A stretch of 64,000 bases of DNA from NCBI GenBank assembly GCA_902596675.1, contig CACJUO010000003.1, positions 1 through 64,000 of the forward strand, read 5' to 3'. This DNA comes from an uncultured Pelagibacteraceae bacterium. GTDB taxonomy: Bacteria; Pseudomonadota; Alphaproteobacteria; Pelagibacterales; Pelagibacteraceae. Made by a program: the position numbers and the translations under genes. The notes beneath the pieces were generated by a model. That model was not told the origin of the DNA, searched no databases, and saw only the letters and a list, made by a program, of their open reading frames with translations. The stretch's first letter is position 1, and each line of letters opens with the position of its first letter. Shown one piece after another: positions 1 through 64,000 of the stretch.

Positions 1-1
1 A

Positions 2-526
2 CTTAGAACTTTTCAAATAGCTCATGAATTCTCAAATATGACAGTTCTTGAAAATCTAATGATGGTACCTGGTAATCAGTCTGGTGAAATTTTATTAAAT
101 GCACTTTTAAAACCAAATTTAATTAAAAAAGAAGAGGATATAATAAGAGCAAAAGCATACGAAGTAACTGAGTTTTTAAATCTTAAACATCTAGCAAATG
201 AACGTGCTGGCAACTTATCTGGAGGTCAAAAAAAGTTATTAGAACTTGGAAGAACCATGATGGTTGATGCAAAACTAGTATTATTGGATGAAGTAGGAGC
301 AGGAGTAAATAGAACATTGTTAAAAGACTTAGGCTCAGCAATCTTAAGACTTAACAAAGAAAAAAACTATACTTTTTGTATGATTGAACATGATATGGAT
401 TTTATAAGCAGAATGTGTGATCCAGTTATTGTAATGTCAGAAGGCTCTGTTCTTTTTGAGGGAACTTCAGATGAAGTTAAGAAAAACGAAAAAGTTATAG
501 ATAGTTATTTAGGTAGAAAGAAGTGA
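2..526 (+). CDS. livG: Branched-chain amino acid ABC transporter ATP-binding protein LivG (5' truncated)
   Basis: This is the C-terminal part of a cytoplasmic ABC ATPase. The track starts it at an internal ATG, but the same frame is open to the window edge and encodes RTFQIAHEFSNMTVLENLM, the usual LivG sequence after the Walker A loop. The real start and Walker A therefore lie upstream of the window. The signature LSGGQKK, the Walker B stretch LVLLDEVGAGVN and the switch His in MIEHDMDF are visible. It is followed with no gap by LivF, LivH and LivM, so the family assignment is firm. Together they energise uptake of branched-chain or other small amino acids or amides; the substrate cannot be read from the ATPase. 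Confidence 0.88.
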   Translation, partial: LRTFQIAHEFSNMTVLENLMMVPGNQSGEILLNALLKPNLIKKEEDIIRAKAYEVTEFLNLKHLANERAGNLSGGQKKLLELGRTMMVDAKLVLLDEVGAGVNRTLLKDLGSAILRLNKEKNYTFCMIEHDMDFISRMCDPVIVMSEGSVLFEGTSDEVKKNEKVIDSYLGRKK

Positions 527-1234
527 ATGGCATTTTTTGAGGGAAATAAAATGACAGGAGGATACGGCGATGGTCCTGATATAATTAGCTCATGCTCTAT
601 AAATGTTAATAGGGGAGAGATAGTTGCTATTCTCGGACCAAATGGAGCTGGCAAATCCACAGCAATGAAGGCAATGCTTGGATTGTTAAATCTAAAATCA
701 GGTAATATTTCAATTGATGGAGAAGATATTTCTAAACTATCTCCTCAAGATAGAGTTAAAAAGGGAATATCATTTGTACCACAAACTAGAAATGTTTTCG
801 CAGAACTTACTGTAAAAGAAAATTTAGAAGTTGGTGCTTTTTTAAGAAAAGATAATGTAAACAATGTTATCGAGGAAATATATGATCTATTTCCAATCTT
901 AAGAGAAAAAAAAGATCAAGTTGTTGGACAATTATCAGGTGGACAAAGACAACAAGTAGCTTTGGGAAGAGCTTTAATGATAAAACCATCTGTTCTTATG
1001 TTAGATGAACCTACAGCAGGCGTTTCCCCAATAGTAATGGACGAATTGTTTGAACATATTATTAGAGTTAAAAATACAAAAGTAGCAATCATCATGGTCG
1101 AGCAAAATGCAAAACAGGCTTTAAGCATTTCTGATCGAGGATATGTTCTTGTAACTGGAGAAAATAAATTTGAGGGGTCTGGTAAGGAATTATTAAATGA
1201 TCCAGAAGTCAGGAGATCTTTCTTAGGAGCTTAG
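527..1234 (+). CDS. livF: Branched-chain amino acid ABC transporter ATP-binding protein LivF
   Basis: Second ATPase of the Liv importer, 235 residues, a normal LivF length. Walker A GPNGAGKS is at residues 37-44, the signature LSGGQ at 136-140 and Walker B LMLDEP at about 157-162, followed by a switch-loop His region (MVEQN, Gln in place of His, as is usual in LivF). The ATG directly follows the livG stop. A second ATG eight codons in (MTGGYGDG), preceded by GAGGGA, is possible, but the first start matches the usual N-terminus better. It would pair with LivG on the LivHM permease. Confidence 0.92.
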   Translation: MAFFEGNKMTGGYGDGPDIISSCSINVNRGEIVAILGPNGAGKSTAMKAMLGLLNLKSGNISIDGEDISKLSPQDRVKKGISFVPQTRNVFAELTVKENLEVGAFLRKDNVNNVIEEIYDLFPILREKKDQVVGQLSGGQRQQVALGRALMIKPSVLMLDEPTAGVSPIVMDELFEHIIRVKNTKVAIIMVEQNAKQALSISDRGYVLVTGENKFEGSGKELLNDPEVRRSFLGA

Positions 1235-1235
1235 T

Positions 1236-2246
1236 ATGGATTTAATTAATGCAGTAATAGTTTTATTGAATTATACAATTATTCCAGCCTTAACATATGG
1301 TTCTCAATTAGCTCTTGGAGCAATTTTTGTAACATTAATATACGGTATTTTAAGATTTGCTAACTTTGCAACTGGGGATATGATGTCATTTGGTACAATG
1401 TTTGCTGTACTTTTGACTTATTACTTCCAATCTATTGGAATTAATTTTGGTTTTCTGCCTACAGCCTTGCTCACTATTCCTTTTGCAATTTTTATGATGA
1501 TTTTATACATGCTGATAATTGATCAAACAGTATTTAAATATTACAGAATCAAGAAAAGTCCGCCAGTTATGCTTGCAATGGTCAGCGTTGGTGTAATGTT
1601 TGTAACACAAGCAATAATAAGAATTATAATTGGACCAACTGACCGAAGATTTTTAGATGGTGAAAAATTTATTTTAAAAGCAACTGAATTTAAAGAAATG
1701 ACAGGTCTTGCTGAAGGTTTAACAATTAAATCTACACAAATGATAACAATTGTAGTTACTATAATTGTTGTTGCAATTATGTTTTGGTTTTTAAATAAAA
1801 CTAAAACTGGAACTAGCATGAGGGCTTACTCAGATAATGAGGATTTAGCTCTACTTTCGGGAATAGATCCAAAACAAGTGGTTCTAATTACTTGGATTAT
1901 AGCTGGAATATTAGCAACAATTGGAGGGATTCTTTATGGTTTGGATAAAAGTTATAGACCATTCGTGTATTTTAATAACATGTTACCCATTTTTGCTGCT
2001 GCGATAGTAGGGGGGATAGGAAATCCATATGGAGCATTCTTTGGTGGTTATGTTATAGCATTTGCTGAAATATTTTTGACTTATGCATATAAAAGATTTT
2101 TAGTTTATATTTTGCCAGAGTCTTTAGAACCAAATTCGTTGATGCAATTATTATCAACAGATTATAAATTTGCGATCTCATTTTCGATACTAGTCATTGT
2201 TTTAATATTTAGACCATCAGGCATATTTGAAGGAAAACGTATATGA
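1236..2246 (+). CDS. livH: Branched-chain amino acid ABC transporter permease LivH
   Basis: Integral membrane permease of 336 residues with about eight hydrophobic segments. It carries the family pattern near the N-terminus (LIYGILRFANFATGDMMSFG) and the coupling region with YGLDKSYRPF and AAAIVGGIGNPYGAFFGG. It starts one base after the livF stop, and its last four bases overlap the livM start (ATGA), so it is translationally coupled to both neighbours. In the inner membrane it forms the LivHM channel. Family assignment is firm; substrate is inferred only from the family. Confidence 0.9.
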   Translation: MDLINAVIVLLNYTIIPALTYGSQLALGAIFVTLIYGILRFANFATGDMMSFGTMFAVLLTYYFQSIGINFGFLPTALLTIPFAIFMMILYMLIIDQTVFKYYRIKKSPPVMLAMVSVGVMFVTQAIIRIIIGPTDRRFLDGEKFILKATEFKEMTGLAEGLTIKSTQMITIVVTIIVVAIMFWFLNKTKTGTSMRAYSDNEDLALLSGIDPKQVVLITWIIAGILATIGGILYGLDKSYRPFVYFNNMLPIFAAAIVGGIGNPYGAFFGGYVIAFAEIFLTYAYKRFLVYILPESLEPNSLMQLLSTDYKFAISFSILVIVLIFRPSGIFEGKRI

Positions 2247-3613
2247 GGAATTATTTAAATATAATTGTAGCGTATTCGATAATGCTACTTTTAATTATTT
2301 TAGTTGGCATCTTTCAGTCTTGGTCTATCGCATTAACAATATTTAATTATTGTATGATTTCTGCAGTGATGACACTGGGAGCAAATATTCAATGGGGTTA
2401 TGCTGGCTTAATAAACTTTGGGATCATGGGTTATACAGCATTAGGTGGTTTGGCAGTTGTATTAGTATCTGTTGCGCCTGTCCCTGAAGCTTGGAGAGTT
2501 GGTGGAGTTAATATGATGACCTGCCTTGGAATAATTATATTAATGATTTTTTCTACAAGGTACATTTTAAAAAATATTCAAAAATCTAATAAAAGAAATT
2601 ACTTAGTAGCTGGAATAATTATTATTGGATTAATTCTAATAAAAATAATTGCTGGACCTGCAATTGAACAAATAGAAGCTGTTGATCCTGCAAAGACAGG
2701 GTTTCTTGGAGGACTTGGGTTACCAGTTTTATTCTCATGGATAGTTGGAGGACTTTTTGCTGCTGGGCTAGCATTTATTGTAGGGAAAGTGGCTTTAGGA
2801 TTAAGAGCAGATTATTTAGCTATTGCAACGTTATTGATAGCTGAAATTGTTGTTTCCATTATTAAACATGAAGATTGGTTAGCAAGAGGAGTTAAAAATG
2901 TTATTGGTTTAAAAAGACCAGCTCCTTATGAAATTGACCTACAAACTTCTCCTTGGTTTATAAATTTAGTAGAAAAATTTCACTCAGCAAAATTAGATCT
3001 TGCAAATTCATTGTCAGAGAGACAGGATATTTTAAATCAGTTGGTGATAGATGCATCATCTGTTTATGTAAAACTATGTTTTGCAGGCATGTTTTTAGTT
3101 GTAGTTATAATTTTATTAATAATTACACAAAAGGCTCTTTACTCGCCCTGGGGTAGAATGATGAGAGCAATAAGAGATAATGAAGAAGCTGCAAGCGCAA
3201 TGGGTAAGAATGTGGTTAAACAACATTTATTCATATTTATTTTAGGTTCTGCAATTGTGGGTATTGCTGGAGCTATGATGGTAACTAATGATGGACTGTT
3301 TACCCCAGGGAGCTATAGACCAATGAGATACACATTTGTAATTTGGGTAATGGTAATTGTTGGTGGTACAGGTAACAACTTTGGAGCAATTCTTGGAGGA
3401 TTTGTTGTATGGTTCTTGTGGGTAGAAGCAGCACCTATTGCTTTATTTTTCATAAATTTATTTACAGCTCATTTACCTGAAACGAATGATATCAAAATTC
3501 ATTTAATTAATAGTGCTCCATATTTTAGATTTTTGCTCGTTGGTATTGGACTTCTTCTGATAATGAGATTTAGACCTCAAGGAATAATTCCAGAAAAAAT
3601 TATAAAACAATAA
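2243..3613 (+). CDS. livM: Branched-chain amino acid ABC transporter permease LivM
   Basis: Second permease of the Liv importer, 456 residues, at the long end for LivM. The extra length is mainly two poorly conserved loops, around residues 100-150 and 220-275, between membrane segments. Conserved pieces are WGYAGLINFGIMGYTALG near residue 50, LRADYLAIATLLIAEI, the cytoplasmic coupling stretch MMRAIRDNEEAASAMGKNV and the C-terminal GGTGNNFGAILGG. It overlaps livH by 4 nt and ends the core operon. The matching binding protein is not downstream on this strand but convergent at 4274-5464. Confidence 0.9.
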   Translation: MRNYLNIIVAYSIMLLLIILVGIFQSWSIALTIFNYCMISAVMTLGANIQWGYAGLINFGIMGYTALGGLAVVLVSVAPVPEAWRVGGVNMMTCLGIIILMIFSTRYILKNIQKSNKRNYLVAGIIIIGLILIKIIAGPAIEQIEAVDPAKTGFLGGLGLPVLFSWIVGGLFAAGLAFIVGKVALGLRADYLAIATLLIAEIVVSIIKHEDWLARGVKNVIGLKRPAPYEIDLQTSPWFINLVEKFHSAKLDLANSLSERQDILNQLVIDASSVYVKLCFAGMFLVVVIILLIITQKALYSPWGRMMRAIRDNEEAASAMGKNVVKQHLFIFILGSAIVGIAGAMMVTNDGLFTPGSYRPMRYTFVIWVMVIVGGTGNNFGAILGGFVVWFLWVEAAPIALFFINLFTAHLPETNDIKIHLINSAPYFRFLLVGIGLLLIMRFRPQGIIPEKIIKQ

Positions 3614-3619
3614 TTTGCG

Positions 3620-4228
3620 ATGAGTTATTTCATTTTAGGGTTCTTTACAGGACTGAGTTTAATATTAGCTATTGGGGCTCAAAATATATTTGTAATTGAG
3701 CAAGGTTTAAAAAAACAATTTATTTTTACTGTATGTGCAATTTGCACATTATCAGATTTCCTTCTTATATTTTTAGGAATATTCTTATTCTATTATTTTG
3801 AGAGTTTTTTTTCACCTTTAGTTGATCTTATTCTAAATATTCTTTTATTTTTATTTTTAATTTATTTTATTTGGAAAAAACTGAAAAATATAAATATCAA
3901 TTTTGAAATAAATAGCAAAAATGAAACATCAAGTCTAAGTTCTGTAATATTTAAAACACTAGGTTTTACTTATTTAAATCCGCATGTCTATTCTGATACT
4001 GTTTTTTTTTTAGGAAACTTTTCGAAAAGTTTTTTAATTAATCAAAAAATATTATTTGGGTTTGGTGCAACTCTTTCATCAATAATATTTTTTTTTACAT
4101 TGGGATATTTGTCTAAGTTTTTATCTGATTATTTAAACAGCAACAGAGTTTGGAAAATTATTAATTTTTCGATAATTTTATTTATGTCGTCTCTTAGTAT
4201 TTACGTGTTAAACAATATTTTAGGATAA
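3620..4228 (+). CDS. LysE/ArgO-family amino acid exporter
   Basis: Inner-membrane exporter of 202 residues with about six membrane segments. The N-terminal stretch LAIGAQNIFVIEQGLKKQ and the later CTLSDFLLIFLGI are the LysE/ArgO hallmark, and FTYLNPHVYSDTVFFLG holds the conserved NPH of the family. It starts 6 nt after livM and is probably co-transcribed with it. Exporters of this family relieve intracellular excess of basic or other amino acids, so pairing with an amino acid importer makes sense as overflow protection. The exact amino acid is not known from sequence. Confidence 0.8.
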   Translation: MSYFILGFFTGLSLILAIGAQNIFVIEQGLKKQFIFTVCAICTLSDFLLIFLGIFLFYYFESFFSPLVDLILNILLFLFLIYFIWKKLKNININFEINSKNETSSLSSVIFKTLGFTYLNPHVYSDTVFFLGNFSKSFLINQKILFGFGATLSSIIFFFTLGYLSKFLSDYLNSNRVWKIINFSIILFMSSLSIYVLNNILG

Positions 4229-4231
4229 AAA

Positions 4232-4261
4232 AAACTCCAGCGATTTTCACCGCTGGAGTTT
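4232..4261. terminator. Shared rho-independent terminator between lysE-like gene and livK
   Basis: A perfect 11-bp stem (AAACTCCAGCG / CGCTGGAGTTT) with an 8-9 nt loop sits between the convergent stops. On the minus strand it is followed by a run of eight Us, so it is best fitted to end the livK transcript. On the plus strand the U-run is short. Confidence 0.85.
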
Positions 4262-4273
4262 AATAGTTAAGTA

Positions 4274-5464
4274 TTATCTTTGTTTTTTGTCTTTAAACTT
4301 ACCACCCTTAATTTCTTTTTCAATAAAGGCACCAGATGCTTCTCCAACATCTGTAAGTTCTACACTTGAAGCTCCTTCATAATTTACAGCTTTCCCACTA
4401 GCTAATAAATCTAAAGCTTTTTTCAATTCACCAGGATAAATTTTTTCTCCTGGAGCATTTGCAACAGACATTACATTTGCTTGGACAGTTCCTCTGTCAG
4501 CTTTTCCACCAGCTTGCATAGCCAATACTATCAAAGCTGCAGCATCGTAAGATTCTGAAGTGTAAGGACCTGAAGAATCAATTCCTGCGGCACCAGCAAC
4601 ATCTTTGAATATTGTTGCACCTTTACCCATTGATCCTGGAAGTGATCCAAAAGATTTATTTAAATCATTACCAAATCTGTCTGTTAAAGAGTCACCGATC
4701 ATGCCATCAGATAAAACAAATACATCAAATGCACCTGAGTCTAATGAGCCATCGATGATACTTCCTCCAGCTTGATCTAAGTAACCTAAAACAGCTAAAG
4801 CATCTCCACCGGCAGCTGCCAATGTAGCAACTTCTGCACCGTAGTCTCCTTTACCTTCTTCGTGAGCTGTCACAACAGTTACGTTTATACCGTGAGCTTT
4901 AACAGCCGCAACATATACATCTGCTAAACCTTTTCCATAATCATTATTTGTATGTGTAACTGCAATACTTTTAACTTTTCTATCTTTAGTAATATCTGCT
5001 AATACTTGACCACCTCTTGCATCAGATGGAGCAGTTCTAAAGAAATAACCGTTGTCTTTAAGATCAGTCAATCCTGGAGATGTAGCTGATGGTGAAATCA
5101 TAACGACACCATTTGGTACAGCAACATTTGTTGCTATTGCTCCAGTTACTCCAGAACAGTCAGCTCCCATAATTGCTACTACACCGCCAGATATTAAACC
5201 TTCTGCAGCAGCTGTTGCAGCAGCTGAGTCAACACAAGTTGAATCTGCTCTTTCAACAGAAATTTTTTTACCACCTAGCAATGAACCTGAGTCTGAAGCT
5301 TCTTTAAATGCAAGCTCTGCAGAAGCAGCCATAGCTGGAGTTAGGGACTCAATAGGACCTGTAAATCCTAAAATAATTCCCATTTTAATGCCATGTCCAT
5401 CTGAATATGCTTTTGAGGTAAAGCAAGATACAATGATAAACATCGCTAATACTAGTTTTTTCAT
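4274..5464 (-). CDS. livK: Branched-chain amino acid ABC transporter substrate-binding protein (LivK family)
   Basis: Periplasmic type I binding protein of 396 residues. It has a clear N-terminal signal peptide (MKKLVLAMFIIVSCFTSKAYS, cleavage probably before DGHG). The mature part begins IKMGIILGFTGPIESLTP and holds the typical LivK features MGADCSGVTGA, PSATSPGL, FRTAPSD and THTNNDYGKG. The codon usage gives a locally higher GC content, as expected for an abundant protein. GAGGG lies about 5-6 nt before the ATG. It is on the opposite strand from livGFHM and has its own terminator, but is the only Liv-type binding protein here and probably feeds that permease. Substrate remains open (Leu/Ile/Val, urea or amides). 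Confidence 0.87.
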   Translation of the reverse strand: MKKLVLAMFIIVSCFTSKAYSDGHGIKMGIILGFTGPIESLTPAMAASAELAFKEASDSGSLLGGKKISVERADSTCVDSAAATAAAEGLISGGVVAIMGADCSGVTGAIATNVAVPNGVVMISPSATSPGLTDLKDNGYFFRTAPSDARGGQVLADITKDRKVKSIAVTHTNNDYGKGLADVYVAAVKAHGINVTVVTAHEEGKGDYGAEVATLAAAGGDALAVLGYLDQAGGSIIDGSLDSGAFDVFVLSDGMIGDSLTDRFGNDLNKSFGSLPGSMGKGATIFKDVAGAAGIDSSGPYTSESYDAAALIVLAMQAGGKADRGTVQANVMSVANAPGEKIYPGELKKALDLLASGKAVNYEGASSVELTDVGEASGAFIEKEIKGGKFKDKKQR

Positions 5465-5475
5465 ATATTCCCTCT

Positions 5476-5489
5476 AATTGTTAACAATT
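5476..5489. promoter_or_regulatory. 14-bp palindrome in the livK leader
   Basis: AATTGTTAACAATT is a perfect palindrome lying immediately upstream of the livK ribosome binding site (GAGGG on the minus strand). It could be an operator, but AT-rich DNA makes such palindromes fairly often, so function is only a suggestion. Confidence 0.3.
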
Positions 5490-5536
5490 TGTAAAATTAA
5501 ATTAAATCCTATTAGTTATAATTTTCAATGACAAAA

Positions 5537-6394
5537 TTATCTCATTTTTTGTGCAAAAAACACAGAAGTAATTACAATTAATCCCCCGGTAACAGTAACT
5601 AAAGATGGAACTTCACCAAATATGAAAAAAGTAAGAATTAACCCAAAAACTGGGAACAAAGCGTAGAAAGGAAGTACCATATCAATTGGATAAAATTTAT
5701 ACAAATAAAACATCATTAAATGACCAAATAAAGAGATTATAGCTCCTGCATATAATACTGTAAGCCAACTTCCAATACTAATATTTTTAATAGTTTGAAT
5801 AGAAGTTCCTTCAAACAATACTGATAGTATAAATAAAATTACAAATCCAACTAAACTCATAAATGTATTTGTAAATTTTAAATCTAAATTTTTAAGATAC
5901 CTGGAGAAAACTTGCGATAAACCATAAAAAAACGCCATACAACAAATTAGGAGAGATCCCGTTAATTCCTCAACAACTTTTGGATCAAAAGCAAGTATCA
6001 CAATACCAAAAAAAGATGTCATGATAAGTAACCACTTTTTATAACTTATCTTTTCACTCAAAAATATTGAACTTAATATTATGCCAAAAGGAATAGAAAG
6101 CTGAGCTCCTATTGTTATAGGTGCTAGAATGCTTGAAGCGTTTATGGACAAATATAAAAACATATTAACCATAACGCCAAAACAAATTGAAAACCCAATC
6201 AAAGGGATAACATATTTTCTTTCAATTATTTGAAATTTAAAAAAAGGTATTAAACATAAAAACACAATTAACATTCTTAAACCACCAAAAAGAATTGGAG
6301 GTATTGTATCGTTTAATCCTAATTTACCTGTAGGATATGCACTTCCAAGGAGGAAGACTACAAATAAAATAAGTAATGTATGTTTGGTTGACAA
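5537..6394 (-). CDS. EamA/DMT-family transporter
   Basis: Ten-segment inner-membrane protein of 285 residues made of two EamA repeats. The first begins LILFVVFLLGSAYPTGKLGL, and a conserved segment FGIILSSIFLSEKISYKKW ends the first repeat. The second includes MFYLYKFYPIDMVLPFYALFPVFG. It is the last gene of the six-gene operon, 3 nt after the aldehyde dehydrogenase stop. DMT proteins of this type mostly export amino acids or metabolites; here it may remove a by-product of the operon's pathway. It looks closest to the DMT protein at 42149-43012 among the five in the window. Confidence 0.8.
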   Translation of the reverse strand: MSTKHTLLILFVVFLLGSAYPTGKLGLNDTIPPILFGGLRMLIVFLCLIPFFKFQIIERKYVIPLIGFSICFGVMVNMFLYLSINASSILAPITIGAQLSIPFGIILSSIFLSEKISYKKWLLIMTSFFGIVILAFDPKVVEELTGSLLICCMAFFYGLSQVFSRYLKNLDLKFTNTFMSLVGFVILFILSVLFEGTSIQTIKNISIGSWLTVLYAGAIISLFGHLMMFYLYKFYPIDMVLPFYALFPVFGLILTFFIFGEVPSLVTVTGGLIVITSVFFAQKMR

Positions 6395-6397
6395 TTA

Positions 6398-7879
6398 TTA
6401 TCTGATTGAGAAAGGATCTAAAGTTGGTTCATCAGAGGTATAATACCAAGTAGTTTTAACTCTAGTATAATCTTTAATTGATTCCATTCCTGCTTCCTTT
6501 CCATACCCGCTATCTTTAATTCCTCCAAAAGGTGCAGATGGTGAAATTAGTCTATAAGTGTTAACAAATGTTATTCCTGCCCTAATAGCATTAGATACTC
6601 TTAAACCTCTAGCAAAGTCACTGGTGTATACACCAGAAGATAATCCATATTGATTATCATTCATTTTTTCTATGACTTCTTTTTCATCATTAAATTTCAT
6701 GACAGATAAAACTGGTCCAAATAGTTCATTTTCAGCAGTCGGAAGATTGTGATTATCACACTCAATTATTGTTGGAGGAAAATAATAACCTTCATTAGAA
6801 AATGGATGTCTTTTTCCTCCACATTTAACCTTTCCACCTTGCTCTATTGTTTTTTTTATATTTTTTTCGATAATTTCTAGTTGCTTAAAGTTACTTAAAG
6901 GGCCCATTTCAGTATCAGGATCCATTGGAGCGCCAATTTTAATTTTTTCAGCTCTTTTTGTAAGTTTATCAAGAAACTCATCATAAATTCCTTTTTGCAA
7001 ATATAATCTTGAACCTGCAATACAACTTTGTCCACTAGCACCAAATATACCCGCAGTAATTCCATTGATAGCATTTTCTTGATGCGCATCATCAAATACT
7101 GCAACCGGGCTTTTTCCACCTAATTCTAAACTAACCTCAGACAAGTTTTCTGCAGAATTTCTAATAATATGTCTTGCAGTTTCAGGTCCTCCTGTAAAAG
7201 CCACTTTCTCAACTAAATCATGCGTGGTTAAAGCTTTACCACATGGATCTCCAAATCCCGTAATCACATTAACTACTCCTTTTGGAATACCAGTTTCCTC
7301 TATAAGTTTTGCAAATTCAAACATCACAGCAGGTGCAAGCTCAGAGGATTTAATTACAACTGTATTTCCCATAGCTAGAGCTGGAGCAAGTTTTGTTGCT
7401 GTTAAAAACATTTGGGAGTTCCATGGTACAATTGCTGCAATAACACCTATAGGTATTCTTGAGGTTATAGCTTGAATGTTTGGTTTGTCTATTGGTAGAA
7501 CAGTACCTTCAACTTTATCAGCCATACCAGCGTAATAGTCATAATATTCTGCGATATAGTTTGCTTGTTTGTTGGTCTCTCTAAATAGCTTTCCAGTATC
7601 AATCGTTTCAATCTTGCCAAGTAATTCTGCATTGTCTCTAAGTTTGTTTCCAATAGCTCTTAAAAATTTAGCTCTTTCTCTTGGCAATATTTTTGGCCAA
7701 TCCCCTTCAAAAGCTTTCTGAGCAGCTTTAACTGCTTTGTCGACATCGTTGGCACTTGCTTCTGGAACAACAGCCCATGGTTTGTTATCTTCTGGGTTTA
7801 ATGTTTCAAAAGTTTTTTTAGTATCAGAGTCAACCCATTCTCCTCCAATAAACATTTTATATTTTTTTAGTTCAGGCAT
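6398..7879 (-). CDS. NAD(P)-dependent aldehyde dehydrogenase
   Basis: Full-length ALDH of 493 residues oxidising an aldehyde to its acid. The cofactor-site stretch VPWNSQM is at 151-157, the general-base Glu at about 252 in LELGGKSP and the nucleophile Cys at about 286 in SGQSCIAGSR. The C-terminal APFGGIKDSGYGKEAGMES is also typical. It overlaps the upstream hydrolase stop by 8 nt, so is translationally coupled to it. By position it handles an aldehyde made by the LLM monooxygenase, ThDP enzyme and hydrolase of this operon. It resembles the broad betaine-aldehyde and hydroxymuconic-semialdehyde groups, but the substrate cannot be fixed. Confidence 0.88.
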   Translation of the reverse strand: MPELKKYKMFIGGEWVDSDTKKTFETLNPEDNKPWAVVPEASANDVDKAVKAAQKAFEGDWPKILPRERAKFLRAIGNKLRDNAELLGKIETIDTGKLFRETNKQANYIAEYYDYYAGMADKVEGTVLPIDKPNIQAITSRIPIGVIAAIVPWNSQMFLTATKLAPALAMGNTVVIKSSELAPAVMFEFAKLIEETGIPKGVVNVITGFGDPCGKALTTHDLVEKVAFTGGPETARHIIRNSAENLSEVSLELGGKSPVAVFDDAHQENAINGITAGIFGASGQSCIAGSRLYLQKGIYDEFLDKLTKRAEKIKIGAPMDPDTEMGPLSNFKQLEIIEKNIKKTIEQGGKVKCGGKRHPFSNEGYYFPPTIIECDNHNLPTAENELFGPVLSVMKFNDEKEVIEKMNDNQYGLSSGVYTSDFARGLRVSNAIRAGITFVNTYRLISPSAPFGGIKDSGYGKEAGMESIKDYTRVKTTWYYTSDEPTLDPFSIR

Positions 7880-8645
7880 TTTGTATATGGTCTTTTATTG
7901 TATTATTTACATCATCTGAGCATTCAATACTACAGAGATGTTTTCCTTTAGGAATAATTTTTACAACAGAATTTTTAATTTTTTTACCTAAATTAATTGA
8001 CATTTCTGGGGTTGATCCCACATCACCTTCACCAGTTATCACTAAAGTTTTAGTCTTGATGTTTTCAAATTTTTCATTGTCTTGATGTTTCACGAATAAG
8101 GAATAGATCTTTATAAAATTATTCATATTATTGTTTTGAAGAATTTTGAAAATTTTATCGGAGATGCCTGGATTTTTATTTAAAAAATCTTCTGTAAACC
8201 ACCTTTTAAGAGCATCTTTAGTAAGTTTATGATCTTTTTTGGTCTGTTCAAATCTATCATTTACAATTTTTTGCTCTTTATCAGATCGATTAAATATAGA
8301 ACACAAGAGTGTAAGAGAAGCTAATCTATCGTTAAATCTTGAAGCAAAATTTCTTGCAATTAATGAACCTATAGAAAAACCAACTAAGTGAACTTTATTA
8401 AATTTTAATTCATCCATTAAGTTTAATATTTGATTGGAAAAATCATCAAAACTTAAATCATTTTTGTTTAAAGGTGTTTTACCATGACCTAGAATATCAT
8501 AAATTAAAACAGTATTATCAAATTCATTTATCTGTGGATCCCATATAGAGTGATCAAGTCCCACACCGTGGATAAATATGATTGGAGTTCTATCTTTTTT
8601 ATTTAATATATAGAATGTACCTTTTGAGTCTGTTGCATGAATCAT
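7872..8645 (-). CDS. Alpha/beta hydrolase (enol-lactonase/MhpC-like)
   Basis: Cytoplasmic alpha/beta-fold hydrolase, 257 residues. The oxyanion stretch HGVG is at 26-29, the nucleophile elbow GFSIGS places Ser at 91, the acid is probably the Asp in TGEGDVGS, and the His is in PKGKHLCSIE. It is related to the second hydrolase at 21574-22344: both have RWFT(E/D)DF followed by KNP and a TGE.D.G.TP motif. Both also sit with an LLM monooxygenase. The likely role is hydrolysing an ester, lactone or C-C bond in a ring-opened product, but no substrate is known. Confidence 0.82.
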   Translation of the reverse strand: MIHATDSKGTFYILNKKDRTPIIFIHGVGLDHSIWDPQINEFDNTVLIYDILGHGKTPLNKNDLSFDDFSNQILNLMDELKFNKVHLVGFSIGSLIARNFASRFNDRLASLTLLCSIFNRSDKEQKIVNDRFEQTKKDHKLTKDALKRWFTEDFLNKNPGISDKIFKILQNNNMNNFIKIYSLFVKHQDNEKFENIKTKTLVITGEGDVGSTPEMSINLGKKIKNSVVKIIPKGKHLCSIECSDDVNNTIKDHIQNA

Positions 8646-8647
8646 TA

Positions 8648-9235
8648 TTACTTTGGTTCAATGCCCATTTCCTTCATGTCTTGGTATCTATCACCTGTTC
8701 TAGCATGTGCTCTTCCAGTTGAAGCACCTCCAATTGCGATTACAATTTCGTCATCAAATGGAGCATCATGTATTGTAAACTCATGTGTTAAATAATAAGG
8801 CCTTAAACCTGAGTCAGTTTTATGCATCATTGGAATTGATATTTTTGATCCAGCAGGACCCCTCGTGTTTGTAAAACTTAGGTAAGAAGTACCACCGACT
8901 GCATCTCTAAATTTATTACCAAATCTCAATGTATGGATAAAAGCAGATGCATGCTCAATTTCTCCATTTAATCCAACTACACCAGCTTTTCCATAAGCTA
9001 ATATTTTATCAGGAGAACCTATTTCTTTGATTAATTCTGGGACAAGTAAATCTCCAAGTTTTGGAGCTAGATCTAAAATTATAGGTTTTAAATCTTCTAC
9101 AAAACCTTTCCCGTCCCAAGGATTTTTAAAAATTGCTGCTACAGAAACCATTAAAACTGGATCTTTAGCTTCTTTTCCACCCTCAATAAAAGTTTTATCT
9201 ACAAATTTATTAAATTTTCTTAATTCTAATTTCAT
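8648..9235 (-). CDS. AA_synth (DUF1185) family protein
   Basis: Soluble protein of 195 residues. The C-terminal stretch IAIGGASTGRAHARTGDRYQDM and the central YGKAGVVGLNGEIEHASAFIHT match my memory of the Pfam AA_synth family, whose biochemical role is not established despite its name. The gene overlaps the ThDP enzyme start region by 4 nt and precedes the hydrolase by 2 nt. It is therefore an integral member of the operon and presumably catalyses or assists one step of the same pathway. I do not assign a reaction. Confidence 0.72.
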   Translation of the reverse strand: MKLELRKFNKFVDKTFIEGGKEAKDPVLMVSVAAIFKNPWDGKGFVEDLKPIILDLAPKLGDLLVPELIKEIGSPDKILAYGKAGVVGLNGEIEHASAFIHTLRFGNKFRDAVGGTSYLSFTNTRGPAGSKISIPMMHKTDSGLRPYYLTHEFTIHDAPFDDEIVIAIGGASTGRAHARTGDRYQDMKEMGIEPK

Positions 9236-10932
9236 TTTTTAATTCGATGTGTAAAGCTATCTCTTCTAAAACTGTATAATGCTTTTGGATCTACATCAAC
9301 ATCTATAACAACTGGTTTGTTTGCTTTAAGTGCACTTTTAACTGCTTGATTTACCTCTGATAATTTTTTCACTTTAATTCCTTTTGCACCGTAAAGTTTA
9401 GCAACCTCATCAAAAGGAGGACTTTGAATATCTGCGCCCAAATACCTTTCACCATAAAAATCTTTTTGGTAAGCCTTTTCGGCGCCCCAACTTTTATTAT
9501 TCATAACTATTGTAATTGTATTTATTCCATGCTCTACAGCAGTGCTTAATTCTGAAATAGTCATGCCAAATCCACCATCGCCCATTAAACTAACTACAGT
9601 TTTTTTAGGTTTTGCAACCTTAATTCCCAAACCACAAGCAAATGAAAAACCTACTAATCCAAAATCTAAAGGAGTAAAAAGAGAAGGAGGATTATAATAC
9701 TCTAAAGCATCAGTAGCTTGAAGGCAAAGTGTTCCAGCATCAAGTGTAATAGCTGAATTTTTAGGAAGAACTTTTCTTAACTCTTTAAATAGTCCATTTG
9801 GTTGTATTGGATAATTTTTAGATTTTATATTATCCCTATTTATTAAAAACTTTGATCTTTCTAATAAAAAATTATTTGTCCATTCTTTATAACTTAAAAT
9901 TTTCTTTTGTTTTTTTAAATCATTCAACATTTGATTTGCTACATTTGCAGCATCGCCATGAATACCAATACTAATAGGAAAATATCTTCCTAACATTTTT
10001 TTTTCTAGTTCAACTTGAATAATTTTAGCTTTATTGTTTATATTATCGTAAGAGTAGAAAGTAGAATTAAAACCAAGTCTTGTTCCTAATGCAATAATAA
10101 GTTCTGCTTCTTTAACCAGTCTTGAGGCAACTAAATTGCCTCTTGGTCCCATTTGTCCAGCATTTAGTTTGTGACTAAATGGTATCGCATCTCCATGTCC
10201 AGCGGCTGTTACTATTGGAACGTTTAAAAATTCAGCAAGATCAGTTACAGATTTAAATTTTGAATTATATTTTATACCTCCACCAGCAACAATTACAGTT
10301 TTCTTGGAATTAAGAATAAGTTTTGTTGTTTTCTGAATTAAATCGTTTTTGCTTTTTAAATTACTTTCACTTTTAAAAGACTTTTTATTTTCATTGATTT
10401 TAAATTTTGATGTATCTGAAAGTACGTTTCTTGGTAAGTTTATACAAACTGGACCTCTCCTTGGTGACATTGCAAGATTGAATGCATCACTGAAAGCTTT
10501 TGGAATATGACTTGCCTTTTTTACAGTCCAAGTCTTTTTTGTTATTGGATTAAATAGTGACTGTTGATCAAGTCCTTGAAATGCATCTTCCATTTTATCC
10601 TTGGTAGAATATAAACCCGCAATAGATACAACAGGGGAAAATGCTGCTTTTGCTTGAGCAATTCCTGTAACTAGATTAGTAGCTCCTGGACCGTTTTGTC
10701 CTGCAATAATTACTCCTGGTTGATTGGAAGCTCTTGCATAGCCATCGGCCATGTGTGTTCCTGTTCTTTCATCTCTTACACCTATAAATTTAATTTTTTT
10801 TTCATGATACAACGCATCAAACATTTCCATTGTAGCAGAACCAATTAAACCAAAGACGTGTTTAACTTTTTCCTTTTTTAGGGATTTAACTGCCGCTTGA
10901 CCACCGGTCAAGGTATTCTTGGACTTAATCAC
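9232..10932 (-). CDS. Thiamine-diphosphate-dependent enzyme, acetolactate-synthase-like
   Basis: 566-residue ThDP enzyme with the three-domain plan of acetolactate synthase and glyoxylate carboligase. The N-terminal pyrimidine-binding domain has the activating Glu in VRDERTGTHMADGYAR. The C-terminal domain has the ThDP/Mg motif GDGGFGMTISEL ending in NN (IVMNNKSWG). These enzymes decarboxylate 2-oxoacids or cleave and transfer C2 units. It overlaps both the LLM gene (4 nt) and the AA_synth gene (4 nt). It is not a biosynthetic IlvB by context, since there is no IlvN. Sulfoacetaldehyde acetyltransferase or glyoxylate-carboligase-type chemistry is possible but unproven. Confidence 0.8.
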   Translation of the reverse strand: MIKSKNTLTGGQAAVKSLKKEKVKHVFGLIGSATMEMFDALYHEKKIKFIGVRDERTGTHMADGYARASNQPGVIIAGQNGPGATNLVTGIAQAKAAFSPVVSIAGLYSTKDKMEDAFQGLDQQSLFNPITKKTWTVKKASHIPKAFSDAFNLAMSPRRGPVCINLPRNVLSDTSKFKINENKKSFKSESNLKSKNDLIQKTTKLILNSKKTVIVAGGGIKYNSKFKSVTDLAEFLNVPIVTAAGHGDAIPFSHKLNAGQMGPRGNLVASRLVKEAELIIALGTRLGFNSTFYSYDNINNKAKIIQVELEKKMLGRYFPISIGIHGDAANVANQMLNDLKKQKKILSYKEWTNNFLLERSKFLINRDNIKSKNYPIQPNGLFKELRKVLPKNSAITLDAGTLCLQATDALEYYNPPSLFTPLDFGLVGFSFACGLGIKVAKPKKTVVSLMGDGGFGMTISELSTAVEHGINTITIVMNNKSWGAEKAYQKDFYGERYLGADIQSPPFDEVAKLYGAKGIKVKKLSEVNQAVKSALKANKPVVIDVDVDPKALYSFRRDSFTHRIKK

Positions 10933-12098
10933 GATACTTTTTTAACTTCAGTATCTAGATCATCTTTAAAGTTAGGAATTACTTTTTCAGTGAATAATTT
11001 AATACTTTTCATACAATCTTCATGTTTAACACCCGGAAAGTTAGACCATACCTGAAGATTTTGAAGATTTAGTTCTGATTGAAGTTCTTTTATCTTATCT
11101 GTTACGTATTCAGGAGTACCAAATAACATATTTCTCTTGTGTAAAAACTCATAGTTAAGAAGATCTAATTTCCCTTCTGTATGTGGAAGTTCTTCACCCG
11201 GATCCATATGATTTCCTAGACCTCTCCAATGACAAACCCATCTCATATAATTTACCATGTGTTCACCAGCTTTCTCTTTGGCTTCCTCCATTGTATCTGC
11301 AACAAACATATCTCTAACAAGAGTTACCCCTTCTCCCAAAGGAACATTTTTTTTTGTAACTTCTGATCTTTTATTTTTGTATGCTTCAAATCTTATTTTT
11401 AGTGCTTTCACAGTAGGTATCCACATAATTACGTTAATATTATTTTCTGCAGCCCACTCAATAGATCTTATGCCATCAACAACTTGATGTATTGGAGGAT
11501 GTGGATTTTGATATGGCTTAGGCAGAACACTAATTTTTTTCATAGTGCTATCTTCCATATTCATAAACTCTTCACTAGGTGGACTCATATCGTGTTGCCA
11601 CACATAGTTAGGTGACGGATACGTATAAAATTCTCCTTCGTGATTAAAAAATTTTTCTGACCAAGCTTTTTTTAAAATTTCTAATGTCTCTGCAAATAAT
11701 CTAAAGTTTTTTGCCTGATCTTTTAAATCTGCTTCTTTATTTAAATTTATTGCTTCTCGACCATAAACTCCTCTGGCAACCCCAACTTCTACTCTTCCTT
11801 TAGAAAGCTGATCAAGTGTAGCAATATCTTCTGCCAATCTTATTGGGTTATGAAAAGTAATTACGTTTGCAGCTTGTCCTATTCTTATATTTTTTGTTCT
11901 TGCCGCAGCATCTGCTCCTAACATTAAGGGATTAGTACACGACTCCATTCCCTCATGATTAAAATGATGTTCTGTAAACCATATTGAATTCCAATTATTT
12001 TGATCACAAAATTCTGTGATTTCTTTAGTCTCATCTAATAGCTGGTGATATGGTTTGTGAGTCCAATTTGTGGTATTACAAAAATAACCAAACTTCAT
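10929..12098 (-). CDS. Luciferase-like (LLM class) flavin-dependent monooxygenase
   Basis: 389-residue member of the bacterial luciferase superfamily, which uses FMNH2 and O2 supplied by a separate flavin reductase. Family features are WFTEHHFNHEG near residue 42, NVITFHNPIRLAEDIATLDQ and SKGRVEVGVARG near residues 95-125. It is the first gene of the six-gene operon and has a strong ribosome binding site (AAAGGAGG, five bases before ATG), unlike the coupled genes behind it. It probably starts the pathway by oxygenating a ring, a thioether or a C-S/C-N bond. No flavin reductase gene is present in the window. It is distinct from the shorter LLM protein at 20533-21567. Confidence 0.83.
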   Translation of the reverse strand: MKFGYFCNTTNWTHKPYHQLLDETKEITEFCDQNNWNSIWFTEHHFNHEGMESCTNPLMLGADAAARTKNIRIGQAANVITFHNPIRLAEDIATLDQLSKGRVEVGVARGVYGREAINLNKEADLKDQAKNFRLFAETLEILKKAWSEKFFNHEGEFYTYPSPNYVWQHDMSPPSEEFMNMEDSTMKKISVLPKPYQNPHPPIHQVVDGIRSIEWAAENNINVIMWIPTVKALKIRFEAYKNKRSEVTKKNVPLGEGVTLVRDMFVADTMEEAKEKAGEHMVNYMRWVCHWRGLGNHMDPGEELPHTEGKLDLLNYEFLHKRNMLFGTPEYVTDKIKELQSELNLQNLQVWSNFPGVKHEDCMKSIKLFTEKVIPNFKDDLDTEVKKVS

Positions 12099-12143
12099 TA
12101 AAGCCTCCTTTAAAAATTAATTTAAAGACGACCGATCCCACTT

Positions 12144-12153
12144 TCGTATACGA
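12144..12153. promoter_or_regulatory. TCGTATACGA palindrome upstream of the LLM operon
   Basis: A perfect 10-bp palindrome with the GTATAC core lies 46 nt upstream of the LLM start, in the only sizeable gap (about 100 nt) of this region. GntR-family repressors often bind sites of the form TNGTATACNA, so this is a candidate operator. No GntR gene is present in the window, so the link is inference. Confidence 0.4.
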
Positions 12154-12199
12154 TTTTACGACGAGTTATGTATCGCTTTATATAACAATATTATTATTC

Positions 12200-13171
12200 T
12201 TATCTCTGATATTCAACGAATTTTTTTAGAGACTTATTTAGAAATTTATCATATCTGATGCCACCGTTACTAAATCTTCGCTTATTTAAAAAGGAAAGAT
12301 TCATTTTAAAGTCATAAGACGGCTCAAAAAAGAAAGGAACAGAGAGCCTTTTTTGCTTATTCCACAATACCCTATGATTTGTTGCTTTAAACTTGCCTTT
12401 GCTTAAATATTCTAGCGCTCTACCTGTATTCACTACCAAGGCATTTTTATTGAAAGGAACATCATGCCATTTTTTTGTTTTCCGGTTTTGAACTTGCAAA
12501 CCTCCTTTTTTATTTTGATATAAAACTGTGAAAATACCACTATCAACATGTGTTTCACATCCAAGTGCGACCCCGTCTTGTTTGGATATTTCAACTGGTT
12601 TTGATTGATTAGGGTAATAATTAAATCGTAAAGTGCTGAGTGTTTTTAATCTTGAAAAAACTTTTTTAGATAAATTGGGGTCCTTTTTGTAAATCTTTAT
12701 AATACTTTTGAACAGAGTTTCGCTTAAATTAAATAAATTTTCAAAATAATCTGCCAGTTTTTCAATAGATTGCTTATTAAATGACCTCTCTATACTTAAA
12801 TGCTCGATGTATTGATTTCTAGTTTTTTTTGAAAAATCCTTTGTTACTTTTAAGTCACCTAAGTCTAATCCTTCTTTTCCATTAACATCATTCGGAAAAT
12901 ATCCTCGATAAATATTTTTACTCTTTTTATTCCATTTCTTTGGAGCTAATTTGAATTTATTGTTTTTATTTGATTTAAAAAAATTTTCTCCAATTTTGCA
13001 TACTTTATTTATTTTTCTTAATTTTATTCCATGACCGACTATTTGAAAAAAACCAACCTCAACACAAGCTTTTTTAATTTCCCTACTAATTTTTAATGTT
13101 GCTTTTGAATTGAAGTTATTTTTTAGAATAGGATTAATATTTATTGTTGGAATATAATTTTTTCTTATCAT
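12200..13171 (-). CDS. 2-oxoglutarate/Fe(II) oxygenase, isopenicillin-N-synthase-like
   Basis: 323-residue non-heme iron oxygenase. The N-terminal DIOX_N-like part has EVGFFQIVGHGI at about 38-49. The C-terminal 2OG-FeII domain shows the iron ligands H208 and D210 (THVDSG) and H266 (TNHRV), and the 2-oxoglutarate anchor R-x-S at about 275-277 (RLSVPF). All residues needed for activity are there. The start codon overlaps the upstream DMT gene stop by 4 nt. The protein is Lys/Asn rich, reflecting the AT-rich genome. The substrate is unknown; the family includes enzymes that hydroxylate or desaturate small molecules. Confidence 0.82.
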   Translation of the reverse strand: MIRKNYIPTININPILKNNFNSKATLKISREIKKACVEVGFFQIVGHGIKLRKINKVCKIGENFFKSNKNNKFKLAPKKWNKKSKNIYRGYFPNDVNGKEGLDLGDLKVTKDFSKKTRNQYIEHLSIERSFNKQSIEKLADYFENLFNLSETLFKSIIKIYKKDPNLSKKVFSRLKTLSTLRFNYYPNQSKPVEISKQDGVALGCETHVDSGIFTVLYQNKKGGLQVQNRKTKKWHDVPFNKNALVVNTGRALEYLSKGKFKATNHRVLWNKQKRLSVPFFFEPSYDFKMNLSFLNKRRFSNGGIRYDKFLNKSLKKFVEYQR

Positions 13172-14118
13172 CTATTTGCTGGTATATCTGTAGCAATCAT
13201 TTGTCCTCGGACTTTTTCTCTAAAATAAATATACATGCCAGCACCAATAATTATTGATGCTCCAAGAAATGTTCTTGGCACTGGTATTGTTTCAAATAAT
13301 ATATAACCAGCTACCATCGCAAAAACTATGTATGAATACTCAAATAATGAAACAACTGAAGGTGAAGCAATACTATATGCAGTAAATACACAAAAAAATG
13401 AAATCGAAGCAACTATTCCCATAATTAAAACATAGGGCCATGCCTCTCCTGGATTAGTAAACCATTCTCTAACAATAAATTGCAAAGTTGGATCTGTAAA
13501 AGTGTTAAATTTTCCATCGCCGCTAATAAAAAATATTACCAAACTTGCAAATAATGCAAAAATATAAAGCCAAGTCATTTGAGTATAAATACTATCTTTA
13601 TCGGATGTATATTTTGTTATTGTCATCGAGATTGAATAGCATAGCGCACATGCTACAGGTGCTAATTTAAAGAAATTAAAATCATCTAAAGATGGATTTA
13701 AAACAATCAATACTCCAATAAATCCAACTACAATTGCACTCCATCTTCTAATTCCAATTTTTTCTTTTAAGAAAAATTTAGCAAACATAGACATAAAGAA
13801 TGGGCAGGAGAAAAATAGTGCACTTGTCATAGCAAGTGTCATAAAAGTCAGTGAAATATAAAAAAAACTAAAACCAAAGAAAAAACATACAACTCTTATA
13901 AGTGTTAATAATGGGTAATGGGTTTTTAAAGATATTGTTTTTTTAGTTATTAAAACAAAGGATAGCAAAAATACTGATTGTATAAGGGTTCTTCCAAAAT
14001 AAAGCTCGAATAAAGCAATATCTTCAAAAATAAATTTAATTAAAGAGTCTTGTATTGAAAAAAAAGCCATACCAGTCATTATAAAAAAAATACCTCTGGT
14101 ATTTTGGTTTGTATCCAT
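13168..14118 (-). CDS. EamA/DMT-family transporter
   Basis: Ten-segment DMT exporter, 316 residues, two EamA repeats. The stretch FFLKEKIGIRRWSAIVVGFIGVLIVLNP closely parallels one in the DMT protein at 31313-32245, so those two look like paralogues of one subfamily. The C-terminus is a short charged cytoplasmic tail. It lies 35 nt after the GMC oxidoreductase and is coupled to the following oxygenase. A role in efflux of a metabolite of this operon is inferred from position. Confidence 0.8.
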   Translation of the reverse strand: MDTNQNTRGIFFIMTGMAFFSIQDSLIKFIFEDIALFELYFGRTLIQSVFLLSFVLITKKTISLKTHYPLLTLIRVVCFFFGFSFFYISLTFMTLAMTSALFFSCPFFMSMFAKFFLKEKIGIRRWSAIVVGFIGVLIVLNPSLDDFNFFKLAPVACALCYSISMTITKYTSDKDSIYTQMTWLYIFALFASLVIFFISGDGKFNTFTDPTLQFIVREWFTNPGEAWPYVLIMGIVASISFFCVFTAYSIASPSVVSLFEYSYIVFAMVAGYILFETIPVPRTFLGASIIIGAGMYIYFREKVRGQMIATDIPANR

Positions 14119-14153
14119 CAGACACCTATATCAAATCAGCAGTGATAATAATA

Positions 14154-15740
14154 TTAATTATTTAAAATTGCCTCTGAGCCTTTTTCAGCAATCATAAGTG
14201 TAGGAGCATTTAGGTTTGCACTTGGTATTTCTGGTATCACTGATGCATCAATCACTCTTAAATTTCCAATCCCATTTACTTTCAAATCTTGATCCACTAC
14301 TGCCATATCATCAACTCCCATTTTGCATGTTCCACAAGGATGATATGCAGTGTCTGCTTTCGATCTAATATATTCATTTAATTCATCATCTGACTGTGCA
14401 TCAAAACCTGGCCCAACTTCATCACCAGCGTGGTTTGCTAAAGCTGGCTGAGATAGAATTTTTCTTGCAACATGAATACACTCTCTTGTTTGTTTAAGAT
14501 CTTCTTCTTCTTTTAAATAATTAAATAAAATTTTAGGATAATCGTATGGGTCTGAAGAATTAAGAGTTATTTCACCTCTACTTTTTGGATGATTTGGACT
14601 TGCATGTAGTTGATAACCATGTGAGTCAGGATCTTCTAGGCCATGATTTATCACAAATGATGGAAAAAAATGAAATTGAATATTAGCAACTTTTCTATCA
14701 GGCGATGATTTTGCAAAACCACCAGCCTCTAAAAATGATTTTGAGCAGGGTCCAGATTTAAATATAAACCATTGCATACCTGCTAAAATTTTAGGTATTA
14801 ATTTTGTGTATGTGTAAAGTGTATTAGGAGTTTTGCATTTTTGTTGTATGTAAGTTTCAAGATGATCTTGTAAATTTTTTCCAACACCCTTTGAGTGATG
14901 AATAACTTTAATACCATTATCTCTGAGATGGTTTTCGTCGCCTATACCAGATAACATTAATAATTGTGGAGAATTTATAGATCCTCCACTCAAAATGACT
15001 TCCTTATTTGCATAAATCTTTTCAACTTTGTTATTTATTTTTACTTGAAGACCAACTGCTTTTTTTCCCTCAAATAGTATCTTTTCTACAAATGAGTTTT
15101 TTAAAATATTTAAATTTTTTCTATTTTTAACAGGGTTTAAATAATACTTTGCAACTCCAGCTCTCTCGCCTTGATGCATTGTAGTATCAAACATGCCAAA
15201 ACCTTCTTGTTCCTCACCATTCATATCTATATTTGTTTTGTGACCTGCTTCAGCTGCAGCATCAATAAATGCTTTAAATAATGGATTTGAATTTTTAGAT
15301 AAATTTACTGGAAGGGGTCCCAATGAACCTCTGTATTGATTTTCACCTTCAGACCAAGTTTCAATCTTCTTAAAATAAGGAAGAACTTTATCATAAGACC
15401 AGTTATCTAAACCAAAATTTTCCCATCTGGTGTAGTCATCTCTATTACCTCTTACAAAAACCATCCCATTGTGAGATGAGCATCCTCCAATCATTTTTCC
15501 TCTAGGGCAAAAAACACGTCTATTGTTTAAATATGGTTCAGGTTCTGAATAATATTTCCAATTATATTTGGGGTCATGCATTGTATATAGAAGAGCCAAT
15601 GGCATTTGAACCTTCCAAATATCACTAGATCCACCTGCCTCAAATATAGCTACAGAATTATTAGCATTCTCAGATAATCTGTTAGCTACTACACATCCAG
15701 CTGAACCAGCACCAACTATGAGATAATCAAAAGCTTGCAT
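14154..15740 (-). CDS. GMC-family FAD oxidoreductase (choline-dehydrogenase-like)
   Basis: 528-residue flavoprotein of the glucose-methanol-choline family. The FAD-binding start DYLIVGAGSAGCVVANRLSE is at residues 5-24, the second GMC signature is around GGSINSPQLLMLSGIG, and the C-terminal active-site region has AYHPCGTCKMG and NAPTLMIAEKGSEAI. The His of YHPCGTC is the expected catalytic base. It follows the TauD-like gene with no gap. The family oxidises primary alcohols, including choline to betaine aldehyde. Given the carnitine/betaine genes nearby, an amino-alcohol or choline-like substrate is plausible but not shown. Confidence 0.85.
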   Translation of the reverse strand: MQAFDYLIVGAGSAGCVVANRLSENANNSVAIFEAGGSSDIWKVQMPLALLYTMHDPKYNWKYYSEPEPYLNNRRVFCPRGKMIGGCSSHNGMVFVRGNRDDYTRWENFGLDNWSYDKVLPYFKKIETWSEGENQYRGSLGPLPVNLSKNSNPLFKAFIDAAAEAGHKTNIDMNGEEQEGFGMFDTTMHQGERAGVAKYYLNPVKNRKNLNILKNSFVEKILFEGKKAVGLQVKINNKVEKIYANKEVILSGGSINSPQLLMLSGIGDENHLRDNGIKVIHHSKGVGKNLQDHLETYIQQKCKTPNTLYTYTKLIPKILAGMQWFIFKSGPCSKSFLEAGGFAKSSPDRKVANIQFHFFPSFVINHGLEDPDSHGYQLHASPNHPKSRGEITLNSSDPYDYPKILFNYLKEEEDLKQTRECIHVARKILSQPALANHAGDEVGPGFDAQSDDELNEYIRSKADTAYHPCGTCKMGVDDMAVVDQDLKVNGIGNLRVIDASVIPEIPSANLNAPTLMIAEKGSEAILNN

Positions 15741-16568
15741 TTAATTTGGATGATCGCCCTCAACTGCAATCCTGTCCATAACTCTTTCATGGCCCAATCC
15801 TCTGCCAGGAAAAAAATCAGTCAGACCTTGGTGAAGGGTGCTTCTATTGTCCCAAATTGCTACAGCATTTTCAGTCCATTTAAATCTACATGTAAAATCA
15901 AGTCTTTCTTGATGTAAAAATATTTCATTTAAAATATCTGAACTTTCATTTTCATCTAAATCTAAAATTCTTTTAGTGTACATTGAATTTACATACAAAA
16001 TTTTTTTTCCTGTTTCAGGATGAGTTCTAACTACTGGATGGGAATTTGAATATTCATCTAGATTACCATTCCCTTCCATTTCCTTATATGCATCAACAAA
16101 CGCTGCTGCCCCTAGAGAGCTATGAATGGCTCTCTTATCATTAACCTTATCTTTAATTTTATCACTTAATGTATCGTAAGCGATTTCCATGTTAGAAAAC
16201 ATTGTATCTCCACCAACTGGTGGAACTTTAATTGATCTTAATATAATTACTTTTGTTGGTTTTGGATTATAACTTACATCAGTATGCCAAGTTTCACCCC
16301 ATTGTCTTTTTTCCTCTGGAGCTTTAATTATTCTTAGTATTTCAGGATAATCTTTTCTTCCTTTAACATAAATATGTCTTTCTAATGGACCAAAATGTTT
16401 TGCTAAATTTATCTGTTCCTCCGACGTAATATCTTGATCTCTAAAAAATAGAGCTTTATGTTCTAATAATAAATTATTTATCTTTTTCCAATTTTCTAAA
16501 GAGCTATCTTTTAAATCGATGCCTTTTACTTCTGCACCTAATGCACCTGATACTAATTTAATTTCCAT
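15741..16568 (-). CDS. TauD/TfdA-family 2-oxoglutarate dioxygenase
   Basis: 275-residue Fe(II)/2OG dioxygenase of the taurine/2,4-D dioxygenase family. Iron ligands are H95 and D97 (TWHTDVSY) and H246 (STLHQGLTD), and R262 in GHERVMDR is the 2-oxoglutarate anchor. LLEHKALFFRDQDITSEEQINLAKHFGPL-type N-terminal sequence is typical. It sits 3 nt behind the thioesterase and directly before the GMC gene. Such enzymes hydroxylate next to sulfonate, carboxylate or ammonium groups. Taurine itself cannot be claimed; the neighbours suggest a quaternary amine or a related acid. Confidence 0.84.
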   Translation of the reverse strand: MEIKLVSGALGAEVKGIDLKDSSLENWKKINNLLLEHKALFFRDQDITSEEQINLAKHFGPLERHIYVKGRKDYPEILRIIKAPEEKRQWGETWHTDVSYNPKPTKVIILRSIKVPPVGGDTMFSNMEIAYDTLSDKIKDKVNDKRAIHSSLGAAAFVDAYKEMEGNGNLDEYSNSHPVVRTHPETGKKILYVNSMYTKRILDLDENESSDILNEIFLHQERLDFTCRFKWTENAVAIWDNRSTLHQGLTDFFPGRGLGHERVMDRIAVEGDHPN

Positions 16569-16571
16569 AAT

Positions 16572-17039
16572 CTATTTTTTTAATCTACCAGATAATTCTA
16601 AATTTTCAGACTTAAAACTTGATTTATTTTCATTAATAAATTCACCCATTATTTTTAGCTTGTCTTCCTCAAATTCTGTGACCTTTCTTTTTCCCAAATC
16701 AATATAAAGGGATAAACTTTCCATAGTAGCAGCAAGAGTTTTAGTTTCTTTTTCATACATCTCACATTTTAAGTGTAATCTTTTTTTATCATGGTCAAAA
16801 TGTGTGCAATATACCTCTACTTCTTGATTTTCTTTAACTTCATTATTGTAAGTGGTTCTAGTTTCGACAACCATAGTGCTTCTCAGATTTGATTTTGCAT
16901 TTTCGCCGCCCATTTGAAATTTATTAAGCATTGTTTCCCATGCTTGATCAAAGATTAAGATATAATAAGCCATATTCATATGTTCATTATAATCTGTCCA
17001 CTCTTTGATTATTTTTCTCGTTGCAAGATGATACGACAT
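16572..17039 (-). CDS. cdhB: Betainyl-CoA thioesterase-like hotdog protein
   Basis: 155-residue single-hotdog thioesterase. The active-site pattern D-x3-H-x-N is at residues 16-22 (TDYNEHMNM), followed by YYILIFDQAWETML, which resembles the thioesterase of Pseudomonas carnitine catabolism (CdhB). Family knowledge: CdhB hydrolyses betainyl-CoA to glycine betaine after the BKACE cleaves dehydrocarnitine. The matching BKACE and carnitine dehydrogenase genes are divergently placed less than 2 kb away, which strongly supports this role. It lies 2-3 nt from both neighbours in the minus-strand operon. A more general 4-hydroxybenzoyl-CoA-type thioesterase cannot be excluded. Confidence 0.72.
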   Translation of the reverse strand: MSYHLATRKIIKEWTDYNEHMNMAYYILIFDQAWETMLNKFQMGGENAKSNLRSTMVVETRTTYNNEVKENQEVEVYCTHFDHDKKRLHLKCEMYEKETKTLAATMESLSLYIDLGKRKVTEFEEDKLKIMGEFINENKSSFKSENLELSGRLKK

Positions 17040-17041
17040 TT

Positions 17042-17902
17042 TTAACTTTTATTAATTTTATCAGCTATTAGTATTTTTCTTTTCATTTCTCTAAGGACAG
17101 GTTTTTCAATTAGTTTACCATCTATAACTACTAAACCTGTATTTGAGTTATTAAATTCCTCTAATATTTTTTTCGCCTTAGTAATTTCATCTTTTGGAGG
17201 TGTAAATACATCATTTAAAATTTGAATTTGTTTGGGATGAATAGAGCCTTTTCCAGTAAATCCAAGATTTCTAACTTGTTCAGCTTCTTTCCTCATTCCA
17301 TCCATGTTTTCTAAATCTAAATATGGCACATCTATAACATCTACACCGACACTAGCTCCCGCATGAACCAACTTTGATCTTGCATGAACAAGATTTTCCC
17401 ATTTATTCTCAACTCTTAGCTCTGCTGCCATATCAACTCCACCAAAATATAAAGCTACTATTCTCTTGCTAGCATGAGCAATATTATAAATATTTTCTAA
17501 AGCTTCATTTGTTTCCATTATAACATGAAGATCGGTATCTAAATTACAGTCTGTAAGTAGATCGTCTATAAATGTTATTTCGTCTGGCGTTTTAACTTTT
17601 GGTAACATAATAGCCTTAAGATTTACTTTACTTGATATAAAAGCTTCTAGATCTAAAAGACCAAATTTAGTTCTTTGATTATTAAACCTTACAACTAGTT
17701 CTACATCATTTTTAACTTCGAGCGTTTTAAGAGCTTCTATAGTATTTTTTCGGGCTTGTTCTTTATCGTTTATTGCTATTCCATCTTCTAATTCAATACA
17801 AACCATATCAGCACCTGATGCAATCGCTTTTGGAAACATTTCAGGGTGAAGCCCCGGAGTAAATATAAAACTTCTTCTTACTTTTAATTTATCTAAGTCC
17901 AT
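17042..17902 (-). CDS. HpcH/HpaI aldolase, CitE / malyl-CoA lyase-like
   Basis: 286-residue TIM-barrel lyase. The N-terminal RRSFIFTPGLHPEMFPKA, the Mg-binding ELEDGIA at about 36-42 and the FTGKGSIHPKQI motif near 215-225 are characteristic of citrate lyase beta subunit and malyl/citramalyl-CoA lyases. No citrate lyase alpha or acyl carrier subunits are present, so it is a stand-alone C-C lyase acting on a CoA thioester or 2-oxo/hydroxy acid. It is 1 nt from the class II aldolase gene and 2 nt from the thioesterase gene. Its step in the carnitine/betaine-type pathway is not obvious. Confidence 0.82.
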   Translation of the reverse strand: MDLDKLKVRRSFIFTPGLHPEMFPKAIASGADMVCIELEDGIAINDKEQARKNTIEALKTLEVKNDVELVVRFNNQRTKFGLLDLEAFISSKVNLKAIMLPKVKTPDEITFIDDLLTDCNLDTDLHVIMETNEALENIYNIAHASKRIVALYFGGVDMAAELRVENKWENLVHARSKLVHAGASVGVDVIDVPYLDLENMDGMRKEAEQVRNLGFTGKGSIHPKQIQILNDVFTPPKDEITKAKKILEEFNNSNTGLVVIDGKLIEKPVLREMKRKILIADKINKS

Positions 17903-17903
17903 C

Positions 17904-18629
17904 TTAATTTTTATAATCTGGCTCTTCTTTATCTAAAATGATCCTAATTTGAGATAAAAATAAATTTGCGAAATCTGTGGGAAAATTTTCATGTTCCTCT
18001 GCAGTTTTTTCTGCAATTTCATGGCTTACAACATTAAGTTCCTGGTTTGTTGATAGAGCTGTAAGATATGTTTCTGCTGCTCTCTCAAAATAATAAAGAG
18101 AGTTAAAACCTTCAGCCACTGTTCTTCCTGTGGTTAAAATTCCATGATTTGCAAGCAACATGTGTTGTTTGTTTCCTAAAGCATTTGCCATCTTAATGGA
18201 CTCTTCTTCTAGTCCTAGACCTCCAAATTCTTTGAATGCAGATACTCTATTGTAAAACATCATTGTATTTTGATCGATAGGTTTCATAACAGGATCTTTA
18301 AGAGTGGAGAGGGCAGTTGCATATTTTGAGTGAACATGAAAAATGCATCTTGCATGTGGTGCTTTTTCATGTATCGCGCTATGTATATATAGAGCTGTTG
18401 GATCAATTATGTCTGGTTTATTCTTTAGTTCTTCCTTATTTTCTTTTGTTACCAAGATTAAATCACTTGCCTTCATATTACTAAAATGAATGCCTGCTTT
18501 ATTTACATAAAAATCAGATGAGTTAGGGACGCATGCACTAAAATGGTTTGCAACACCCTCGTGCATATTTAGTCTTGCTGTCCATCTAAAAGTAGCAGCT
18601 AATTCTTTCTGTAATTCAGATATTTCCAT
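17904..18629 (-). CDS. Class II aldolase/adducin-family protein
   Basis: 241-residue zinc-dependent aldolase-type protein and first gene of the minus-strand operon. Metal ligands are visible as the HVH of CIFHVHSKYATAL near residue 98 and the His of ANHGILTTGRTVAEGF near 160. The family includes fuculose-phosphate aldolase, but many members with this N-terminus (ELAATFRWTARLNMHEGVANHFS) are uncharacterised. It diverges from the BKACE gene over a 35-nt gap, so both promoters must be very compact. The retro-aldol or decarboxylation substrate is unknown. Confidence 0.78.
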   Translation of the reverse strand: MEISELQKELAATFRWTARLNMHEGVANHFSACVPNSSDFYVNKAGIHFSNMKASDLILVTKENKEELKNKPDIIDPTALYIHSAIHEKAPHARCIFHVHSKYATALSTLKDPVMKPIDQNTMMFYNRVSAFKEFGGLGLEEESIKMANALGNKQHMLLANHGILTTGRTVAEGFNSLYYFERAAETYLTALSTNQELNVVSHEIAEKTAEEHENFPTDFANLFLSQIRIILDKEEPDYKN

Positions 18630-18664
18630 TTATATGATTTTAAAATATAGTTGAAAAATAAATT

Positions 18665-19552
18665 ATGAACAATAACGTTTTTATCTCATGCGCGGTTACT
18701 GGGTCTGGAGATACCGCAAGCAAACATCCTGATTTACCAAAAACTCCAGAGCAAATAGCTAAATCCGCAATAGAAGCAGCAAAGGCAGGTGCTGCAATTG
18801 CTCATATTCATGTAAGAGAAGAAGACGGAACGCCAAGCAGAAGACTAGAATTATATAAAGAAGTAGTAGATAGAATTAGGTCAAGTGAAACAGATGTTAT
18901 TTTAAATTTAACAACTGGGATGGGTGGAGATTTAGACATTGGTCAAGGTAAAAATCCTCTAGAGTTTGGGCCCATGACCGATATGGCAAATGTAATGGAA
19001 AGAATAGCTAATGCAGAACAATTTTTACCTGAAATTTGTACTTTAGATGCTGGTACATTAAATTTTGGAGATGGCTCTGTAATTACAGTTAATACACCAA
19101 ATGATTTAAGAAAGGCTGCAAAAAAATTACAAGAGATTAAAGTTAAGCCAGAAATAGAAGCATTTGATTTAGGAAATATGTGGTTTGGATCGCAATTGTA
19201 CAAAGAAGGCTTACTTGATGATCCACCAATGTTTCAAATGTGTTTAGGTATTCCTTGGGGAGCTCCCGCTACCCCATTAGCAATGCAAGCCATGAAAGAC
19301 ATAATGCCTAAAGAAGGAGTGTGGTCAGGTTTTGCAATTTCAAAAAACGAAATGCCATTTGTAGCTCAAACAGTTGTAATGGGAGGAAACCCAAGAGTAG
19401 GTTTGGAGGATAACTTATATTTATCAAAGGGCAAACTAGCAACAAATGCTCAATTAGTAGAGAAAGCAATAAGGATAGTTACAGATCTTGGAGCATCAAT
19501 AATGACAGCAGAGGAAACTAGGACAAAACTTAAGCTTGTTAAACACAAGTAA
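18665..19552 (+). CDS. cdhC: Beta-keto acid cleavage enzyme (dehydrocarnitine cleavage)
   Basis: 295-residue DUF849/BKACE protein. These zinc enzymes condense a beta-keto acid with acetyl-CoA and split it into acetoacetate and a new CoA thioester. The zinc-binding HIHVRE is at residues 47-52, and NLTTGMGGDLDIG, EICTLDAGTLNFG, CLGIPWGAPATP and NPRVGLEDNLYLSKG are family blocks. From memory it resembles Pseudomonas CdhC, which acts on 3-dehydrocarnitine. It shares one base with the following carnitine dehydrogenase gene (TAATG), a direct context match. The opposite-strand CdhB-like thioesterase completes the step. Confidence 0.85.
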   Translation: MNNNVFISCAVTGSGDTASKHPDLPKTPEQIAKSAIEAAKAGAAIAHIHVREEDGTPSRRLELYKEVVDRIRSSETDVILNLTTGMGGDLDIGQGKNPLEFGPMTDMANVMERIANAEQFLPEICTLDAGTLNFGDGSVITVNTPNDLRKAAKKLQEIKVKPEIEAFDLGNMWFGSQLYKEGLLDDPPMFQMCLGIPWGAPATPLAMQAMKDIMPKEGVWSGFAISKNEMPFVAQTVVMGGNPRVGLEDNLYLSKGKLATNAQLVEKAIRIVTDLGASIMTAEETRTKLKLVKHK

Positions 19553-20496
19553 TGTTAAAAATTAAAAAAGTTGCTGTAGTTGGAACAGGTGTAATCGGAA
19601 TAGGGTGGATTATAAGATTTTTAGCTCATAATAAAATCGTTTATGCTTACGACAAAAATCTTAAGCAAAAAAAAATTTTGATTAACGAAATAAAAAGAGC
19701 ACTTCCATATGTAAAAAAACTTTTTAACAAAAAAAAAATAAATTTAAATAATTTAAAATTTTATCTATCTTTAGAAGAAGCAGTTAAAGATGCTGATTTT
19801 ATTCAAGAATGTGCACCAGAAAATTATTATTTAAAAACTGTTTTAATGAGGGAAATTTCTAAAAGTTGCAAAAAAAATGTTTTAATTTCATCAAGTTCTT
19901 CAGGATTGTTGCCATCAAAGATTTTTTCAAAATGTAAAAATATTCAGAGAGGTATTATTGGCCATCCATTCAATCCTGTATATTTGTTACCTTTGGTAGA
20001 AATAGTTCCTGGTAAAAAAACTAGTGAGAAATCTTTAAAAGTTGCGAATAAATTTTATAAGTCAATTTCAATGAATCCGATAGTTCTAAAAAAAGAATTA
20101 CCTGGTTATTTATCTGATAGACTTCAAGAAGCCTTATGGAGAGAGGCGTTACATATTATTAATAATGGATATGCTACAACTGAGGATTTAGATAGAGCCA
20201 TAGAGGATGGTCCCGGTTTAAGATATTCTTTAATGGGAACATTTTTAACCTTCCATTTAGCGGGTGGAAAGGCTGGGATGAAGCATATGTTAGAACAGTT
20301 TGGGCCAGCATTAAAACTTCCATGGACCAAGCTTAAAGCGCCAAAATTATCAAAAAAACTCTCAGAAAGGTTGATTTCAGGTACCAAAAAACAATCTAGA
20401 GGAAAATCAATTAATCAACTGTCAAATATAAGAGACGAGTATTTAGTCAATTTACAACTATTTAGAAAAAAATATGAAAATAAAATTAGAAAATAG
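19552..20496 (+). CDS. lcdH: L-carnitine 3-dehydrogenase
   Basis: 314-residue NAD-dependent 3-hydroxyacyl-CoA-dehydrogenase-fold enzyme oxidising L-carnitine to 3-dehydrocarnitine. The Rossmann motif GTGVIGIG is at 11-18, the catalytic His138 and Glu150 lie in IGHPFNPVYLLPLVEIVPG, and DRLQEALWREALHIINNGYATTEDLD and LRYSLMGTFLTFHLAGG are characteristic of carnitine dehydrogenases rather than FadB-type enzymes. The C-terminal IRDEYLVNL is also typical. It is a stand-alone form; in some bacteria the thioesterase is fused to it, and here that domain is a separate gene at 16572-17039. Confidence 0.85.
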   Translation: MLKIKKVAVVGTGVIGIGWIIRFLAHNKIVYAYDKNLKQKKILINEIKRALPYVKKLFNKKKINLNNLKFYLSLEEAVKDADFIQECAPENYYLKTVLMREISKSCKKNVLISSSSSGLLPSKIFSKCKNIQRGIIGHPFNPVYLLPLVEIVPGKKTSEKSLKVANKFYKSISMNPIVLKKELPGYLSDRLQEALWREALHIINNGYATTEDLDRAIEDGPGLRYSLMGTFLTFHLAGGKAGMKHMLEQFGPALKLPWTKLKAPKLSKKLSERLISGTKKQSRGKSINQLSNIRDEYLVNLQLFRKKYENKIRK

Positions 20497-20532
20497 ATAT
20501 CTTAAGAAAAATTAAAATGGTAAATTAAATAC

Positions 20533-21567
20533 ATGGACTTTAACCACTTCTTAACTAGCTACATGCCGGATACAAATGTTGGTTCAAAACAACATTTTAA
20601 AAATATGTTGGAAGAATGTGTTGTTGCAGAGAAACTTGGTTATGCAACAGTATCAATTCCTGAACATCATTTAATAAATTTACTTATGATGCCATCACCT
20701 TTGCAGATGGCTGTAAAAATTGCATCTATCACAAAAAATATTAAAATAACAACTGGAATAGTTGTTTTGCCTCTTCACGATATGAGAACATATGCTGGTG
20801 ACGTCGCAACCGCAGATATTTTAACTGATGGCAGATTAATTTTAGGCGTTGGAAGAGGTGCTTTTGCTTGGGAGATGCAAAGATTAGGAACTCCCATAGA
20901 AAAATCAAAAGAAAAATTTATAGAGTCGCTCGAGGTATTACAATTATTGTTAAAAAACAAAGAGGTTTCATATAAAGGTAAATTCTATGATTTTGAACCA
21001 ATCACTATTATGCCTCGACCAATAAGTAATCCTGTACAAATGATGATAGCTGCCATGAATTTAGAAAGTATTAAAGATGCAGCATCAAGGGGATTTCATG
21101 TTCAATCAACAGTATTGTCAGGTACTAAAGATCTTTTATTAAGTAGAGTGAATGCGTTTAAAGAAGGTTGTACAAAGTTAGGGGAAGAGGGCAAACTGCT
21201 AAAACTTTCTATGCAACGTATGGCTTATTTAGCGAAAGATGAAAATGAAGCTAGAGAAAAAACAAAACTTGCTTACGAATATTACAAACGATTTGATAAT
21301 ATGTTTACTGGTCCTGGTAAAGTAAATGAAGGAAATATTGAAGCTTTGCCTAGAAAACAAACTTTAGACGAATTAAAAGAAAATCTTTTGATCTGTCCTC
21401 TGAATGAGATGATTGATAAGTTAAGTGTCTATGCCGAGGCTGGAGTTGACGAAATTATTCTTAGTTCAAGTTTTGGTCAATCACAAAAAGATTTAATAGA
21501 GTCGATGCATAGAATTGGTGAAAATGTAATTCCATATTTTAAAAAATCAAACATTCAAGTAGCATAA
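20533..21567 (+). CDS. LLM class flavin-dependent oxidoreductase
   Basis: 344-residue bacterial-luciferase-family protein. Family features are SIPEHHLINLLMMPSPLQMA near residue 40, ITTGIVVLPLHDMRTYAGDVATADILTDGRLILGVGRGAF, and a C-terminal LSVYAEAGVDEIIL. It lies 36 nt after the carnitine dehydrogenase gene and 6 nt before a hydrolase gene. This LLM/hydrolase pair resembles the LLM and hydrolase of the 5537-12098 operon. A flavin reductase partner is not nearby. It may oxygenate a compound linked to carnitine or to an unrelated substrate; I cannot tell. Confidence 0.82.
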   Translation: MDFNHFLTSYMPDTNVGSKQHFKNMLEECVVAEKLGYATVSIPEHHLINLLMMPSPLQMAVKIASITKNIKITTGIVVLPLHDMRTYAGDVATADILTDGRLILGVGRGAFAWEMQRLGTPIEKSKEKFIESLEVLQLLLKNKEVSYKGKFYDFEPITIMPRPISNPVQMMIAAMNLESIKDAASRGFHVQSTVLSGTKDLLLSRVNAFKEGCTKLGEEGKLLKLSMQRMAYLAKDENEAREKTKLAYEYYKRFDNMFTGPGKVNEGNIEALPRKQTLDELKENLLICPLNEMIDKLSVYAEAGVDEIILSSSFGQSQKDLIESMHRIGENVIPYFKKSNIQVA

Positions 21568-21573
21568 ATATCT

Positions 21574-22344
21574 ATGAGTATCATAGATTGTAATTTTTCA
21601 GTAACAGGATCAGGACCTGCAATTTTTTTTACCCATGGAGTAGGAGGAGCAGAGGATGCATGGAGGTTCATAGCTCCAAAACTCAAAGATAAGTTCACAG
21701 TTGTAACTTATGATTTAAGAGGCCACGGAAAATCACCCGTAAGTAATAAAGATTTTAATCTAGATGATCTTGTTTTAGATCTTGAGAGAGTTAGAGAAAG
21801 AACAGGTATAGAAAAAGCCCATTTTATGGGGCATTCTTTAGGAGGTATGATTGCTCCTGCTTATGCAAGAAAATTTCCCGAAAGAGTAATTTCAGTAGGT
21901 TTATTATCCACGGTGGCAGGAAGATCGGAAGAAGATAAACAAAAAGTGTGGAATGTTATTTCTGATTTAAAAAATAAAGGTGTTGAACAAACTTTAAAAA
22001 ATTTAACCACGAGGTGGTTTACAGATGACTTCATAGAAAAAAATCCTGATCTTGTATCAAGAAGATTAAATCAGGTTATAGATACTGATAAAGATGTTTT
22101 TATCAACGTATTTAAAATATATGCAGAAACTGAGATGATTTCATGGTTAAAAGAAATTAAGAAGCCATGTTTATTTATGACAGGAGAAAATGATGGAGGT
22201 TGTACACCTTCTCACAATGAAAGAATGTCAAATGAGATTGAAATTTCTAAATTGGTTATAATACCAAATGTAAAACACTCTTTTTTGATAGAGGCTCCTG
22301 AGCAAATAACAAATAACTTATTAGGATTTATTGAAAGTTTATAA
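21574..22344 (+). CDS. Alpha/beta hydrolase
   Basis: 256-residue hydrolase. HGVGGAED forms the oxyanion region near residue 21, YDLRGHGKSP is typical, GHSLGG holds the nucleophile Ser near residue 91, TGENDGG the acid, and NVKHSFLIEAPEQ the catalytic His. It is a clear paralogue of the hydrolase at 7872-8645, sharing RWFTDDF, KNPD and the TGE.D.G.TP pattern. It ends the plus-strand operon only 4 nt from the convergent SDR stop, with no visible terminator hairpin between them. Confidence 0.84.
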   Translation: MSIIDCNFSVTGSGPAIFFTHGVGGAEDAWRFIAPKLKDKFTVVTYDLRGHGKSPVSNKDFNLDDLVLDLERVRERTGIEKAHFMGHSLGGMIAPAYARKFPERVISVGLLSTVAGRSEEDKQKVWNVISDLKNKGVEQTLKNLTTRWFTDDFIEKNPDLVSRRLNQVIDTDKDVFINVFKIYAETEMISWLKEIKKPCLFMTGENDGGCTPSHNERMSNEIEISKLVIIPNVKHSFLIEAPEQITNNLLGFIESL

Positions 22345-22348
22345 AAAC

Positions 22349-23134
22349 TTAATGCATTCTTAAAGTGTTTCCATCAACACCAACAACTTGTCCTGAAATT
22401 CTAGAAGACTCATCTGAAATTAAATAGCAACACATATTCCCAATATCTTTTTCATAAACCCAAGTGTTTAGAGATGTCATAGAAACGAACTCACTTTCAA
22501 CAGCTTTTTTAGAAATTTTTAAAAATTTTGCTTTATCTCTGATTACTCTACCCATCCTGTCTCCTTTTACAGTTCCAGGACAAATCGCATTAACTCTAAT
22601 TTTAAATTTTCCTAATTCCATTGCTAATGTTTTTGTCATTCCCACAACTGCCCATTTACTTGCTGAATACGGAGATCTTAATGGAAAACCAAATATACCT
22701 GCAGTAGAAGATAGATTAACTACAGAACCACCTTTATTTTTTTTTAACATTGGAATTGCTAATTTTGAAAAAATAAAATGACTAATTACATTTATTTTTA
22801 ATGTTTGTTCCCAATCTTTTGTCTTAAGTTTTTCCATAGTTCCAGTTGGACCTGCTACTCCAACATTATTAATTAAAGCATCAATTTTTTGTGTTTTTTT
22901 TTTAATTTCTTTAAAAAAATTAGTCACATCGTTTTCATTTGAAGCATCACAATGAAAACTAAACAATCTTTTATTATTTAATGGATGTTTTTTTAATTTA
23001 TTTATTGATTTTTGATCTATGTCACACAAAAATACTTTTGCACCTTTTTCAAGACACTCTTTTGCTGTCGCCCAACCAATTCCTGTAGCACCAGCAGAAA
23101 TAATTATCTTTTTACTTTTAAAATTATATGACAT
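22349..23134 (-). CDS. Short-chain dehydrogenase/reductase (SDR)
   Basis: 261-residue classical SDR. The cofactor motif SAGATGIGWA is at about 13-22 (usual TGxxxGxG with the first residue changed to Ser), NNVG is near 90, catalytic Ser in NLSSTAG, and YSASK near 155. The C-terminus GQVVGVDGNTLRM is typical of a group of SDRs that oxidise hydroxy acids. It is the last gene after ProV and the BesD-like oxygenase. It could oxidise the hydroxylated product made by that oxygenase. Confidence 0.85.
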   Translation of the reverse strand: MSYNFKSKKIIISAGATGIGWATAKECLEKGAKVFLCDIDQKSINKLKKHPLNNKRLFSFHCDASNENDVTNFFKEIKKKTQKIDALINNVGVAGPTGTMEKLKTKDWEQTLKINVISHFIFSKLAIPMLKKNKGGSVVNLSSTAGIFGFPLRSPYSASKWAVVGMTKTLAMELGKFKIRVNAICPGTVKGDRMGRVIRDKAKFLKISKKAVESEFVSMTSLNTWVYEKDIGNMCCYLISDESSRISGQVVGVDGNTLRMH

Positions 23135-23142
23135 TATTTTAT

Positions 23143-23994
23143 TTAATCGGCTAAACCGTCAGATCTAACTTTATTTCTTTCTATATGTATGGGCAACACC
23201 TTTCCATAAATTGCTTTAGAATGTTCAGGTGTATTTACTCTCCATGGATCTAATACATATGCTGGTATACACATGTAACGTGAGGTTTTTCCTATTATTT
23301 TGGATACTCTATGCATAGTAAATCGTCCTTTAAATATTTGTAAATCACCAGGTTTTAGTTCAAGTTGTTTAACTTTTGAACGATCTCCATCTAACACTTT
23401 TTTTACTTCATCAAATCTTTCATTTCCTGGCTCTCTTATATTTGGACAATACTCAAATATCCCACCTTGCTCTGGTTTTTGTATCATAAGACTTAAAGTA
23501 AATTCGCAACTATCAAAATGCCAAGGCAATATACCATCAGGCTCCATTACATTATAAGCATGACAAGCTAAGGGATCAGCCCATCTATAAATTGGAGAAA
23601 TTCCTAGACAAGCGGACACGAATTTAAGTAGCTCTTCAGTTTCGTAAAGAAATTTCATTTCGGAATTTTTTGCAAAACAATCAGAGTTTAGATATCCATT
23701 GTATCTGTTCATAAAAATTCTTTTTGGATGATCCTTAGGAAGAGAGGGGTCATCTTTTGCATAAAGATATGCATTGATACTTTCTTTAGACATATAAACT
23801 TCATCTAGCTGTTGCTCTAATTCTTTTCTCATAACTGCTAAAGAATTTGGTAAAATAAAGTTTGGAATTACTGAACAACTATCATTTTCTAATTCTGCTT
23901 TACATTTTTCAATTATTTTTTTTATTTTGTGAGATTGTAAGTCGTGAATAGGATATTTTTCTAAATCAACAATTTTGCTTAAGTTTTTTTCCAT
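23143..23994 (-). CDS. BesD/HalD-family Fe(II)/2-oxoglutarate oxygenase (hydroxylase-type)
   Basis: 283-residue protein matching the plan of the HalD/BesD amino-acid halogenase family: YRWADPLACHAYNVMEPDG, LPWHFDSCEFTLSLMIQ, GGIFEYCPNIREP, VLDGDRSKV and LKPGDLQIFKGRFTMHRV. The iron ligands read H159-x-D161 and H228. Known halogenases of this family replace the Asp with Gly to make room for chloride, so the Asp here points to hydroxylation. The 2OG anchor is probably Arg239. It is sandwiched between a ProV ATPase and an SDR and is next to the BBOX-like gene. That context suggests a lysine-derived or quaternary amine substrate, such as trimethyllysine. The substrate is my inference. Confidence 0.72.
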   Translation of the reverse strand: MEKNLSKIVDLEKYPIHDLQSHKIKKIIEKCKAELENDSCSVIPNFILPNSLAVMRKELEQQLDEVYMSKESINAYLYAKDDPSLPKDHPKRIFMNRYNGYLNSDCFAKNSEMKFLYETEELLKFVSACLGISPIYRWADPLACHAYNVMEPDGILPWHFDSCEFTLSLMIQKPEQGGIFEYCPNIREPGNERFDEVKKVLDGDRSKVKQLELKPGDLQIFKGRFTMHRVSKIIGKTSRYMCIPAYVLDPWRVNTPEHSKAIYGKVLPIHIERNKVRSDGLAD

Positions 23995-24010
23995 AACTGC
24001 ACAATATAAA

Positions 24011-25036
24011 TTATGAGCTTCTCAGCGATTCTTGTAATTCTTTATTTGAGATATAACCTTTAGCGTTTCCTTGTTTATCGACAACTTCGCAATTGGAATT
24101 ACTACAAACAACTTGAGGTAGAAATTCCTCGATAAATTGATCTTCTTCAACTTTAATCAGGTTTGATTTATCTATACCATCTGATTGATTAATAGGTTTC
24201 ATTATAATTTTTGCTTTTATAACTTTTGTTCTGTTTACATCTTTTACAAATGCCTCAACATATTCATCTGCCGGGTTCATTATAATTTCTACTGGCGTTC
24301 CTACTTGCACAAGTTTTCCAGCATTTAAAATTCCAATATGATCCCCTAATCGAAGTGACTCATCAAGATCATGAGTAATAAACACTATGGTTTTTTTTAA
24401 TTCTGCTTGGAGATCTATCAATTGTTTTTGCATGTCACTTCTTATCAATGGATCTAATGCTGAAAAAGCTTCGTCCATAAGCATAATGTCAGTATCAGTG
24501 GCTAAAGCTCTTGCAAGTCCTACTCGTTGCTGCATTCCCCCAGATAGTTGAGCTGGATATTGATTTTCAAATCCAGACAAACCTACAGACTCAATTTTCT
24601 CCATTGCAGTAGCATTTCTTTTTTCAATTTCCACGCCTTGCATTTCAAGTCCGTAACCAACGTTTTGTAAAACTGTCTTATGCGGGAACAAGCCAAACCT
24701 TTGAAATACCATACTCATTTTTTGCCTTCTAAATTCAATTAGTTGCTCTTTATTGAGAGTGGTAACATCCTTGCCTTCAACTAAAATTTCCCCAGAAGTA
24801 GGATCTATCAATCTATTTAAATGTCTTATTAGCGTAGATTTACCAGATCCAGATAAACCCATGCACACAAAGGTTTCTCCTTCCTCAATTTTTAATGACA
24901 CATTATCTAATCCAACTGTGTGCCCAGTTTGCTCTAAAACATCCTCTTTTGTAGCACCCTCTTGAACCATTTTAAGAACGCTGGATGGTTTAGGTCCAAA
25001 AATTTTATATACATTATTGATTTCAATTTTTGACAT
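24011..25036 (-). CDS. proV: Glycine betaine/carnitine ABC transporter ATP-binding protein (ProV/OpuAA-like)
   Basis: 341-residue ATPase. The N-terminal extension YKIFGPKPSSVLKMVQEGATKEDVLEQTGHTVGL is the ProV hallmark. Walker A GLSGSGKS is at 60-67, the signature LSGGMQQ at 164-170 and Walker B with MDEA at about 187-190. The Ala in DEA replaces the usual Pro; both occur in ProV. The C-terminal CBS-like part is short and ends GYISNKELQESL. It has no permease gene in its own operon, so it presumably works with the single-chain ProW at 28077-30194. A second ProV is at 30274-31320. Confidence 0.87.
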   Translation of the reverse strand: MSKIEINNVYKIFGPKPSSVLKMVQEGATKEDVLEQTGHTVGLDNVSLKIEEGETFVCMGLSGSGKSTLIRHLNRLIDPTSGEILVEGKDVTTLNKEQLIEFRRQKMSMVFQRFGLFPHKTVLQNVGYGLEMQGVEIEKRNATAMEKIESVGLSGFENQYPAQLSGGMQQRVGLARALATDTDIMLMDEAFSALDPLIRSDMQKQLIDLQAELKKTIVFITHDLDESLRLGDHIGILNAGKLVQVGTPVEIIMNPADEYVEAFVKDVNRTKVIKAKIIMKPINQSDGIDKSNLIKVEEDQFIEEFLPQVVCSNSNCEVVDKQGNAKGYISNKELQESLRSS

Positions 25037-25111
25037 TTTTTAAAAGTCTAATTCTTTTAATGCATCAAAGCAAATCTACAATTAAATAAATAAAAAGCTT
25101 TCAACCATTAA

Positions 25112-25140
25112 TTGAATTGAAATTTTTACCATTTTATATA
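25112..25140 (+). promoter_or_regulatory. Possible promoter of the BBOX-like gene
   Basis: TTGAAT and TATATA are separated by 17 nt, with the -10 element ending only 10 nt before the ATG. No Shine-Dalgarno sequence is visible, so the transcript may be leaderless or nearly so. AT-rich background limits confidence. Confidence 0.35.
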
Positions 25141-25150
25141 ATTATTTATC

Positions 25151-26284
25151 ATGAATTCAATTTCTAAAATCTCAAAAAATAGCACTTACCTTCAAATTAT
25201 TTGGAATGATGGGGAGGAGAGTAAATTCAATTATATGTGGCTAAGAGATAATTGTCCAACCGCGCATGACAAAGATTCACGACATAGAATGTTTAATATT
25301 TTAGAAGTTTCTAAAGATATAAATCCTAAAAAATACTCTCTTAATGATGATGGTAAATTAGAAATTGAGTGGAGTGAGGGAGAACACATAAGTTATTATG
25401 ACCCAAAATGGTTAAGAGAAAATTGCTATACAATCAAAAATAAACAAAAATATATATCTCCTTATCAACTTTGGGATAATAACTTAAAAAATAATTTTGA
25501 AAGTATATGCATTGAGCATGATGAAGTAATTGACTCTGATGAAGGTTTAATAAAATGGCTTGAACTATTACATCATAAAGGTATTGCCATAGTTAAAAAC
25601 TCACCAACAGAAAAAAAATCAGGCTTTAAAATTCTTCATCGAATAAGCCATGTCAGAGAAACATTTTTTAAAACCCCTTTTGAGGTAATAAATATTCCAA
25701 AACCAAATAATTCTGCTTACACGGCGCATGCTTTAAGAAATCATATGGATTTACCTTGGTTTGAATTACCACCTGGTTATCAGTTTTTGCATTGTTTAGT
25801 AAATGATGCAAATGGTGGAGACTCTTCAGCAATCGATGGGTTTGCTGTAGCCGATTATCTTAGACAAAATGAAAAAGATATATTTGAGACACTGGTTTCT
25901 GTGCCTCTTAAATTTAGAGATAAAGATTATACTCAAGAATCTCACAGAAGCTATCATGCACCCGCAATTAGTTTAACAAAAGATAAAGATTTTCATGATA
26001 TTAGATTTAGTGTTGCAACGATGGATGCTTTAGATTGTCATCCAGATAAAATGGATAAAGTTTATAAAGCCCACCATAGATTTGGAAATCTTCTACACGA
26101 TGATAAGTTTCAGATTAAATTTAGATTAGGACCTGGAGACATATTTTCTTTTAATAATAGGCGTGTTTTACACGGCAGAACTGCTTTTGACCCAAATTCA
26201 GGTCATCGTCATCTTCAAGGATATTATTTAGATAGAGATGAAATACTTGGAAGATTGGAATATCTTAAAAAATATAAATCATAA
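25151..26284 (+). CDS. Gamma-butyrobetaine hydroxylase-like dioxygenase
   Basis: 377-residue two-domain protein. The N-terminal domain (about 1-100) has WLRDNCPTAHDKDSRHR, the GBBH-like zinc region, and a repeat-like WLRENC. The C-terminal TauD-type domain has iron ligands H198 and D200 (NHMDLPW) and H341 (LHGRTAF), then GHRHLQGYYLDRDEILGRL with the 2OG-binding Arg, which is very close to the eukaryotic and bacterial gamma-butyrobetaine dioxygenase ending. Reaction: gamma-butyrobetaine plus 2OG and O2 to L-carnitine. Trimethyllysine dioxygenase is a homologue and the main alternative. Only one of the usual three N-terminal Cys zinc ligands remains (C35), with H39 and H79 as possible replacements. 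The carnitine genes nearby support the assignment. Confidence 0.76.
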   Translation: MNSISKISKNSTYLQIIWNDGEESKFNYMWLRDNCPTAHDKDSRHRMFNILEVSKDINPKKYSLNDDGKLEIEWSEGEHISYYDPKWLRENCYTIKNKQKYISPYQLWDNNLKNNFESICIEHDEVIDSDEGLIKWLELLHHKGIAIVKNSPTEKKSGFKILHRISHVRETFFKTPFEVINIPKPNNSAYTAHALRNHMDLPWFELPPGYQFLHCLVNDANGGDSSAIDGFAVADYLRQNEKDIFETLVSVPLKFRDKDYTQESHRSYHAPAISLTKDKDFHDIRFSVATMDALDCHPDKMDKVYKAHHRFGNLLHDDKFQIKFRLGPGDIFSFNNRRVLHGRTAFDPNSGHRHLQGYYLDRDEILGRLEYLKKYKS

Positions 26285-26917
26285 GTTTTCAAATATAAGA
26301 TTGTTATCTTTTTCATATTTCAAAAATTCCTTTTTGTTTTTAATCGTGTAATAATATTTCTCTTTATTAATTATTTGTATTCTTCGACTATTTAAAAACT
26401 TTTTATCTAATATTAGATATTTTATTTTTTTGTTTAGGCTACTTTTTAAAATAGATTTTATGCTAGATTTGTTGGAAAAAGATAAACCTACTGATAGTTT
26501 TGAGTTAAGTTTAAGAAGATTATAGATATTTTCATGCTTAAAAGAGATAAAAGTACATTTTTTAAAACTTCTAGTTTCTTTAATCAAATTAGATAAAAGT
26601 TCTTTATTAAATAATGGCTTTATTTCAATAAAGATAGGAAATTTTTTTTTTGAAATTTTTAGAACCTCTTTTAATGGTGGTATTTGAAAGTTTTTATTTT
26701 TAATTTTTTTTAGATCTTCATAATTAATATTTTTGATACTTTTGCTTATTTTAAAAATTCTCTTTAAAGTAAAATCATGAAAGCATACAAACTTTTTATC
26801 TTTGGTTGAATGAATATCTGTTTCAATCCCAAATCTTTTTTTAAATGATGCTCGAAAAGACTCTAAGCAGTTTTCTTTGTAACTCTTATTTACAATTCCT
26901 CTATGTATTATATGCAT
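26279..26917 (-). CDS. Glycerophosphodiester phosphodiesterase family protein
   Basis: 212-residue GDPD-type TIM-barrel protein. Catalytic residues are visible in HRGIVN near residue 5, GIETDIHSTKDKKFVCFHD near residues 33-51 (the metal-binding E-x-D and the second catalytic His) and IFIEIKP near 97. It has no signal peptide, so is cytoplasmic. The family releases glycerol-3-phosphate from glycerophosphodiesters such as glycerophosphocholine, which would also yield choline, in keeping with the betaine transporter beside it. It overlaps the convergent BBOX-like gene by 6 nt and is separated from proX by a terminator. The protein is shorter than the usual 240 or more residues. Confidence 0.75.
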   Translation of the reverse strand: MHIIHRGIVNKSYKENCLESFRASFKKRFGIETDIHSTKDKKFVCFHDFTLKRIFKISKSIKNINYEDLKKIKNKNFQIPPLKEVLKISKKKFPIFIEIKPLFNKELLSNLIKETRSFKKCTFISFKHENIYNLLKLNSKLSVGLSFSNKSSIKSILKSSLNKKIKYLILDKKFLNSRRIQIINKEKYYYTIKNKKEFLKYEKDNNLIFENL

Positions 26918-26926
26918 GTAAAAAAA

Positions 26927-26952
26927 AAGGGCTCTGTTTCCACAAAGCCCTT
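26927..26952 (-). terminator. Rho-independent terminator after proX
   Basis: On the minus strand the sequence reads AAGGGCT, a loop of about 10-12 nt, then AGCCCTT followed by eight or more Us. It lies between the proX stop and the GDPD start, and so should limit transcription into the GDPD gene. Confidence 0.8.
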
Positions 26953-26976
26953 AATTATTTTTTTTAAGTTTAATTA

Positions 26977-27987
26977 TTAGTTAGGTAACCAACTTTTCCA
27001 TTTATCTGGATTGTTGTCTAACCACTCATTTACAACTTCTTTAACGTCTCTTTTTTTGATGTCAACTTCAACAAGCATCTTAGCTTGGTCTAAGTTTTCT
27101 AATTTCATTCTTTCAAAAAAAGCTTTTGCTTTAGCATGTTCTGGTTTAGCAAATGTGTCAGGATTTCCATAATTCATAGTGTAATCTTTATCCCAACCAG
27201 TTGCTGGCCATCCATCTGTACCGCAAGTTTTCCAGTTGTTTGCTTCAGTAAATGTGTCTCCTTCACAAGTTTTGTATTCAGGAAGTTGAACTCCTACCAT
27301 GTCAAACTCACCAAAGAACCAGTGTGGTGACCATAAGTATAACAAGAACGGCTCTTTTCTCATGTAAGCAGCTTTTGCTTCTGCAATTGCAGCCGCTTCA
27401 GTACCTAGCTCATCTGCTTGGAAATCAATTCCTAAAAGATCAAGTCTTTTTTGGTCATGACAGTTCCAACCAGCTACAGGACATCCAATTAATCTTCCTT
27501 TACCGCCGGTTTCAATAGTTGCAAATTTAGCTTTATGTTTGTTTAGGTCTCTCCAAGTTTTAATGCCCATTTCTTCTGCAGCATATCTAGGTATCCAGTA
27601 ATCTGACATACCGATGATTCCAGTAGTTCCTAAAAGATCAACTGTTCCATCTCCTTTATAAGACTTTACTACTTTGCCGTCATAAATTAAATCTTCATTA
27701 AACATTACATCGTCTGCCTCTGCATAACTTGGCCAACTCTCGCAAGCGAAATCAAGTTCTCCAGCTGCAATTGCTTCCCATAATCCAGTACCAGACGGGA
27801 AAACTGTTTGTTTAATTTTATAGCCCATTTCTCGTTCAAGAATTGCTACTGCAACTTCACAAGTGATTATTCCACCTGTCCAGTCAGCAATAGCAGCATG
27901 TAATCTTTTTGCATTTGCCTGAGTAAGACTAGCAAGTAAAATTACGAAAGATAAAAATAGAGCTGATATTGTTTTTGATAACCTCAT
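26977..27987 (-). CDS. proX: Glycine betaine-type ABC transporter substrate-binding protein (ProX/OpuAC)
   Basis: 336-residue periplasmic binding protein. Signal peptide MRLSKTISALFLSFVILLASLTQANA with cleavage after ANA. The mature start RLHAAIADWTGGIITCEVAVAILEREMGYK and the FACESWPSYAEADD stretch are OpuAC-type features. Conserved tryptophans and other aromatic residues (WPSY, LLYLWSPHWFFG, WPATGWDK) could form the aromatic cage for a trimethylammonium group. Two Cys pairs may form disulfides. GAGAGG lies before the start. It follows proW with an 89-nt gap and has a promoter-like sequence of its own. Glycine betaine, carnitine or gamma-butyrobetaine are the likely ligands. Confidence 0.88.
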   Translation of the reverse strand: MRLSKTISALFLSFVILLASLTQANAKRLHAAIADWTGGIITCEVAVAILEREMGYKIKQTVFPSGTGLWEAIAAGELDFACESWPSYAEADDVMFNEDLIYDGKVVKSYKGDGTVDLLGTTGIIGMSDYWIPRYAAEEMGIKTWRDLNKHKAKFATIETGGKGRLIGCPVAGWNCHDQKRLDLLGIDFQADELGTEAAAIAEAKAAYMRKEPFLLYLWSPHWFFGEFDMVGVQLPEYKTCEGDTFTEANNWKTCGTDGWPATGWDKDYTMNYGNPDTFAKPEHAKAKAFFERMKLENLDQAKMLVEVDIKKRDVKEVVNEWLDNNPDKWKSWLPN

Positions 27988-28019
27988 TTATTTCCTCTCT
28001 TTTAATTAATTAAAGTCTT

Positions 28020-28049
28020 ATTCTAAAACAAAAATTACTAGTTTGTAAA
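28020..28049 (-). promoter_or_regulatory. Probable proX promoter
   Basis: Read on the minus strand, TTTACA and TAGAAT are separated by 18 nt, and the -10 lies about 33 nt upstream of the proX ATG, with a GAGAGG ribosome binding site in between. It would let the binding protein be made in excess over the permease gene upstream. Confidence 0.5.
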
Positions 28050-28076
28050 CTGTGAATAATGATGCTTTTACTTGAC

Positions 28077-30194
28077 TTATAAACCTAGAGCTTCTCTCTG
28101 TTTTTTAGTCCAAGCAAGTGAAATTCTGTCTATAATTATTGCTAATAATACAATTCCTATACCTGCTGCCAACCCTCTACCGGTATCAGATCTTGCTAAT
28201 CCATTAAATACTTCCAAACCTAATCCTTTTCCACCAATTAAAGGTGTAACAATCTGCATTGCGAATGCCATAATTACTGTTTGATTAAATCCAATAACTA
28301 AACTTGGAATAGCTAATGGAAATTTAATTTTATTTAGAGTTTGTAATAAAGTACCACCAAATGAACGTGAAACCTCTGAGTAAGTCCCAGATACTTGAGT
28401 TAAACCTAAAGATGTTAATCGAATGATGGGTGGTATAGAGTATATAACTGTTGCAAGTACTGCAGATACTATTCCTCCTCCAAAAAACATTAAAACAGGA
28501 ATTAAATAACAGAAGTAAGGTAAAGTCTGCATGGCATCCAAAACCACGTTTTGAACATTTCTAAATCTCTCATTATAAGAGGCAATTATTCCAAGAGGAA
28601 CTCCAATTATAAAGCATAAAGCTACAGACACTAAAACAGATGATAGTGTTATCATTGATTGTGGCCATATCCCACAAGCACCAATGAAAAGTAATAATAT
28701 TGCTGTAATAATTGCAAATCTAATACCGACAGTAAAATATCCAATTGCTGCAAATACCCCTAATGTATACCACCATGGCACATGAGTTAAGAATATATCA
28801 AGTGGTCTTAAGAGTTTAAGATATACAAATCCCCTAAGAGCTTTTGTAAATGCAATAAAACTAGGATTAACAGTTAAAGATTCTACACTACTAGAAATCG
28901 GCTGCCTAATTGACAATCTCCACTCTTCAGGAAATGATCCTATACTTACCATATAAGAGTCAACGAATGAAATAGTCAGAACAAGTAAAAAAGAAGGTAT
29001 TATATAATATCTTCTAGAAATTATTTCACCAATATCTCTTGCTGTTTCTTTATTTGCTAAAGAAACACAAAATTCAAATACATACGCAATAAATTTTGTT
29101 AAATTTGTACAAACAAAATTAATTAAACCAGCTAAAAATTCTAAAGGCTTTTCTATAATTCTTACTATTGCAAATTTTTCCCAAGATTGTGGGAGTAAAT
29201 AAAATTTTTGAACATTCGATGGAAGTATTTGTTTTGTTTTGCTAAATGACATACTAAATCTATCAAACATTATTGCCATGAAAAGAATACAAAGTCCTCC
29301 TTCCATTGCCCACCCAACATCAAGTCTTCTAATTGCTTGCCATACTTGACCACCAATTCCTTCAGCTCCAATGAAACATGCCAAAACTACAAGTGCTAAA
29401 GCCATCATTATCACCTGATTAATTCCCATCATTATACTTGGTAGCGAGAGTGGAATTTTAATTTTAAATAGTAGTTGTAACTTACTTGATCCAAATGAGG
29501 TAGCAGACTCAATTGTTTCTGCTGAAACTTGTCTTATACCAGTATTTGTTAATCTTATTATTGGAGGCATTGAGTAAATCATAGTGGCTAATATTGCTGG
29601 CGCTCCTCCAATTCCAAAAAAGAAAAGAGCTGGAAAAAGATAAACAAACGCAGGCATTACTTGCATTGTATCTAAAATAGGCTTCATAAAATTTTCAAAC
29701 CTGTCACTTTGTGAACAAAGCACACCTAGAGTCACTCCAACTACGACACATAGTAAAACCGATAAACCCATCAATGCTACCGTTTGCAGAGATGGTTCCC
29801 ACATTCCTGTTGCACCCCAAAAATAAATGACAAATAAAGAGTACAATCCTAATCTTAAACCACCTGCAATTAAGCAAGGCAAAAATATTAATGCTGCAAT
29901 TAATAGCCAAGGTGAGTCGATAAGGAAATCTTCAACAAAGTAATATACATTTTTAATATAACTGGCTATTATTTTGGTAATCCATCTATAATTTTTCTTT
30001 AAATAATCTTCACCTTCATTAACCCATGCTGTAAATGTAAATTGATCAGTGACGACCTTTGGCATTTTTGAAGGACCATCGCTTTGAAAAGATAACCACA
30101 GTGCAACTAAAAATGTTATTAAGATTACAGAATATGTAATAATATTTTTTGATGAATTTGGCTTTCCTTGGATACTTGCTACTTCAGAAGACAT
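28077..30194 (-). CDS. proW: Duplicated single-chain glycine betaine ABC permease (ProW-ProW fusion)
   Basis: 705-residue inner-membrane protein containing two complete ProW-type permease domains in tandem. The first, about residues 120-320, holds SQSDRFENFMKPILDTMQVMPAFVYLFP and YSMPPIIRLTNTGIRQV. The second, about 490-690, holds ASYNERFRNVQNVVLDAMQTLPYFCYLIP and YSIPPIIRLTSLGLTQV. Each is followed by its own EAA-type coupling sequence (SATSFGSSKLQLLFKIKIPLSLPSI; SRSFGGTLLQTLNKIKFPLAIPSL). A linker of about 100 residues with further membrane segments joins them. ProW is usually one such domain acting as a dimer, so this chain can form the whole channel alone. It diverges from the proV gene at 30274. 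Confidence 0.87.
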   Translation of the reverse strand: MSSEVASIQGKPNSSKNIITYSVILITFLVALWLSFQSDGPSKMPKVVTDQFTFTAWVNEGEDYLKKNYRWITKIIASYIKNVYYFVEDFLIDSPWLLIAALIFLPCLIAGGLRLGLYSLFVIYFWGATGMWEPSLQTVALMGLSVLLCVVVGVTLGVLCSQSDRFENFMKPILDTMQVMPAFVYLFPALFFFGIGGAPAILATMIYSMPPIIRLTNTGIRQVSAETIESATSFGSSKLQLLFKIKIPLSLPSIMMGINQVIMMALALVVLACFIGAEGIGGQVWQAIRRLDVGWAMEGGLCILFMAIMFDRFSMSFSKTKQILPSNVQKFYLLPQSWEKFAIVRIIEKPLEFLAGLINFVCTNLTKFIAYVFEFCVSLANKETARDIGEIISRRYYIIPSFLLVLTISFVDSYMVSIGSFPEEWRLSIRQPISSSVESLTVNPSFIAFTKALRGFVYLKLLRPLDIFLTHVPWWYTLGVFAAIGYFTVGIRFAIITAILLLFIGACGIWPQSMITLSSVLVSVALCFIIGVPLGIIASYNERFRNVQNVVLDAMQTLPYFCYLIPVLMFFGGGIVSAVLATVIYSIPPIIRLTSLGLTQVSGTYSEVSRSFGGTLLQTLNKIKFPLAIPSLVIGFNQTVIMAFAMQIVTPLIGGKGLGLEVFNGLARSDTGRGLAAGIGIVLLAIIIDRISLAWTKKQREALGL

Positions 30195-30253
30195 ATTATC
30201 TAAAATTTAAAATAAATAATTTTACTTTTAAAGAAAAATATTGTCTATTTTTG

Positions 30254-30269
30254 TGTTATTAAAATAACA
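30254..30269. promoter_or_regulatory. Inverted repeat just upstream of proV
   Basis: TGTTATT-AA-AATAACA is a perfect inverted repeat with 7-bp arms ending 4 nt before the proV ATG, in the divergent proW/proV gap. It could be an operator covering the start region. The same TGTTA/TAACA half-sites appear in the livK palindrome, but chance is possible in AT-rich DNA. Confidence 0.3.
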
Positions 30270-30273
30270 AAAT

Positions 30274-31320
30274 ATGAATAATCAACCAAAAATAACGTGT
30301 TCAAATGTTTGGAAATTATTTGGTTCTGACGAACAAAGAATAATTAAAGATTTAGATAAAAGTTTATCAATAAAAGAAGTTCAAGAAAAAACCGGACATG
30401 TGGTTGCAGTAAAAGATGTTAGCTTTTCAATTGAGAAAGGTGAGACATTTGTTGTAATGGGTTTATCGGGAAGCGGAAAATCAACCTTAGTTAGATGTAT
30501 TTCAAGATTAATTGAACCAACGTCTGGAACAGTAAAAATGGATGATGTTGACGTAACGAAAATGAGCGGAAAAGAATTATTAGATTTAAGAAGAAATAAA
30601 ATGAGCATGGTTTTTCAACATTTTGGTTTATTTCCACATAGAACAGTTGTGGAGAATATTGGATATGGTTTAGAGATTAGAGGAAATAAAAAAAATGATA
30701 GAGTAGAAAAATCAATGGAAGTTTTAAAAATGGTTGGTTTAGAAGGTTGGCACAATAATTATCCAAGAGAACTATCAGGAGGAATGCAACAAAGGGTGGG
30801 TTTAGCTCGTGCATTAGCTGTAGATCCAGAAATTTTAATTTTTGATGAACCCTTTTCAGCATTAGATCCATTAATTAGAAGAGAAATGCAGGATGAACTT
30901 TTAAAGATTCAAGAAAAGTTACAGAAGACTATGGTATTTATTACTCATGATTTCTTAGAGGCAATTAAAATGGGTGATCATATTGCAATTATGAAAGATG
31001 GAGAAGTTTCTCAAGTAGGGACACCAGAGGAAATAGTTGCTAACCCCAAAGATCAATATGTAAAAGATTTTTGCGAAGATGTGCCAAAATACAAAGTCCT
31101 TAGTGCAAGCAAAGTAATGAGGGAAGAATGTTGTGACGATACAAAAAAAATGTTTGAAAACGGATCAAATAATATTCCTCACAATTCAAAAATAGAAACT
31201 TTAATTGATAAGCTTGTAGATACAGATCAGAAATTTCCAGTGGTTAATAGTGAGACAGGTGAGCTTATTGGTGAAATTGATAGAGCAATAGTTATGAAAT
31301 CAATGAAATCTGCTAGTTAA
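30274..31320 (+). CDS. proV: Glycine betaine ABC transporter ATP-binding protein (ProV)
   Basis: 348-residue ATPase with the ProV N-terminal extension (NVWKLFGSDEQRIIKDLDKSLSIKEVQEKTGHVVAV). Walker A GLSGSGKS is at 63-70, the signature LSGGMQQ at 168-174 and Walker B LIFDEP at about 188-193. The C-terminal part has a CBS-like segment ending KFPVVNSETGELIGEIDRAIVM. It is divergent from proW and related to but distinct from the ProV at 24011-25036. The two ATPases with one fused permease and one binding protein may form one heteromeric importer or serve as alternatives. Confidence 0.88.
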   Translation: MNNQPKITCSNVWKLFGSDEQRIIKDLDKSLSIKEVQEKTGHVVAVKDVSFSIEKGETFVVMGLSGSGKSTLVRCISRLIEPTSGTVKMDDVDVTKMSGKELLDLRRNKMSMVFQHFGLFPHRTVVENIGYGLEIRGNKKNDRVEKSMEVLKMVGLEGWHNNYPRELSGGMQQRVGLARALAVDPEILIFDEPFSALDPLIRREMQDELLKIQEKLQKTMVFITHDFLEAIKMGDHIAIMKDGEVSQVGTPEEIVANPKDQYVKDFCEDVPKYKVLSASKVMREECCDDTKKMFENGSNNIPHNSKIETLIDKLVDTDQKFPVVNSETGELIGEIDRAIVMKSMKSAS

Positions 31321-32245
31321 TTTCTCTACTCACCTTAGTTTTTTTTTGTTTTACTTTATCTCTCCAAATTATAATCATTCCAGCAAACACAATTACGAAA
31401 ACTCCTGGAAATAATTGTTCCCAAGGAGCTTCATTAAAAAATAACCAGCCCAAAACAAATGATGAAGGAATGCCAAAATATTCAAACGAAGCCATCTTAC
31501 TTGCAGAGATTAATCTGTAAGAATAGATAAAAAGTATTGCTGCAGTACCTCCAAGAATACCAGTCAATGTCATAAGAAAAAAATCTTGAGTATTTTTTAT
31601 TTCTGCATGTCCAGTGGTCAATAAAAACAGTACAACACCACCAATTACATTAAATATTAAAGTATATAATTGAATTTTTGCTGTTGAGTGACCATCAGGT
31701 ATAAATTTTAAAATTATCACACTTAATGCCCAAGCTATCGCAGTTAGAATTGGAAATATTGAGTAAAAACTAAATATGTCACTTCCTGGCTGAACAATTA
31801 AAACAACTCCAAAAAAACCTATAAAAATTGCAGACCATCTATAAATACCAACCTTATCCTTTAAAAAAATTATCGATAAAATTACAATGAAAAATGGTGA
31901 AGAAAATGTAAGAACCATAGCAGTAGCAAATTCTAAGTTAATAACAGAAATAAATATAAATATATTCATTGATAAGAAAGCCAAACCTCTAAAAAAGCTT
32001 AAGATAATGAATTTATTGTTTAGGTTCCTAAAAACTGAAATGTGCTCTTTAGTAAATAAAATAAGTATAAATAAAGGGATTACCCCCGCAATATTTCTGA
32101 ATACTGCTAACTGAATTACAGTATATTCATTACCCAAAAACTTTATTACAACCATATACATATCCACACATAGTATTGCTAAGAGCATGGTAAATATTGC
32201 TAAATATGTTTTTTTTAAATCTGTTTTTTCTGAAGAAATATTCAT
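31313..32245 (-). CDS. EamA/DMT-family transporter
   Basis: 310-residue ten-segment DMT protein with two EamA repeats. FLKDKVGIYRWSAIFIGFFGVVLIVQPG closely parallels the DMT protein at 13168-14118. It ends with a charged tail, WRDKVKQKKTKVS. It is convergent with proV, overlapping by 8 nt, and divergent from the Fe-alcohol dehydrogenase, so it is a single-gene unit. Substrate unknown. Confidence 0.8.
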   Translation of the reverse strand: MNISSEKTDLKKTYLAIFTMLLAILCVDMYMVVIKFLGNEYTVIQLAVFRNIAGVIPLFILILFTKEHISVFRNLNNKFIILSFFRGLAFLSMNIFIFISVINLEFATAMVLTFSSPFFIVILSIIFLKDKVGIYRWSAIFIGFFGVVLIVQPGSDIFSFYSIFPILTAIAWALSVIILKFIPDGHSTAKIQLYTLIFNVIGGVVLFLLTTGHAEIKNTQDFFLMTLTGILGGTAAILFIYSYRLISASKMASFEYFGIPSSFVLGWLFFNEAPWEQLFPGVFVIVFAGMIIIWRDKVKQKKTKVSREIN

Positions 32246-32281
32246 TTATAATTTTTTAAAATTGTATACTTTATAAAAGAA

Positions 32282-33472
32282 ATGCAAAGTTTTAAACTTA
32301 ACGAAACTGATATTCTATCCAATCAAGATTGGACGTTTCCGACTAATATTGCATACGGTCCAGGTAGATTGAAAGAAATAGGTGGTATCTGTAATAATTT
32401 AAATATTAAAAACCCTTTAATTGTTACAGATAAAGGTAGCACAAAATTACCATTTATAATTAATTTACAAAATTATTTAAAAAGTTCTGATGTAAAATCC
32501 GATTTATTTTTTGATATATCTCCAAATCCAAGAGAAGATGAAGTTTCAAATGGTGTTAGTAAATTTAAAGATGGAAACCATGATGCTATAATTGCAATCG
32601 GTGGAGGCAGTGCCATGGATGGAGGAAAATTAATTTGCCTCACAGCAAACAATGACGTTCCATTAAGAGATTTTGAGTTTGAATTAACTCCGCCTAACAT
32701 TAGTAAGGATAACCCGTTCCCAAAAATTATAACTATTCCAACAACTGCTGGAACTGGAGCTGAAACAGAAATTTCAGCTATGGTTACTTATTTAAAAGAA
32801 GGCATGAAATTTTGTATGTGGCATCCAGATGTTAGACCTTCCTTAGCATTGTTAGATCCAGAACTAACTATTGGATTGCCAGCAAATTTAACGGCATGGA
32901 CTGGTGCAGATGCTTTAATCCATGGTATAGAGGGTTATTGTGTTCCTGGTTTCAATCCAATGTGTGATGGTGCTGCTTTAGAGGGTTTATCTTTGATATC
33001 AAAATCTTTAATCACAGCTGTAGAAGATCCTAGCAATATAGTTGCAAGAGGTGGAATGCATGTTGGATCTTGTTTAGCGGGAATTTCTTTTTTAAAAGGT
33101 TTAGGATTAGTACATGCTATTGCTCATATGGTTGGAGCCGAATACAATACTCATCACGGACTAACGAATGCAATAATATTACCTGTAGTTTTAAAATATA
33201 ATTTACCAGGTATGGAAGAAAAAGTTAAAAGAATGTCAGAGGCTATGCAATTTAAAGATCATTCTGTAGATGCATTTATATCAAACATTGAAAACATTCT
33301 TGATAGAATTAAAATTCCAAAAAGTTTGAGCGAAATTGGAGTCCCCGAGGATTGTGTTGATAGAATTGCTGAAAAATCAATGAAAGATCAAGCCTATGGA
33401 CAAAATCCTAGAAAAGCAACTTTAGAAGAAATAAAGGAAATTACTCTAGCATCCATTAAAAAAGCTAGGTAA
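32282..33472 (+). CDS. Iron-containing alcohol dehydrogenase
   Basis: 396-residue group III Fe-ADH. The N-terminal FPTNIAYGPGRLKEIG and the nucleotide-binding AIGGGSAMDGGK at about 102-113 are typical. Metal ligands are expected at Asp/His in WTGADALIHGIEGYC and the two His-rich positions in GLVHAIAHMVGAEYNTHHGLTNAI. The enzyme interconverts an alcohol and an aldehyde or ketone with NAD(P). It starts a four-gene plus-strand operon with amidase, DMT exporter and homocysteine methyltransferase. Maleylacetate reductase-type or 1,3-propanediol-type activity cannot be separated from sequence alone. Confidence 0.85.
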   Translation: MQSFKLNETDILSNQDWTFPTNIAYGPGRLKEIGGICNNLNIKNPLIVTDKGSTKLPFIINLQNYLKSSDVKSDLFFDISPNPREDEVSNGVSKFKDGNHDAIIAIGGGSAMDGGKLICLTANNDVPLRDFEFELTPPNISKDNPFPKIITIPTTAGTGAETEISAMVTYLKEGMKFCMWHPDVRPSLALLDPELTIGLPANLTAWTGADALIHGIEGYCVPGFNPMCDGAALEGLSLISKSLITAVEDPSNIVARGGMHVGSCLAGISFLKGLGLVHAIAHMVGAEYNTHHGLTNAIILPVVLKYNLPGMEEKVKRMSEAMQFKDHSVDAFISNIENILDRIKIPKSLSEIGVPEDCVDRIAEKSMKDQAYGQNPRKATLEEIKEITLASIKKAR

Positions 33473-33484
33473 TAGTAAATTCCC

Positions 33485-34903
33485 ATGCTTGAAAATAAAT
33501 CAGTTAAAGAAATTATTTCTTTAATTAAGAAAAAGGATGTTTCAGTAAAAGAAATAGTTGGCTTATATTTTGAAAGAATAAAAAAATTTAATCCATCTTT
33601 GAATGCTATTGTTTCAATTAAGGATGAAGAGGAAATAATTAAAGAAGCTGAGATTAAGGACAAAAATTTTGAACAGAATAAGCCGTTATTTGGCTTACCT
33701 CTTGCCTCTAAAGATTTGCTAGATGTAGTTGGTTTTCCAACCACTTATGGTTTTCCTAGATATAAAGATTATTTTCCAAAAAAAAATTCTATAATTGTTG
33801 ATCGTCAGATAGATGCTGGTGGATTAATAATTGGAAAGACAAATACTGCTGAATTAGGGGTGGGCGCTCATACAGCTAATAGATTATTTGGAATAACACC
33901 AAACATATATGGAAATAGTCAATCATCAGGTGGATCGAGTGGTGGAGCTGGTGTTGCAGTTGCAGCAAATTTACTGCCATTTGCTGATGGTACAGATATG
34001 ATGGGTTCTTGTAGAACACCTGCTGCTTACGCAAATGTTTATGGTTTTAGACCAACACCAGGATTACTTCCCGATTATCGAACAAATGAAAAAAAGAAAA
34101 ATCTTCCAGTTATTTCAACACCAGGATGTCTAGCCAGAACACCTGAAGATATGTCTATTTTTTTAGATGTCATAGTTGGAGAACATAAAGAAGATCCAAT
34201 TTCTTTCAGTTTAGATAATTCTTTTAGTGAGGTTAATTTAAGTGACCAGGAATTTTCAAAAATAAAAATTGGATGGTTATCTGATATGAATGGTAATTAT
34301 CAATATGATCCTGAGATAATTGAAATATGCAACAAACAACTTAACAATCTTGAAAAGTATAAAGTTATAATTGAAAACTTAAAACCAAAAATAGATGCTC
34401 ATAAATTATGGAATTGCTGGGGAACGTTGAGAGCAAAAAGTATTTATGAGGATATTATTACAATGAATATAAAAGATGTTAATGAAATGACTCCTCAAGC
34501 GATATGGGAATACAATAAAGGTATCAAACTTACAGATGAAGATGTAAAATCTGCTCTTAACTCAAGAATTGAATTATCAAATGATGTAAATAGTTTATTT
34601 GGTGATTTTGATTTTTTAGCTTTACCATCTCAACAATCATTTCCTTTTGATAAAAATTTAAGACACCCAGAAAAAATTAATGATAAATTAATGGATACTT
34701 ATCATAGATGGATTGAAATACATATATTTGCTAGTCTTTTTTACTTACCATCAATTTCTTTACCTATTGGTTTTAATAAAGAGGGATTTCCAATAGGTAT
34801 TCAAATTATAGCAAAACAAAAAGAAGATTTAAAAGTGATATCTTTTGCAAAAAGATATGAAGAAATTTTTAATTATTCTAAAATTAAACCAAAATTAAAC
34901 TAA
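33485..34903 (+). CDS. Amidase signature family hydrolase
   Basis: 472-residue amidase. The catalytic Lys is in LASKDLLDV near residue 78, the cis-Ser in QSSGGSSGGAGVAVAAN near 150, and the nucleophilic Ser in GTDMMGSCRTPAAY near 178. The usual GGS is MGS here, with the Ser kept. The C-terminal part FYLPSISLPIGFNKEGFPIGIQIIA is typical. It is not in a gatCAB context, so is a catabolic amidase acting on an unknown amide. It lies 12 nt after the Fe-ADH and shares one base (TAATG) with the following DMT gene. Confidence 0.85.
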   Translation: MLENKSVKEIISLIKKKDVSVKEIVGLYFERIKKFNPSLNAIVSIKDEEEIIKEAEIKDKNFEQNKPLFGLPLASKDLLDVVGFPTTYGFPRYKDYFPKKNSIIVDRQIDAGGLIIGKTNTAELGVGAHTANRLFGITPNIYGNSQSSGGSSGGAGVAVAANLLPFADGTDMMGSCRTPAAYANVYGFRPTPGLLPDYRTNEKKKNLPVISTPGCLARTPEDMSIFLDVIVGEHKEDPISFSLDNSFSEVNLSDQEFSKIKIGWLSDMNGNYQYDPEIIEICNKQLNNLEKYKVIIENLKPKIDAHKLWNCWGTLRAKSIYEDIITMNIKDVNEMTPQAIWEYNKGIKLTDEDVKSALNSRIELSNDVNSLFGDFDFLALPSQQSFPFDKNLRHPEKINDKLMDTYHRWIEIHIFASLFYLPSISLPIGFNKEGFPIGIQIIAKQKEDLKVISFAKRYEEIFNYSKIKPKLN

Positions 34904-35796
34904 TGGTCAGACACAAACATCATTTTAAAATAGCTTTTGCATTAGCAATAGCTGCTGGATCATGGGGAGTTTATTGGCTACCTCAAAGAATTTTAGAAGA
35001 TGGGGGACTCACTGGAGGTTGGGGAACAATTTCTCAAATGATGATCGGAATTTTATTACTTACACCCATCTCTTTGTGGAGAAAGTATAAAGGTCGTACA
35101 TCTGGTTTAGAAATTCCTTTTGTTGGTTTTTTAACCGGCAGTGGTTTTATATGTTACGCATTAAGTTTCTTGCTTACAGATGTTGTTAGAGCATTGATCA
35201 TGTTTTACATGATACCTGTCTGGACGACTATTTTTGAAATATATTTTTTAAAAAAAAGACCAGGTTTAGAAAGAGTTTTAACTTTAAGCTTAGCACTTGG
35301 GGGCTTGTGGGTAGTTTTCAGTCAATCTAATATCATACCATTACCACAAAATGCAGGAGATTGGTTGGCATTACTAGGAGGTGTACTATTTGGCGCTGGA
35401 TTAGTACGTTTAGAAATTTCTAAAACAGACGGTGTGTTTCCAGTAATCTTTTCTTTCTTCGTTTATGGGACAATATTTAACATTTTTGCTGGCTTTATTT
35501 TAAAAGATTACTTAGGACCTATGCCACCGATTGAATCCTTTGCATCAATGTTTACTTTTTTAGTTCTTATTTCAGTATTTTATTTTATTCCTACCGGAGT
35601 AGTTATAATGTGGTCTCCATCTGTTTTAGGTGCAGGCCTTTGTGCAATATTGTATTTAAGCGAAATAGTAGTTGGAGTTATATCAGCTGGCATTCTGACT
35701 GACGAAACATTTGGTTGGAGAGAAGTTGTTGGAAGTACAATGATTGTTGTAGGAGGAGTATTAGCTGTTGTTCTAGCACCAAAAGAAGAAAAGTAG
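34903..35796 (+). CDS. EamA/DMT-family transporter
   Basis: 297-residue ten-segment DMT protein. It begins FALAIAAGSWGVYWLPQRIL and has TDVVRALIMFYMIPVWTTIFEIYFLKKRPG at the end of the first repeat and PTGVVIMWSPSVLGAGLCAILYLSEIVVG in the second. It is more divergent than the other four DMT proteins in the window. It is coupled to the amidase gene and directly abuts the next gene (stop then ATG). Confidence 0.78.
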   Translation: MVRHKHHFKIAFALAIAAGSWGVYWLPQRILEDGGLTGGWGTISQMMIGILLLTPISLWRKYKGRTSGLEIPFVGFLTGSGFICYALSFLLTDVVRALIMFYMIPVWTTIFEIYFLKKRPGLERVLTLSLALGGLWVVFSQSNIIPLPQNAGDWLALLGGVLFGAGLVRLEISKTDGVFPVIFSFFVYGTIFNIFAGFILKDYLGPMPPIESFASMFTFLVLISVFYFIPTGVVIMWSPSVLGAGLCAILYLSEIVVGVISAGILTDETFGWREVVGSTMIVVGGVLAVVLAPKEEK

Positions 35797-36786
35797 ATGC
35801 TGTTTAAAGAAAAGTTTAAATCAAATTCAAAAATATTCTTAGATGGTGGAAATGGTTCTGAGATTGCAAACTTAGGAGGTGAGATGACGCCAGCTTTTTC
35901 TGCATTAGCAACAATCACAGCACCAGAAATTGTAAGACAAGTTCATGAAAATTTTATGGATGCAGGCTGTGATCTTATTACAGCAAATACCTTTAGCACT
36001 ACAAGACACAATATGAATAGCGTTAATAGAGGTAATGAAACAAAGGAGTTTATTGTTAGATCTGTCGAAATAGCCAAAAAGGCAATTAAGAATAAGGGAA
36101 AAGAAAATATAGTTGGAATAGCAGGGAGTATGTCGAATTTTTTCTCATTGAAGGAAAATGAATTTGTTCCAAACCCAAAATACATACCTTCATTTAGAGA
36201 GGAAGAGAGAAATTATAAAGAGGCTGCTAAAATCTTAAAAGAAGAGGGAGTCGATCTTTTAATTCTAGAAATGATATTAGATATAGATCACTCAAAAATC
36301 TTACTTAACTCTGCATTAGAAACTGGTTTACCTGTTTGGGTTGGACTTAGTTGCTGTATAAGCAAGTTTGATAATAACGTTATTGGAAGAAATTTTAGAG
36401 CTGAAAAAGAAAAATCACTTATTTATGATGAAAGTATATACAAAGAGCAACCAAAATTTATTCCTGATGACAAGATTGTTCTTTTAGATGATATTATGAA
36501 ATCTCTAACAAATATGGGCGGAGATGTTTATGGTATTATGCATACTTGGCTTGTTGATGCCTTCGATGGATTGAGGGTAATTAAAAATAATTGGCAGGGT
36601 CCAATTATGTTTTATCCAGAGATACATAAGTTTGATACAAAAACACATAAGGCAACAGTGACATACGCAGAGGATGAATTTGCTGATGAATGTGGAAAAC
36701 TAATTGATGATCAAATTCAAATTATCGGAGGGTGTTGTGGTGTCACAGATAATCATCTCAAAAAATTAATTTCTAGGTATTCTTAA
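35797..36786 (+). CDS. Homocysteine S-methyltransferase family protein
   Basis: 329-residue zinc methyltransferase of the BHMT/MmuM family. The N-terminal FLDGGNGSEIANLGGE, LITANTFSTTRHNM and the zinc-binding Cys residues (GLSCCIS near residue 188 and GGCCGV near 317) are visible. These enzymes move a methyl group from glycine betaine, S-methylmethionine or DMSP-like donors to homocysteine. Given the betaine and carnitine genes upstream, a betaine-type donor is plausible. The upstream DMT gene abuts it, leaving no room for a riboswitch. A second member is at 38420-39334. Confidence 0.82.
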   Translation: MLFKEKFKSNSKIFLDGGNGSEIANLGGEMTPAFSALATITAPEIVRQVHENFMDAGCDLITANTFSTTRHNMNSVNRGNETKEFIVRSVEIAKKAIKNKGKENIVGIAGSMSNFFSLKENEFVPNPKYIPSFREEERNYKEAAKILKEEGVDLLILEMILDIDHSKILLNSALETGLPVWVGLSCCISKFDNNVIGRNFRAEKEKSLIYDESIYKEQPKFIPDDKIVLLDDIMKSLTNMGGDVYGIMHTWLVDAFDGLRVIKNNWQGPIMFYPEIHKFDTKTHKATVTYAEDEFADECGKLIDDQIQIIGGCCGVTDNHLKKLISRYS

Positions 36787-36794
36787 TTTTAATT

Positions 36795-37952
36795 TTAATT
36801 GTTAACTAAGTTTATCAACATATTAATCATATCAACTTTATAACTCTCTTTTGTTGCAGATTTTGTTTCCAATATTGAAAAGAATGCTGCGACTTTGCCG
36901 GTTTTAAAATTTGTTGCCAAAAACTGACCTCCATACCCAGAGTGTCCAATCATGTTACCTGATACCATTGTTGAATTTGAGTAATACAAATATTTATTTT
37001 TTGATAATTCCATGTATTTAGGTCCTAAATTTTTAATAGTTTTGTCTAAAAAAGAAGGTGATCCAACTTTTCTATTTCCAACCCCCGTACCTTTTCTTGC
37101 AAAAAGCAAACCCATTCTTAAAAAATCTCTTGTAATTAAACAACCACCACCAGACATCCATGGCATCCCATATCTATCAGAGGCAATATATAAACCTTCT
37201 TCAAAGCCAGCAGCTTCAACTGCTGATAAAACCCAATCTCTTAAAGTTCTTCCACTTACCTTTTCTACAATTAATCCTACTACATCAGTATTTGCAGATT
37301 TGTAAAATGCATATGCAGATTTATTTATTAAACTTTTGTTTTTAATTTTTTTAATTGTATTTAAATATTCTTCTTGGCTTAAATTATTTTTTAAATTTTT
37401 TGGAAGTCTCCAACCTCCAACGGGCTCATGTAAAAAAGAGGAAGAATATGCTTTAGTATAATCTTCGGTATAGGAATTTATAATATTCATATTCAAAACA
37501 TCTTGTACTTTCGCATTAGCGTAACCGCTTCCGATTTTAGGCAAATAATGTGAAACTTTTTTATTCAAATCTATTGATTTATTTTTCACAAGTTCACCTA
37601 CAAATAAGTTAACAAACATTTTAGTTATTGACATAATTGTCTGTGGTTGATTTTTTTTGAAATCTTTAGCGTATTTTTCAAATAATATATTTTGACCTTT
37701 GCCAACGATTATTGAACAAAAAGATTTATTTTTGATCATTTTTTTTACCAATGGTATTTTACTAATATTATTATTGGGTTTTGACTGTAGTTTTAATACT
37801 AGATCAGATCTCAGATAAAGACTGTACCTATTTATTTTATGTAAATTTCTGTAACCAAATCTTCTAGTTTTTGGAAGATTCCATAAAGCCTTATTATCTC
37901 TAATTGTTTTTAATTCAGGGTTTTTAACAGAAGCTAATTTTATTATTTTCAA
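36795..37952 (-). CDS. Serine hydrolase, beta-lactamase/class C family
   Basis: Penicillin-binding-protein-like hydrolase. The catalytic S-x-x-K is in MSITKMFVN, the second motif in FYKSANTDVVG and the third in GHSGYGG. The N-terminal RRFGYRNLHKINRYSLYLRSD is conserved in this subfamily. The track starts at a TTG deep inside msrA. I prefer a TTG at 37952 that overlaps the msrA stop (TTGA), giving 385 residues and ordinary translational coupling. There is no signal peptide, so it is probably a cytoplasmic esterase or amidase rather than a drug-resistance enzyme. The first part of the ORF (18 residues) is then an overlap artefact. Confidence 0.72.
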   Translation of the reverse strand: MKIIKLASVKNPELKTIRDNKALWNLPKTRRFGYRNLHKINRYSLYLRSDLVLKLQSKPNNNISKIPLVKKMIKNKSFCSIIVGKGQNILFEKYAKDFKKNQPQTIMSITKMFVNLFVGELVKNKSIDLNKKVSHYLPKIGSGYANAKVQDVLNMNIINSYTEDYTKAYSSSFLHEPVGGWRLPKNLKNNLSQEEYLNTIKKIKNKSLINKSAYAFYKSANTDVVGLIVEKVSGRTLRDWVLSAVEAAGFEEGLYIASDRYGMPWMSGGGCLITRDFLRMGLLFARKGTGVGNRKVGSPSFLDKTIKNLGPKYMELSKNKYLYYSNSTMVSGNMIGHSGYGGQFLATNFKTGKVAAFFSILETKSATKESYKVDMINMLINLVNN

Positions 37953-38401
37953 TATTTTAAAGATTTTTTTTGTTCGTATTTCTGGTGATACCCCTCTGCT
38001 TTGCAATAATTTTTTTCCTTAGATATTTTTGTTGATACCTTGCCATCTAATTTTTTGTTCACCTCTTTTAATACTTTTTCAGCAATCTTTTTTTCTTCAT
38101 CAGTATTATAAAATATTTCTGATCTATATTGAATTCCTACATAAGTACCTTGCCTATTTACTTGTGTAGAGTCGTGCAATTCAAAAAATAGATTAACCAT
38201 GTCCTCATACGATTTTTCTTTTTCATCATATTGAACTTTTACAACTTCAATATGGCCAGTGTCACCACCGCACACAGCTTTATAGGTTACATTGGGATCA
38301 TCCCCTCCACAGTAACCACATTCGGTAGAGATTATACCTTCAATACCTTCGTACTTAGTTTCATCCCAAAAACAACCAATACCACCAATAAATGTCTTCA
38401 T
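37949..38401 (-). CDS. msrA: Peptide-methionine (S)-S-oxide reductase MsrA
   Basis: 150-residue MsrA that reduces methionine-S-sulfoxide with thioredoxin. The catalytic Cys10 is in GGIGCFWDETKYEGIEG. TECGYCGGDDPNVTYKAVCGGDTGHIEVV and the C-terminal YCKAEGYHQKY are all typical, including extra Cys residues that could act as resolving thiols. It is a little shorter than E. coli MsrA and starts 18 nt after the methyltransferase gene. Its linkage to a homocysteine methyltransferase fits a methionine-metabolism and oxidative-repair link. Confidence 0.9.
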   Translation of the reverse strand: MKTFIGGIGCFWDETKYEGIEGIISTECGYCGGDDPNVTYKAVCGGDTGHIEVVKVQYDEKEKSYEDMVNLFFELHDSTQVNRQGTYVGIQYRSEIFYNTDEEKKIAEKVLKEVNKKLDGKVSTKISKEKNYCKAEGYHQKYEQKKSLKY

Positions 38402-38419
38402 TATTTTTTAATTTATACT

Positions 38420-39334
38420 TTAGTTTTTTAAAATTGAAATGGCTTTAATTTCATCAACTCCTATTCCACAACAGCCACCTATAATTTGAGCTCCATCTTT
38501 AATCCACGTTTTTACTTCATTTAAATAATCATTTGGTGTCATGTCATCTATAAATCTCCAATGTGGTTTTTCATAATATCCTTTATTTGGATACGCTCCT
38601 ATAACTCCATCAAAATTTTCTCTCGCAGTTTTTATTGCCTTACCTGTAGTTTTAATATCAGAGTGGGCTACTAAAATTGGACCGTTATGAATTTTTTTAA
38701 AATTATTTATAGATTTTTTAAAATTTTCATAGACGTGAGTATCAGAGTCAATTGTATCGTTGTACCCAAGCATTATTTGATTTTGATCATTCGTTACACA
38801 TGATACAGACAACCAAACTGGTATACTTATCTTTGTAGAACAGTTTAACATTGTTTCCACAATATCTGCTTGAGAAGACATAGCCTCTAAAATAATTAAA
38901 TCTACTCCTTCACCTGATAAAATTTTAAGTTGTTCATCAAAGCCAGGTATCATTGCTTTAACTCCTAGTTTATAAAAATTACCAAAAGTTGAAACGCTTC
39001 CAGCAAGAGCAACAACTTTGTTTGAATTTTTAATTGCATCTTTTGCAACTTCAACACTTTTTTTATTAAATTCCTCTATCGAGTCTTCATAACCATACTG
39101 TCTCATCGATATAGGTGTAGTGCTATATGTATTGGTAGTTATTACATCAGCACCCGCATTTATATAATCTTCATGAATTTTTCTTACTAATTCTGGATGG
39201 TCTACTGAGCATTTTCCACACCACATTTTTTCATCCATTTTAGCGCCATTCTTTTCTAATTCAGCACCCATTCCACCATCTAAAATAATAGTTTTTTTAT
39301 TTTCCAATTTTTCATGAATTGATGAATAAGACAT
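38420..39334 (-). CDS. Homocysteine S-methyltransferase family protein
   Basis: Second BHMT/MmuM-type zinc methyltransferase, 304 residues with my start. Features are ILDGGMGAELEKNGAK, ITTNTYSTTPISM, the zinc Cys in WLSVSCV and the GGCCGIG pair near the C-terminus. The track start at 39388 would overlap the VOC gene by 50 nt. The ATG at 39334 lies 4 nt after the VOC gene and has AAGGA about 8 nt upstream, so I use it. Likely methyl donors are betaine-like compounds. It lies with an aldehyde dehydrogenase and a HIBADH-type dehydrogenase. Confidence 0.83.
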   Translation of the reverse strand: MSYSSIHEKLENKKTIILDGGMGAELEKNGAKMDEKMWCGKCSVDHPELVRKIHEDYINAGADVITTNTYSTTPISMRQYGYEDSIEEFNKKSVEVAKDAIKNSNKVVALAGSVSTFGNFYKLGVKAMIPGFDEQLKILSGEGVDLIILEAMSSQADIVETMLNCSTKISIPVWLSVSCVTNDQNQIMLGYNDTIDSDTHVYENFKKSINNFKKIHNGPILVAHSDIKTTGKAIKTARENFDGVIGAYPNKGYYEKPHWRFIDDMTPNDYLNEVKTWIKDGAQIIGGCCGIGVDEIKAISILKN

Positions 39335-39338
39335 AGTA

Positions 39339-39725
39339 TTATTCCTTGCTATTTGTAAAGGTGCAAATTTTATTTCCATCAAGGTCACGAACGTAAGAAT
39401 AATAAACCCCTGATCCCTCTGGTCGTTCTCCTCCAGATCCTTCGCTAGTACCTCCAGCTTTTAGTCCTGTTTCGTGAAATCTATCAACAATAAGTCTTGA
39501 AGATGTTATAAATGATATTTGTGTTCCATTTCCAAAAGTTGCTTCTTTTTTATTAAACGGTTTTGTGATGTAAAACTCTATTTCGTTTGTATCTTTCTTT
39601 CCATATGCAGCATAATCATTTTCTACAGTTTCGTTTCTTGTTAGCCCAATAACTCCCAAAACTTCATCATAAAACTTAATGGCAGCATCTAAATTATTTG
39701 TACCCACCATTACATAACCAATCAT
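39339..39725 (-). CDS. VOC (glyoxalase/bleomycin-resistance/dioxygenase) superfamily protein
   Basis: 128-residue VOC-fold protein with two beta-alpha-beta-beta-beta units. It begins MIGYVMVGTNNLDAAIKFYDEVLGVIGL and ends YYSYVRDLDGNKICTF, the usual second-unit metal-site region. The expected metal-binding His at the N-terminus is replaced by Val/Thr (YVMVGT), so it may not be a metalloenzyme of the standard type. It lies 30 nt after the aldehyde dehydrogenase gene. Function unknown. Confidence 0.78.
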   Translation of the reverse strand: MIGYVMVGTNNLDAAIKFYDEVLGVIGLTRNETVENDYAAYGKKDTNEIEFYITKPFNKKEATFGNGTQISFITSSRLIVDRFHETGLKAGGTSEGSGGERPEGSGVYYSYVRDLDGNKICTFTNSKE

Positions 39726-39755
39726 CTCAACCTCAATTATTTTGAATATAATTTT

Positions 39756-41186
39756 TTAATTCCAACCAGTAATTGCCTTAACCTCTAGGTATTCAGTAAA
39801 ACCCCATAGTCCACCCTCTCGACCATTTCCTGATTGCTTAAATCCTCCAAAAGGTGCTCCAGTTTCGGCTCCTTGACCGTTGATATAGACTGTTCCTGCT
39901 CTTACTTTTCTTGCTACTCTTTTTGCTTTTTCTTTATCTTCAGTTTGTAAATAGTTACCTAAACCGTAAGATGTATCATTTGTAATTTTAATTGCCTCTT
40001 CTTCTGTATCAAATGGAATAATTGAAAGTACTGGACCAAATATTTCTTCTCTAGCAATTTTCATATCGTTGTTGACATCTGTAAAAATCGTAGGTTTAAC
40101 AAAATACCCCTTATTAAGACCATTTGGTAGATCGGGCCCACCGGCAGCAAGAGTTGCGCCTTCTTTAATTCCCTCATTAATAAGATTAATAACTTTATCA
40201 TATTGAACTTTGGACACCAAAGGTCCAATGTGATCGCCTTTTTTAGATGCCACGTCTACTTTAATTTTATTTGCTTCATCTACAGCTTCTTTTACTGCTC
40301 TATCATAAATTGATCTTTGAACTAGCATTCGAGTTGGAGCATCACAAGATTGTCCAGTGTTACTCATTATAGTTCTAACTCCGTCCCTTACAGCATCTGG
40401 ATAAGAGTCCTCAAAAACTATATTTCCACCTTTACCGCCAAGTTCAAGTGTGACCTTCTTAATTGTGTCAGCTGCATTTTTTTGTATCAATTTTCCTGCT
40501 CTTGTGGATCCTGTAAACGAGACCATATCAATATCTGGATGACCAGATATATGATTCCCAACTACTTCTCCGTTACCATTTATTAAATTGAACACACCTG
40601 GAGGAAATCCAGCTTCGTCAATTATTTCCGCAAACAAAACACCTGATACTGGAGCCACTTCTGACGGTTTTAAAATCATTGTGCAACCAGCTGCAAGTGC
40701 TGGTATAACTTTTAGAACTATTTGGTTCATTGGATAATTCCATGGCGTTATTAATCCACAAACTCCAATTGGCTCATATCTGATTTGATTGTTTGATTTT
40801 GGATCAAACTGATATTCAAAATTAAAATCTTTTAAAATATCTATTACATTTTTAGATATATCTGCCCCCATTTTAGTATGTATCTCTGATGCAAAATCTA
40901 ATGGCGCACCCATTTCCATTGATTGTGCTTCAACCATTTCATCCCATCTTCTATTATAAATTTCACAAAATTTTTCTAATAATTTTACTCTCTCTTCTTT
41001 CGAAGTTTCTCTCCAGGTTTCAAATGCCACTTTAGCAGCACTTACTGCTTTATCTGTATCCTCAATTGATCCTAAAGATATTACAGCAAAAGCCTCCTCG
41101 GTTGATGGATCAATTACATCAAAATCATTAGGTTTAACTGGTGCATCCCATTTTCCATTTATATAAAAATTTTTCTTTTCAATCAT
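39756..41186 (-). CDS. NAD(P)-dependent aldehyde dehydrogenase
   Basis: 476-residue ALDH. Cofactor-site ITPWNYP is at about 146-152, general-base Glu248 in TLELGGKGG and nucleophile Cys281 in TGQSCDAPTR. The SCDAPTRMLV start after Cys places it in a group different from the ALDH at 6398-7879. It is third in the DMT, HIBADH, ALDH, VOC, methyltransferase order of this operon. It could be the trimethylaminobutyraldehyde dehydrogenase step of a carnitine-type route or the semialdehyde step after the HIBADH-type enzyme; neither is proven. Confidence 0.87.
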   Translation of the reverse strand: MIEKKNFYINGKWDAPVKPNDFDVIDPSTEEAFAVISLGSIEDTDKAVSAAKVAFETWRETSKEERVKLLEKFCEIYNRRWDEMVEAQSMEMGAPLDFASEIHTKMGADISKNVIDILKDFNFEYQFDPKSNNQIRYEPIGVCGLITPWNYPMNQIVLKVIPALAAGCTMILKPSEVAPVSGVLFAEIIDEAGFPPGVFNLINGNGEVVGNHISGHPDIDMVSFTGSTRAGKLIQKNAADTIKKVTLELGGKGGNIVFEDSYPDAVRDGVRTIMSNTGQSCDAPTRMLVQRSIYDRAVKEAVDEANKIKVDVASKKGDHIGPLVSKVQYDKVINLINEGIKEGATLAAGGPDLPNGLNKGYFVKPTIFTDVNNDMKIAREEIFGPVLSIIPFDTEEEAIKITNDTSYGLGNYLQTEDKEKAKRVARKVRAGTVYINGQGAETGAPFGGFKQSGNGREGGLWGFTEYLEVKAITGWN

Positions 41187-41207
41187 AAATGCACTTTAAC
41201 ACAGAAT

Positions 41208-42149
41208 TTAAATTTCATAACCTTTTTCTTCAGGTTCATTATCTGTTAACTCTTCAGGAAAACCTTCAGCTCTAAAATCAATTTTATTCAGATCTTCCAT
41301 TCTTTTTACTATCATTGATGACCAAGCTCTTGAGCCATATTTTTTTTGACCATCTTTAAATATTTCAACTATTTTAGGAGAAATTTCCAAAGGTGCATTT
41401 AATTTTTTTGCTAGTTCATCAAATAGACCAGTATCTTTTAAAACAAGGTCCATTGTAAAATTTATATTATATGAGCCATTTAAAATAACTTGGCTCTCAG
41501 TTTCATGAACAAATGAATTTCCTGATGACACAGCAATTCCTTTATAAGCTTTCGTAAGATCTAGGTTTGATTTTTTAGCTACTGTCCATGCCTCCCCAAG
41601 AGCAACCAAATGTGTGGAGGCTAAATAATTAGTAATTACTTTAAGAACAGACGCTGTGCCTAATTCTCCTGTGTGTAATATTTTGCGCCCCATTACTGTT
41701 AAAGCAGGTAAAATATTTTCAAATGCATCCCTGTCCCCACCTACAAATATTGCTATATTTCCTGAGGCTGCTCTATGGCACCCTCCACTTACAGGACCAT
41801 CTAAAGGTATTGCTTTTTTTTCGATTACTTTTTTACCAATCCTTTTTACCTCTGACTCATCAGTAGTACTCATTTCCAACCATATTTTATTTTCAGAAAG
41901 ACCCTCTAATATTCCGTTTTGACCTTCCATCACCTCTGCACAAATTTCAGGAGAAGGAAGGCAAGTTATTATTAAATCAACTTCCTCAGCTAGCTCTTTA
42001 GCAGAGTTTGCAATTTTAGCCCCCAAAGCTTCAAATTGTTTTGTTAAATTTTCATCTAAATCTTTAACTACTAAATTAAATTTATTCCTCAATAAACTCC
42101 CAGCTAGTTTTCCTCCAACATTTCCTAAACCAATAAATCCTATCTTCAT
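41208..42149 (-). CDS. NAD(P)-dependent 3-hydroxyacid dehydrogenase (HIBADH/tartronate-semialdehyde-reductase-like)
   Basis: 313-residue beta-hydroxyacid dehydrogenase. The Rossmann motif GFIGLGNVGG is at 4-13, the substrate-binding DGPVSGG near 117-123, and the catalytic Lys in VLKVITNYLAS near 167. These enzymes oxidise 3-hydroxyisobutyrate, D-glycerate or similar acids to semialdehydes, and the next gene is an aldehyde dehydrogenase, a natural partner. The first codon overlaps the DMT stop by one base, so expression is coupled. The C-terminal acidic tail (GFPEELTDNEPEEKGYEI) is unusual. Confidence 0.85.
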   Translation of the reverse strand: MKIGFIGLGNVGGKLAGSLLRNKFNLVVKDLDENLTKQFEALGAKIANSAKELAEEVDLIITCLPSPEICAEVMEGQNGILEGLSENKIWLEMSTTDESEVKRIGKKVIEKKAIPLDGPVSGGCHRAASGNIAIFVGGDRDAFENILPALTVMGRKILHTGELGTASVLKVITNYLASTHLVALGEAWTVAKKSNLDLTKAYKGIAVSSGNSFVHETESQVILNGSYNINFTMDLVLKDTGLFDELAKKLNAPLEISPKIVEIFKDGQKKYGSRAWSSMIVKRMEDLNKIDFRAEGFPEELTDNEPEEKGYEI

Positions 42150-43012
42150 TAATTTACCTCCTCTTTCTTTTTATATAATATCATTATGACACCAAATATT
42201 ATTACTACTCCTCCAATAAATAATTCACTTGTTGGTTTCTCGCCTAATAAAAATATTGCTGCAAGTAATCCAGTGGGTGGTATACCCATAGTTACTATAG
42301 GTAAAACTTTATATAATGGATTATTTTTTAGAACATAATAAAAGCATCCATAAGTTATAGGTTGCATAATAAATCCAATGTAAAAAGCTATTAACCAATG
42401 ATTAAATTTAGCAGTTGATAAATATGATATTGTATCACCTTCAATTACTGCAGAAATAAATATTAAAGTGGGTCCGGAAAATAATGCAAGCCAAGCAACT
42501 AAAGCTAAAGGATTAATTTGTTTACTCAAAGGTTTAACAATTACTTGACCGAGTGCCCATATTGCTGAACCTAGAATAGTAAGAGCGATACCAAATAGTT
42601 TTCCGTCTAAATTAGGTGAGCCAGTTAAAATATAAACTCCTATAAAGGCAATTCCAATTCCAACTAAAGCTCTTAAAGTTGGTTTCTCTTTCAACATGAA
42701 AAAAGCAAATATAACTCCAAATGGAACTTCTGTTTGTACTAATAATACCGCTGCTGAGGCATCTATAAAATTTAAACCAGTATAGGTAATACTATATTGT
42801 AAGGTGTTTGCTATAAATGAAGCAAAAAAGATTTTTTTTAAGAAACCTTTTGGAATAGGAAACCACCAAATTAAAATAGAAGCAGCAAAAATAAATCTTA
42901 ATCCCATTAAAAGTATTGGAGGAAAAGACTCAAAAGCAGGTTTTGCAATTACAAAACCAAAACCTAAAAAGATAGGAACAAGCGATGCAACTAGAGTGTC
43001 TTTAAAATTCAT
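42149..43012 (-). CDS. EamA/DMT-family transporter
   Basis: 287-residue DMT protein with two EamA repeats: LGFGFVIAKPAFESFPPILLMGLRFIF in the first and FYYVLKNNPLYKVLPIVTMGIPPTGLLAAIFLLGEKPTSE in the second. VPFGVIFAFFMLKEKPTLRA marks the repeat end. It is the first gene of a minus-strand operon with dehydrogenases and a methyltransferase, and it diverges from the EutA-like gene across about 60 nt. It may export a product of that operon. Confidence 0.8.
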   Translation of the reverse strand: MNFKDTLVASLVPIFLGFGFVIAKPAFESFPPILLMGLRFIFAASILIWWFPIPKGFLKKIFFASFIANTLQYSITYTGLNFIDASAAVLLVQTEVPFGVIFAFFMLKEKPTLRALVGIGIAFIGVYILTGSPNLDGKLFGIALTILGSAIWALGQVIVKPLSKQINPLALVAWLALFSGPTLIFISAVIEGDTISYLSTAKFNHWLIAFYIGFIMQPITYGCFYYVLKNNPLYKVLPIVTMGIPPTGLLAAIFLLGEKPTSELFIGGVVIIFGVIMILYKKKEEVN

Positions 43013-43072
43013 TCAATTCATTTAATATTAATGATTATTCAAGAACTTATGATATATTCTCTTTTTTAAAAT

Positions 43073-43813
43073 ATGAATTCAACAAAAATAGAACCAAAAT
43101 ACATAAGTAAATCAAATCCACGAGTTGGCCTTATTGCTCTTGCAAGTGATTTTATGATTGAGAGAGATTTTATTAATGTAATAAAGGATAGAGAAATTGA
43201 TTTTTTTGTTAATAGAATAGAGTGTTATAACCCTTTAACCAAAGAAAATCTGATTAAAATGTCAGATAAAGTAACCGATGTTGCAAAAGATATTCTCCCT
43301 GACCAAGATATAGACTGTGTTGTCTATGGATGCACTTCAGGAACAATAGCTGCAGGATACAATTCTATAGAACAAAAAGTAAAAGCAGCAAAACCAATGG
43401 CTGAGGTTTCAACACCAAGTACCGCTGCTATAAAAGCTTTGAAGAAATTAAATATAAGCAAGATTTGTTTATTTACTCCATACAGCAAAAAACTAAATGA
43501 TGATGTTATAGAATATTTTAAATCTGAAGGATTTGAAATAACCTCAAATTCTTATTTTGATATAGAGTCAGACTACGATATTGGTAAAGTAGATCAAAAT
43601 TATTTGTATGATGTGTTGTCTAAAATAGATTTAAATGGCGCGGAAGCATTATTTGTATCTTGCACAGCTTTACCTGTACTTCCAATAATTGACAAACTTG
43701 AAAAAAAATTGAATACAGTTGTTTTATCAAGTAACCAGGCTTTAATCTGGGATACACTTGTTAAAATAAATAAAGATAATCAAGTTGAGGGTTTTGGAAA
43801 ATTATTCAGATAG
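43073..43813 (+). CDS. Asp/Glu racemase-superfamily protein, EutA/maleate-isomerase-like
   Basis: 246-residue protein with the two catalytic Cys of the racemase/maleate isomerase/arylmalonate decarboxylase superfamily: C87 in VYGCTSGTIAAG and C197 in FVSCTALPVLP. Both are intact, so isomerase or racemase activity is likely. The following gene resembles ectoine hydrolase (EutD/DoeA), and EutA proteins of ectoine-use clusters belong to this superfamily, so it is probably the EutA-type partner. Maleate isomerase is the main alternative. The stop is 6 nt from the next ATG. Confidence 0.72.
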   Translation: MNSTKIEPKYISKSNPRVGLIALASDFMIERDFINVIKDREIDFFVNRIECYNPLTKENLIKMSDKVTDVAKDILPDQDIDCVVYGCTSGTIAAGYNSIEQKVKAAKPMAEVSTPSTAAIKALKKLNISKICLFTPYSKKLNDDVIEYFKSEGFEITSNSYFDIESDYDIGKVDQNYLYDVLSKIDLNGAEALFVSCTALPVLPIIDKLEKKLNTVVLSSNQALIWDTLVKINKDNQVEGFGKLFR

Positions 43814-43819
43814 AAAATA

Positions 43820-44989
43820 ATGTCATTTAGCAAAGAGGAATATCAAAAAAGATTAAAAAAAGTAAAATCAATGATGGAAAAAAAAGGCATTGAACTTTTA
43901 ATTTCTCACGACACTAACAATATGAACTATTTGACTGGGTATGATGCTTGGTCTTTTTATTATGCTCAATGTGCAATTATTCATATAAATGCAGACGAAC
44001 CTCTTTGCTTTGTAAGAGCACAAGATGCAGGAGGCGCTTATATAAAGACTTATCTTAAAGATGAAAATATAATTGTGTATGATGAAAATTATATTCACAC
44101 ATGGCCAAAACATCCCTACGATTATTTAGTAAAAATAATTAAAGATAGAAAATGGGATAAACTTTCGATTGGCGTTGAAATGGATGCCCATTACTTCACA
44201 GCTTTTTGCTATGAAAAGATAAAACAAGGTTTACCTAATGCAAAAATTAAAGACTCAGAACGTTTAGTCAACTGGGCGAGATTTGCAAAATCTGATGCAG
44301 AAATAAAATATATGAAAAATGCAGCATTGATTTCAGAAAAAGGGATGAAAACTGCAATGGAAGTAATTAAACCTGGCGTAAGACAATGCGATGCTGTTGG
44401 AGAAATACAAAAAACTTTATTTTATGGAACTCCAGAGTTTGGAGGAGAATATTCGAGTATTGCAACACTTCTTCCAACAGGAAAGGGAACTTCAGCTTCA
44501 CATTTAACTGCTACACAAGATAAATTTGTAGAGGGGGAAGCAACAATTGTAGAGTTATCTGGAGTTTACAAAAGATATCATGCTCCAATGGCAAGAACTG
44601 TTTTTTTAGGAAAACCCGATCAACTTAAAATTGATACGATGAAAAAGACTATTGAAGCGCTAGAAGCTGGAATTAAAGTAACAAAAGCTGGAAATACTGC
44701 AAATGATGTTGCCCAAGCATTTTGGGGAGTTTTAGACAAATATGGAATAGAGAAAAAGTCTAGAACAGGTTACTCAATTGGTATTGGTTACCCACCAGAT
44801 TGGGGTGAACATACTTTAAATATATATAAAGAAGAAATGACAGAATTAGTTCCAAATTCTTGTTTTCATATGATAGCTGTAATGCAATTTGGTGATTGGG
44901 GAGTTGAAGCATCAGAATCTATAAGAGTTACTGACAACGGATGTGAATTATTTTGTAAATATCCAAAAGAGCTACATATAAAGAGTTAA
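43820..44989 (+). CDS. Creatinase-type M24-family hydrolase, ectoine hydrolase (DoeA/EutD)-like
   Basis: 389-residue pita-bread-fold protein. The N-terminal creatinase domain has MNYLTGYDAWSFYYAQ and the C-terminal M24 domain ATIVELSGVYKRYHAPMARTVFLG. In metal-dependent aminopeptidases this stretch carries two Asp ligands, and they are missing here, as in metal-free creatinase and DoeA. The motif YLTGYD.WSFY and the RYH.P..RT pattern match what I remember of ectoine hydrolase. Ectoine or hydroxyectoine hydrolysis to N-acetyl-diaminobutyrate is therefore the leading idea; creatinase or another amidine/amide hydrolase remains possible. DoeB and the downstream enzymes are not in the window. Confidence 0.68.
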   Translation: MSFSKEEYQKRLKKVKSMMEKKGIELLISHDTNNMNYLTGYDAWSFYYAQCAIIHINADEPLCFVRAQDAGGAYIKTYLKDENIIVYDENYIHTWPKHPYDYLVKIIKDRKWDKLSIGVEMDAHYFTAFCYEKIKQGLPNAKIKDSERLVNWARFAKSDAEIKYMKNAALISEKGMKTAMEVIKPGVRQCDAVGEIQKTLFYGTPEFGGEYSSIATLLPTGKGTSASHLTATQDKFVEGEATIVELSGVYKRYHAPMARTVFLGKPDQLKIDTMKKTIEALEAGIKVTKAGNTANDVAQAFWGVLDKYGIEKKSRTGYSIGIGYPPDWGEHTLNIYKEEMTELVPNSCFHMIAVMQFGDWGVEASESIRVTDNGCELFCKYPKELHIKS

Positions 44990-45034
44990 TTAATTGTTGC
45001 AAATAACATAACTAAATGTTTTAAAAACCATCTT

Positions 45035-46120
45035 ATGTCAAAAAAAGCTGATTTCGTAAAATTTGATAAAGTAGACAAAAGTTACGACGGAAAAGTATTA
45101 GTAGTAAAAGATCTAAATTTAGATATTGAAGAAGGTGAGTTTGTAACAATGCTTGGACCCTCAGGTTCAGGAAAAACTACTTGCCTAATGATGCTTGCTG
45201 GTTTTGAAACTCCAACTAACGGAGAAATATTTTTAGATAACAATCCAATTTCAAATATTCCACCACATAAAAGAGGGATCGGAATGGTTTTTCAAAATTA
45301 TGCTTTATTTCCTCACATGACAGTCTTTGAAAATTTAGCATTTCCGCTAAAGGTTAGAAAGATGTCTCAAGAGGATATAGAGAAAAAAGTCGACAAAGCT
45401 TTATCAATGGTCTCACTTGGTGGATTTGCAAACAGAATGCCAGGTCAACTGTCAGGTGGTCAACAACAAAGAGTTGCAGTTGCAAGAGCTTTAGTTTTTG
45501 ATCCGGCTGTTGTTTTAATGGATGAGCCTTTAGGTGCGTTAGATAAGAATTTAAGAGAAAGTATGCAGTACGAAATTAAACACATTCATGAAAGTATTGG
45601 TGTAACAGTAGTTTATGTAACTCATGATCAAGGTGAAGCTTTAACTATGTCAAATAGAATCGCGGTATTTAATGATGGTAAAGTTCAACAACTATCAAGT
45701 CCTGATAAGTTATATGAAGAACCTGTGAACTCCTTTGTTGCAGAATTTATTGGAGAAAATAATACCTTTGGTGGAGAGGTTTCTGAAATTTCAAATGGAA
45801 CATGTAAAGTTAAATTAGAAAAGGGCGAAATAATTGCTAATCCGATTTCAGTAAAATCTGTTGGTGAAAAAACAACTGTATCAATTAGACCCGAGAGAGC
45901 ATTGATTAATCCTAAAGATAAAATGGATAACAATCAAAAAGGAAAAATCGAAGAGGTCATTTATCATGGGGATCATACTAGAGTAAGATTAAATTTACTT
46001 GGAAATTCAGAATTTATATTGAAAGTCCCAAACAGTTCTCAAAACTTAGATATAAAACTTGGCAATGAAATTAATATCGGCTGGAACAGTCATGATGCTC
46101 GAGCTTTAGACCCAAAATAA
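45035..46120 (+). CDS. potA: Spermidine/putrescine-type ABC transporter ATP-binding protein (PotA-like)
   Basis: 361-residue ATPase. Walker A GPSGSGKT is at 41-48, GMVFQNYALFPHMTV is the Q-loop, LSGGQQQRVAVARAL the signature and VLMDEPLGALDK Walker B. The C-terminal TOBE-type domain (VSIRPERALI onward) is present. It begins 45 nt after the DoeA-like gene, so may be in the same transcript. The Pot-type family carries polyamines, but also many other organic cations and acids. Confidence 0.87.
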   Translation: MSKKADFVKFDKVDKSYDGKVLVVKDLNLDIEEGEFVTMLGPSGSGKTTCLMMLAGFETPTNGEIFLDNNPISNIPPHKRGIGMVFQNYALFPHMTVFENLAFPLKVRKMSQEDIEKKVDKALSMVSLGGFANRMPGQLSGGQQQRVAVARALVFDPAVVLMDEPLGALDKNLRESMQYEIKHIHESIGVTVVYVTHDQGEALTMSNRIAVFNDGKVQQLSSPDKLYEEPVNSFVAEFIGENNTFGGEVSEISNGTCKVKLEKGEIIANPISVKSVGEKTTVSIRPERALINPKDKMDNNQKGKIEEVIYHGDHTRVRLNLLGNSEFILKVPNSSQNLDIKLGNEINIGWNSHDARALDPK

Positions 46121-46153
46121 GCTAAATTAATACATTTTCGCCAAAATCACCTG

Positions 46154-46182
46154 TTGACTCTTATATTCTATGTTGCTGTACT
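46154..46182 (+). promoter_or_regulatory. Possible promoter of the PotD-type gene
   Basis: TTGACT and TGTACT are separated by 17 nt in the 99-nt gap between potA and the binding-protein gene. A strong ribosome binding site (GGAGG, 6 nt before ATG) follows. It suggests the binding protein has its own promoter. Confidence 0.45.
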
Positions 46183-46219
46183 TCTTTTTTTATAAAAAAA
46201 ACGTTTAAACGGAGGATAA

Positions 46220-47338
46220 ATGAGAAAATTAAGTAAATTATTACTTGCTTTAACATTTGCAGTTTCTGTATCTACATCTGCTTTTGCAGTAGTTGTTGCA
46301 TCATGGGGTGGAGCATACACAGAAAGTCAAAAATTAGGATATGGTGATCCAACATCTAAAGCATTAGGTGTACCGATTGAGTGGGTTGACTATTCAGGTG
46401 GACTTTCAGAAATTAAAGCGCAAATAGAGGCAGGAGCAATCACATGGGATATTATAGACGTATTCGCTTATGATACTATTAATGGTTGTGACGAAGGAAT
46501 TTTTGTTGAATTTGATTTTGACAAAGATTTCCCGCCAGCACCAGATGGTACACCAGCTAGTGAAGACTTCTTTACTGATATGCCAAGTAAATGTGCGGTA
46601 GGAAATATCTTATATTCTTGGAACTATGCTTACAACAGTGATTTATTAAAAAGCACGCCAACGACTTTGAAAGATTTCTTTAACACAAAAAGATTTCCTG
46701 GAAAAAGAGCTATTTACAAAAGTGCATTAACTAACTTAGAAATTGCTTTAGCAGCAGATGGTGTAAAAATGGGTAAAGGTGGAGAATTTATCTACAAAAA
46801 ATTAGAAGAGCCAGGATATGTTGACAGAGCAATGAATAAAATCAAAGCACTTTGTGAGGATCCAAATGGCGGATGTGTATTTTGGTCAGCTGGAGCTCAA
46901 CCACCAGAATTATTAATGAGCGGTGAAGTTGTAATGGCAACTGGTTGGAATGGTAGATTTTTCAATGCAGCTGTTGGAGAAGGTGCTCCAATAGTTCAAG
47001 TTTGGGACGGACAAGGTCTTGACTATGAATATTTTGCATTAGTTAAAGGTGGACCAAACCAAGAAGATGCTATGAAGGCTTTAGCAATGATGACAAGTAC
47101 TGAGATGTTAGCAGGAAGTGCAAAATACATTGCATATGCACCATGGAGAAAATCATCAATTGCAGTTATGGAAGCAGGCGAGCCTTGGTATAAAGATGGA
47201 AAAACTAACATGGTTCCACATATGCCAACAGCACCAGCTAACCTTAAAAGATACTTCTTAGTAGACGCTGAGTACTGGGCTGATAACGGCACAGAGCTTG
47301 GTGAAAAATGGGAAGCTATGAAAGCTAGTATTAAATAA
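46220..47338 (+). CDS. potD: ABC transporter extracellular substrate-binding protein (PotD-like)
   Basis: 372-residue periplasmic binding protein. Signal peptide MRKLSKLLLALTFAVSVSTSAFA, cleavage after AFA. The mature start VVVASWGGAYTESQKLGYGDP is the spermidine/putrescine-type family 1 start. Acidic and aromatic residues that could hold a cation are present (DIIDVFAYDTINGCDEG, WSAGAQPPELLMSGE, WNGRF). Two Cys pairs could form disulfides. It is bounded by its own promoter-like sequence and a strong terminator, so is probably the most abundant product of the operon. With the DoeA/EutA-like genes upstream the ligand may be an osmolyte rather than a polyamine. Confidence 0.85.
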   Translation: MRKLSKLLLALTFAVSVSTSAFAVVVASWGGAYTESQKLGYGDPTSKALGVPIEWVDYSGGLSEIKAQIEAGAITWDIIDVFAYDTINGCDEGIFVEFDFDKDFPPAPDGTPASEDFFTDMPSKCAVGNILYSWNYAYNSDLLKSTPTTLKDFFNTKRFPGKRAIYKSALTNLEIALAADGVKMGKGGEFIYKKLEEPGYVDRAMNKIKALCEDPNGGCVFWSAGAQPPELLMSGEVVMATGWNGRFFNAAVGEGAPIVQVWDGQGLDYEYFALVKGGPNQEDAMKALAMMTSTEMLAGSAKYIAYAPWRKSSIAVMEAGEPWYKDGKTNMVPHMPTAPANLKRYFLVDAEYWADNGTELGEKWEAMKASIK

Positions 47339-47373
47339 TTAAAGTTTTAATCACTTTAATTTTATATTATATT

Positions 47374-47403
47374 AAGGGCGGTCGCACTGACCGCCCTTTT
47401 TTT
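47374..47403 (+). terminator. Terminator/attenuator between the binding-protein and permease genes
   Basis: A perfect 10-bp GC-rich stem (AAGGGCGGTC / GACCGCCCTT) with a 5-nt loop is followed by TTTTTTT, and the last T is immediately before the permease ATG at 47404. The permease can therefore be expressed only by read-through or by a cryptic internal start, and it has no room for a normal ribosome binding site outside the hairpin. Confidence 0.85.
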
Positions 47404-48657
47404 ATGAGCTCAGAAACAGGAAAAATTTTAACAACAGATGGAATTCCCTTAGAGGAAAGTCTAAAACAGGCAGAAAAGAAAAATAAAATTAAAGCTTTTT
47501 TACTAGTTGCACCATTATTATTATTTTTAATTATTACATACATGATTCCAATTGGAGACATGTTCTCTAGAAGCATAGACGATAAGATGGTTACAAATAT
47601 GCTTCCCAAAACTTATAAAGCAATGGAAAATTGGGATGGAAAAGAATTACCGTCAGAGGAAGTTTTTGAGGCATTTTACTTAGACTATAAAATTCTTGTT
47701 AAGAATAAAACAGCAGGAAAATTACAGACACAATTAAATTATGAAAAAAATGGATTTAAGAGTGTTTTAAAAAAACTAGCAAGAAAACAAAAGAAATTCG
47801 AGGAGGGAAACTATAAAGAACAAATAATGAAAGTTCATAAAAGATGGAGAAATGTTGAATATTGGAGAGCAATTAAAAGAAGAGCTCCATCTTATACATA
47901 TTCAAAATACCTTAAAGGTGTAGACATGTACTCCAATGAAGATGGAAAAATTGTTCAAGTTTCTGAGGATAGAAGAATTCATAGAATATTATGGATAAGA
48001 ACAGTGGAGGTAGCTTTTTTTGTTACTTTATTTTGTTTTTTGATGGCTTACCCAATTGCACATTTACTGGCAACTCTACCAATGAAATATAGTAATTTGC
48101 TGATGATCTGCGTTCTTCTTCCTTTCTGGACATCTTTACTTGTAAGAACTGCAAGTTGGATGATTTTGTTACAGCAACAAGGAATTGTGAATGATTTCTT
48201 TGTTTGGACAGGTCTTGTTGCAGACGATAACAGACCTGAGATGATGTACAATAAAACTGGAACATACGTAGCAATGACTCAAATACTTTTACCTTTTATG
48301 GTTTTACCTTTGTATAGTGTCATGAAAACGATCTCTCCAAGTCTTATGAGGGCTGGTAAGTCTTTAGGCGCAACTCCAGCGGTTGCATTTTTTAAAGTTT
48401 ATTTTCCACTTACAATTCCAGGAATAGGTGCAGGTTGCCTATTAGTATTTATTTTAGCAATTGGATATTATATTACGCCAGCACTTGTTGGAGGCGCATC
48501 TGGAACACTTATTAGTAATCAAATAGCATATCATATGAAAAGTACTTTAGATTGGAGTTTTGCATCTGCAATGGGTCTGATGCTTTTGACTGGTGTGTTA
48601 GCAATATATTGGATTTATAATAAACTTGTTGGAGTTGATAACATCAAATTAGGTTAA
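47404..48657 (+). CDS. potB: Spermidine/putrescine-type ABC transporter permease (PotB-like)
   Basis: 417-residue permease, longer than the usual 290-residue PotB. After the first membrane segment (LLVAPLLLFLIITYMIPIGD) there is a charged, probably periplasmic insert of about 140 residues before the second segment. The rest is standard: AYPIAHLLATLP, LLPFWTSLLVRTASWMILLQQ and the EAA loop GKSLGATPAVAFFKVYFPLTIPGI. The start directly abuts the terminator U-run. It is followed 2 nt later by PotC. Confidence 0.85.
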   Translation: MSSETGKILTTDGIPLEESLKQAEKKNKIKAFLLVAPLLLFLIITYMIPIGDMFSRSIDDKMVTNMLPKTYKAMENWDGKELPSEEVFEAFYLDYKILVKNKTAGKLQTQLNYEKNGFKSVLKKLARKQKKFEEGNYKEQIMKVHKRWRNVEYWRAIKRRAPSYTYSKYLKGVDMYSNEDGKIVQVSEDRRIHRILWIRTVEVAFFVTLFCFLMAYPIAHLLATLPMKYSNLLMICVLLPFWTSLLVRTASWMILLQQQGIVNDFFVWTGLVADDNRPEMMYNKTGTYVAMTQILLPFMVLPLYSVMKTISPSLMRAGKSLGATPAVAFFKVYFPLTIPGIGAGCLLVFILAIGYYITPALVGGASGTLISNQIAYHMKSTLDWSFASAMGLMLLTGVLAIYWIYNKLVGVDNIKLG

Positions 48658-48659
48658 TT

Positions 48660-49514
48660 ATGGCGTTACCAAAATATACAGAACCACATTATAGAATTTG
48701 GCATTATTTTTATTTATTAATTTGTGGCTGTGTCTTTTTCTTTTTGATAGCTCCTTTATTTGTAATTTTTCCATTATCTTTCAATGCAGAGGAGTTTTTG
48801 GTTTTTTCTGATGGAATGAAAAGATTAGACCCTGATGCATTCTCATTGAGATGGTATAAGGATATGATTTATGGAACAAAAAATCCATGGGGTTTAGCTG
48901 CAAGAAATAGTTTTATAATTGCAATCTTTGCAACATTTGGATCAATTATTTTAGGTACTCTTGCCGCATTAGGTTTAAGCAGCAGACATATGCCTTACAA
49001 AGGTTTGATAATGGCAATTTTAATTTCACCAATGATAGTTCCATTAATTATTTCTGGAGTAGCGATTTTCTTTTTCATGGCAAAGGTAGGTTTGGCAGCT
49101 ACTCATTTAGGTATTATACTGGCACACATTATTCTTGGAACACCTTTTGTAGTAATAACTGTAACTGCAACACTTTCAGGTTTTGATCATAGTATTACAC
49201 GTGCGGCCTCAAGTCTTGGAAGTAGTCCATATAATACATTTATGAAAATTACTTTACCTTTGATATTACCCGGAGTTATTTCTGGTGGTTTGTTTGCATT
49301 TGTCACCTCATTTGATGAGGTAGTCGTCGTATTATTCTTAGCTGGACTAGATAATACTACAATACCAATTCAAATGTGGACTGGACTTAGAGAGCAATTA
49401 AGTCCGACAATTTTAGCTGTAGCAACTTGTTTAATAATATTGTCAGTATTAATTTTATTAACTGCAGAACTTTTAAGAAGAAGATCTGAAAGATTAAGAG
49501 GAATAAATAGATAG
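48660..49514 (+). CDS. potC: Spermidine/putrescine-type ABC transporter permease (PotC-like)
   Basis: 284-residue permease of normal length with six membrane segments. PLFVIFPLSFN and SLRWYKDMIYG are family features, and the EAA loop is AASSLGSSPYNTFMKITLPLILPGV. GLFAFVTSFDEVVVVLFLAG is also typical. It pairs with PotB to form the channel. Its stop is one base from the convergent thiolase stop, with no terminator hairpin visible between them. Confidence 0.88.
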   Translation: MALPKYTEPHYRIWHYFYLLICGCVFFFLIAPLFVIFPLSFNAEEFLVFSDGMKRLDPDAFSLRWYKDMIYGTKNPWGLAARNSFIIAIFATFGSIILGTLAALGLSSRHMPYKGLIMAILISPMIVPLIISGVAIFFFMAKVGLAATHLGIILAHIILGTPFVVITVTATLSGFDHSITRAASSLGSSPYNTFMKITLPLILPGVISGGLFAFVTSFDEVVVVLFLAGLDNTTIPIQMWTGLREQLSPTILAVATCLIILSVLILLTAELLRRRSERLRGINR

Positions 49515-49515
49515 T

Positions 49516-50640
49516 TTAATTAACAGCTTCAATTACTGTCGCAATTCCCATTCCTAAACCAATACATTGAGTAGATAAGGCATATTTTTTATTTTCTCGT
49601 TTTAATAAATCAGCTGCTTTGCCAGTAATTCTAGCACCTGTTGCACCAAGTGGATGACCAAGAGCAAGAGCTCCACCATCTAAATTAACTTTATCTTTTT
49701 CTATACCTAAGTCTTTAATACACGCTAATGATTGAGAAGCAAAAGCTTCATTCAATTCAACAATATCAATTTGTTCAGCTGACAAGTTAACTCTTTTCAA
49801 AGCTTTTTTTGAAGCTCCAATTGGACCTAATCCCATGTAATCAGGGTCACAGCCCTCAACAGCAGTAGATATTATTCTTCCTAAAATATTTAAATTGTTT
49901 TCTTTTGCATAATTTTCTTCACAAATTAAAGTTGCCGCAGCACCGTCTGTTAAAGGTGACGAAGTTGCAGCTGTAACTGTTCCATTTTCATCAAAAGCAA
50001 GTTTTAATCCATCTAATTTTTCCATTGTACTATTTGGTCTAATGTTTCCATCTGTATCACAATCACCAATTGATACGATTTCATTCTTAAAATTTCCTTT
50101 GGTCTGAGCTTTGTGTGCTTTTTGATGACTTGATATAGCAAACTCCTGTTGTTCATTTCTTGAAATGTTATATTTTTTTGCAACGTTTTCTGCAGTTGTT
50201 CCCATTGAAAAATAAACATGTGGATTATCTGTCTTACTTTCAGGGTAGGGGATTGGTTCAAAACCAGTATTTACTCTTGTCATACTTTCTACGCCGCCAC
50301 AGACAAATACTTTTCCAGCGCCTAATGAAATTTTACCAGCTGCTATATGAATAGCTTCCATTGATGAGCCGCACCATCTATCTACTGTCATGCCTGAGGT
50401 TTTAACATTCATCCCACTGAGAAAAGTAGTTAACTTTCCAATATTAAAACTTTGTTCTCCTGTTTGAAATGCACAACCAACTACAATATCTTCAATATCA
50501 TCTTTTTTAACATTTGATTTTGACACTAAATCTTTAATTACTTCTGCTAAAAGATTAACTGGCTTTGAGTCAATTAAAGCTCCTTTTTTTGCCATAGTAA
50601 AAGGTGATCTTGAAAATCCTGCTATTACTGGTTTAAACAT
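49516..50640 (-). CDS. Acetyl-CoA C-acyltransferase (thiolase)
   Basis: 374-residue thiolase. The acyl-enzyme Cys90 is in TVDRWCGSSMEA, the His in GGALALGHPLGATGAR and the second Cys in STQCIGLGMG. All catalytic residues are present. It is the last gene of the seven-gene operon, 15 nt after the DmdA-family gene. It splits or forms a 3-oxoacyl-CoA, for example acetoacetyl-CoA, which would be useful for acetoacetate left by carnitine cleavage. The assignment to degradation rather than synthesis is inferred. Confidence 0.88.
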   Translation of the reverse strand: MFKPVIAGFSRSPFTMAKKGALIDSKPVNLLAEVIKDLVSKSNVKKDDIEDIVVGCAFQTGEQSFNIGKLTTFLSGMNVKTSGMTVDRWCGSSMEAIHIAAGKISLGAGKVFVCGGVESMTRVNTGFEPIPYPESKTDNPHVYFSMGTTAENVAKKYNISRNEQQEFAISSHQKAHKAQTKGNFKNEIVSIGDCDTDGNIRPNSTMEKLDGLKLAFDENGTVTAATSSPLTDGAAATLICEENYAKENNLNILGRIISTAVEGCDPDYMGLGPIGASKKALKRVNLSAEQIDIVELNEAFASQSLACIKDLGIEKDKVNLDGGALALGHPLGATGARITGKAADLLKRENKKYALSTQCIGLGMGIATVIEAVN

Positions 50641-50655
50641 AATTTAAATATAATA

Positions 50656-51822
50656 TTAATCAGAAAATGGTAAAGAAGTTATAATGCCTTTTCTATTTTT
50701 TCCATTAAAGGTGTTTATAAAAACTTCATTCCCCAAATCCCAAAAATCTCTACTTATCATTGATAAACCTATATTTTTCTTTATTCTTGGCGAATAAATT
50801 CCAGAAGCAATTTGACCAATCTTTTTATTGTTTTCTGAGTATACTGGCAAAGGAACTCCTGTTGGTTTGCAGGGTTCACCATCAAAAATTATTCCTCTCA
50901 TCTGTTGTGTTATTCCCTCAGATTGAATCTTTCTCAAAGCATCTTTTCCAATAAAATCATGATCATTTTCTTTTTTACAATACTTCTCAAGGTTGCATTC
51001 AAGCGGGTTATTTTCCCTGGTAAAATCATTACCATAGGACATAAGTCCTGCCTCAATTCTATCAATTAGGTTTGGACATCCAGGAGATATATTTAATTTT
51101 TGACCATGGTTCCAAATAATATCCCAAAGCTTCTCACCTAATTCAATTTCATTAAAATGAGTTTCAAAGCCTTTGAAATAAATTTCAAAACCATCTTGGT
51201 TACTATATCCAGATCTTGCGATGATTTGTTTTGTACCTAAAAAGTCAAAAACTTTAAAATTGAAAAATTTTAATTTTTTTATGTCTTCACCAAATATCGA
51301 AACCAAAAGGTCTTCAGACTTAGGACCTTGAATAGCCAATGGATAAACATCAGGTTCTATTATTTCAACATTATATCCAGATCCTAATGCTATACCTTTT
51401 GCCCAAAGTAAAATATCTGAGTCTGCTATAGAAATCCAGAACATATCATCATCTAGTTTTAGTAAAACTGGATCATTAATCATTCCTGCAGTCTCATCTA
51501 TTATTGGGATATAAAAACATTTTCCAGTTTCCATTTTTTTTATAGAGCGCGGTGTCATTTTTTGTACAAGTTTTGACGCATCTGGACCTGTAATTTGAAC
51601 TTGTCTTTGACAAGATACATCCCAGACTTGAACTTGCTCTCTTAAATGCCAGTAATCTTCCTCAACTGTATTCTTAAATCCTTTTGGTAACAACATGTGG
51701 TTTACAACAGTAAAATCTGATACACCAAGTTCTTCAACCTTGTTTGTAAATGGCGTACGTCTTATACGTCTTGACATGTTCAATTTAATATTTTTTTGAT
51801 TTATTAAATTTTCACTACTCAT
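50656..51822 (-). CDS. DmdA-family GcvT-fold methyltransferase
   Basis: 388-residue protein of the aminomethyltransferase fold. It resembles SAR11 DMSP demethylase DmdA in SRRIRRTPFTNKVEELGVS, NHMLLPKGF, YWHLREQVQVWDV, ISIADSDILLWAKGIA, AIQGPKSEDLL, IARSGYSNQDGFEIY and SPGCPNLIDRIEAGLMSYGNDFTRENNPLECN. DmdA moves a methyl group from DMSP to tetrahydrofolate. None of dmdB, dmdC or dmdD is next to it, so it may be a relative acting on another methylated sulfur or nitrogen compound. It starts one base after the transthyretin-like gene stop. Confidence 0.72.
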   Translation of the reverse strand: MSSENLINQKNIKLNMSRRIRRTPFTNKVEELGVSDFTVVNHMLLPKGFKNTVEEDYWHLREQVQVWDVSCQRQVQITGPDASKLVQKMTPRSIKKMETGKCFYIPIIDETAGMINDPVLLKLDDDMFWISIADSDILLWAKGIALGSGYNVEIIEPDVYPLAIQGPKSEDLLVSIFGEDIKKLKFFNFKVFDFLGTKQIIARSGYSNQDGFEIYFKGFETHFNEIELGEKLWDIIWNHGQKLNISPGCPNLIDRIEAGLMSYGNDFTRENNPLECNLEKYCKKENDHDFIGKDALRKIQSEGITQQMRGIIFDGEPCKPTGVPLPVYSENNKKIGQIASGIYSPRIKKNIGLSMISRDFWDLGNEVFINTFNGKNRKGIITSLPFSD

Positions 51823-51823
51823 T

Positions 51824-52159
51824 TTATTTTGACCACCATACAGTGTAGCTATTTTTTGAAATTATGATTGGTATATGATATTTTTTATTATTATCTTCCA
51901 TTTTAAATTTAATATTTATTTCGGAAATAATTCTTTTTTCAGAAAAATAACTCCCAATTTTGCAAATCATTTCATATCCACACCTTGTATCATCATCACT
52001 TAGATCAAACTCTTTATGTATTCTACCTCCTTCATCAGATATAGTTTCAAAAAAAATTTCTTTATCTCCATTTTTTTTTATTTGATAAATTATTACATCG
52101 ATATTTCCAGCATGAGATCCATTTGTGGCGTCTAGTAAGTGTGATGAAAATATTGCCAT
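51824..52159 (-). CDS. Transthyretin-like / 5-hydroxyisourate hydrolase family protein
   Basis: Small 111-residue protein with the transthyretin/HIU hydrolase pattern: SSHLLDATNGSHAGNIDVIIYQI at the N-terminus, a central EGGRIHKEFDL-like turn and KKYHIPIIISKNSYTVWWSK at the end. Canonical HIU hydrolases end in YRGS, and here that is replaced by VWWSK, although His of SHLLDA and of YHIP are kept. It may be a divergent hydrolase or a binding protein. No other purine-degradation genes are in the window. It is embedded 1 nt from both neighbouring genes. Confidence 0.65.
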   Translation of the reverse strand: MAIFSSHLLDATNGSHAGNIDVIIYQIKKNGDKEIFFETISDEGGRIHKEFDLSDDDTRCGYEMICKIGSYFSEKRIISEINIKFKMEDNNKKYHIPIIISKNSYTVWWSK

Positions 52160-52160
52160 T

Positions 52161-53903
52161 TTATTCTATTGATGACTTCTCTCTTTTACTTGCAACTGCA
52201 GAGACTATTGGGCTTAGTACTGGTTTTGCTTTGACATTCACACATGCAGGTTTTCCACTTTCCATTGCCCTTTTAAGTGCCGGTGCTAGCTCTTCTCTTT
52301 TATTAACTAATTCTCCATACCCTCCAAAACCCTCAAATATCTTATGAAACGGGATGTCTCGAAAGTCAGTTGCAACGCTTTTCCCACTTTTAAATAACCT
52401 CTCTTGTTGTTGTCCTATTGAGGCCAATCCACCATTGTTATCAATTACAACAGTAATAGGTTTTTTTTCATAAAATACACTTTCAATAGACATACCTCCT
52501 GATAAAAATGCACCATCTCCACTTATAAGGACAACATTTGAGTCTGGATTGTGGTTTTTAGCAGATAAAGCAAACGAAACCCCAACACCTAACATACTAA
52601 ATGTTCCAGGATGTAAGATACCTTTTAATTTTTTACCTTTTGCACCAGCAATATTAATTGCAATCTCTGACCAGAAATGGGTATTTCCTCCATCTATAAC
52701 AAGCCAGTCATTTTCACCCATTGCTTCTTGGACATCTAATGAAAGTTGTAGAGGATGAATTTTTCCACCATTTTTTTTTGATACTTCAGTCTCAATTTCT
52801 AAATCTTTCAAAGATTTATCTACCCATTCTTTTTTCTTTTTTTTATTTTCTTTGAACCAAGTTGTATCTAAATTCCATTTATTATTTTTCTTTAAATTAG
52901 ATAATGTATCTAAAAAAACGCCAGGATCACTTAGTAAACAAAAATCAGCTGCTCTATTAAGTTCGATTTCCTCATGGGAGCCATTAATACATACCAACTT
53001 TGTTGATTTTGGTATAAAAGGTGGATTTCCAAAATTCATTTGATTGTCTAAACGTGCTCCAACAACAAGCACTAAATCAGAATTTTGTAACGCATATTCA
53101 GAGGGGGGATATTGGTGTATATCAGCCAATCCCATATAAGCATTTGCTTCCTCTCCTAATAATTTTTGATGATATGGAACATTAAAAATTGGTATATTTA
53201 AATTATTACCAGCTGCTTCAAGATTTTTTTCTGAATGTGACCACCAAATCCCATGTCCACCTATTATAATTGGTTTTTTAGCATTACAAGCAAGTTCTAA
53301 AACTTCTGATAGAGAATTTGGATCTGGCCAAGCTTTAGTTAAAGGTTTAGCTTTGTGAGAAAATGGCCTCTCCTCTAATCCTGCTTCTTCCACAAAAGAT
53401 GAAAACATAATATCTACTGGTAGACTAAGATGAACAGCGCCAGGATAACCGTTGGTAGCAATATGATATGCCTTGTCGACGAATTCTCTTATTCTAGTTC
53501 CATCAGTAATGCTTGCACTGTATTTTGTTAAAGGCGCTGCTATTGAAACATCATCTATTTCTTTAAAACCACCTGAACCTTGTCTTTTTAGACTGCTAGA
53601 ACCAGTAATATAAATAACAGGACTTCTCTCACCCCAAGCTTCCATCATAGAGGGAACGGCATTAGTAAATCCCTCTGGTCCAACTAAGCATACTGATGGT
53701 TTACGAGTAATTCTTGTATTGCCATCTGCCAAATGACCTGCAATTTGTTCATGAGGTGTGTTTATAACTTCAATTTGACACTCAGCAAATCCTTCAATTG
53801 CTGGATTACAAAAACCTCCTGCAAGAGTAAAAACTTTACTAATTCCCTTATCTTTTAAAGCTCTAGCTAATAACTCTCCACCTCTAATTTTATTCTCACT
53901 CAT
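52161..53903 (-). CDS. Thiamine-diphosphate-dependent enzyme (acetolactate-synthase/hydroxyacyl-lyase-like)
   Basis: 580-residue ThDP enzyme. The N-terminal domain has LAGGFCNPAIEGF and the activating Glu in NTPHEQIAGHLADG; the C-terminal ThDP/Mg motif is ISGDGAFLSGGMSIESV to DNN (VVIDNNGGLA). It differs clearly from the ThDP enzyme at 9232-10932. It abuts the alpha-hydroxyacid oxidase gene and is 1 nt from the transthyretin-like gene. The oxidase may make a 2-oxoacid that this enzyme then decarboxylates or cleaves. Substrate unknown. Confidence 0.8.
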   Translation of the reverse strand: MSENKIRGGELLARALKDKGISKVFTLAGGFCNPAIEGFAECQIEVINTPHEQIAGHLADGNTRITRKPSVCLVGPEGFTNAVPSMMEAWGERSPVIYITGSSSLKRQGSGGFKEIDDVSIAAPLTKYSASITDGTRIREFVDKAYHIATNGYPGAVHLSLPVDIMFSSFVEEAGLEERPFSHKAKPLTKAWPDPNSLSEVLELACNAKKPIIIGGHGIWWSHSEKNLEAAGNNLNIPIFNVPYHQKLLGEEANAYMGLADIHQYPPSEYALQNSDLVLVVGARLDNQMNFGNPPFIPKSTKLVCINGSHEEIELNRAADFCLLSDPGVFLDTLSNLKKNNKWNLDTTWFKENKKKKKEWVDKSLKDLEIETEVSKKNGGKIHPLQLSLDVQEAMGENDWLVIDGGNTHFWSEIAINIAGAKGKKLKGILHPGTFSMLGVGVSFALSAKNHNPDSNVVLISGDGAFLSGGMSIESVFYEKKPITVVIDNNGGLASIGQQQERLFKSGKSVATDFRDIPFHKIFEGFGGYGELVNKREELAPALKRAMESGKPACVNVKAKPVLSPIVSAVASKREKSSIE

Positions 53904-55067
53904 TTAATAATTTACCTTATTAATAGTGTTCTCTATTATTATCTCAGAAGTTACTTCATTAATATCATTTAATCCAACTAACCCTATTGTTGTGCTAATT
54001 TCTTCTTTTATAATCTCAACTATTCTTCTTAATCCTTTTTTTCCATCAGCTCCCATTGCATACATAACGGGTCTTCCAATCATTGTATAATCTGCACCAA
54101 ATGCTAGCGCTCTCACTATATCGCTTCCACTTCTTATCCCACTATCAAAGATTAAAGGAAAATTACTTCCAACTGATTTTCTAATCAATGGAAGCATATT
54201 TATTGCTGCTATCGCACTGTCTAATTGCCTACCTCCATGATTTGAAACTTGAATAGCATCCGCACCGGCTTCTTTTATTTTTATTGCATCATCTGGAGAC
54301 ATTACTCCTTTAACAATAAGTTTACCTTTCCATTTATCTCTTACTCTTTTAAGTGTGTCCCAATCGGTAGAACCCCTACTTTCTTTTCTTTTAAAAATTC
54401 CATCTCCGCTTTTTGATGTAACATAATTCATAGGCTTAGGAATTCCACTCAGCAGCGTTGATATAGACCAAGTCGGATGAGTTGCAAAATCAAAAAATTG
54501 TTTTGGGCCTATCTTAAAAGGATAAGAAAAACCATTTTTATCATCTCTTGTTCTTCTGGACAATACAGGTACATCTACAGTTAAAATTGCTACCTCATAA
54601 CCAGTATGTTTTGCTCTTTCCAAAAGCTCCATCACAAAATTCTCATCTTGGAAAATATACAACTGCATCCACGAATGACCCTCTGAGAGTTCATACATCT
54701 TTTCTAATGTTGTGGTTGATGCCATGGAAACACAAGTTGGAATATTATTTCTTGCACTTTCAGCGGCTAACATAGAATCTGCACCTGGCCATGACAAATT
54801 AGTCATTCCCATAGGAGCAAAACCAAATGGAAAATTAAATTCGTATCCTAAAACCTTTTTTTTAAGTGATCTTTTTTCAACATTTCTTAAAACTTTAGGC
54901 TCTAGTCTTATTTGGTCAAGAGCTATACTGTTGATTTCAGCAAGTTTCTCATCTCCAGATGCACCATCAATAAAGTCAAATACTAATTTGGGAAGACGTT
55001 TACGTGATAGTTCTCTCGCATCTTTTATGCTAAAGATTTTTTGACTTGGTAAAATATTATCACTCAT
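53904..55067 (-). CDS. FMN-dependent alpha-hydroxyacid dehydrogenase (LldD/glycolate-oxidase family)
   Basis: 387-residue TIM-barrel flavoprotein. Key pieces are FGFAPMGMTNLSWPGAD, LYIFQDENFVMELLERA, TVDVPVLSRRTRD, the catalytic His in VSNHGGRQLDSA and FDSGIRSGSDIVRALAFGAD. These enzymes oxidise L-lactate, glycolate, mandelate or long-chain hydroxyacids to 2-oxoacids, passing electrons to quinone or O2. It overlaps PepE by 8 nt and abuts the ThDP gene, so the two likely act in series. No LldP or LldR is present. Confidence 0.87.
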   Translation of the reverse strand: MSDNILPSQKIFSIKDARELSRKRLPKLVFDFIDGASGDEKLAEINSIALDQIRLEPKVLRNVEKRSLKKKVLGYEFNFPFGFAPMGMTNLSWPGADSMLAAESARNNIPTCVSMASTTTLEKMYELSEGHSWMQLYIFQDENFVMELLERAKHTGYEVAILTVDVPVLSRRTRDDKNGFSYPFKIGPKQFFDFATHPTWSISTLLSGIPKPMNYVTSKSGDGIFKRKESRGSTDWDTLKRVRDKWKGKLIVKGVMSPDDAIKIKEAGADAIQVSNHGGRQLDSAIAAINMLPLIRKSVGSNFPLIFDSGIRSGSDIVRALAFGADYTMIGRPVMYAMGADGKKGLRRIVEIIKEEISTTIGLVGLNDINEVTSEIIIENTINKVNY

Positions 55068-55752
55068 TGTTAATTTTAATGTATTCTTTTAAGTTAAATT
55101 GTTTATTTTGATTAACAAAATAAGCATTATGACCTTTTCTAGAAGAATAAACCTCTGTTGGTTTTCCGTCAATAAAAAGTACCGCAACACCATCATCAAC
55201 AGCAATACCATCTGGTAAAGTTTTGTTTTTAATATTTTCTCTATATTTTTCCGCTCTTTTTGAGTCCGAATAATGTGGTGTAAAACTTCCGTGTAATAAT
55301 CCAATGCCATTCATAGATTTAAATCCAGGTCCATCTGAGTCAGTCAGAAAGCAATCGAACCAACACGCGGCACCAGCGCTTACACCTGATAGAATTATAC
55401 CAGAATTATAAATTTCTTTAAAAAGCCCAATCAAATTATTTTCTTTCCAATATTTGATCATGAATTTTGTATTTCCACCACCAACGTAAACCACATCAAG
55501 ATTTGAAAGCCAATTTTCAAAACCTTTGACGCTAGAGATAAGATTAAAGTGAGATACATTTAAACCTGAAACTTGAAACCTTTTGTAAAAGAGCTTAGTT
55601 TTGCTTGAGTCATCGTTACTAGCGGTCGGTAAAAATCCTAATGAGCAATTTTTTTTGTTGATACGGTCTAAAATGAATTGTTCCTGATCATCATCTTGAT
55701 TATGAGTAAATCCTCCACCTCCGATAGTAATTATTTTTTTTTTGATCTTCAC
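55060..55752 (-). CDS. Peptidase S51 (PepE/cyanophycinase family)
   Basis: 230-residue Ser peptidase. The nucleophile elbow is GVSAGAACWF near residue 120, preceded by YVGGGNTKFMI, which is the usual S51 glycine-rich stretch. The C-terminal GIAVDDGVAVLFIDGKPTEVY is typical. Family members cleave Asp-X dipeptides (PepE) or cyanophycin-like isoaspartyl bonds. With the dipeptide-type ABC importer divergently upstream, it may process imported small peptides or amino-acid conjugates. Overlap with the oxidase gene shows coupling. Confidence 0.82.
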   Translation of the reverse strand: MKIKKKIITIGGGGFTHNQDDDQEQFILDRINKKNCSLGFLPTASNDDSSKTKLFYKRFQVSGLNVSHFNLISSVKGFENWLSNLDVVYVGGGNTKFMIKYWKENNLIGLFKEIYNSGIILSGVSAGAACWFDCFLTDSDGPGFKSMNGIGLLHGSFTPHYSDSKRAEKYRENIKNKTLPDGIAVDDGVAVLFIDGKPTEVYSSRKGHNAYFVNQNKQFNLKEYIKINNE

Positions 55753-55777
55753 TAGTTATATTTTTAACAATTTAAGC

Positions 55778-56995
55778 TTAAACACCAACCCAAGGTCTAG
55801 GCCCATTAGGAATTTTTCTGTCAATACCTCTAACTATCTCTCCTAGCTCATCATACATTGGCAATTTACAGATTTGACCTTTATGTAATTTTCCATCTGT
55901 ACATTTGACATCAACAATATCACCTGGCCCATTTTCGTTATTGTTAAGGTGAACTATACCTACACCACAAACTTGATAAGGTGACCATGTACTAGAAGTT
56001 ATTTTGCCAATCTCTTTTTCATTTAATTTAATACTCTCTCCTTTGATTGCAGTTCCAGACATAACTCGAATTCCCCAAGTCTTACATTTTTTCTCTGATG
56101 ACATAAGTGCATCTTTTCCAATAAAATCCTCTTTATCAAAATTTATAAATTTTCCAAGGCCAACTGAAAAAGGATTGGTATTTTTTGAAAAATCTTGTCC
56201 AGCAGATAAAAGTCCAGCTTCAATTCTTCTACATCTAAATCCTGGTGTAGCCACCAAAATCATACCTAATTTTTTTCCTTGCTCAAGAATATAATCTCCA
56301 ATTTTCTCTATTTCATTTTCTGGCCTAAAGTAAATTTCCCAACCAAGTTCATTAGTAAAACCACTTCTGCTTACTATTACTCTTTGATCTAAAATTTGTA
56401 ACTCTTTCCAATCAAAATATTTCCAATCTTTCTCTGAAAAACCATTACTTAAATTTTCAAGTAGTTTCATGGACAATGGGCCTTGAACTTGACTTACCCA
56501 AACATTTGGATCATTAATTTCCACATTTAAATTTTTAGAATGTGCTTTATACCAAGAAAATAGGTCACCATCAGCTTGCGTAAACCAATATTTATCTTTA
56601 TTTATTCTTAAAAGTATACCATCCGTAATCATCCCACCATCATGATAGCAAGCAAACTGATACGAACATCTTCCCACAGCGATTTTTGAAATATCTCTTG
56701 GAAATATTTTTTGTAAAAATTTAAGTGAATCTGGTCCTGATATTTCAAATGGATGTTCTCCTGTATGCCTAAAAATAATTTCTCTCCTCGCCTTCCAATA
56801 CATTTCTTCAGGACTAACATTAGATAATTTTTCAAGTGTTAATCTTCCTGCATAATTTGAATATTCCGGATCATATGGCAATTCTTGATAAGTTAAGGGG
56901 TGAACCTGAATTGATCTTGCAAGTTCAATTGAATTGGAATTTTCAAGGCTAACTGGCTTTACAGTAAACCTATATTTATTGATTAAATTGTTCAT
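55778..56995 (-). CDS. GcvT-fold aminomethyltransferase-family protein
   Basis: 405-residue protein of the glycine cleavage T/dimethylglycine oxidase C-terminal fold. Features are FRHTGEHPFEISGPDSLKFLQKIFPRDI, GMITDGILLRI, VQGPLSMKLL, SRSGFTNELGWEIYF and CRRIEAGLLSAGQDF. It has an N-terminal extension of about 50 residues. Such proteins transfer methyl or methylene groups to tetrahydrofolate. It is different from the DmdA-family gene at the other end of the operon, so the operon has two such enzymes. It is the first gene and is divergent from the dpp operon. Confidence 0.82.
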   Translation of the reverse strand: MNNLINKYRFTVKPVSLENSNSIELARSIQVHPLTYQELPYDPEYSNYAGRLTLEKLSNVSPEEMYWKARREIIFRHTGEHPFEISGPDSLKFLQKIFPRDISKIAVGRCSYQFACYHDGGMITDGILLRINKDKYWFTQADGDLFSWYKAHSKNLNVEINDPNVWVSQVQGPLSMKLLENLSNGFSEKDWKYFDWKELQILDQRVIVSRSGFTNELGWEIYFRPENEIEKIGDYILEQGKKLGMILVATPGFRCRRIEAGLLSAGQDFSKNTNPFSVGLGKFINFDKEDFIGKDALMSSEKKCKTWGIRVMSGTAIKGESIKLNEKEIGKITSSTWSPYQVCGVGIVHLNNNENGPGDIVDVKCTDGKLHKGQICKLPMYDELGEIVRGIDRKIPNGPRPWVGV

Positions 56996-57051
56996 TATTA
57001 TTTTTGTAGATAATCAGAATACACCAATAAAATAAATAAAAAATGTCCATT

Positions 57052-57080
57052 TTGACTGTTGCTATATAAGTATCTAATTG
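57052..57080 (+). promoter_or_regulatory. Possible dppA promoter
   Basis: TTGACT is followed 17 nt later by TAATTG, a weak -10, in the 116-nt divergent gap. TTGACT also precedes the PotD-type gene. The start has GAGAGG about 7 nt upstream of the ATG. Confidence 0.3.
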
Positions 57081-57111
57081 TTACCTTTTGTTTTTTTAAA
57101 GAGAGGAAATT

Positions 57112-58599
57112 ATGAAAAACATTTTAAAATTGATATCAATTTCATTGGTATCACTATTTGTAACATTTTCATTTGCCAATGCATCAAGTGGAGTTTTCAA
57201 GTTATCTCATGATCTTGGTTTTGGAAAAGATACAAATTTAGATGCAATTACTAAAGGAAGACTATTTCAAGTAGTAATAATGACTCAAAATCGTCTTGTT
57301 AGAAAAGATCTAAAAGGAGTTACTTCTCCAGAGTTAGCTACTGACTGGTCAGGTAACGCAGATGCAACAGAATGGACTTTTAATTTAAGAAAAGGTGTTA
57401 AATTCCACGATGGATCTGATTTTGATGCAGAGGATGTAAAATATTCTTTAATGAGAGTTAAAGATCCTGAAATTGGTTCGCCTGCTAAGAAGAGCATGAG
57501 TGCAGTAACAGATATTGAAGTTGTTGACTCACACACAGTAAAAATAAAGTTGAACACATCTTTCGCAGATTTTCCACTTTTACTAACTGATTATAGATTA
57601 AGAATGATACCAAATGGATCAGGTGATACTATTGGGAAAACAGGTATTGGAACTGGGCCGTTTATGGTTGATAAATTTGATGCAGAGGGAACAACAATCC
57701 TTAAAGCTAACCCAAATTATTGGGAAGGAGCACCAAAACTTGCCGAGGTACATGTAATAGCTATACCAGATGGTCAAGCTAGAATACAAGCCTTAATGAC
57801 AGGTCAAATAGATATGAATAGATATGTTCCATTCAATCAGAAAAAAATATTTGATGGAAATTCAAAATTTAACGTTTCAGTTATCCCTACAGGAAACTGG
57901 AGAGGTATGGTAATGAGAACTGATGTAGCCCCATTTGATGACCCTAGAGTAAGAAAGGCTGTCAGAATAGCTGTAGATAGACAAGAATTAGTTGATCTAG
58001 TTATGGCTGGAGCAGCAACTGTATCTTGCGATACTCCTGTTGCACCATCAGATCAATATAGAATGAAAAAGAATTGTCCACCACAACCAGCCACAGCAAA
58101 AAAATTACTTGCAGAGGCAGGTTACCCAGATGGTATTGATTTCACAATTCATGTATCTACAAAAGAACCAACTTGGCCAATTATTGCTGAAGTTTTACAA
58201 CAACAATTTGCTAAAGCTAATATCAGAGCAGATATTCAAATGACACCATCAAAAAGTTATTGGAATGAAACTTGGATGAAAAAGCCTGTAGCAATGACAC
58301 GTTGGAACGAAAGACCGGCAGATAGTATTTTGCATGAAGCTTATCATAGCGAAGCAAAATGGAACGAGTCATTCTATAAAAGTGCTTCTTTTGATAAGAA
58401 TTTAGCTGACGCAAGAGGTGAGTTAAAATTTAGTAAAAGAAAAGCAGCATATATCAATGCTCAGAAAACATTATGGGAAGAATCTGGAACAATGATTCCT
58501 TACCATGTGTCACGACTTGTTGTTACATCTTCTAGAGTGAAAAATCTTGACGAGGTTGAGTATTTTTCAATTAGATGGCACACAGTAAGTGTTCAGTAA
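57112..58599 (+). CDS. dppA: Dipeptide/oligopeptide-type ABC transporter substrate-binding protein (DppA/SBP_bac_5)
   Basis: 495-residue periplasmic binding protein. Signal peptide MKNILKLISISLVSLFVTFSFANA, cleavage after ANA; there is no lipobox Cys. SBP family 5 features include LVRKDLKGVTSPELATDWSGN, WTFNLRKGVKFHDGSDFDAEDVKYS and a C-terminal RLVVTSSRVKNL. These proteins bind peptides or other bulky ligands such as opines and glutathione. It opens the dpp operon opposite the PepE/GcvT operon, so the two may share a substrate. The ligand is unknown. Confidence 0.88.
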   Translation: MKNILKLISISLVSLFVTFSFANASSGVFKLSHDLGFGKDTNLDAITKGRLFQVVIMTQNRLVRKDLKGVTSPELATDWSGNADATEWTFNLRKGVKFHDGSDFDAEDVKYSLMRVKDPEIGSPAKKSMSAVTDIEVVDSHTVKIKLNTSFADFPLLLTDYRLRMIPNGSGDTIGKTGIGTGPFMVDKFDAEGTTILKANPNYWEGAPKLAEVHVIAIPDGQARIQALMTGQIDMNRYVPFNQKKIFDGNSKFNVSVIPTGNWRGMVMRTDVAPFDDPRVRKAVRIAVDRQELVDLVMAGAATVSCDTPVAPSDQYRMKKNCPPQPATAKKLLAEAGYPDGIDFTIHVSTKEPTWPIIAEVLQQQFAKANIRADIQMTPSKSYWNETWMKKPVAMTRWNERPADSILHEAYHSEAKWNESFYKSASFDKNLADARGELKFSKRKAAYINAQKTLWEESGTMIPYHVSRLVVTSSRVKNLDEVEYFSIRWHTVSVQ

Positions 58600-58607
58600 T
58601 AACTTTT

Positions 58608-58639
58608 GTTTTACAGGCCTTTAAGTAGGCCTGTAAAAC
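58608..58639. terminator. Perfect 13-bp stem-loop after dppA
   Basis: GTTTTACAGGCCT and AGGCCTGTAAAAC form a perfect 13-bp stem with a 6-nt loop, starting 9 nt after the dppA stop. No U-run follows on the plus strand. It probably protects the 3' end of a processed dppA mRNA or causes partial termination, raising the ratio of binding protein to permease. Confidence 0.6.
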
Positions 58640-58681
58640 CACTTTCATTTCAAAATAAATAATTTAAAATTTAATATTGTT

Positions 58682-59638
58682 ATGCTTTTTTTAATTATAA
58701 AAAGAATTTTATTAGGTTTTATTACCTTATTTATTGTATCTATAATTACATTTGTTGGTACAGAAATTTTACCAGGGGATGCTTGTACAACCTATCTAGA
58801 AAGACAGGCTTTTGGCGAGCAATTAGAAGCTTGCTACAGGAGGCTCGGTTTAAATGTTCCAGCATATGAAAGATATGTATCATGGGCATTAAATGCTATT
58901 CAGGGAGACTTTGGTTATTCTTTAAGTGGAGAGATGCCAATCAAAGAGGTTTTAGGACCTAGAATTAAAAATTCACTAGTATTGGCATCAGCTGCAATTT
59001 TTATAGGTATTCCTATAGCTTTAATTTTAGGAATTATTACTGCTCTGTGGAGAGACAAGTTACCTGATGTAGCAATATCTACAGTAACAATATTTGCAAT
59101 GACTATTCCAGAATTTATTAGTGCTACTTTATTAATTTTAATTATTGCAATCTGGCTAGAGTGGTTGCCTGGTATTGTAATAGTTCCAACTGATGTATCT
59201 TTCCTAGAGTTGTTGCCAAATATAATTTTACCAGTTGTTGCTATAGCGATGATCATGACAGCTCACATGGCGCGAATGGTAAGATCTAGTGTCATTCAAG
59301 TAATGGCAAGTGAATATGTTCAAATGGCAATTCTTAAAGGAGTTCCTTATTGGAAAATGGTTTTCAAACATGTTTTACCAAATGCATTATTACCTGCTAT
59401 TAATGTCGTTGCCTTGACTATTGCATGGCTTTTAGGTGGAGTTGTAGTAACCGAAGTTGTATTTAATTACCCTGGTCTTGGAAGATTAGTTATTGAGTCA
59501 ATTTCAAACAGAGACTTACCAACAGTTCAAGCATTAGCAATAATTCTTGCATCTATCTATGTAAGTATAAATTTATTGGCAGATCTATTAACACTAATGC
59601 TTAACCCTAGATTAAAAACATTACAAATAAGAAAATAA
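58682..59638 (+). CDS. dppB: Dipeptide-type ABC transporter permease DppB
   Basis: 318-residue permease with six membrane segments. The N-terminus LFLIIKRILLGFITLFIVSIITFVGTEILPGD, the RLGLNVPAYERYVSWALNAIQGDFGYSL stretch and the EAA loop MAILKGVPYWKMVFKHVLPNALLPAI are typical of DppB. It begins 43 nt after the dppA hairpin and is one base from dppC. With DppC it forms the channel. Confidence 0.9.
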   Translation: MLFLIIKRILLGFITLFIVSIITFVGTEILPGDACTTYLERQAFGEQLEACYRRLGLNVPAYERYVSWALNAIQGDFGYSLSGEMPIKEVLGPRIKNSLVLASAAIFIGIPIALILGIITALWRDKLPDVAISTVTIFAMTIPEFISATLLILIIAIWLEWLPGIVIVPTDVSFLELLPNIILPVVAIAMIMTAHMARMVRSSVIQVMASEYVQMAILKGVPYWKMVFKHVLPNALLPAINVVALTIAWLLGGVVVTEVVFNYPGLGRLVIESISNRDLPTVQALAIILASIYVSINLLADLLTLMLNPRLKTLQIRK

Positions 59639-59639
59639 T

Positions 59640-60533
59640 ATGAAATTGGATAATATTTATAAAGAAGAGAAGAAAAGCACTTATGCAAAATTATCTGAAA
59701 TTATAATTACAATGGCTTCAAAACCATCTGGACTTATCGGTCTTACTATTTTAGTTTTTCATATAATTCTTGCATTCATTAGCCCTTATATTGCGCCTCA
59801 TGATTTTAAAGCTATAGACCCAACCTTAATGCTTCAGGCGCCATCAGCTGAGTATTGGTTTGGAACAGACGATCTTGGAAGAGATGTTTTTACAAGAACA
59901 ATTTTAGGGGGGAGAACTGCTCTTACAATAACTTTCTTTGGATCTTTAATAGCACTACTGTGGGGTGGTCTTTTAGGAATATTTTGTGGATTGGTTGGAG
60001 GAAAAATTGACGATGTAGTTATGAGAATTGTAGATGCGTTCTTATCTATTCCATGGATATTAGCAATGTTGTTGATTGTGTCTTTGTTAGGTACATCTAC
60101 TGAAGTATTGATACCTGCTTTAGGTTTTTTTTATGGCAAAGGAATTGTACGAGTTGCGAGAGCAGCAACTCATGATGTTATCGCAAAAGACTTTATAGTA
60201 TCTGCAAGAGCGAGAGGACATAGTAATTTTGCAATTATTTGGAATGAAATAATTCCTAATGTAAGAGATGCAATCTTAGTTGAAGGTGCTATGCGATGGT
60301 CGTGGATGTTGCTTGGTTTTAGTTCTTTATCTTTTTTGGGTTTCGGGGTAAGTCCTCCAACACCAGATTGGGGATTAATGATATCAAATGCCAGAGGCTT
60401 GATGTCTTTTGCTTATTGGGCAGTAATAGCGCCAATAGTCGGATTAAGTAGTTTAATTATTGGTATCAATTTAACGGCTGATGCTTTTGCTAAGGCTTTA
60501 GGCATAGATAGATCAACTAAAGCTCCTGTTTAG
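59640..60533 (+). CDS. dppC: Dipeptide-type ABC transporter permease DppC
   Basis: 297-residue permease with six membrane segments. GTDDLGRDVFTRTILGGRTALTI is the DppC signature and SARARGHSNFAIIWNEIIPNVRDAI the EAA loop. FLGFGVSPPTPDWGLMISNARG is also characteristic. It lies between dppB (1 nt) and the fused ATPase gene (2 nt). All sequence features are standard. Confidence 0.9.
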   Translation: MKLDNIYKEEKKSTYAKLSEIIITMASKPSGLIGLTILVFHIILAFISPYIAPHDFKAIDPTLMLQAPSAEYWFGTDDLGRDVFTRTILGGRTALTITFFGSLIALLWGGLLGIFCGLVGGKIDDVVMRIVDAFLSIPWILAMLLIVSLLGTSTEVLIPALGFFYGKGIVRVARAATHDVIAKDFIVSARARGHSNFAIIWNEIIPNVRDAILVEGAMRWSWMLLGFSSLSFLGFGVSPPTPDWGLMISNARGLMSFAYWAVIAPIVGLSSLIIGINLTADAFAKALGIDRSTKAPV

Positions 60534-60535
60534 TT

Positions 60536-62560
60536 ATGACTGAAATGATACAAAAAGTAAAAAACTTATCTATTGGATTTAGAAGTAAAAAGGGCGAAGA
60601 AATATTAATTTTAAAAAATATAACTACAAATATTAAAAAAGGTGAGACAGTTGGAATAGTAGGGGAGTCTGGTTCTGGAAAAAGTACATTGGCATTAGCA
60701 ATGATGGGATATGTTAAGCATGGACTTTATACTATCGGAGGAGAATGTCAGTTTAATTCTTCAAATTTGCTTAAAATGAAAAGTAAAGATTTAGAAAAAA
60801 TCAGAGGCAGAAAGATAGCAATGATTCCACAAAACGCAGGTCAAGCTTTGACTCCAAACTTAAAGATAGGTTATCAAATTGATGAAGCTTTACAATTACA
60901 CTCAGATTTAGAGGAAAAAGAAAGGGAAAAAAAAATTTCTGAATTATTAAATAAAGTTCGACTTCCTTCACCAGAGACGATTGCGCTAAGATATCCTCAC
61001 GAACTCTCTGGAGGGCAACAACAGAGAGTCGCTGTTGCCATGGCATTAGCTGGCACACCAGATTTACTTCTTTTAGACGAACCTACAACAGGATTGGATG
61101 TAACAACACAAGCTCATGTTTTAGAACTTCTAAATTTTATCGCAAAAGATACTGGAACTTCAATGGTTTATGTAAGTCATGATTTAGGAGCAATTGCTCA
61201 AGTGAGTGATAGAATTATTGTTATGTATTCAGGAGAAATTGTTCTTGAAGGTCCATCAAGAGATATCCTTAAAAAACCAATTCATCCTTATACTCATGGA
61301 TTACTTAAATCTATCCCAAAATTGTCTTTAGCCGGTCTTCCAGAGTCAATGCCTGGTAGTCAACCTCAACCAGGCACAATTCAAGGTGGCTGTAGTTTTT
61401 TTGATAGATGCAACTTCTCAGATGAAAATTGTAAAAGTAATTCTCCTAAATTAGAATTTTTAAAGGATTTAAATACTAGTGTTAGATGTTTTAATTATGA
61501 AAAACTTGTGAACGAAAATCAGGTAAGCCAAACTATAAATAAAATTAAGAATAAATCACAAGATAAAGAAATATTAAATTTATCAGAAGTATCTATTAGT
61601 TATGCTAAACAAAAACTTTTAGACCAAGTTTTCAATAGAATTTCTGACGATAACCCAACAGTTAAAGATATAAATATTAATATCAAAAAGGGAGAGACTA
61701 TAGCTCTAGTAGGAGAATCAGGAAGCGGAAAGTCAACAATCCTAAAATCAATTGCTGGACTACTAAGAACCAAAGATGGACTAATAAGGTTTGATGAAAA
61801 TAGAAATTTATCATCTGATTTGAGAGAGAGAGATCCAAATGATTTAAGAATCATTCAATTAATATTTCAAAATCCAGATGAGTCTTTAAATCCAAACCAC
61901 ACAGTAGAAGAAATTATTGCACAACCTTTAAAATTATATTTTGGATTAAAAGGTGAAGAATTAAAAAAAAATATTATAGATCTTCTTCAAAAAGTAAGAC
62001 TTGGAGAATTTTATACGTCTAGATATCCAAGACAACTATCTGGTGGTGAAAAACAAAGAGTAGCGGTTGCAAGAGCTTTTGCTGCAAAACCAGATATTAT
62101 TTTATGTGATGAGGTAACATCTGCTTTAGATGTTTCTGTGCAAGCCGCAGTATTAAATTTATTACAACAACTAAAAGAAGATTTTGGAACTACATATATC
62201 TTTGTATCACATGATTTAGCGGTTGTAAGAGCTATAAGTGATAGAGTGGCTGTACTTTATCAAGGTAGACTTTGTGAAGTAGGACCTTCAAATGATGTCT
62301 ATAAGTTTCCATCTCACCCTTATACAGAAGTTTTGTTGGGCGCTGTCTTAGAGCCAGATCCAGATATAAAACCAAAATTAGTTGCTGAGGATATTGTTGA
62401 AGAAAGACCCCCTGAAAAAGGCTGCAGTTTTCAAGGAAGATGCTCAAGAATTGTTGGAGATATTTGCAAAAAAGAAATACCACCATGGCAATTAACTGAA
62501 AGCGGTAATGCTATCAGATGTCATATTCCTATTAAAGAATTACAAAAAGAACAATTTTAA
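60536..62560 (+). CDS. Fused dipeptide-type ABC ATPase (DppD-DppF)
   Basis: 674-residue protein with two complete ABC ATPase domains of the DppD and DppF types. Walker A GESGSGKS occurs at 43-50 and again near residue 392. The signatures are LSGGQQQRVAVAMAL and LSGGEKQRVAVARAF. Each half ends with the oligopeptide-transporter C-terminal Cys motif (GCSFFDRCNFSDENC and GCSFQGRCSRIVGDIC), which in this family can bind an iron-sulfur cluster. The first half is followed by a short linker rich in Asn and Lys. A single chain can supply both ATPases for DppBC. Fusions of this kind are known but less common than separate genes. Confidence 0.9.
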   Translation: MTEMIQKVKNLSIGFRSKKGEEILILKNITTNIKKGETVGIVGESGSGKSTLALAMMGYVKHGLYTIGGECQFNSSNLLKMKSKDLEKIRGRKIAMIPQNAGQALTPNLKIGYQIDEALQLHSDLEEKEREKKISELLNKVRLPSPETIALRYPHELSGGQQQRVAVAMALAGTPDLLLLDEPTTGLDVTTQAHVLELLNFIAKDTGTSMVYVSHDLGAIAQVSDRIIVMYSGEIVLEGPSRDILKKPIHPYTHGLLKSIPKLSLAGLPESMPGSQPQPGTIQGGCSFFDRCNFSDENCKSNSPKLEFLKDLNTSVRCFNYEKLVNENQVSQTINKIKNKSQDKEILNLSEVSISYAKQKLLDQVFNRISDDNPTVKDININIKKGETIALVGESGSGKSTILKSIAGLLRTKDGLIRFDENRNLSSDLRERDPNDLRIIQLIFQNPDESLNPNHTVEEIIAQPLKLYFGLKGEELKKNIIDLLQKVRLGEFYTSRYPRQLSGGEKQRVAVARAFAAKPDIILCDEVTSALDVSVQAAVLNLLQQLKEDFGTTYIFVSHDLAVVRAISDRVAVLYQGRLCEVGPSNDVYKFPSHPYTEVLLGAVLEPDPDIKPKLVAEDIVEERPPEKGCSFQGRCSRIVGDICKKEIPPWQLTESGNAIRCHIPIKELQKEQF

Positions 62561-62607
62561 AAGATTAAATTTATTATTTTAAAATTAATTAATTTGTGCT
62601 TAAATAA

Positions 62608-63177
62608 ATGAGTATGAAAAACAATTCTACATTAATAAAAAATTTACTATCAGATTTTAGAATAAATGCTTATTTTCAAAATATATCTTTAATGTTGATC
62701 GGTACATTAATTTTAGCATTTTCATCAAAAGTACAAGTGCCATTCTGGCCGGTGCCAATGACTATGCAAACATTTGCAGTATTTATAATTGGAATGACAT
62801 ATGGTTCTAAATTAGCTTTCTTCACACTTTTATTTTACTTATTTGAAGGAGCCCTTGGACTGCCAGTTTTTGCTAAAGGAGGAGGATTACTTTATTTAAC
62901 TGGACCTACGGCAGGATATCTTTATGGAATGACAATTGCTGCAGGAGTTATTGGTTACTTAGCTGAAAGAAACTTTAACGACTCATACTTTAAAAGTTTG
63001 ATTTCACTACTGATTGCAACTTCAATTATTTTTATAGTTGGGGTGGGTTATTTAGGCTCAGTTATTGGATATGACAAGGCACTTGCTGGTGGTTTATATC
63101 CTTTTTTACCAAGTGAATTGTTTAAAATTGCGCTAGCCGTTGCAATAATTCCTTCAATTACAAAAATTATTAGATAA
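62608..63177 (+). CDS. bioY: Biotin transporter BioY (ECF S-component)
   Basis: 189-residue six-segment membrane protein. MLIGTLILAFSSKVQVPFWPVPMTMQTFAVFIIG is the BioY hallmark, and GALGLPVFAKGGGLLYLTGPTAGYLYG follows. It binds and imports biotin, either alone or with an energy-coupling EcfA/EcfT module that is not in this window. Two ATGs are close together (62608 and 62614); either could be used. It lies 47 nt after the fused dpp ATPase gene. Confidence 0.9.
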   Translation: MSMKNNSTLIKNLLSDFRINAYFQNISLMLIGTLILAFSSKVQVPFWPVPMTMQTFAVFIIGMTYGSKLAFFTLLFYLFEGALGLPVFAKGGGLLYLTGPTAGYLYGMTIAAGVIGYLAERNFNDSYFKSLISLLIATSIIFIVGVGYLGSVIGYDKALAGGLYPFLPSELFKIALAVAIIPSITKIIR

Positions 63178-63199
63178 TCTATTAAAAGCTAATTTAAGG

Positions 63200-63226
63200 C
63201 TTTAAGTTGCTCTTAAAGAAGTTTTT
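63200..63226 (+). terminator. Weak terminator after bioY
   Basis: CTTTAAG and CTTAAAG form a 7-bp stem with a TTGCT loop, followed two bases later by GTTTTTT. The stem is AT-rich, so termination is probably partial. Confidence 0.4.
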
Positions 63227-63249
63227 TACTATAAGCATTTATTCTTATT

Positions 63250-64000
63250 ATGAAAATTAATAAAGTTGTTGTAATAGGTTCTGGAACGATGGGCAGCGGA
63301 ATAGCAGCCCAACTATGTAATGCTAATATTCCAGTAACATTACTAGATTTAACAACAGAAATATCTGAGAAGGCTAGAGAAAGAATCCTAAAATCTAGAC
63401 CTCCTTTACTAATCGATAAATCAAAAATCAATAATATTAATGTTGGTAACATAAATGATAACTTTAATGAAGTTGGTGAGGCTGACTGGATTGTTGAAGC
63501 TGTTGTAGAACGAATTGATATTAAACATGATATTTACGAAAAAATTTTTAAAAAAAGAAAAAAAGGCTCAATTGTATCCTCAAATACATCTTCTATTCCA
63601 ATCAAAGTACTTTCTGAAAAACTTTCAAATGAACAAAAAAAAGACTTTTGTATAACTCACTTTTTTAATCCGGTAAGATATATGGACTTATTAGAAATTG
63701 TGAAAAATGAAAATAACGATTTAGAACAGATAAATTCACTTAAAAATTTTTGTGAAAAAGATTTAGGAAAAGGAACTTTAATTTGCAATGATACGCCAGG
63801 CTTCTTAGGAAATAGGATAGGTGTCTATGCCATGCAAGTAGCAATGACAGAAGCATTCAGAATGAAACTAACAATTGAGGAGGCAGATGCAGTTTTTGGT
63901 AGACCAATGGGAATACCAAAAACAGGCGTTTTTGGACTTTATGATTTGATTGGTATTGATTTAATGGCTGATGTTTTAAAAAGTTTTATAAAAGAGCTTC
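63250..64000 (+). CDS. 3-hydroxyacyl-CoA dehydrogenase, FadN-like (3' truncated by window)
   Basis: This ORF is missing from the track because it runs off the window. It reads MKINKVVVIGSGTMGSGIAAQL, a NAD-binding start, then ADWIVEAVVERIDIK, GSIVSSNTSSIP and THFFNPVRYMDLLEI with the catalytic His and Glu, as in FadN/FadB-type 3-hydroxyacyl-CoA dehydrogenases. The stretch GRPMGIPKTGVFGLYDLIGIDL resembles the second NAD-domain region of FadN. About 250 residues are visible, and FadN proteins usually continue into an enoyl-CoA hydratase-like domain. It is distinct from the carnitine dehydrogenase at 19552. Confidence 0.84.
   Translation, partial: MKINKVVVIGSGTMGSGIAAQLCNANIPVTLLDLTTEISEKARERILKSRPPLLIDKSKINNINVGNINDNFNEVGEADWIVEAVVERIDIKHDIYEKIFKKRKKGSIVSSNTSSIPIKVLSEKLSNEQKKDFCITHFFNPVRYMDLLEIVKNENNDLEQINSLKNFCEKDLGKGTLICNDTPGFLGNRIGVYAMQVAMTEAFRMKLTIEEADAVFGRPMGIPKTGVFGLYDLIGIDLMADVLKSFIKEL

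Follow-up and report, generated by a model that had tools for sequence, protein, structure and literature searches.

A conserved operon with a transthyretin-like protein and a DmdA-family protein of a separate clade in an uncultured Pelagibacteraceae bacterium

Which compound would a marine bacterium degrade with an operon that combines a DmdA-family methyltransferase with a transthyretin-like protein, a ThDP-dependent enzyme and a 2-hydroxy-acid dehydrogenase? The question is raised by seven genes in the window (the whole 64,000-nucleotide stretch of DNA that was analysed), for which the original prediction had proposed a single unit, fed by an importer and delivering methyl groups to tetrahydrofolate (THF).

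The operon and its conserved core

All seven ORFs were recovered on the minus strand at the predicted coordinates (Table 1), and the gene identities proposed for them agree with the Pfam and NCBIfam matches. The intergenic distances from G1 to G7 are 25, -8, 0, 1, 1 and 15 bp. An Opp/Dpp-type importer (57112-62560), made of an SBP_bac_5 protein, two permeases and one fused double ATPase, is oriented divergently 116 bp from the operon.

Table 1 Features of the operon and of the divergent importer (positions in the window)
Feature	Coordinates	Strand	Basis
G1 stand-alone GcvT-fold protein, 405 aa (accessory)	55778-56995	-	Pfam GCV_T 138 bits
G2 S51 peptidase, PepE/cyanophycinase type	55060-55752	-	Pfam Peptidase_S51 129 bits
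G3 FMN-dependent L-2-hydroxy-acid dehydrogenase, LldD/mandelate-dehydrogenase type (core)	53904-55067	-	Pfam FMN_dh 396 bits
G4 ThDP-dependent enzyme (core)	52161-53903	-	Pfam TPP_enzyme_N/M/C
G5 transthyretin/HIUase-family protein (core)	51824-52159	-	Pfam Transthyretin 67 bits
G6 DmdA-family THF methyltransferase, separate clade (core)	50656-51822	-	NCBIfam PRK12486 526 bits, cut-off 410
G7 acetyl-CoA C-acyltransferase-type thiolase (accessory)	49516-50640	-	TIGR01930 418 bits, cut-off 240
Divergent intergenic/promoter region (116 bp) separating the operon from the importer	56996-57111	.	position
T1 family-5 solute-binding protein of importer	57112-58599	+	Pfam SBP_bac_5
T2 importer permease B	58682-59638	+	Pfam BPD_transp_1
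T3 importer permease C	59640-60533	+	Pfam BPD_transp_1 + OppC_N
T4 fused double ATPase of importer	60536-62560	+	Pfam ABC_tran x2, oligo_HPY x2

The conservation of these genes was surveyed in 85 loci, for which the ThDP enzyme (G4) served as query. The quartet of FMN-dependent 2-hydroxy-acid dehydrogenase, ThDP enzyme, transthyretin-like (TTR) protein and DmdA-family protein was found together on one strand in 69 of them, 35 of which are outside the SAR11-type group, and the taxa carrying this core are alpha- and gammaproteobacteria plus one "Deltaproteobacteria" MAG. Pelagibius sp. Alg239-R121 (locus L081) and Rhodobacteraceae IMCC1909 (locus L107) are examples of culturable bacteria that have all four genes. 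The ThDP enzyme and the TTR protein are the tightest pair (82/85 loci), TTR and DmdA-family genes occur together in 78 loci, and nine loci with ThDP, TTR and DmdA-family genes lack an adjacent FMN enzyme. A close orthologue of G5 was present in nine further genomes of the family, and all nine have the seven genes in the same order with the divergent importer alongside, one of them with an extra opposite-strand ORF inserted. In the search started from the DmdA family, the two matches with Val at position 32 (see below) adjoin ThDP and TTR genes, which none of the remaining 28 loci has as neighbours. The agreement of the searches started from ThDP, TTR and DmdA families gives independent support to the conserved grouping. 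Relatives were also looked for in viral contigs and none were found.

The co-occurrence of the seven genes exceeds chance. Neighbourhood co-occurrence had been set beforehand as the test of the predicted unit, and the gene set stays together, both in the nine family genomes and, for the core, in distant taxa; non-conservation was not observed. What the survey corrects is the weight of the individual genes, some of which are more essential than others: four make up the widespread core, and the S51 peptidase, the importer, the second GcvT-fold protein and the thiolase are lineage-specific additions.

Signatures of the core enzymes

The nearest PDB relatives of G3 are lactate oxidase and mandelate dehydrogenase. 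Its catalytic His-Gly-Gly-Arg is present, HGGRQ and the DFA-HP-W segment are invariant in 69 sequences, and so are H277 and R280. G4 belongs to the 2-hydroxyacyl-CoA lyase / oxalyl-CoA decarboxylase / acetolactate-synthase superfamily (best PDB match 8vzc, 199 bits) and falls below both equivalog cut-offs for 2-hydroxyacyl-CoA lyase / oxalyl-CoA decarboxylase (238 against 600 bits, 199 against 739 bits). Glu52, the GDG...NN motif and a C-terminal tail, KREKSSIE, are near-invariant among 85 sequences, and the ThDP-fold motif, E52 with GDGAF...DNNGG, is invariant.

The TTR protein G5 keeps the catalytic His/Arg/His of HIU hydrolases (H7, R46 and H95). Its C-terminus is WWSK in place of YRGS, all members of the group end in W-x-S, and its score is below the HIUase equivalog cut-off (66 vs 87). 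A role of the operon in the uric-acid pathway was ruled out because the YRGS tail is lost and the canonical HIUases of the family are found in a different gene context, as anticipated by the claim that this is no uricase cluster.

The DmdA-family protein G6 exceeds the cut-off of the NCBIfam DMSP demethylase model, as do its homologues (521-561 bits), and has 45% identity to 3TFH. Its AlphaFold model (pLDDT 91.7) has 3tfh as best Foldseek match (TM 0.92), so that a DmdA fold is predicted and THF is the expected acceptor. However, in the tree the G6 clade is sister to canonical DmdA (support 100/98). G6 does not fall with the P. ubique enzyme, and the other DmdA of the same genome groups with 3TFH. 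Val40 of G6 aligns with Tyr32 of the P. ubique enzyme, and Val is found there in every core-associated homologue whose sequence covers that position; this Val is a sequence signature that separates the G6-type demethylase from canonical DmdA. G6 also has Tyr where the reference DmdA has Trp197 (3TFH numbering), a residue rejected as a DMSP marker since Tyr197 is shared by DmdA proteins of high score that fall outside the G6 clade.

The other dmdA (C1:7863-8972) is preceded by DmdC-like and DmdB-like genes (acyl-CoA dehydrogenase-like and acyl-CoA ligase), the three together spanning G000:C1:4418-8972; the two neighbours were named by eye and by family matches rather than by an equivalog model. 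Given this separate dmdA, G6 is a second copy, and the existence of the DmdB-like and DmdC-like genes next to the first led us to reject a plain DMSP demethylation cluster. The original prediction had reached the same conclusion from the operon itself, where dmdB, dmdC and dmdD were looked for and none was found. DmdC was rejected as a discriminating partner, its homologues being present alike in core-bearing and core-less genomes of the same genus.

Accessory genes and the candidate substrate

The accessory GcvT-fold protein G1 scored 186 bits on the DmdA model, under its cut-off of 410. Its best PDB match is a TMAO demethylase (9q59), and the nearest THF domains are those of TMAO demethylase, GcvT and DmdA. 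G1 is confined mainly to SAR11-type and related loci, a non-homologous MttB-family gene fills the corresponding slot in SAR116 loci, MTTB being seen in SAR116/Rhodobacterales loci. G7 is present in nearly all SAR11-type loci and mostly absent elsewhere. The nearest solved structure to G2 is alpha-aspartyl dipeptidase 7c9b (E 4e-6), with Ser125 and His160 invariant in 29 sequences. Outside the SAR11-type group the S51 gene was found in ten loci, nine of which also have an SBP5 gene, and at other loci TRAP or TTT transporters replace both; S51 and importer form a linked yet optional module. Homologues of T1 with more than 48% identity adjoin the core in ten other loci. Its best relatives are GsiB (NCBIfam, 179 of 594) and YliB (PDB 1uqw), so far under the cut-off that the ligand is not assignable, and importer relatives were set aside as uninformative. 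The putative peptide-like conjugate of the original prediction draws on these optional genes only.

Directly observed are the conserved gene set, the family identities, the separate DmdA clade and the catalytic residues kept in G3, G4 and G5, whereas we infer the enzyme roles and the order of the steps. We give an even chance to the reading that the operon serves the catabolism of an imported, methylated 2-hydroxy carboxylic acid, one methyl of which goes to THF. The SBP5-type importer would take the compound up, and in the lineage of the window the acid would be freed by the S51 hydrolase; G6, aided here by G1, would transfer a methyl from an onium-type donor to THF. G3 would then oxidize the 2-hydroxy to the 2-oxo acid, G4 would cut beside the oxo group, G5 would act as a transthyretin-fold hydrolase on the substrate or product of G4, and G7 and central metabolism would complete the breakdown. 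In favour of this reading, Ldh_2, D-2-hydroxy-acid dehydrogenase and ketopantoate-reductase family genes, all enzymes of 2-hydroxy/2-oxo acids, recur next to the core elsewhere. The predicted DmdA fold of G6 favours the link to THF, and the methyl transfer to THF proposed originally is rated very likely. On the other hand, the nearest relatives of G4 are ThDP enzymes that cleave CoA thioesters, and no CoA ligase or CoA-transferase was found among the core genes; this and the nine loci that lack an adjacent FMN enzyme count against the reading.

The most concrete candidate substrate, put forward with low confidence, is 4-dimethylsulfonio-2-hydroxybutyrate (DMSHB). This compound has been reported as a marine metabolite, the enzyme that decarboxylates it is largely unknown, and a DMSHB decarboxylase domain that is known likewise has a fold of ureide catabolism (PMC11306096). 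Demethylation would yield methylthiohydroxybutyrate, oxidation methylthiooxobutyrate, and decarboxylation would lead into the DmdB/DmdC-like route of the genome. The separate dmdA with its DmdB-like and DmdC-like genes fits this scheme, in which however the TTR and S51 proteins are left without a role. A sulfonium is hinted at by the membership of G6 in the DMSP demethylase family, by SBP56-family genes adjoining two loci and by a Cys/Met PLP enzyme at one; against this hint, the SBP56 homologue is far under the MtoX cut-off (148 vs 650), and a methanethiol oxidase link was rejected. As a tentative proposal, which we consider possible though hardly probable, the quartet would be an undescribed route by which SAR11-type bacteria, SAR116 and others consume a sulfonium 2-hydroxy acid (DMSHB-like or a conjugate); its demethylase would form a clade of its own that databases and dmdA surveys count as DMSP demethylase.

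The variable neighbours point in another direction. MttB-family, sarcosine-oxidase, N-methylglutamate-pathway and dimethylformamidase-like genes adjoin some loci, and they favour an N-methyl over an S-methyl substrate, either betaine-type or an N-methyl amide or ureide. G1 or MttB would then remove one methyl and G6 another, the TTR and S51 proteins would cleave amide bonds, and G3 and G4 would process the leftover 2-hydroxy acid. Six loci have an MttB-family gene as neighbour of the core, and in SAR116 this gene adjoins S51. SoxA-type genes were found at three related loci and N-methylglutamate-type genes upstream in locus L122 (read by eye), and gammaproteobacteria carry DMFA2-like and isochorismatase-family genes downstream. 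However, all these neighbours are optional, no corrinoid protein adjoins MttB among the inspected genes and redox-neutral DmdA-type methyl transfer to THF is known for sulfonium donors and is not known for amines; we regard this alternative as rather unlikely.

G6 could also be no more than another DMSP demethylase, in which case the operon would be an alternative DMSP route whose other genes act on downstream or unrelated products. The model scores, the fold shared with 3TFH and the presence of Tyr197 in other high-scoring DmdA agree with this, but a dmdA beside DmdB-like and DmdC-like genes is already present in the genome, all members of the separate clade have lost Tyr32, and no known DMSP route uses a 2-hydroxy-acid dehydrogenase or a TTR-like hydrolase; we think it unlikely. 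A ring-opening pathway of purine or ureide type, with the TTR protein at the key step and N-methylated heterocycles as methyl donors, would account for the retained His/Arg/His of G5 and for the tightness of the ThDP-TTR pair. It is very improbable considering that YRGS is absent in every member, that the core has no urate oxidase, xanthine dehydrogenase or OHCU decarboxylase, and that the canonical HIUases of the family lie elsewhere.

Comparison with known systems

The literature searches for this gene combination found no paper describing the set, in line with the original claim that no named pathway has it. The operon is a conserved, patchily distributed catabolic module of abundant ocean bacteria, with a pathway undescribed in the literature searched. 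The DMSP demethylation label that the curated model gives to G6-type proteins may be the wrong function, in which case estimates of the potential for DMSP demethylation would be biased. Furthermore, which organisms consume DMSHB and related methylated hydroxy acids becomes a testable question.

Among known systems, the DMSP pathway (dmdA with dmdB, dmdC and dmdD) shares with the operon a DmdA homologue expected to use THF, but G6 is in a separate clade with Val for Tyr32, and the proteins constantly associated with it are the ThDP enzyme, the TTR-like protein and the FMN enzyme. G5 has the fold family and catalytic triad of the PucM-type HIU hydrolase of the uric-acid pathway, and differs in its W-x-S terminus, its score under the equivalog cut-off and its location outside a purine gene cluster. 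Mandelate and sulfolactate-type degradation also pair a 2-hydroxy-acid dehydrogenase with a ThDP enzyme, whereas here the ThDP subfamily is another one and a THF methyltransferase and a TTR-like hydrolase are added. Finally, the 2-hydroxyacyl-CoA lyase / oxalyl-CoA decarboxylase family contains the closest solved relatives of G4, which is distinguished from them by its own invariant tail and by a core without CoA ligase or CoA-transferase.

The operon and its surroundings

The seven ORFs lie exactly where the original prediction had placed them, all on the minus strand with almost no gaps between them, and Pfam and NCBIfam agree with the family it had named for each: in gene order, a GcvT-fold protein, an S51 peptidase, an FMN 2-hydroxy-acid dehydrogenase, a ThDP enzyme, a transthyretin (TTR)-like protein, a DmdA-family protein and a thiolase. 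The importer that had been described opposite the operon is divergent, 116 bp apart. The genome assembly has 1.08 Mb in 47 contigs and is 74% complete. With the TTR-like protein as query, 10 close orthologues were found in 147 family genomes, at 58-100% identity and counting the window's own; about 18 genomes contained only distant canonical-type 5-hydroxyisourate hydrolases (HIUases). The seven-gene order with the divergent importer at one end is common to nine genomes besides the window, one of them with an additional opposite-strand ORF between two of the seven genes. After the thiolase, the convergent Amdase/M24/PotABCD-type cluster is kept in most related genomes whose contig extends far enough. 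Elsewhere in the window, the genes at 16572-20496 look like carnitine/betaine catabolism.

Features located in the window, in its genome and at two other loci (window genes outside the operon at 8648-39388 were read by eye)
Feature	Location	Strand	Remarks
Another ThDP enzyme	window 8648-12098		adjoins small conserved protein and luciferase-type monooxygenase
Thioesterase, citrate-lyase-beta-like, aldolase-like, beta-keto-acid cleavage enzyme (BKACE) and carnitine-dehydrogenase-like genes	window 16572-20496		adjoin TauD- and BetA-type genes
Two homocysteine S-methyltransferase-family genes	window 35797-36786, 38420-39388		MsrA-like and beta-lactamase-fold genes between
Amdase-family protein, M24 peptidase, PotABCD-type importer cluster	window 43073-49514	+	convergent with operon, 1 bp between
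Second DmdA	C1:7863-8972		
SBP56-family protein, CoA-binding and ferredoxin genes	L094 6256-8532; L106 ~1400-4100		adjoin ThDP gene; two distant taxa

Distribution of the four-gene core

The ThDP alignment was used to scan 84,980 species, giving 80 loci, to which L161-L163, L165 and L167 were added. In these 85 loci, which include a few near-duplicates and were picked via the ThDP gene, so that its presence is not independent, the TTR gene adjoins the ThDP gene at 82, TTR plus DmdA accompany it at 78, and the complete quartet of FMN, ThDP, TTR and DmdA genes is found at 69 (35 of them outside the SAR11-type group). Among the carriers are SAR116, Rhodobacterales/Planktomarina, Pelagibius, Hyphomicrobiales, several gammaproteobacteria and a 'Deltaproteobacteria' MAG. 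In a Chloroflexi MAG only the FMN-ThDP pair is present. The searches started from TTR and from the DmdA family are independent starting points and agree with the ThDP-based grouping. The module is rare: whole-genome sampling found it in 6 of 385 class genomes and 2 of 399 phylum genomes, the window's own counted in both.

The S51 gene is present at ten loci outside the SAR11-type group and, because nine of these also have the gene for the importer's family-5 solute-binding protein, we consider both linked; TRAP or TTT transporters, named by eye from sequence, appear at other loci. The slot beside S51 holds the GcvT-fold gene in the window and an MttB-family gene in SAR116, and in a related family an S-methyltransferase-family gene lies upstream of the GcvT-fold gene. 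Also recurring beside the core are 2-hydroxy-acid/2-oxo-acid enzymes and a LysR regulator, together with sulfur- or nitrogen-methyl genes scattered among the loci; many single-locus neighbours were identified by reading the sequence, without database search.

Several variants were observed. Four loci (L102, L114, L115, L124) lack the FMN enzyme and have a NAD-epimerase-like gene, then ThDP-TTR-DmdA, then BKACE- and carnitine-dehydrogenase-like genes, while upstream there are FolD-like genes in all four and, in L114, L115 and L124, also genes of sarcosine-oxidase type and formate-THF-ligase-like genes. The gammaproteobacterial variant (L109, L118, L129) has a class I methyltransferase and an isochorismatase-family hydrolase downstream of DmdA, and L109 additionally a dimethylformamidase-like protein. 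The SBP56-family protein of L094 scored under the methanethiol oxidase cut-off.

The DmdA paralogue and the other core proteins

In a tree of 80 sequences, all core-associated DmdA proteins and two found via the NCBIfam model form one clade with support 100/98, whose sister group contains P. ubique DmdA. ThDP and TTR genes adjoin both of the latter finds, and no such neighbours were found at 28 other DmdA-family loci examined. Val replaces Tyr32 in every clade member whose sequence spans that position, which is Tyr in 28/28 DmdA-family sequences outside the clade; with Val a larger pocket would be expected, provided that the residue lines it. With the DMSP demethylase equivalog model, whose cut-off is 410, the window protein scores 526 bits and its SAR116 and gammaproteobacterial homologues 561 and 521. 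Its AlphaFold model (pLDDT 91.7) has a TM of 0.92 to 3TFH.

The second DmdA of the genome falls in the P. ubique DmdA group. It is preceded by acyl-CoA dehydrogenase-like and acyl-CoA ligase genes, as would be expected for a dmdC-dmdB-dmdA arrangement; the names of these two neighbours come from family hits and position rather than from an equivalog model. Nine GCV_T-domain matches, some in long proteins (800-1000 aa), were seen in this 1.08 Mb partial genome (L001-L008), an unusually large repertoire for THF-linked demethylation.

The TTR-like protein retains H7, R46 and H95, has W-x-S instead of YRGS at the C-terminus throughout the group and scores below the HIUase equivalog cut-off. The ThDP protein is strikingly conserved in 85 sequences (terminal KREKSSIE, ~0.8-0.99 per position), its best solved relatives being oxalyl-CoA decarboxylase and 2-hydroxyacyl-CoA lyases. 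In the FMN protein the active-site motif HGGRQ is retained, as is a conserved segment similar to that of LldD/mandelate dehydrogenase.

Putative chemistry and comparison with known families

From those parts whose catalytic residues are retained, we propose that the core would combine 2-hydroxy acid oxidation, ThDP cleavage, TTR-fold hydrolysis and methyl transfer to THF, the step order being presumed. A candidate substrate would be 4-dimethylsulfonio-2-hydroxybutyrate (DMSHB), which fits three of the four steps and whose product would enter the DMSP route of this genome. However, it leaves the TTR-like protein, S51 and the peptide-type importer without a role, and several neighbour genes favour N-methyl compounds. 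For these reasons we give catabolism of a methylated 2-hydroxy acid roughly even chances and consider DMSHB as its specific substrate rather unlikely. A full-text search of the openly licensed literature found no paper describing the gene set. The parts belong to known families. As far as we have checked, neither their combination nor the separate DmdA clade and its partner genes have been described before.
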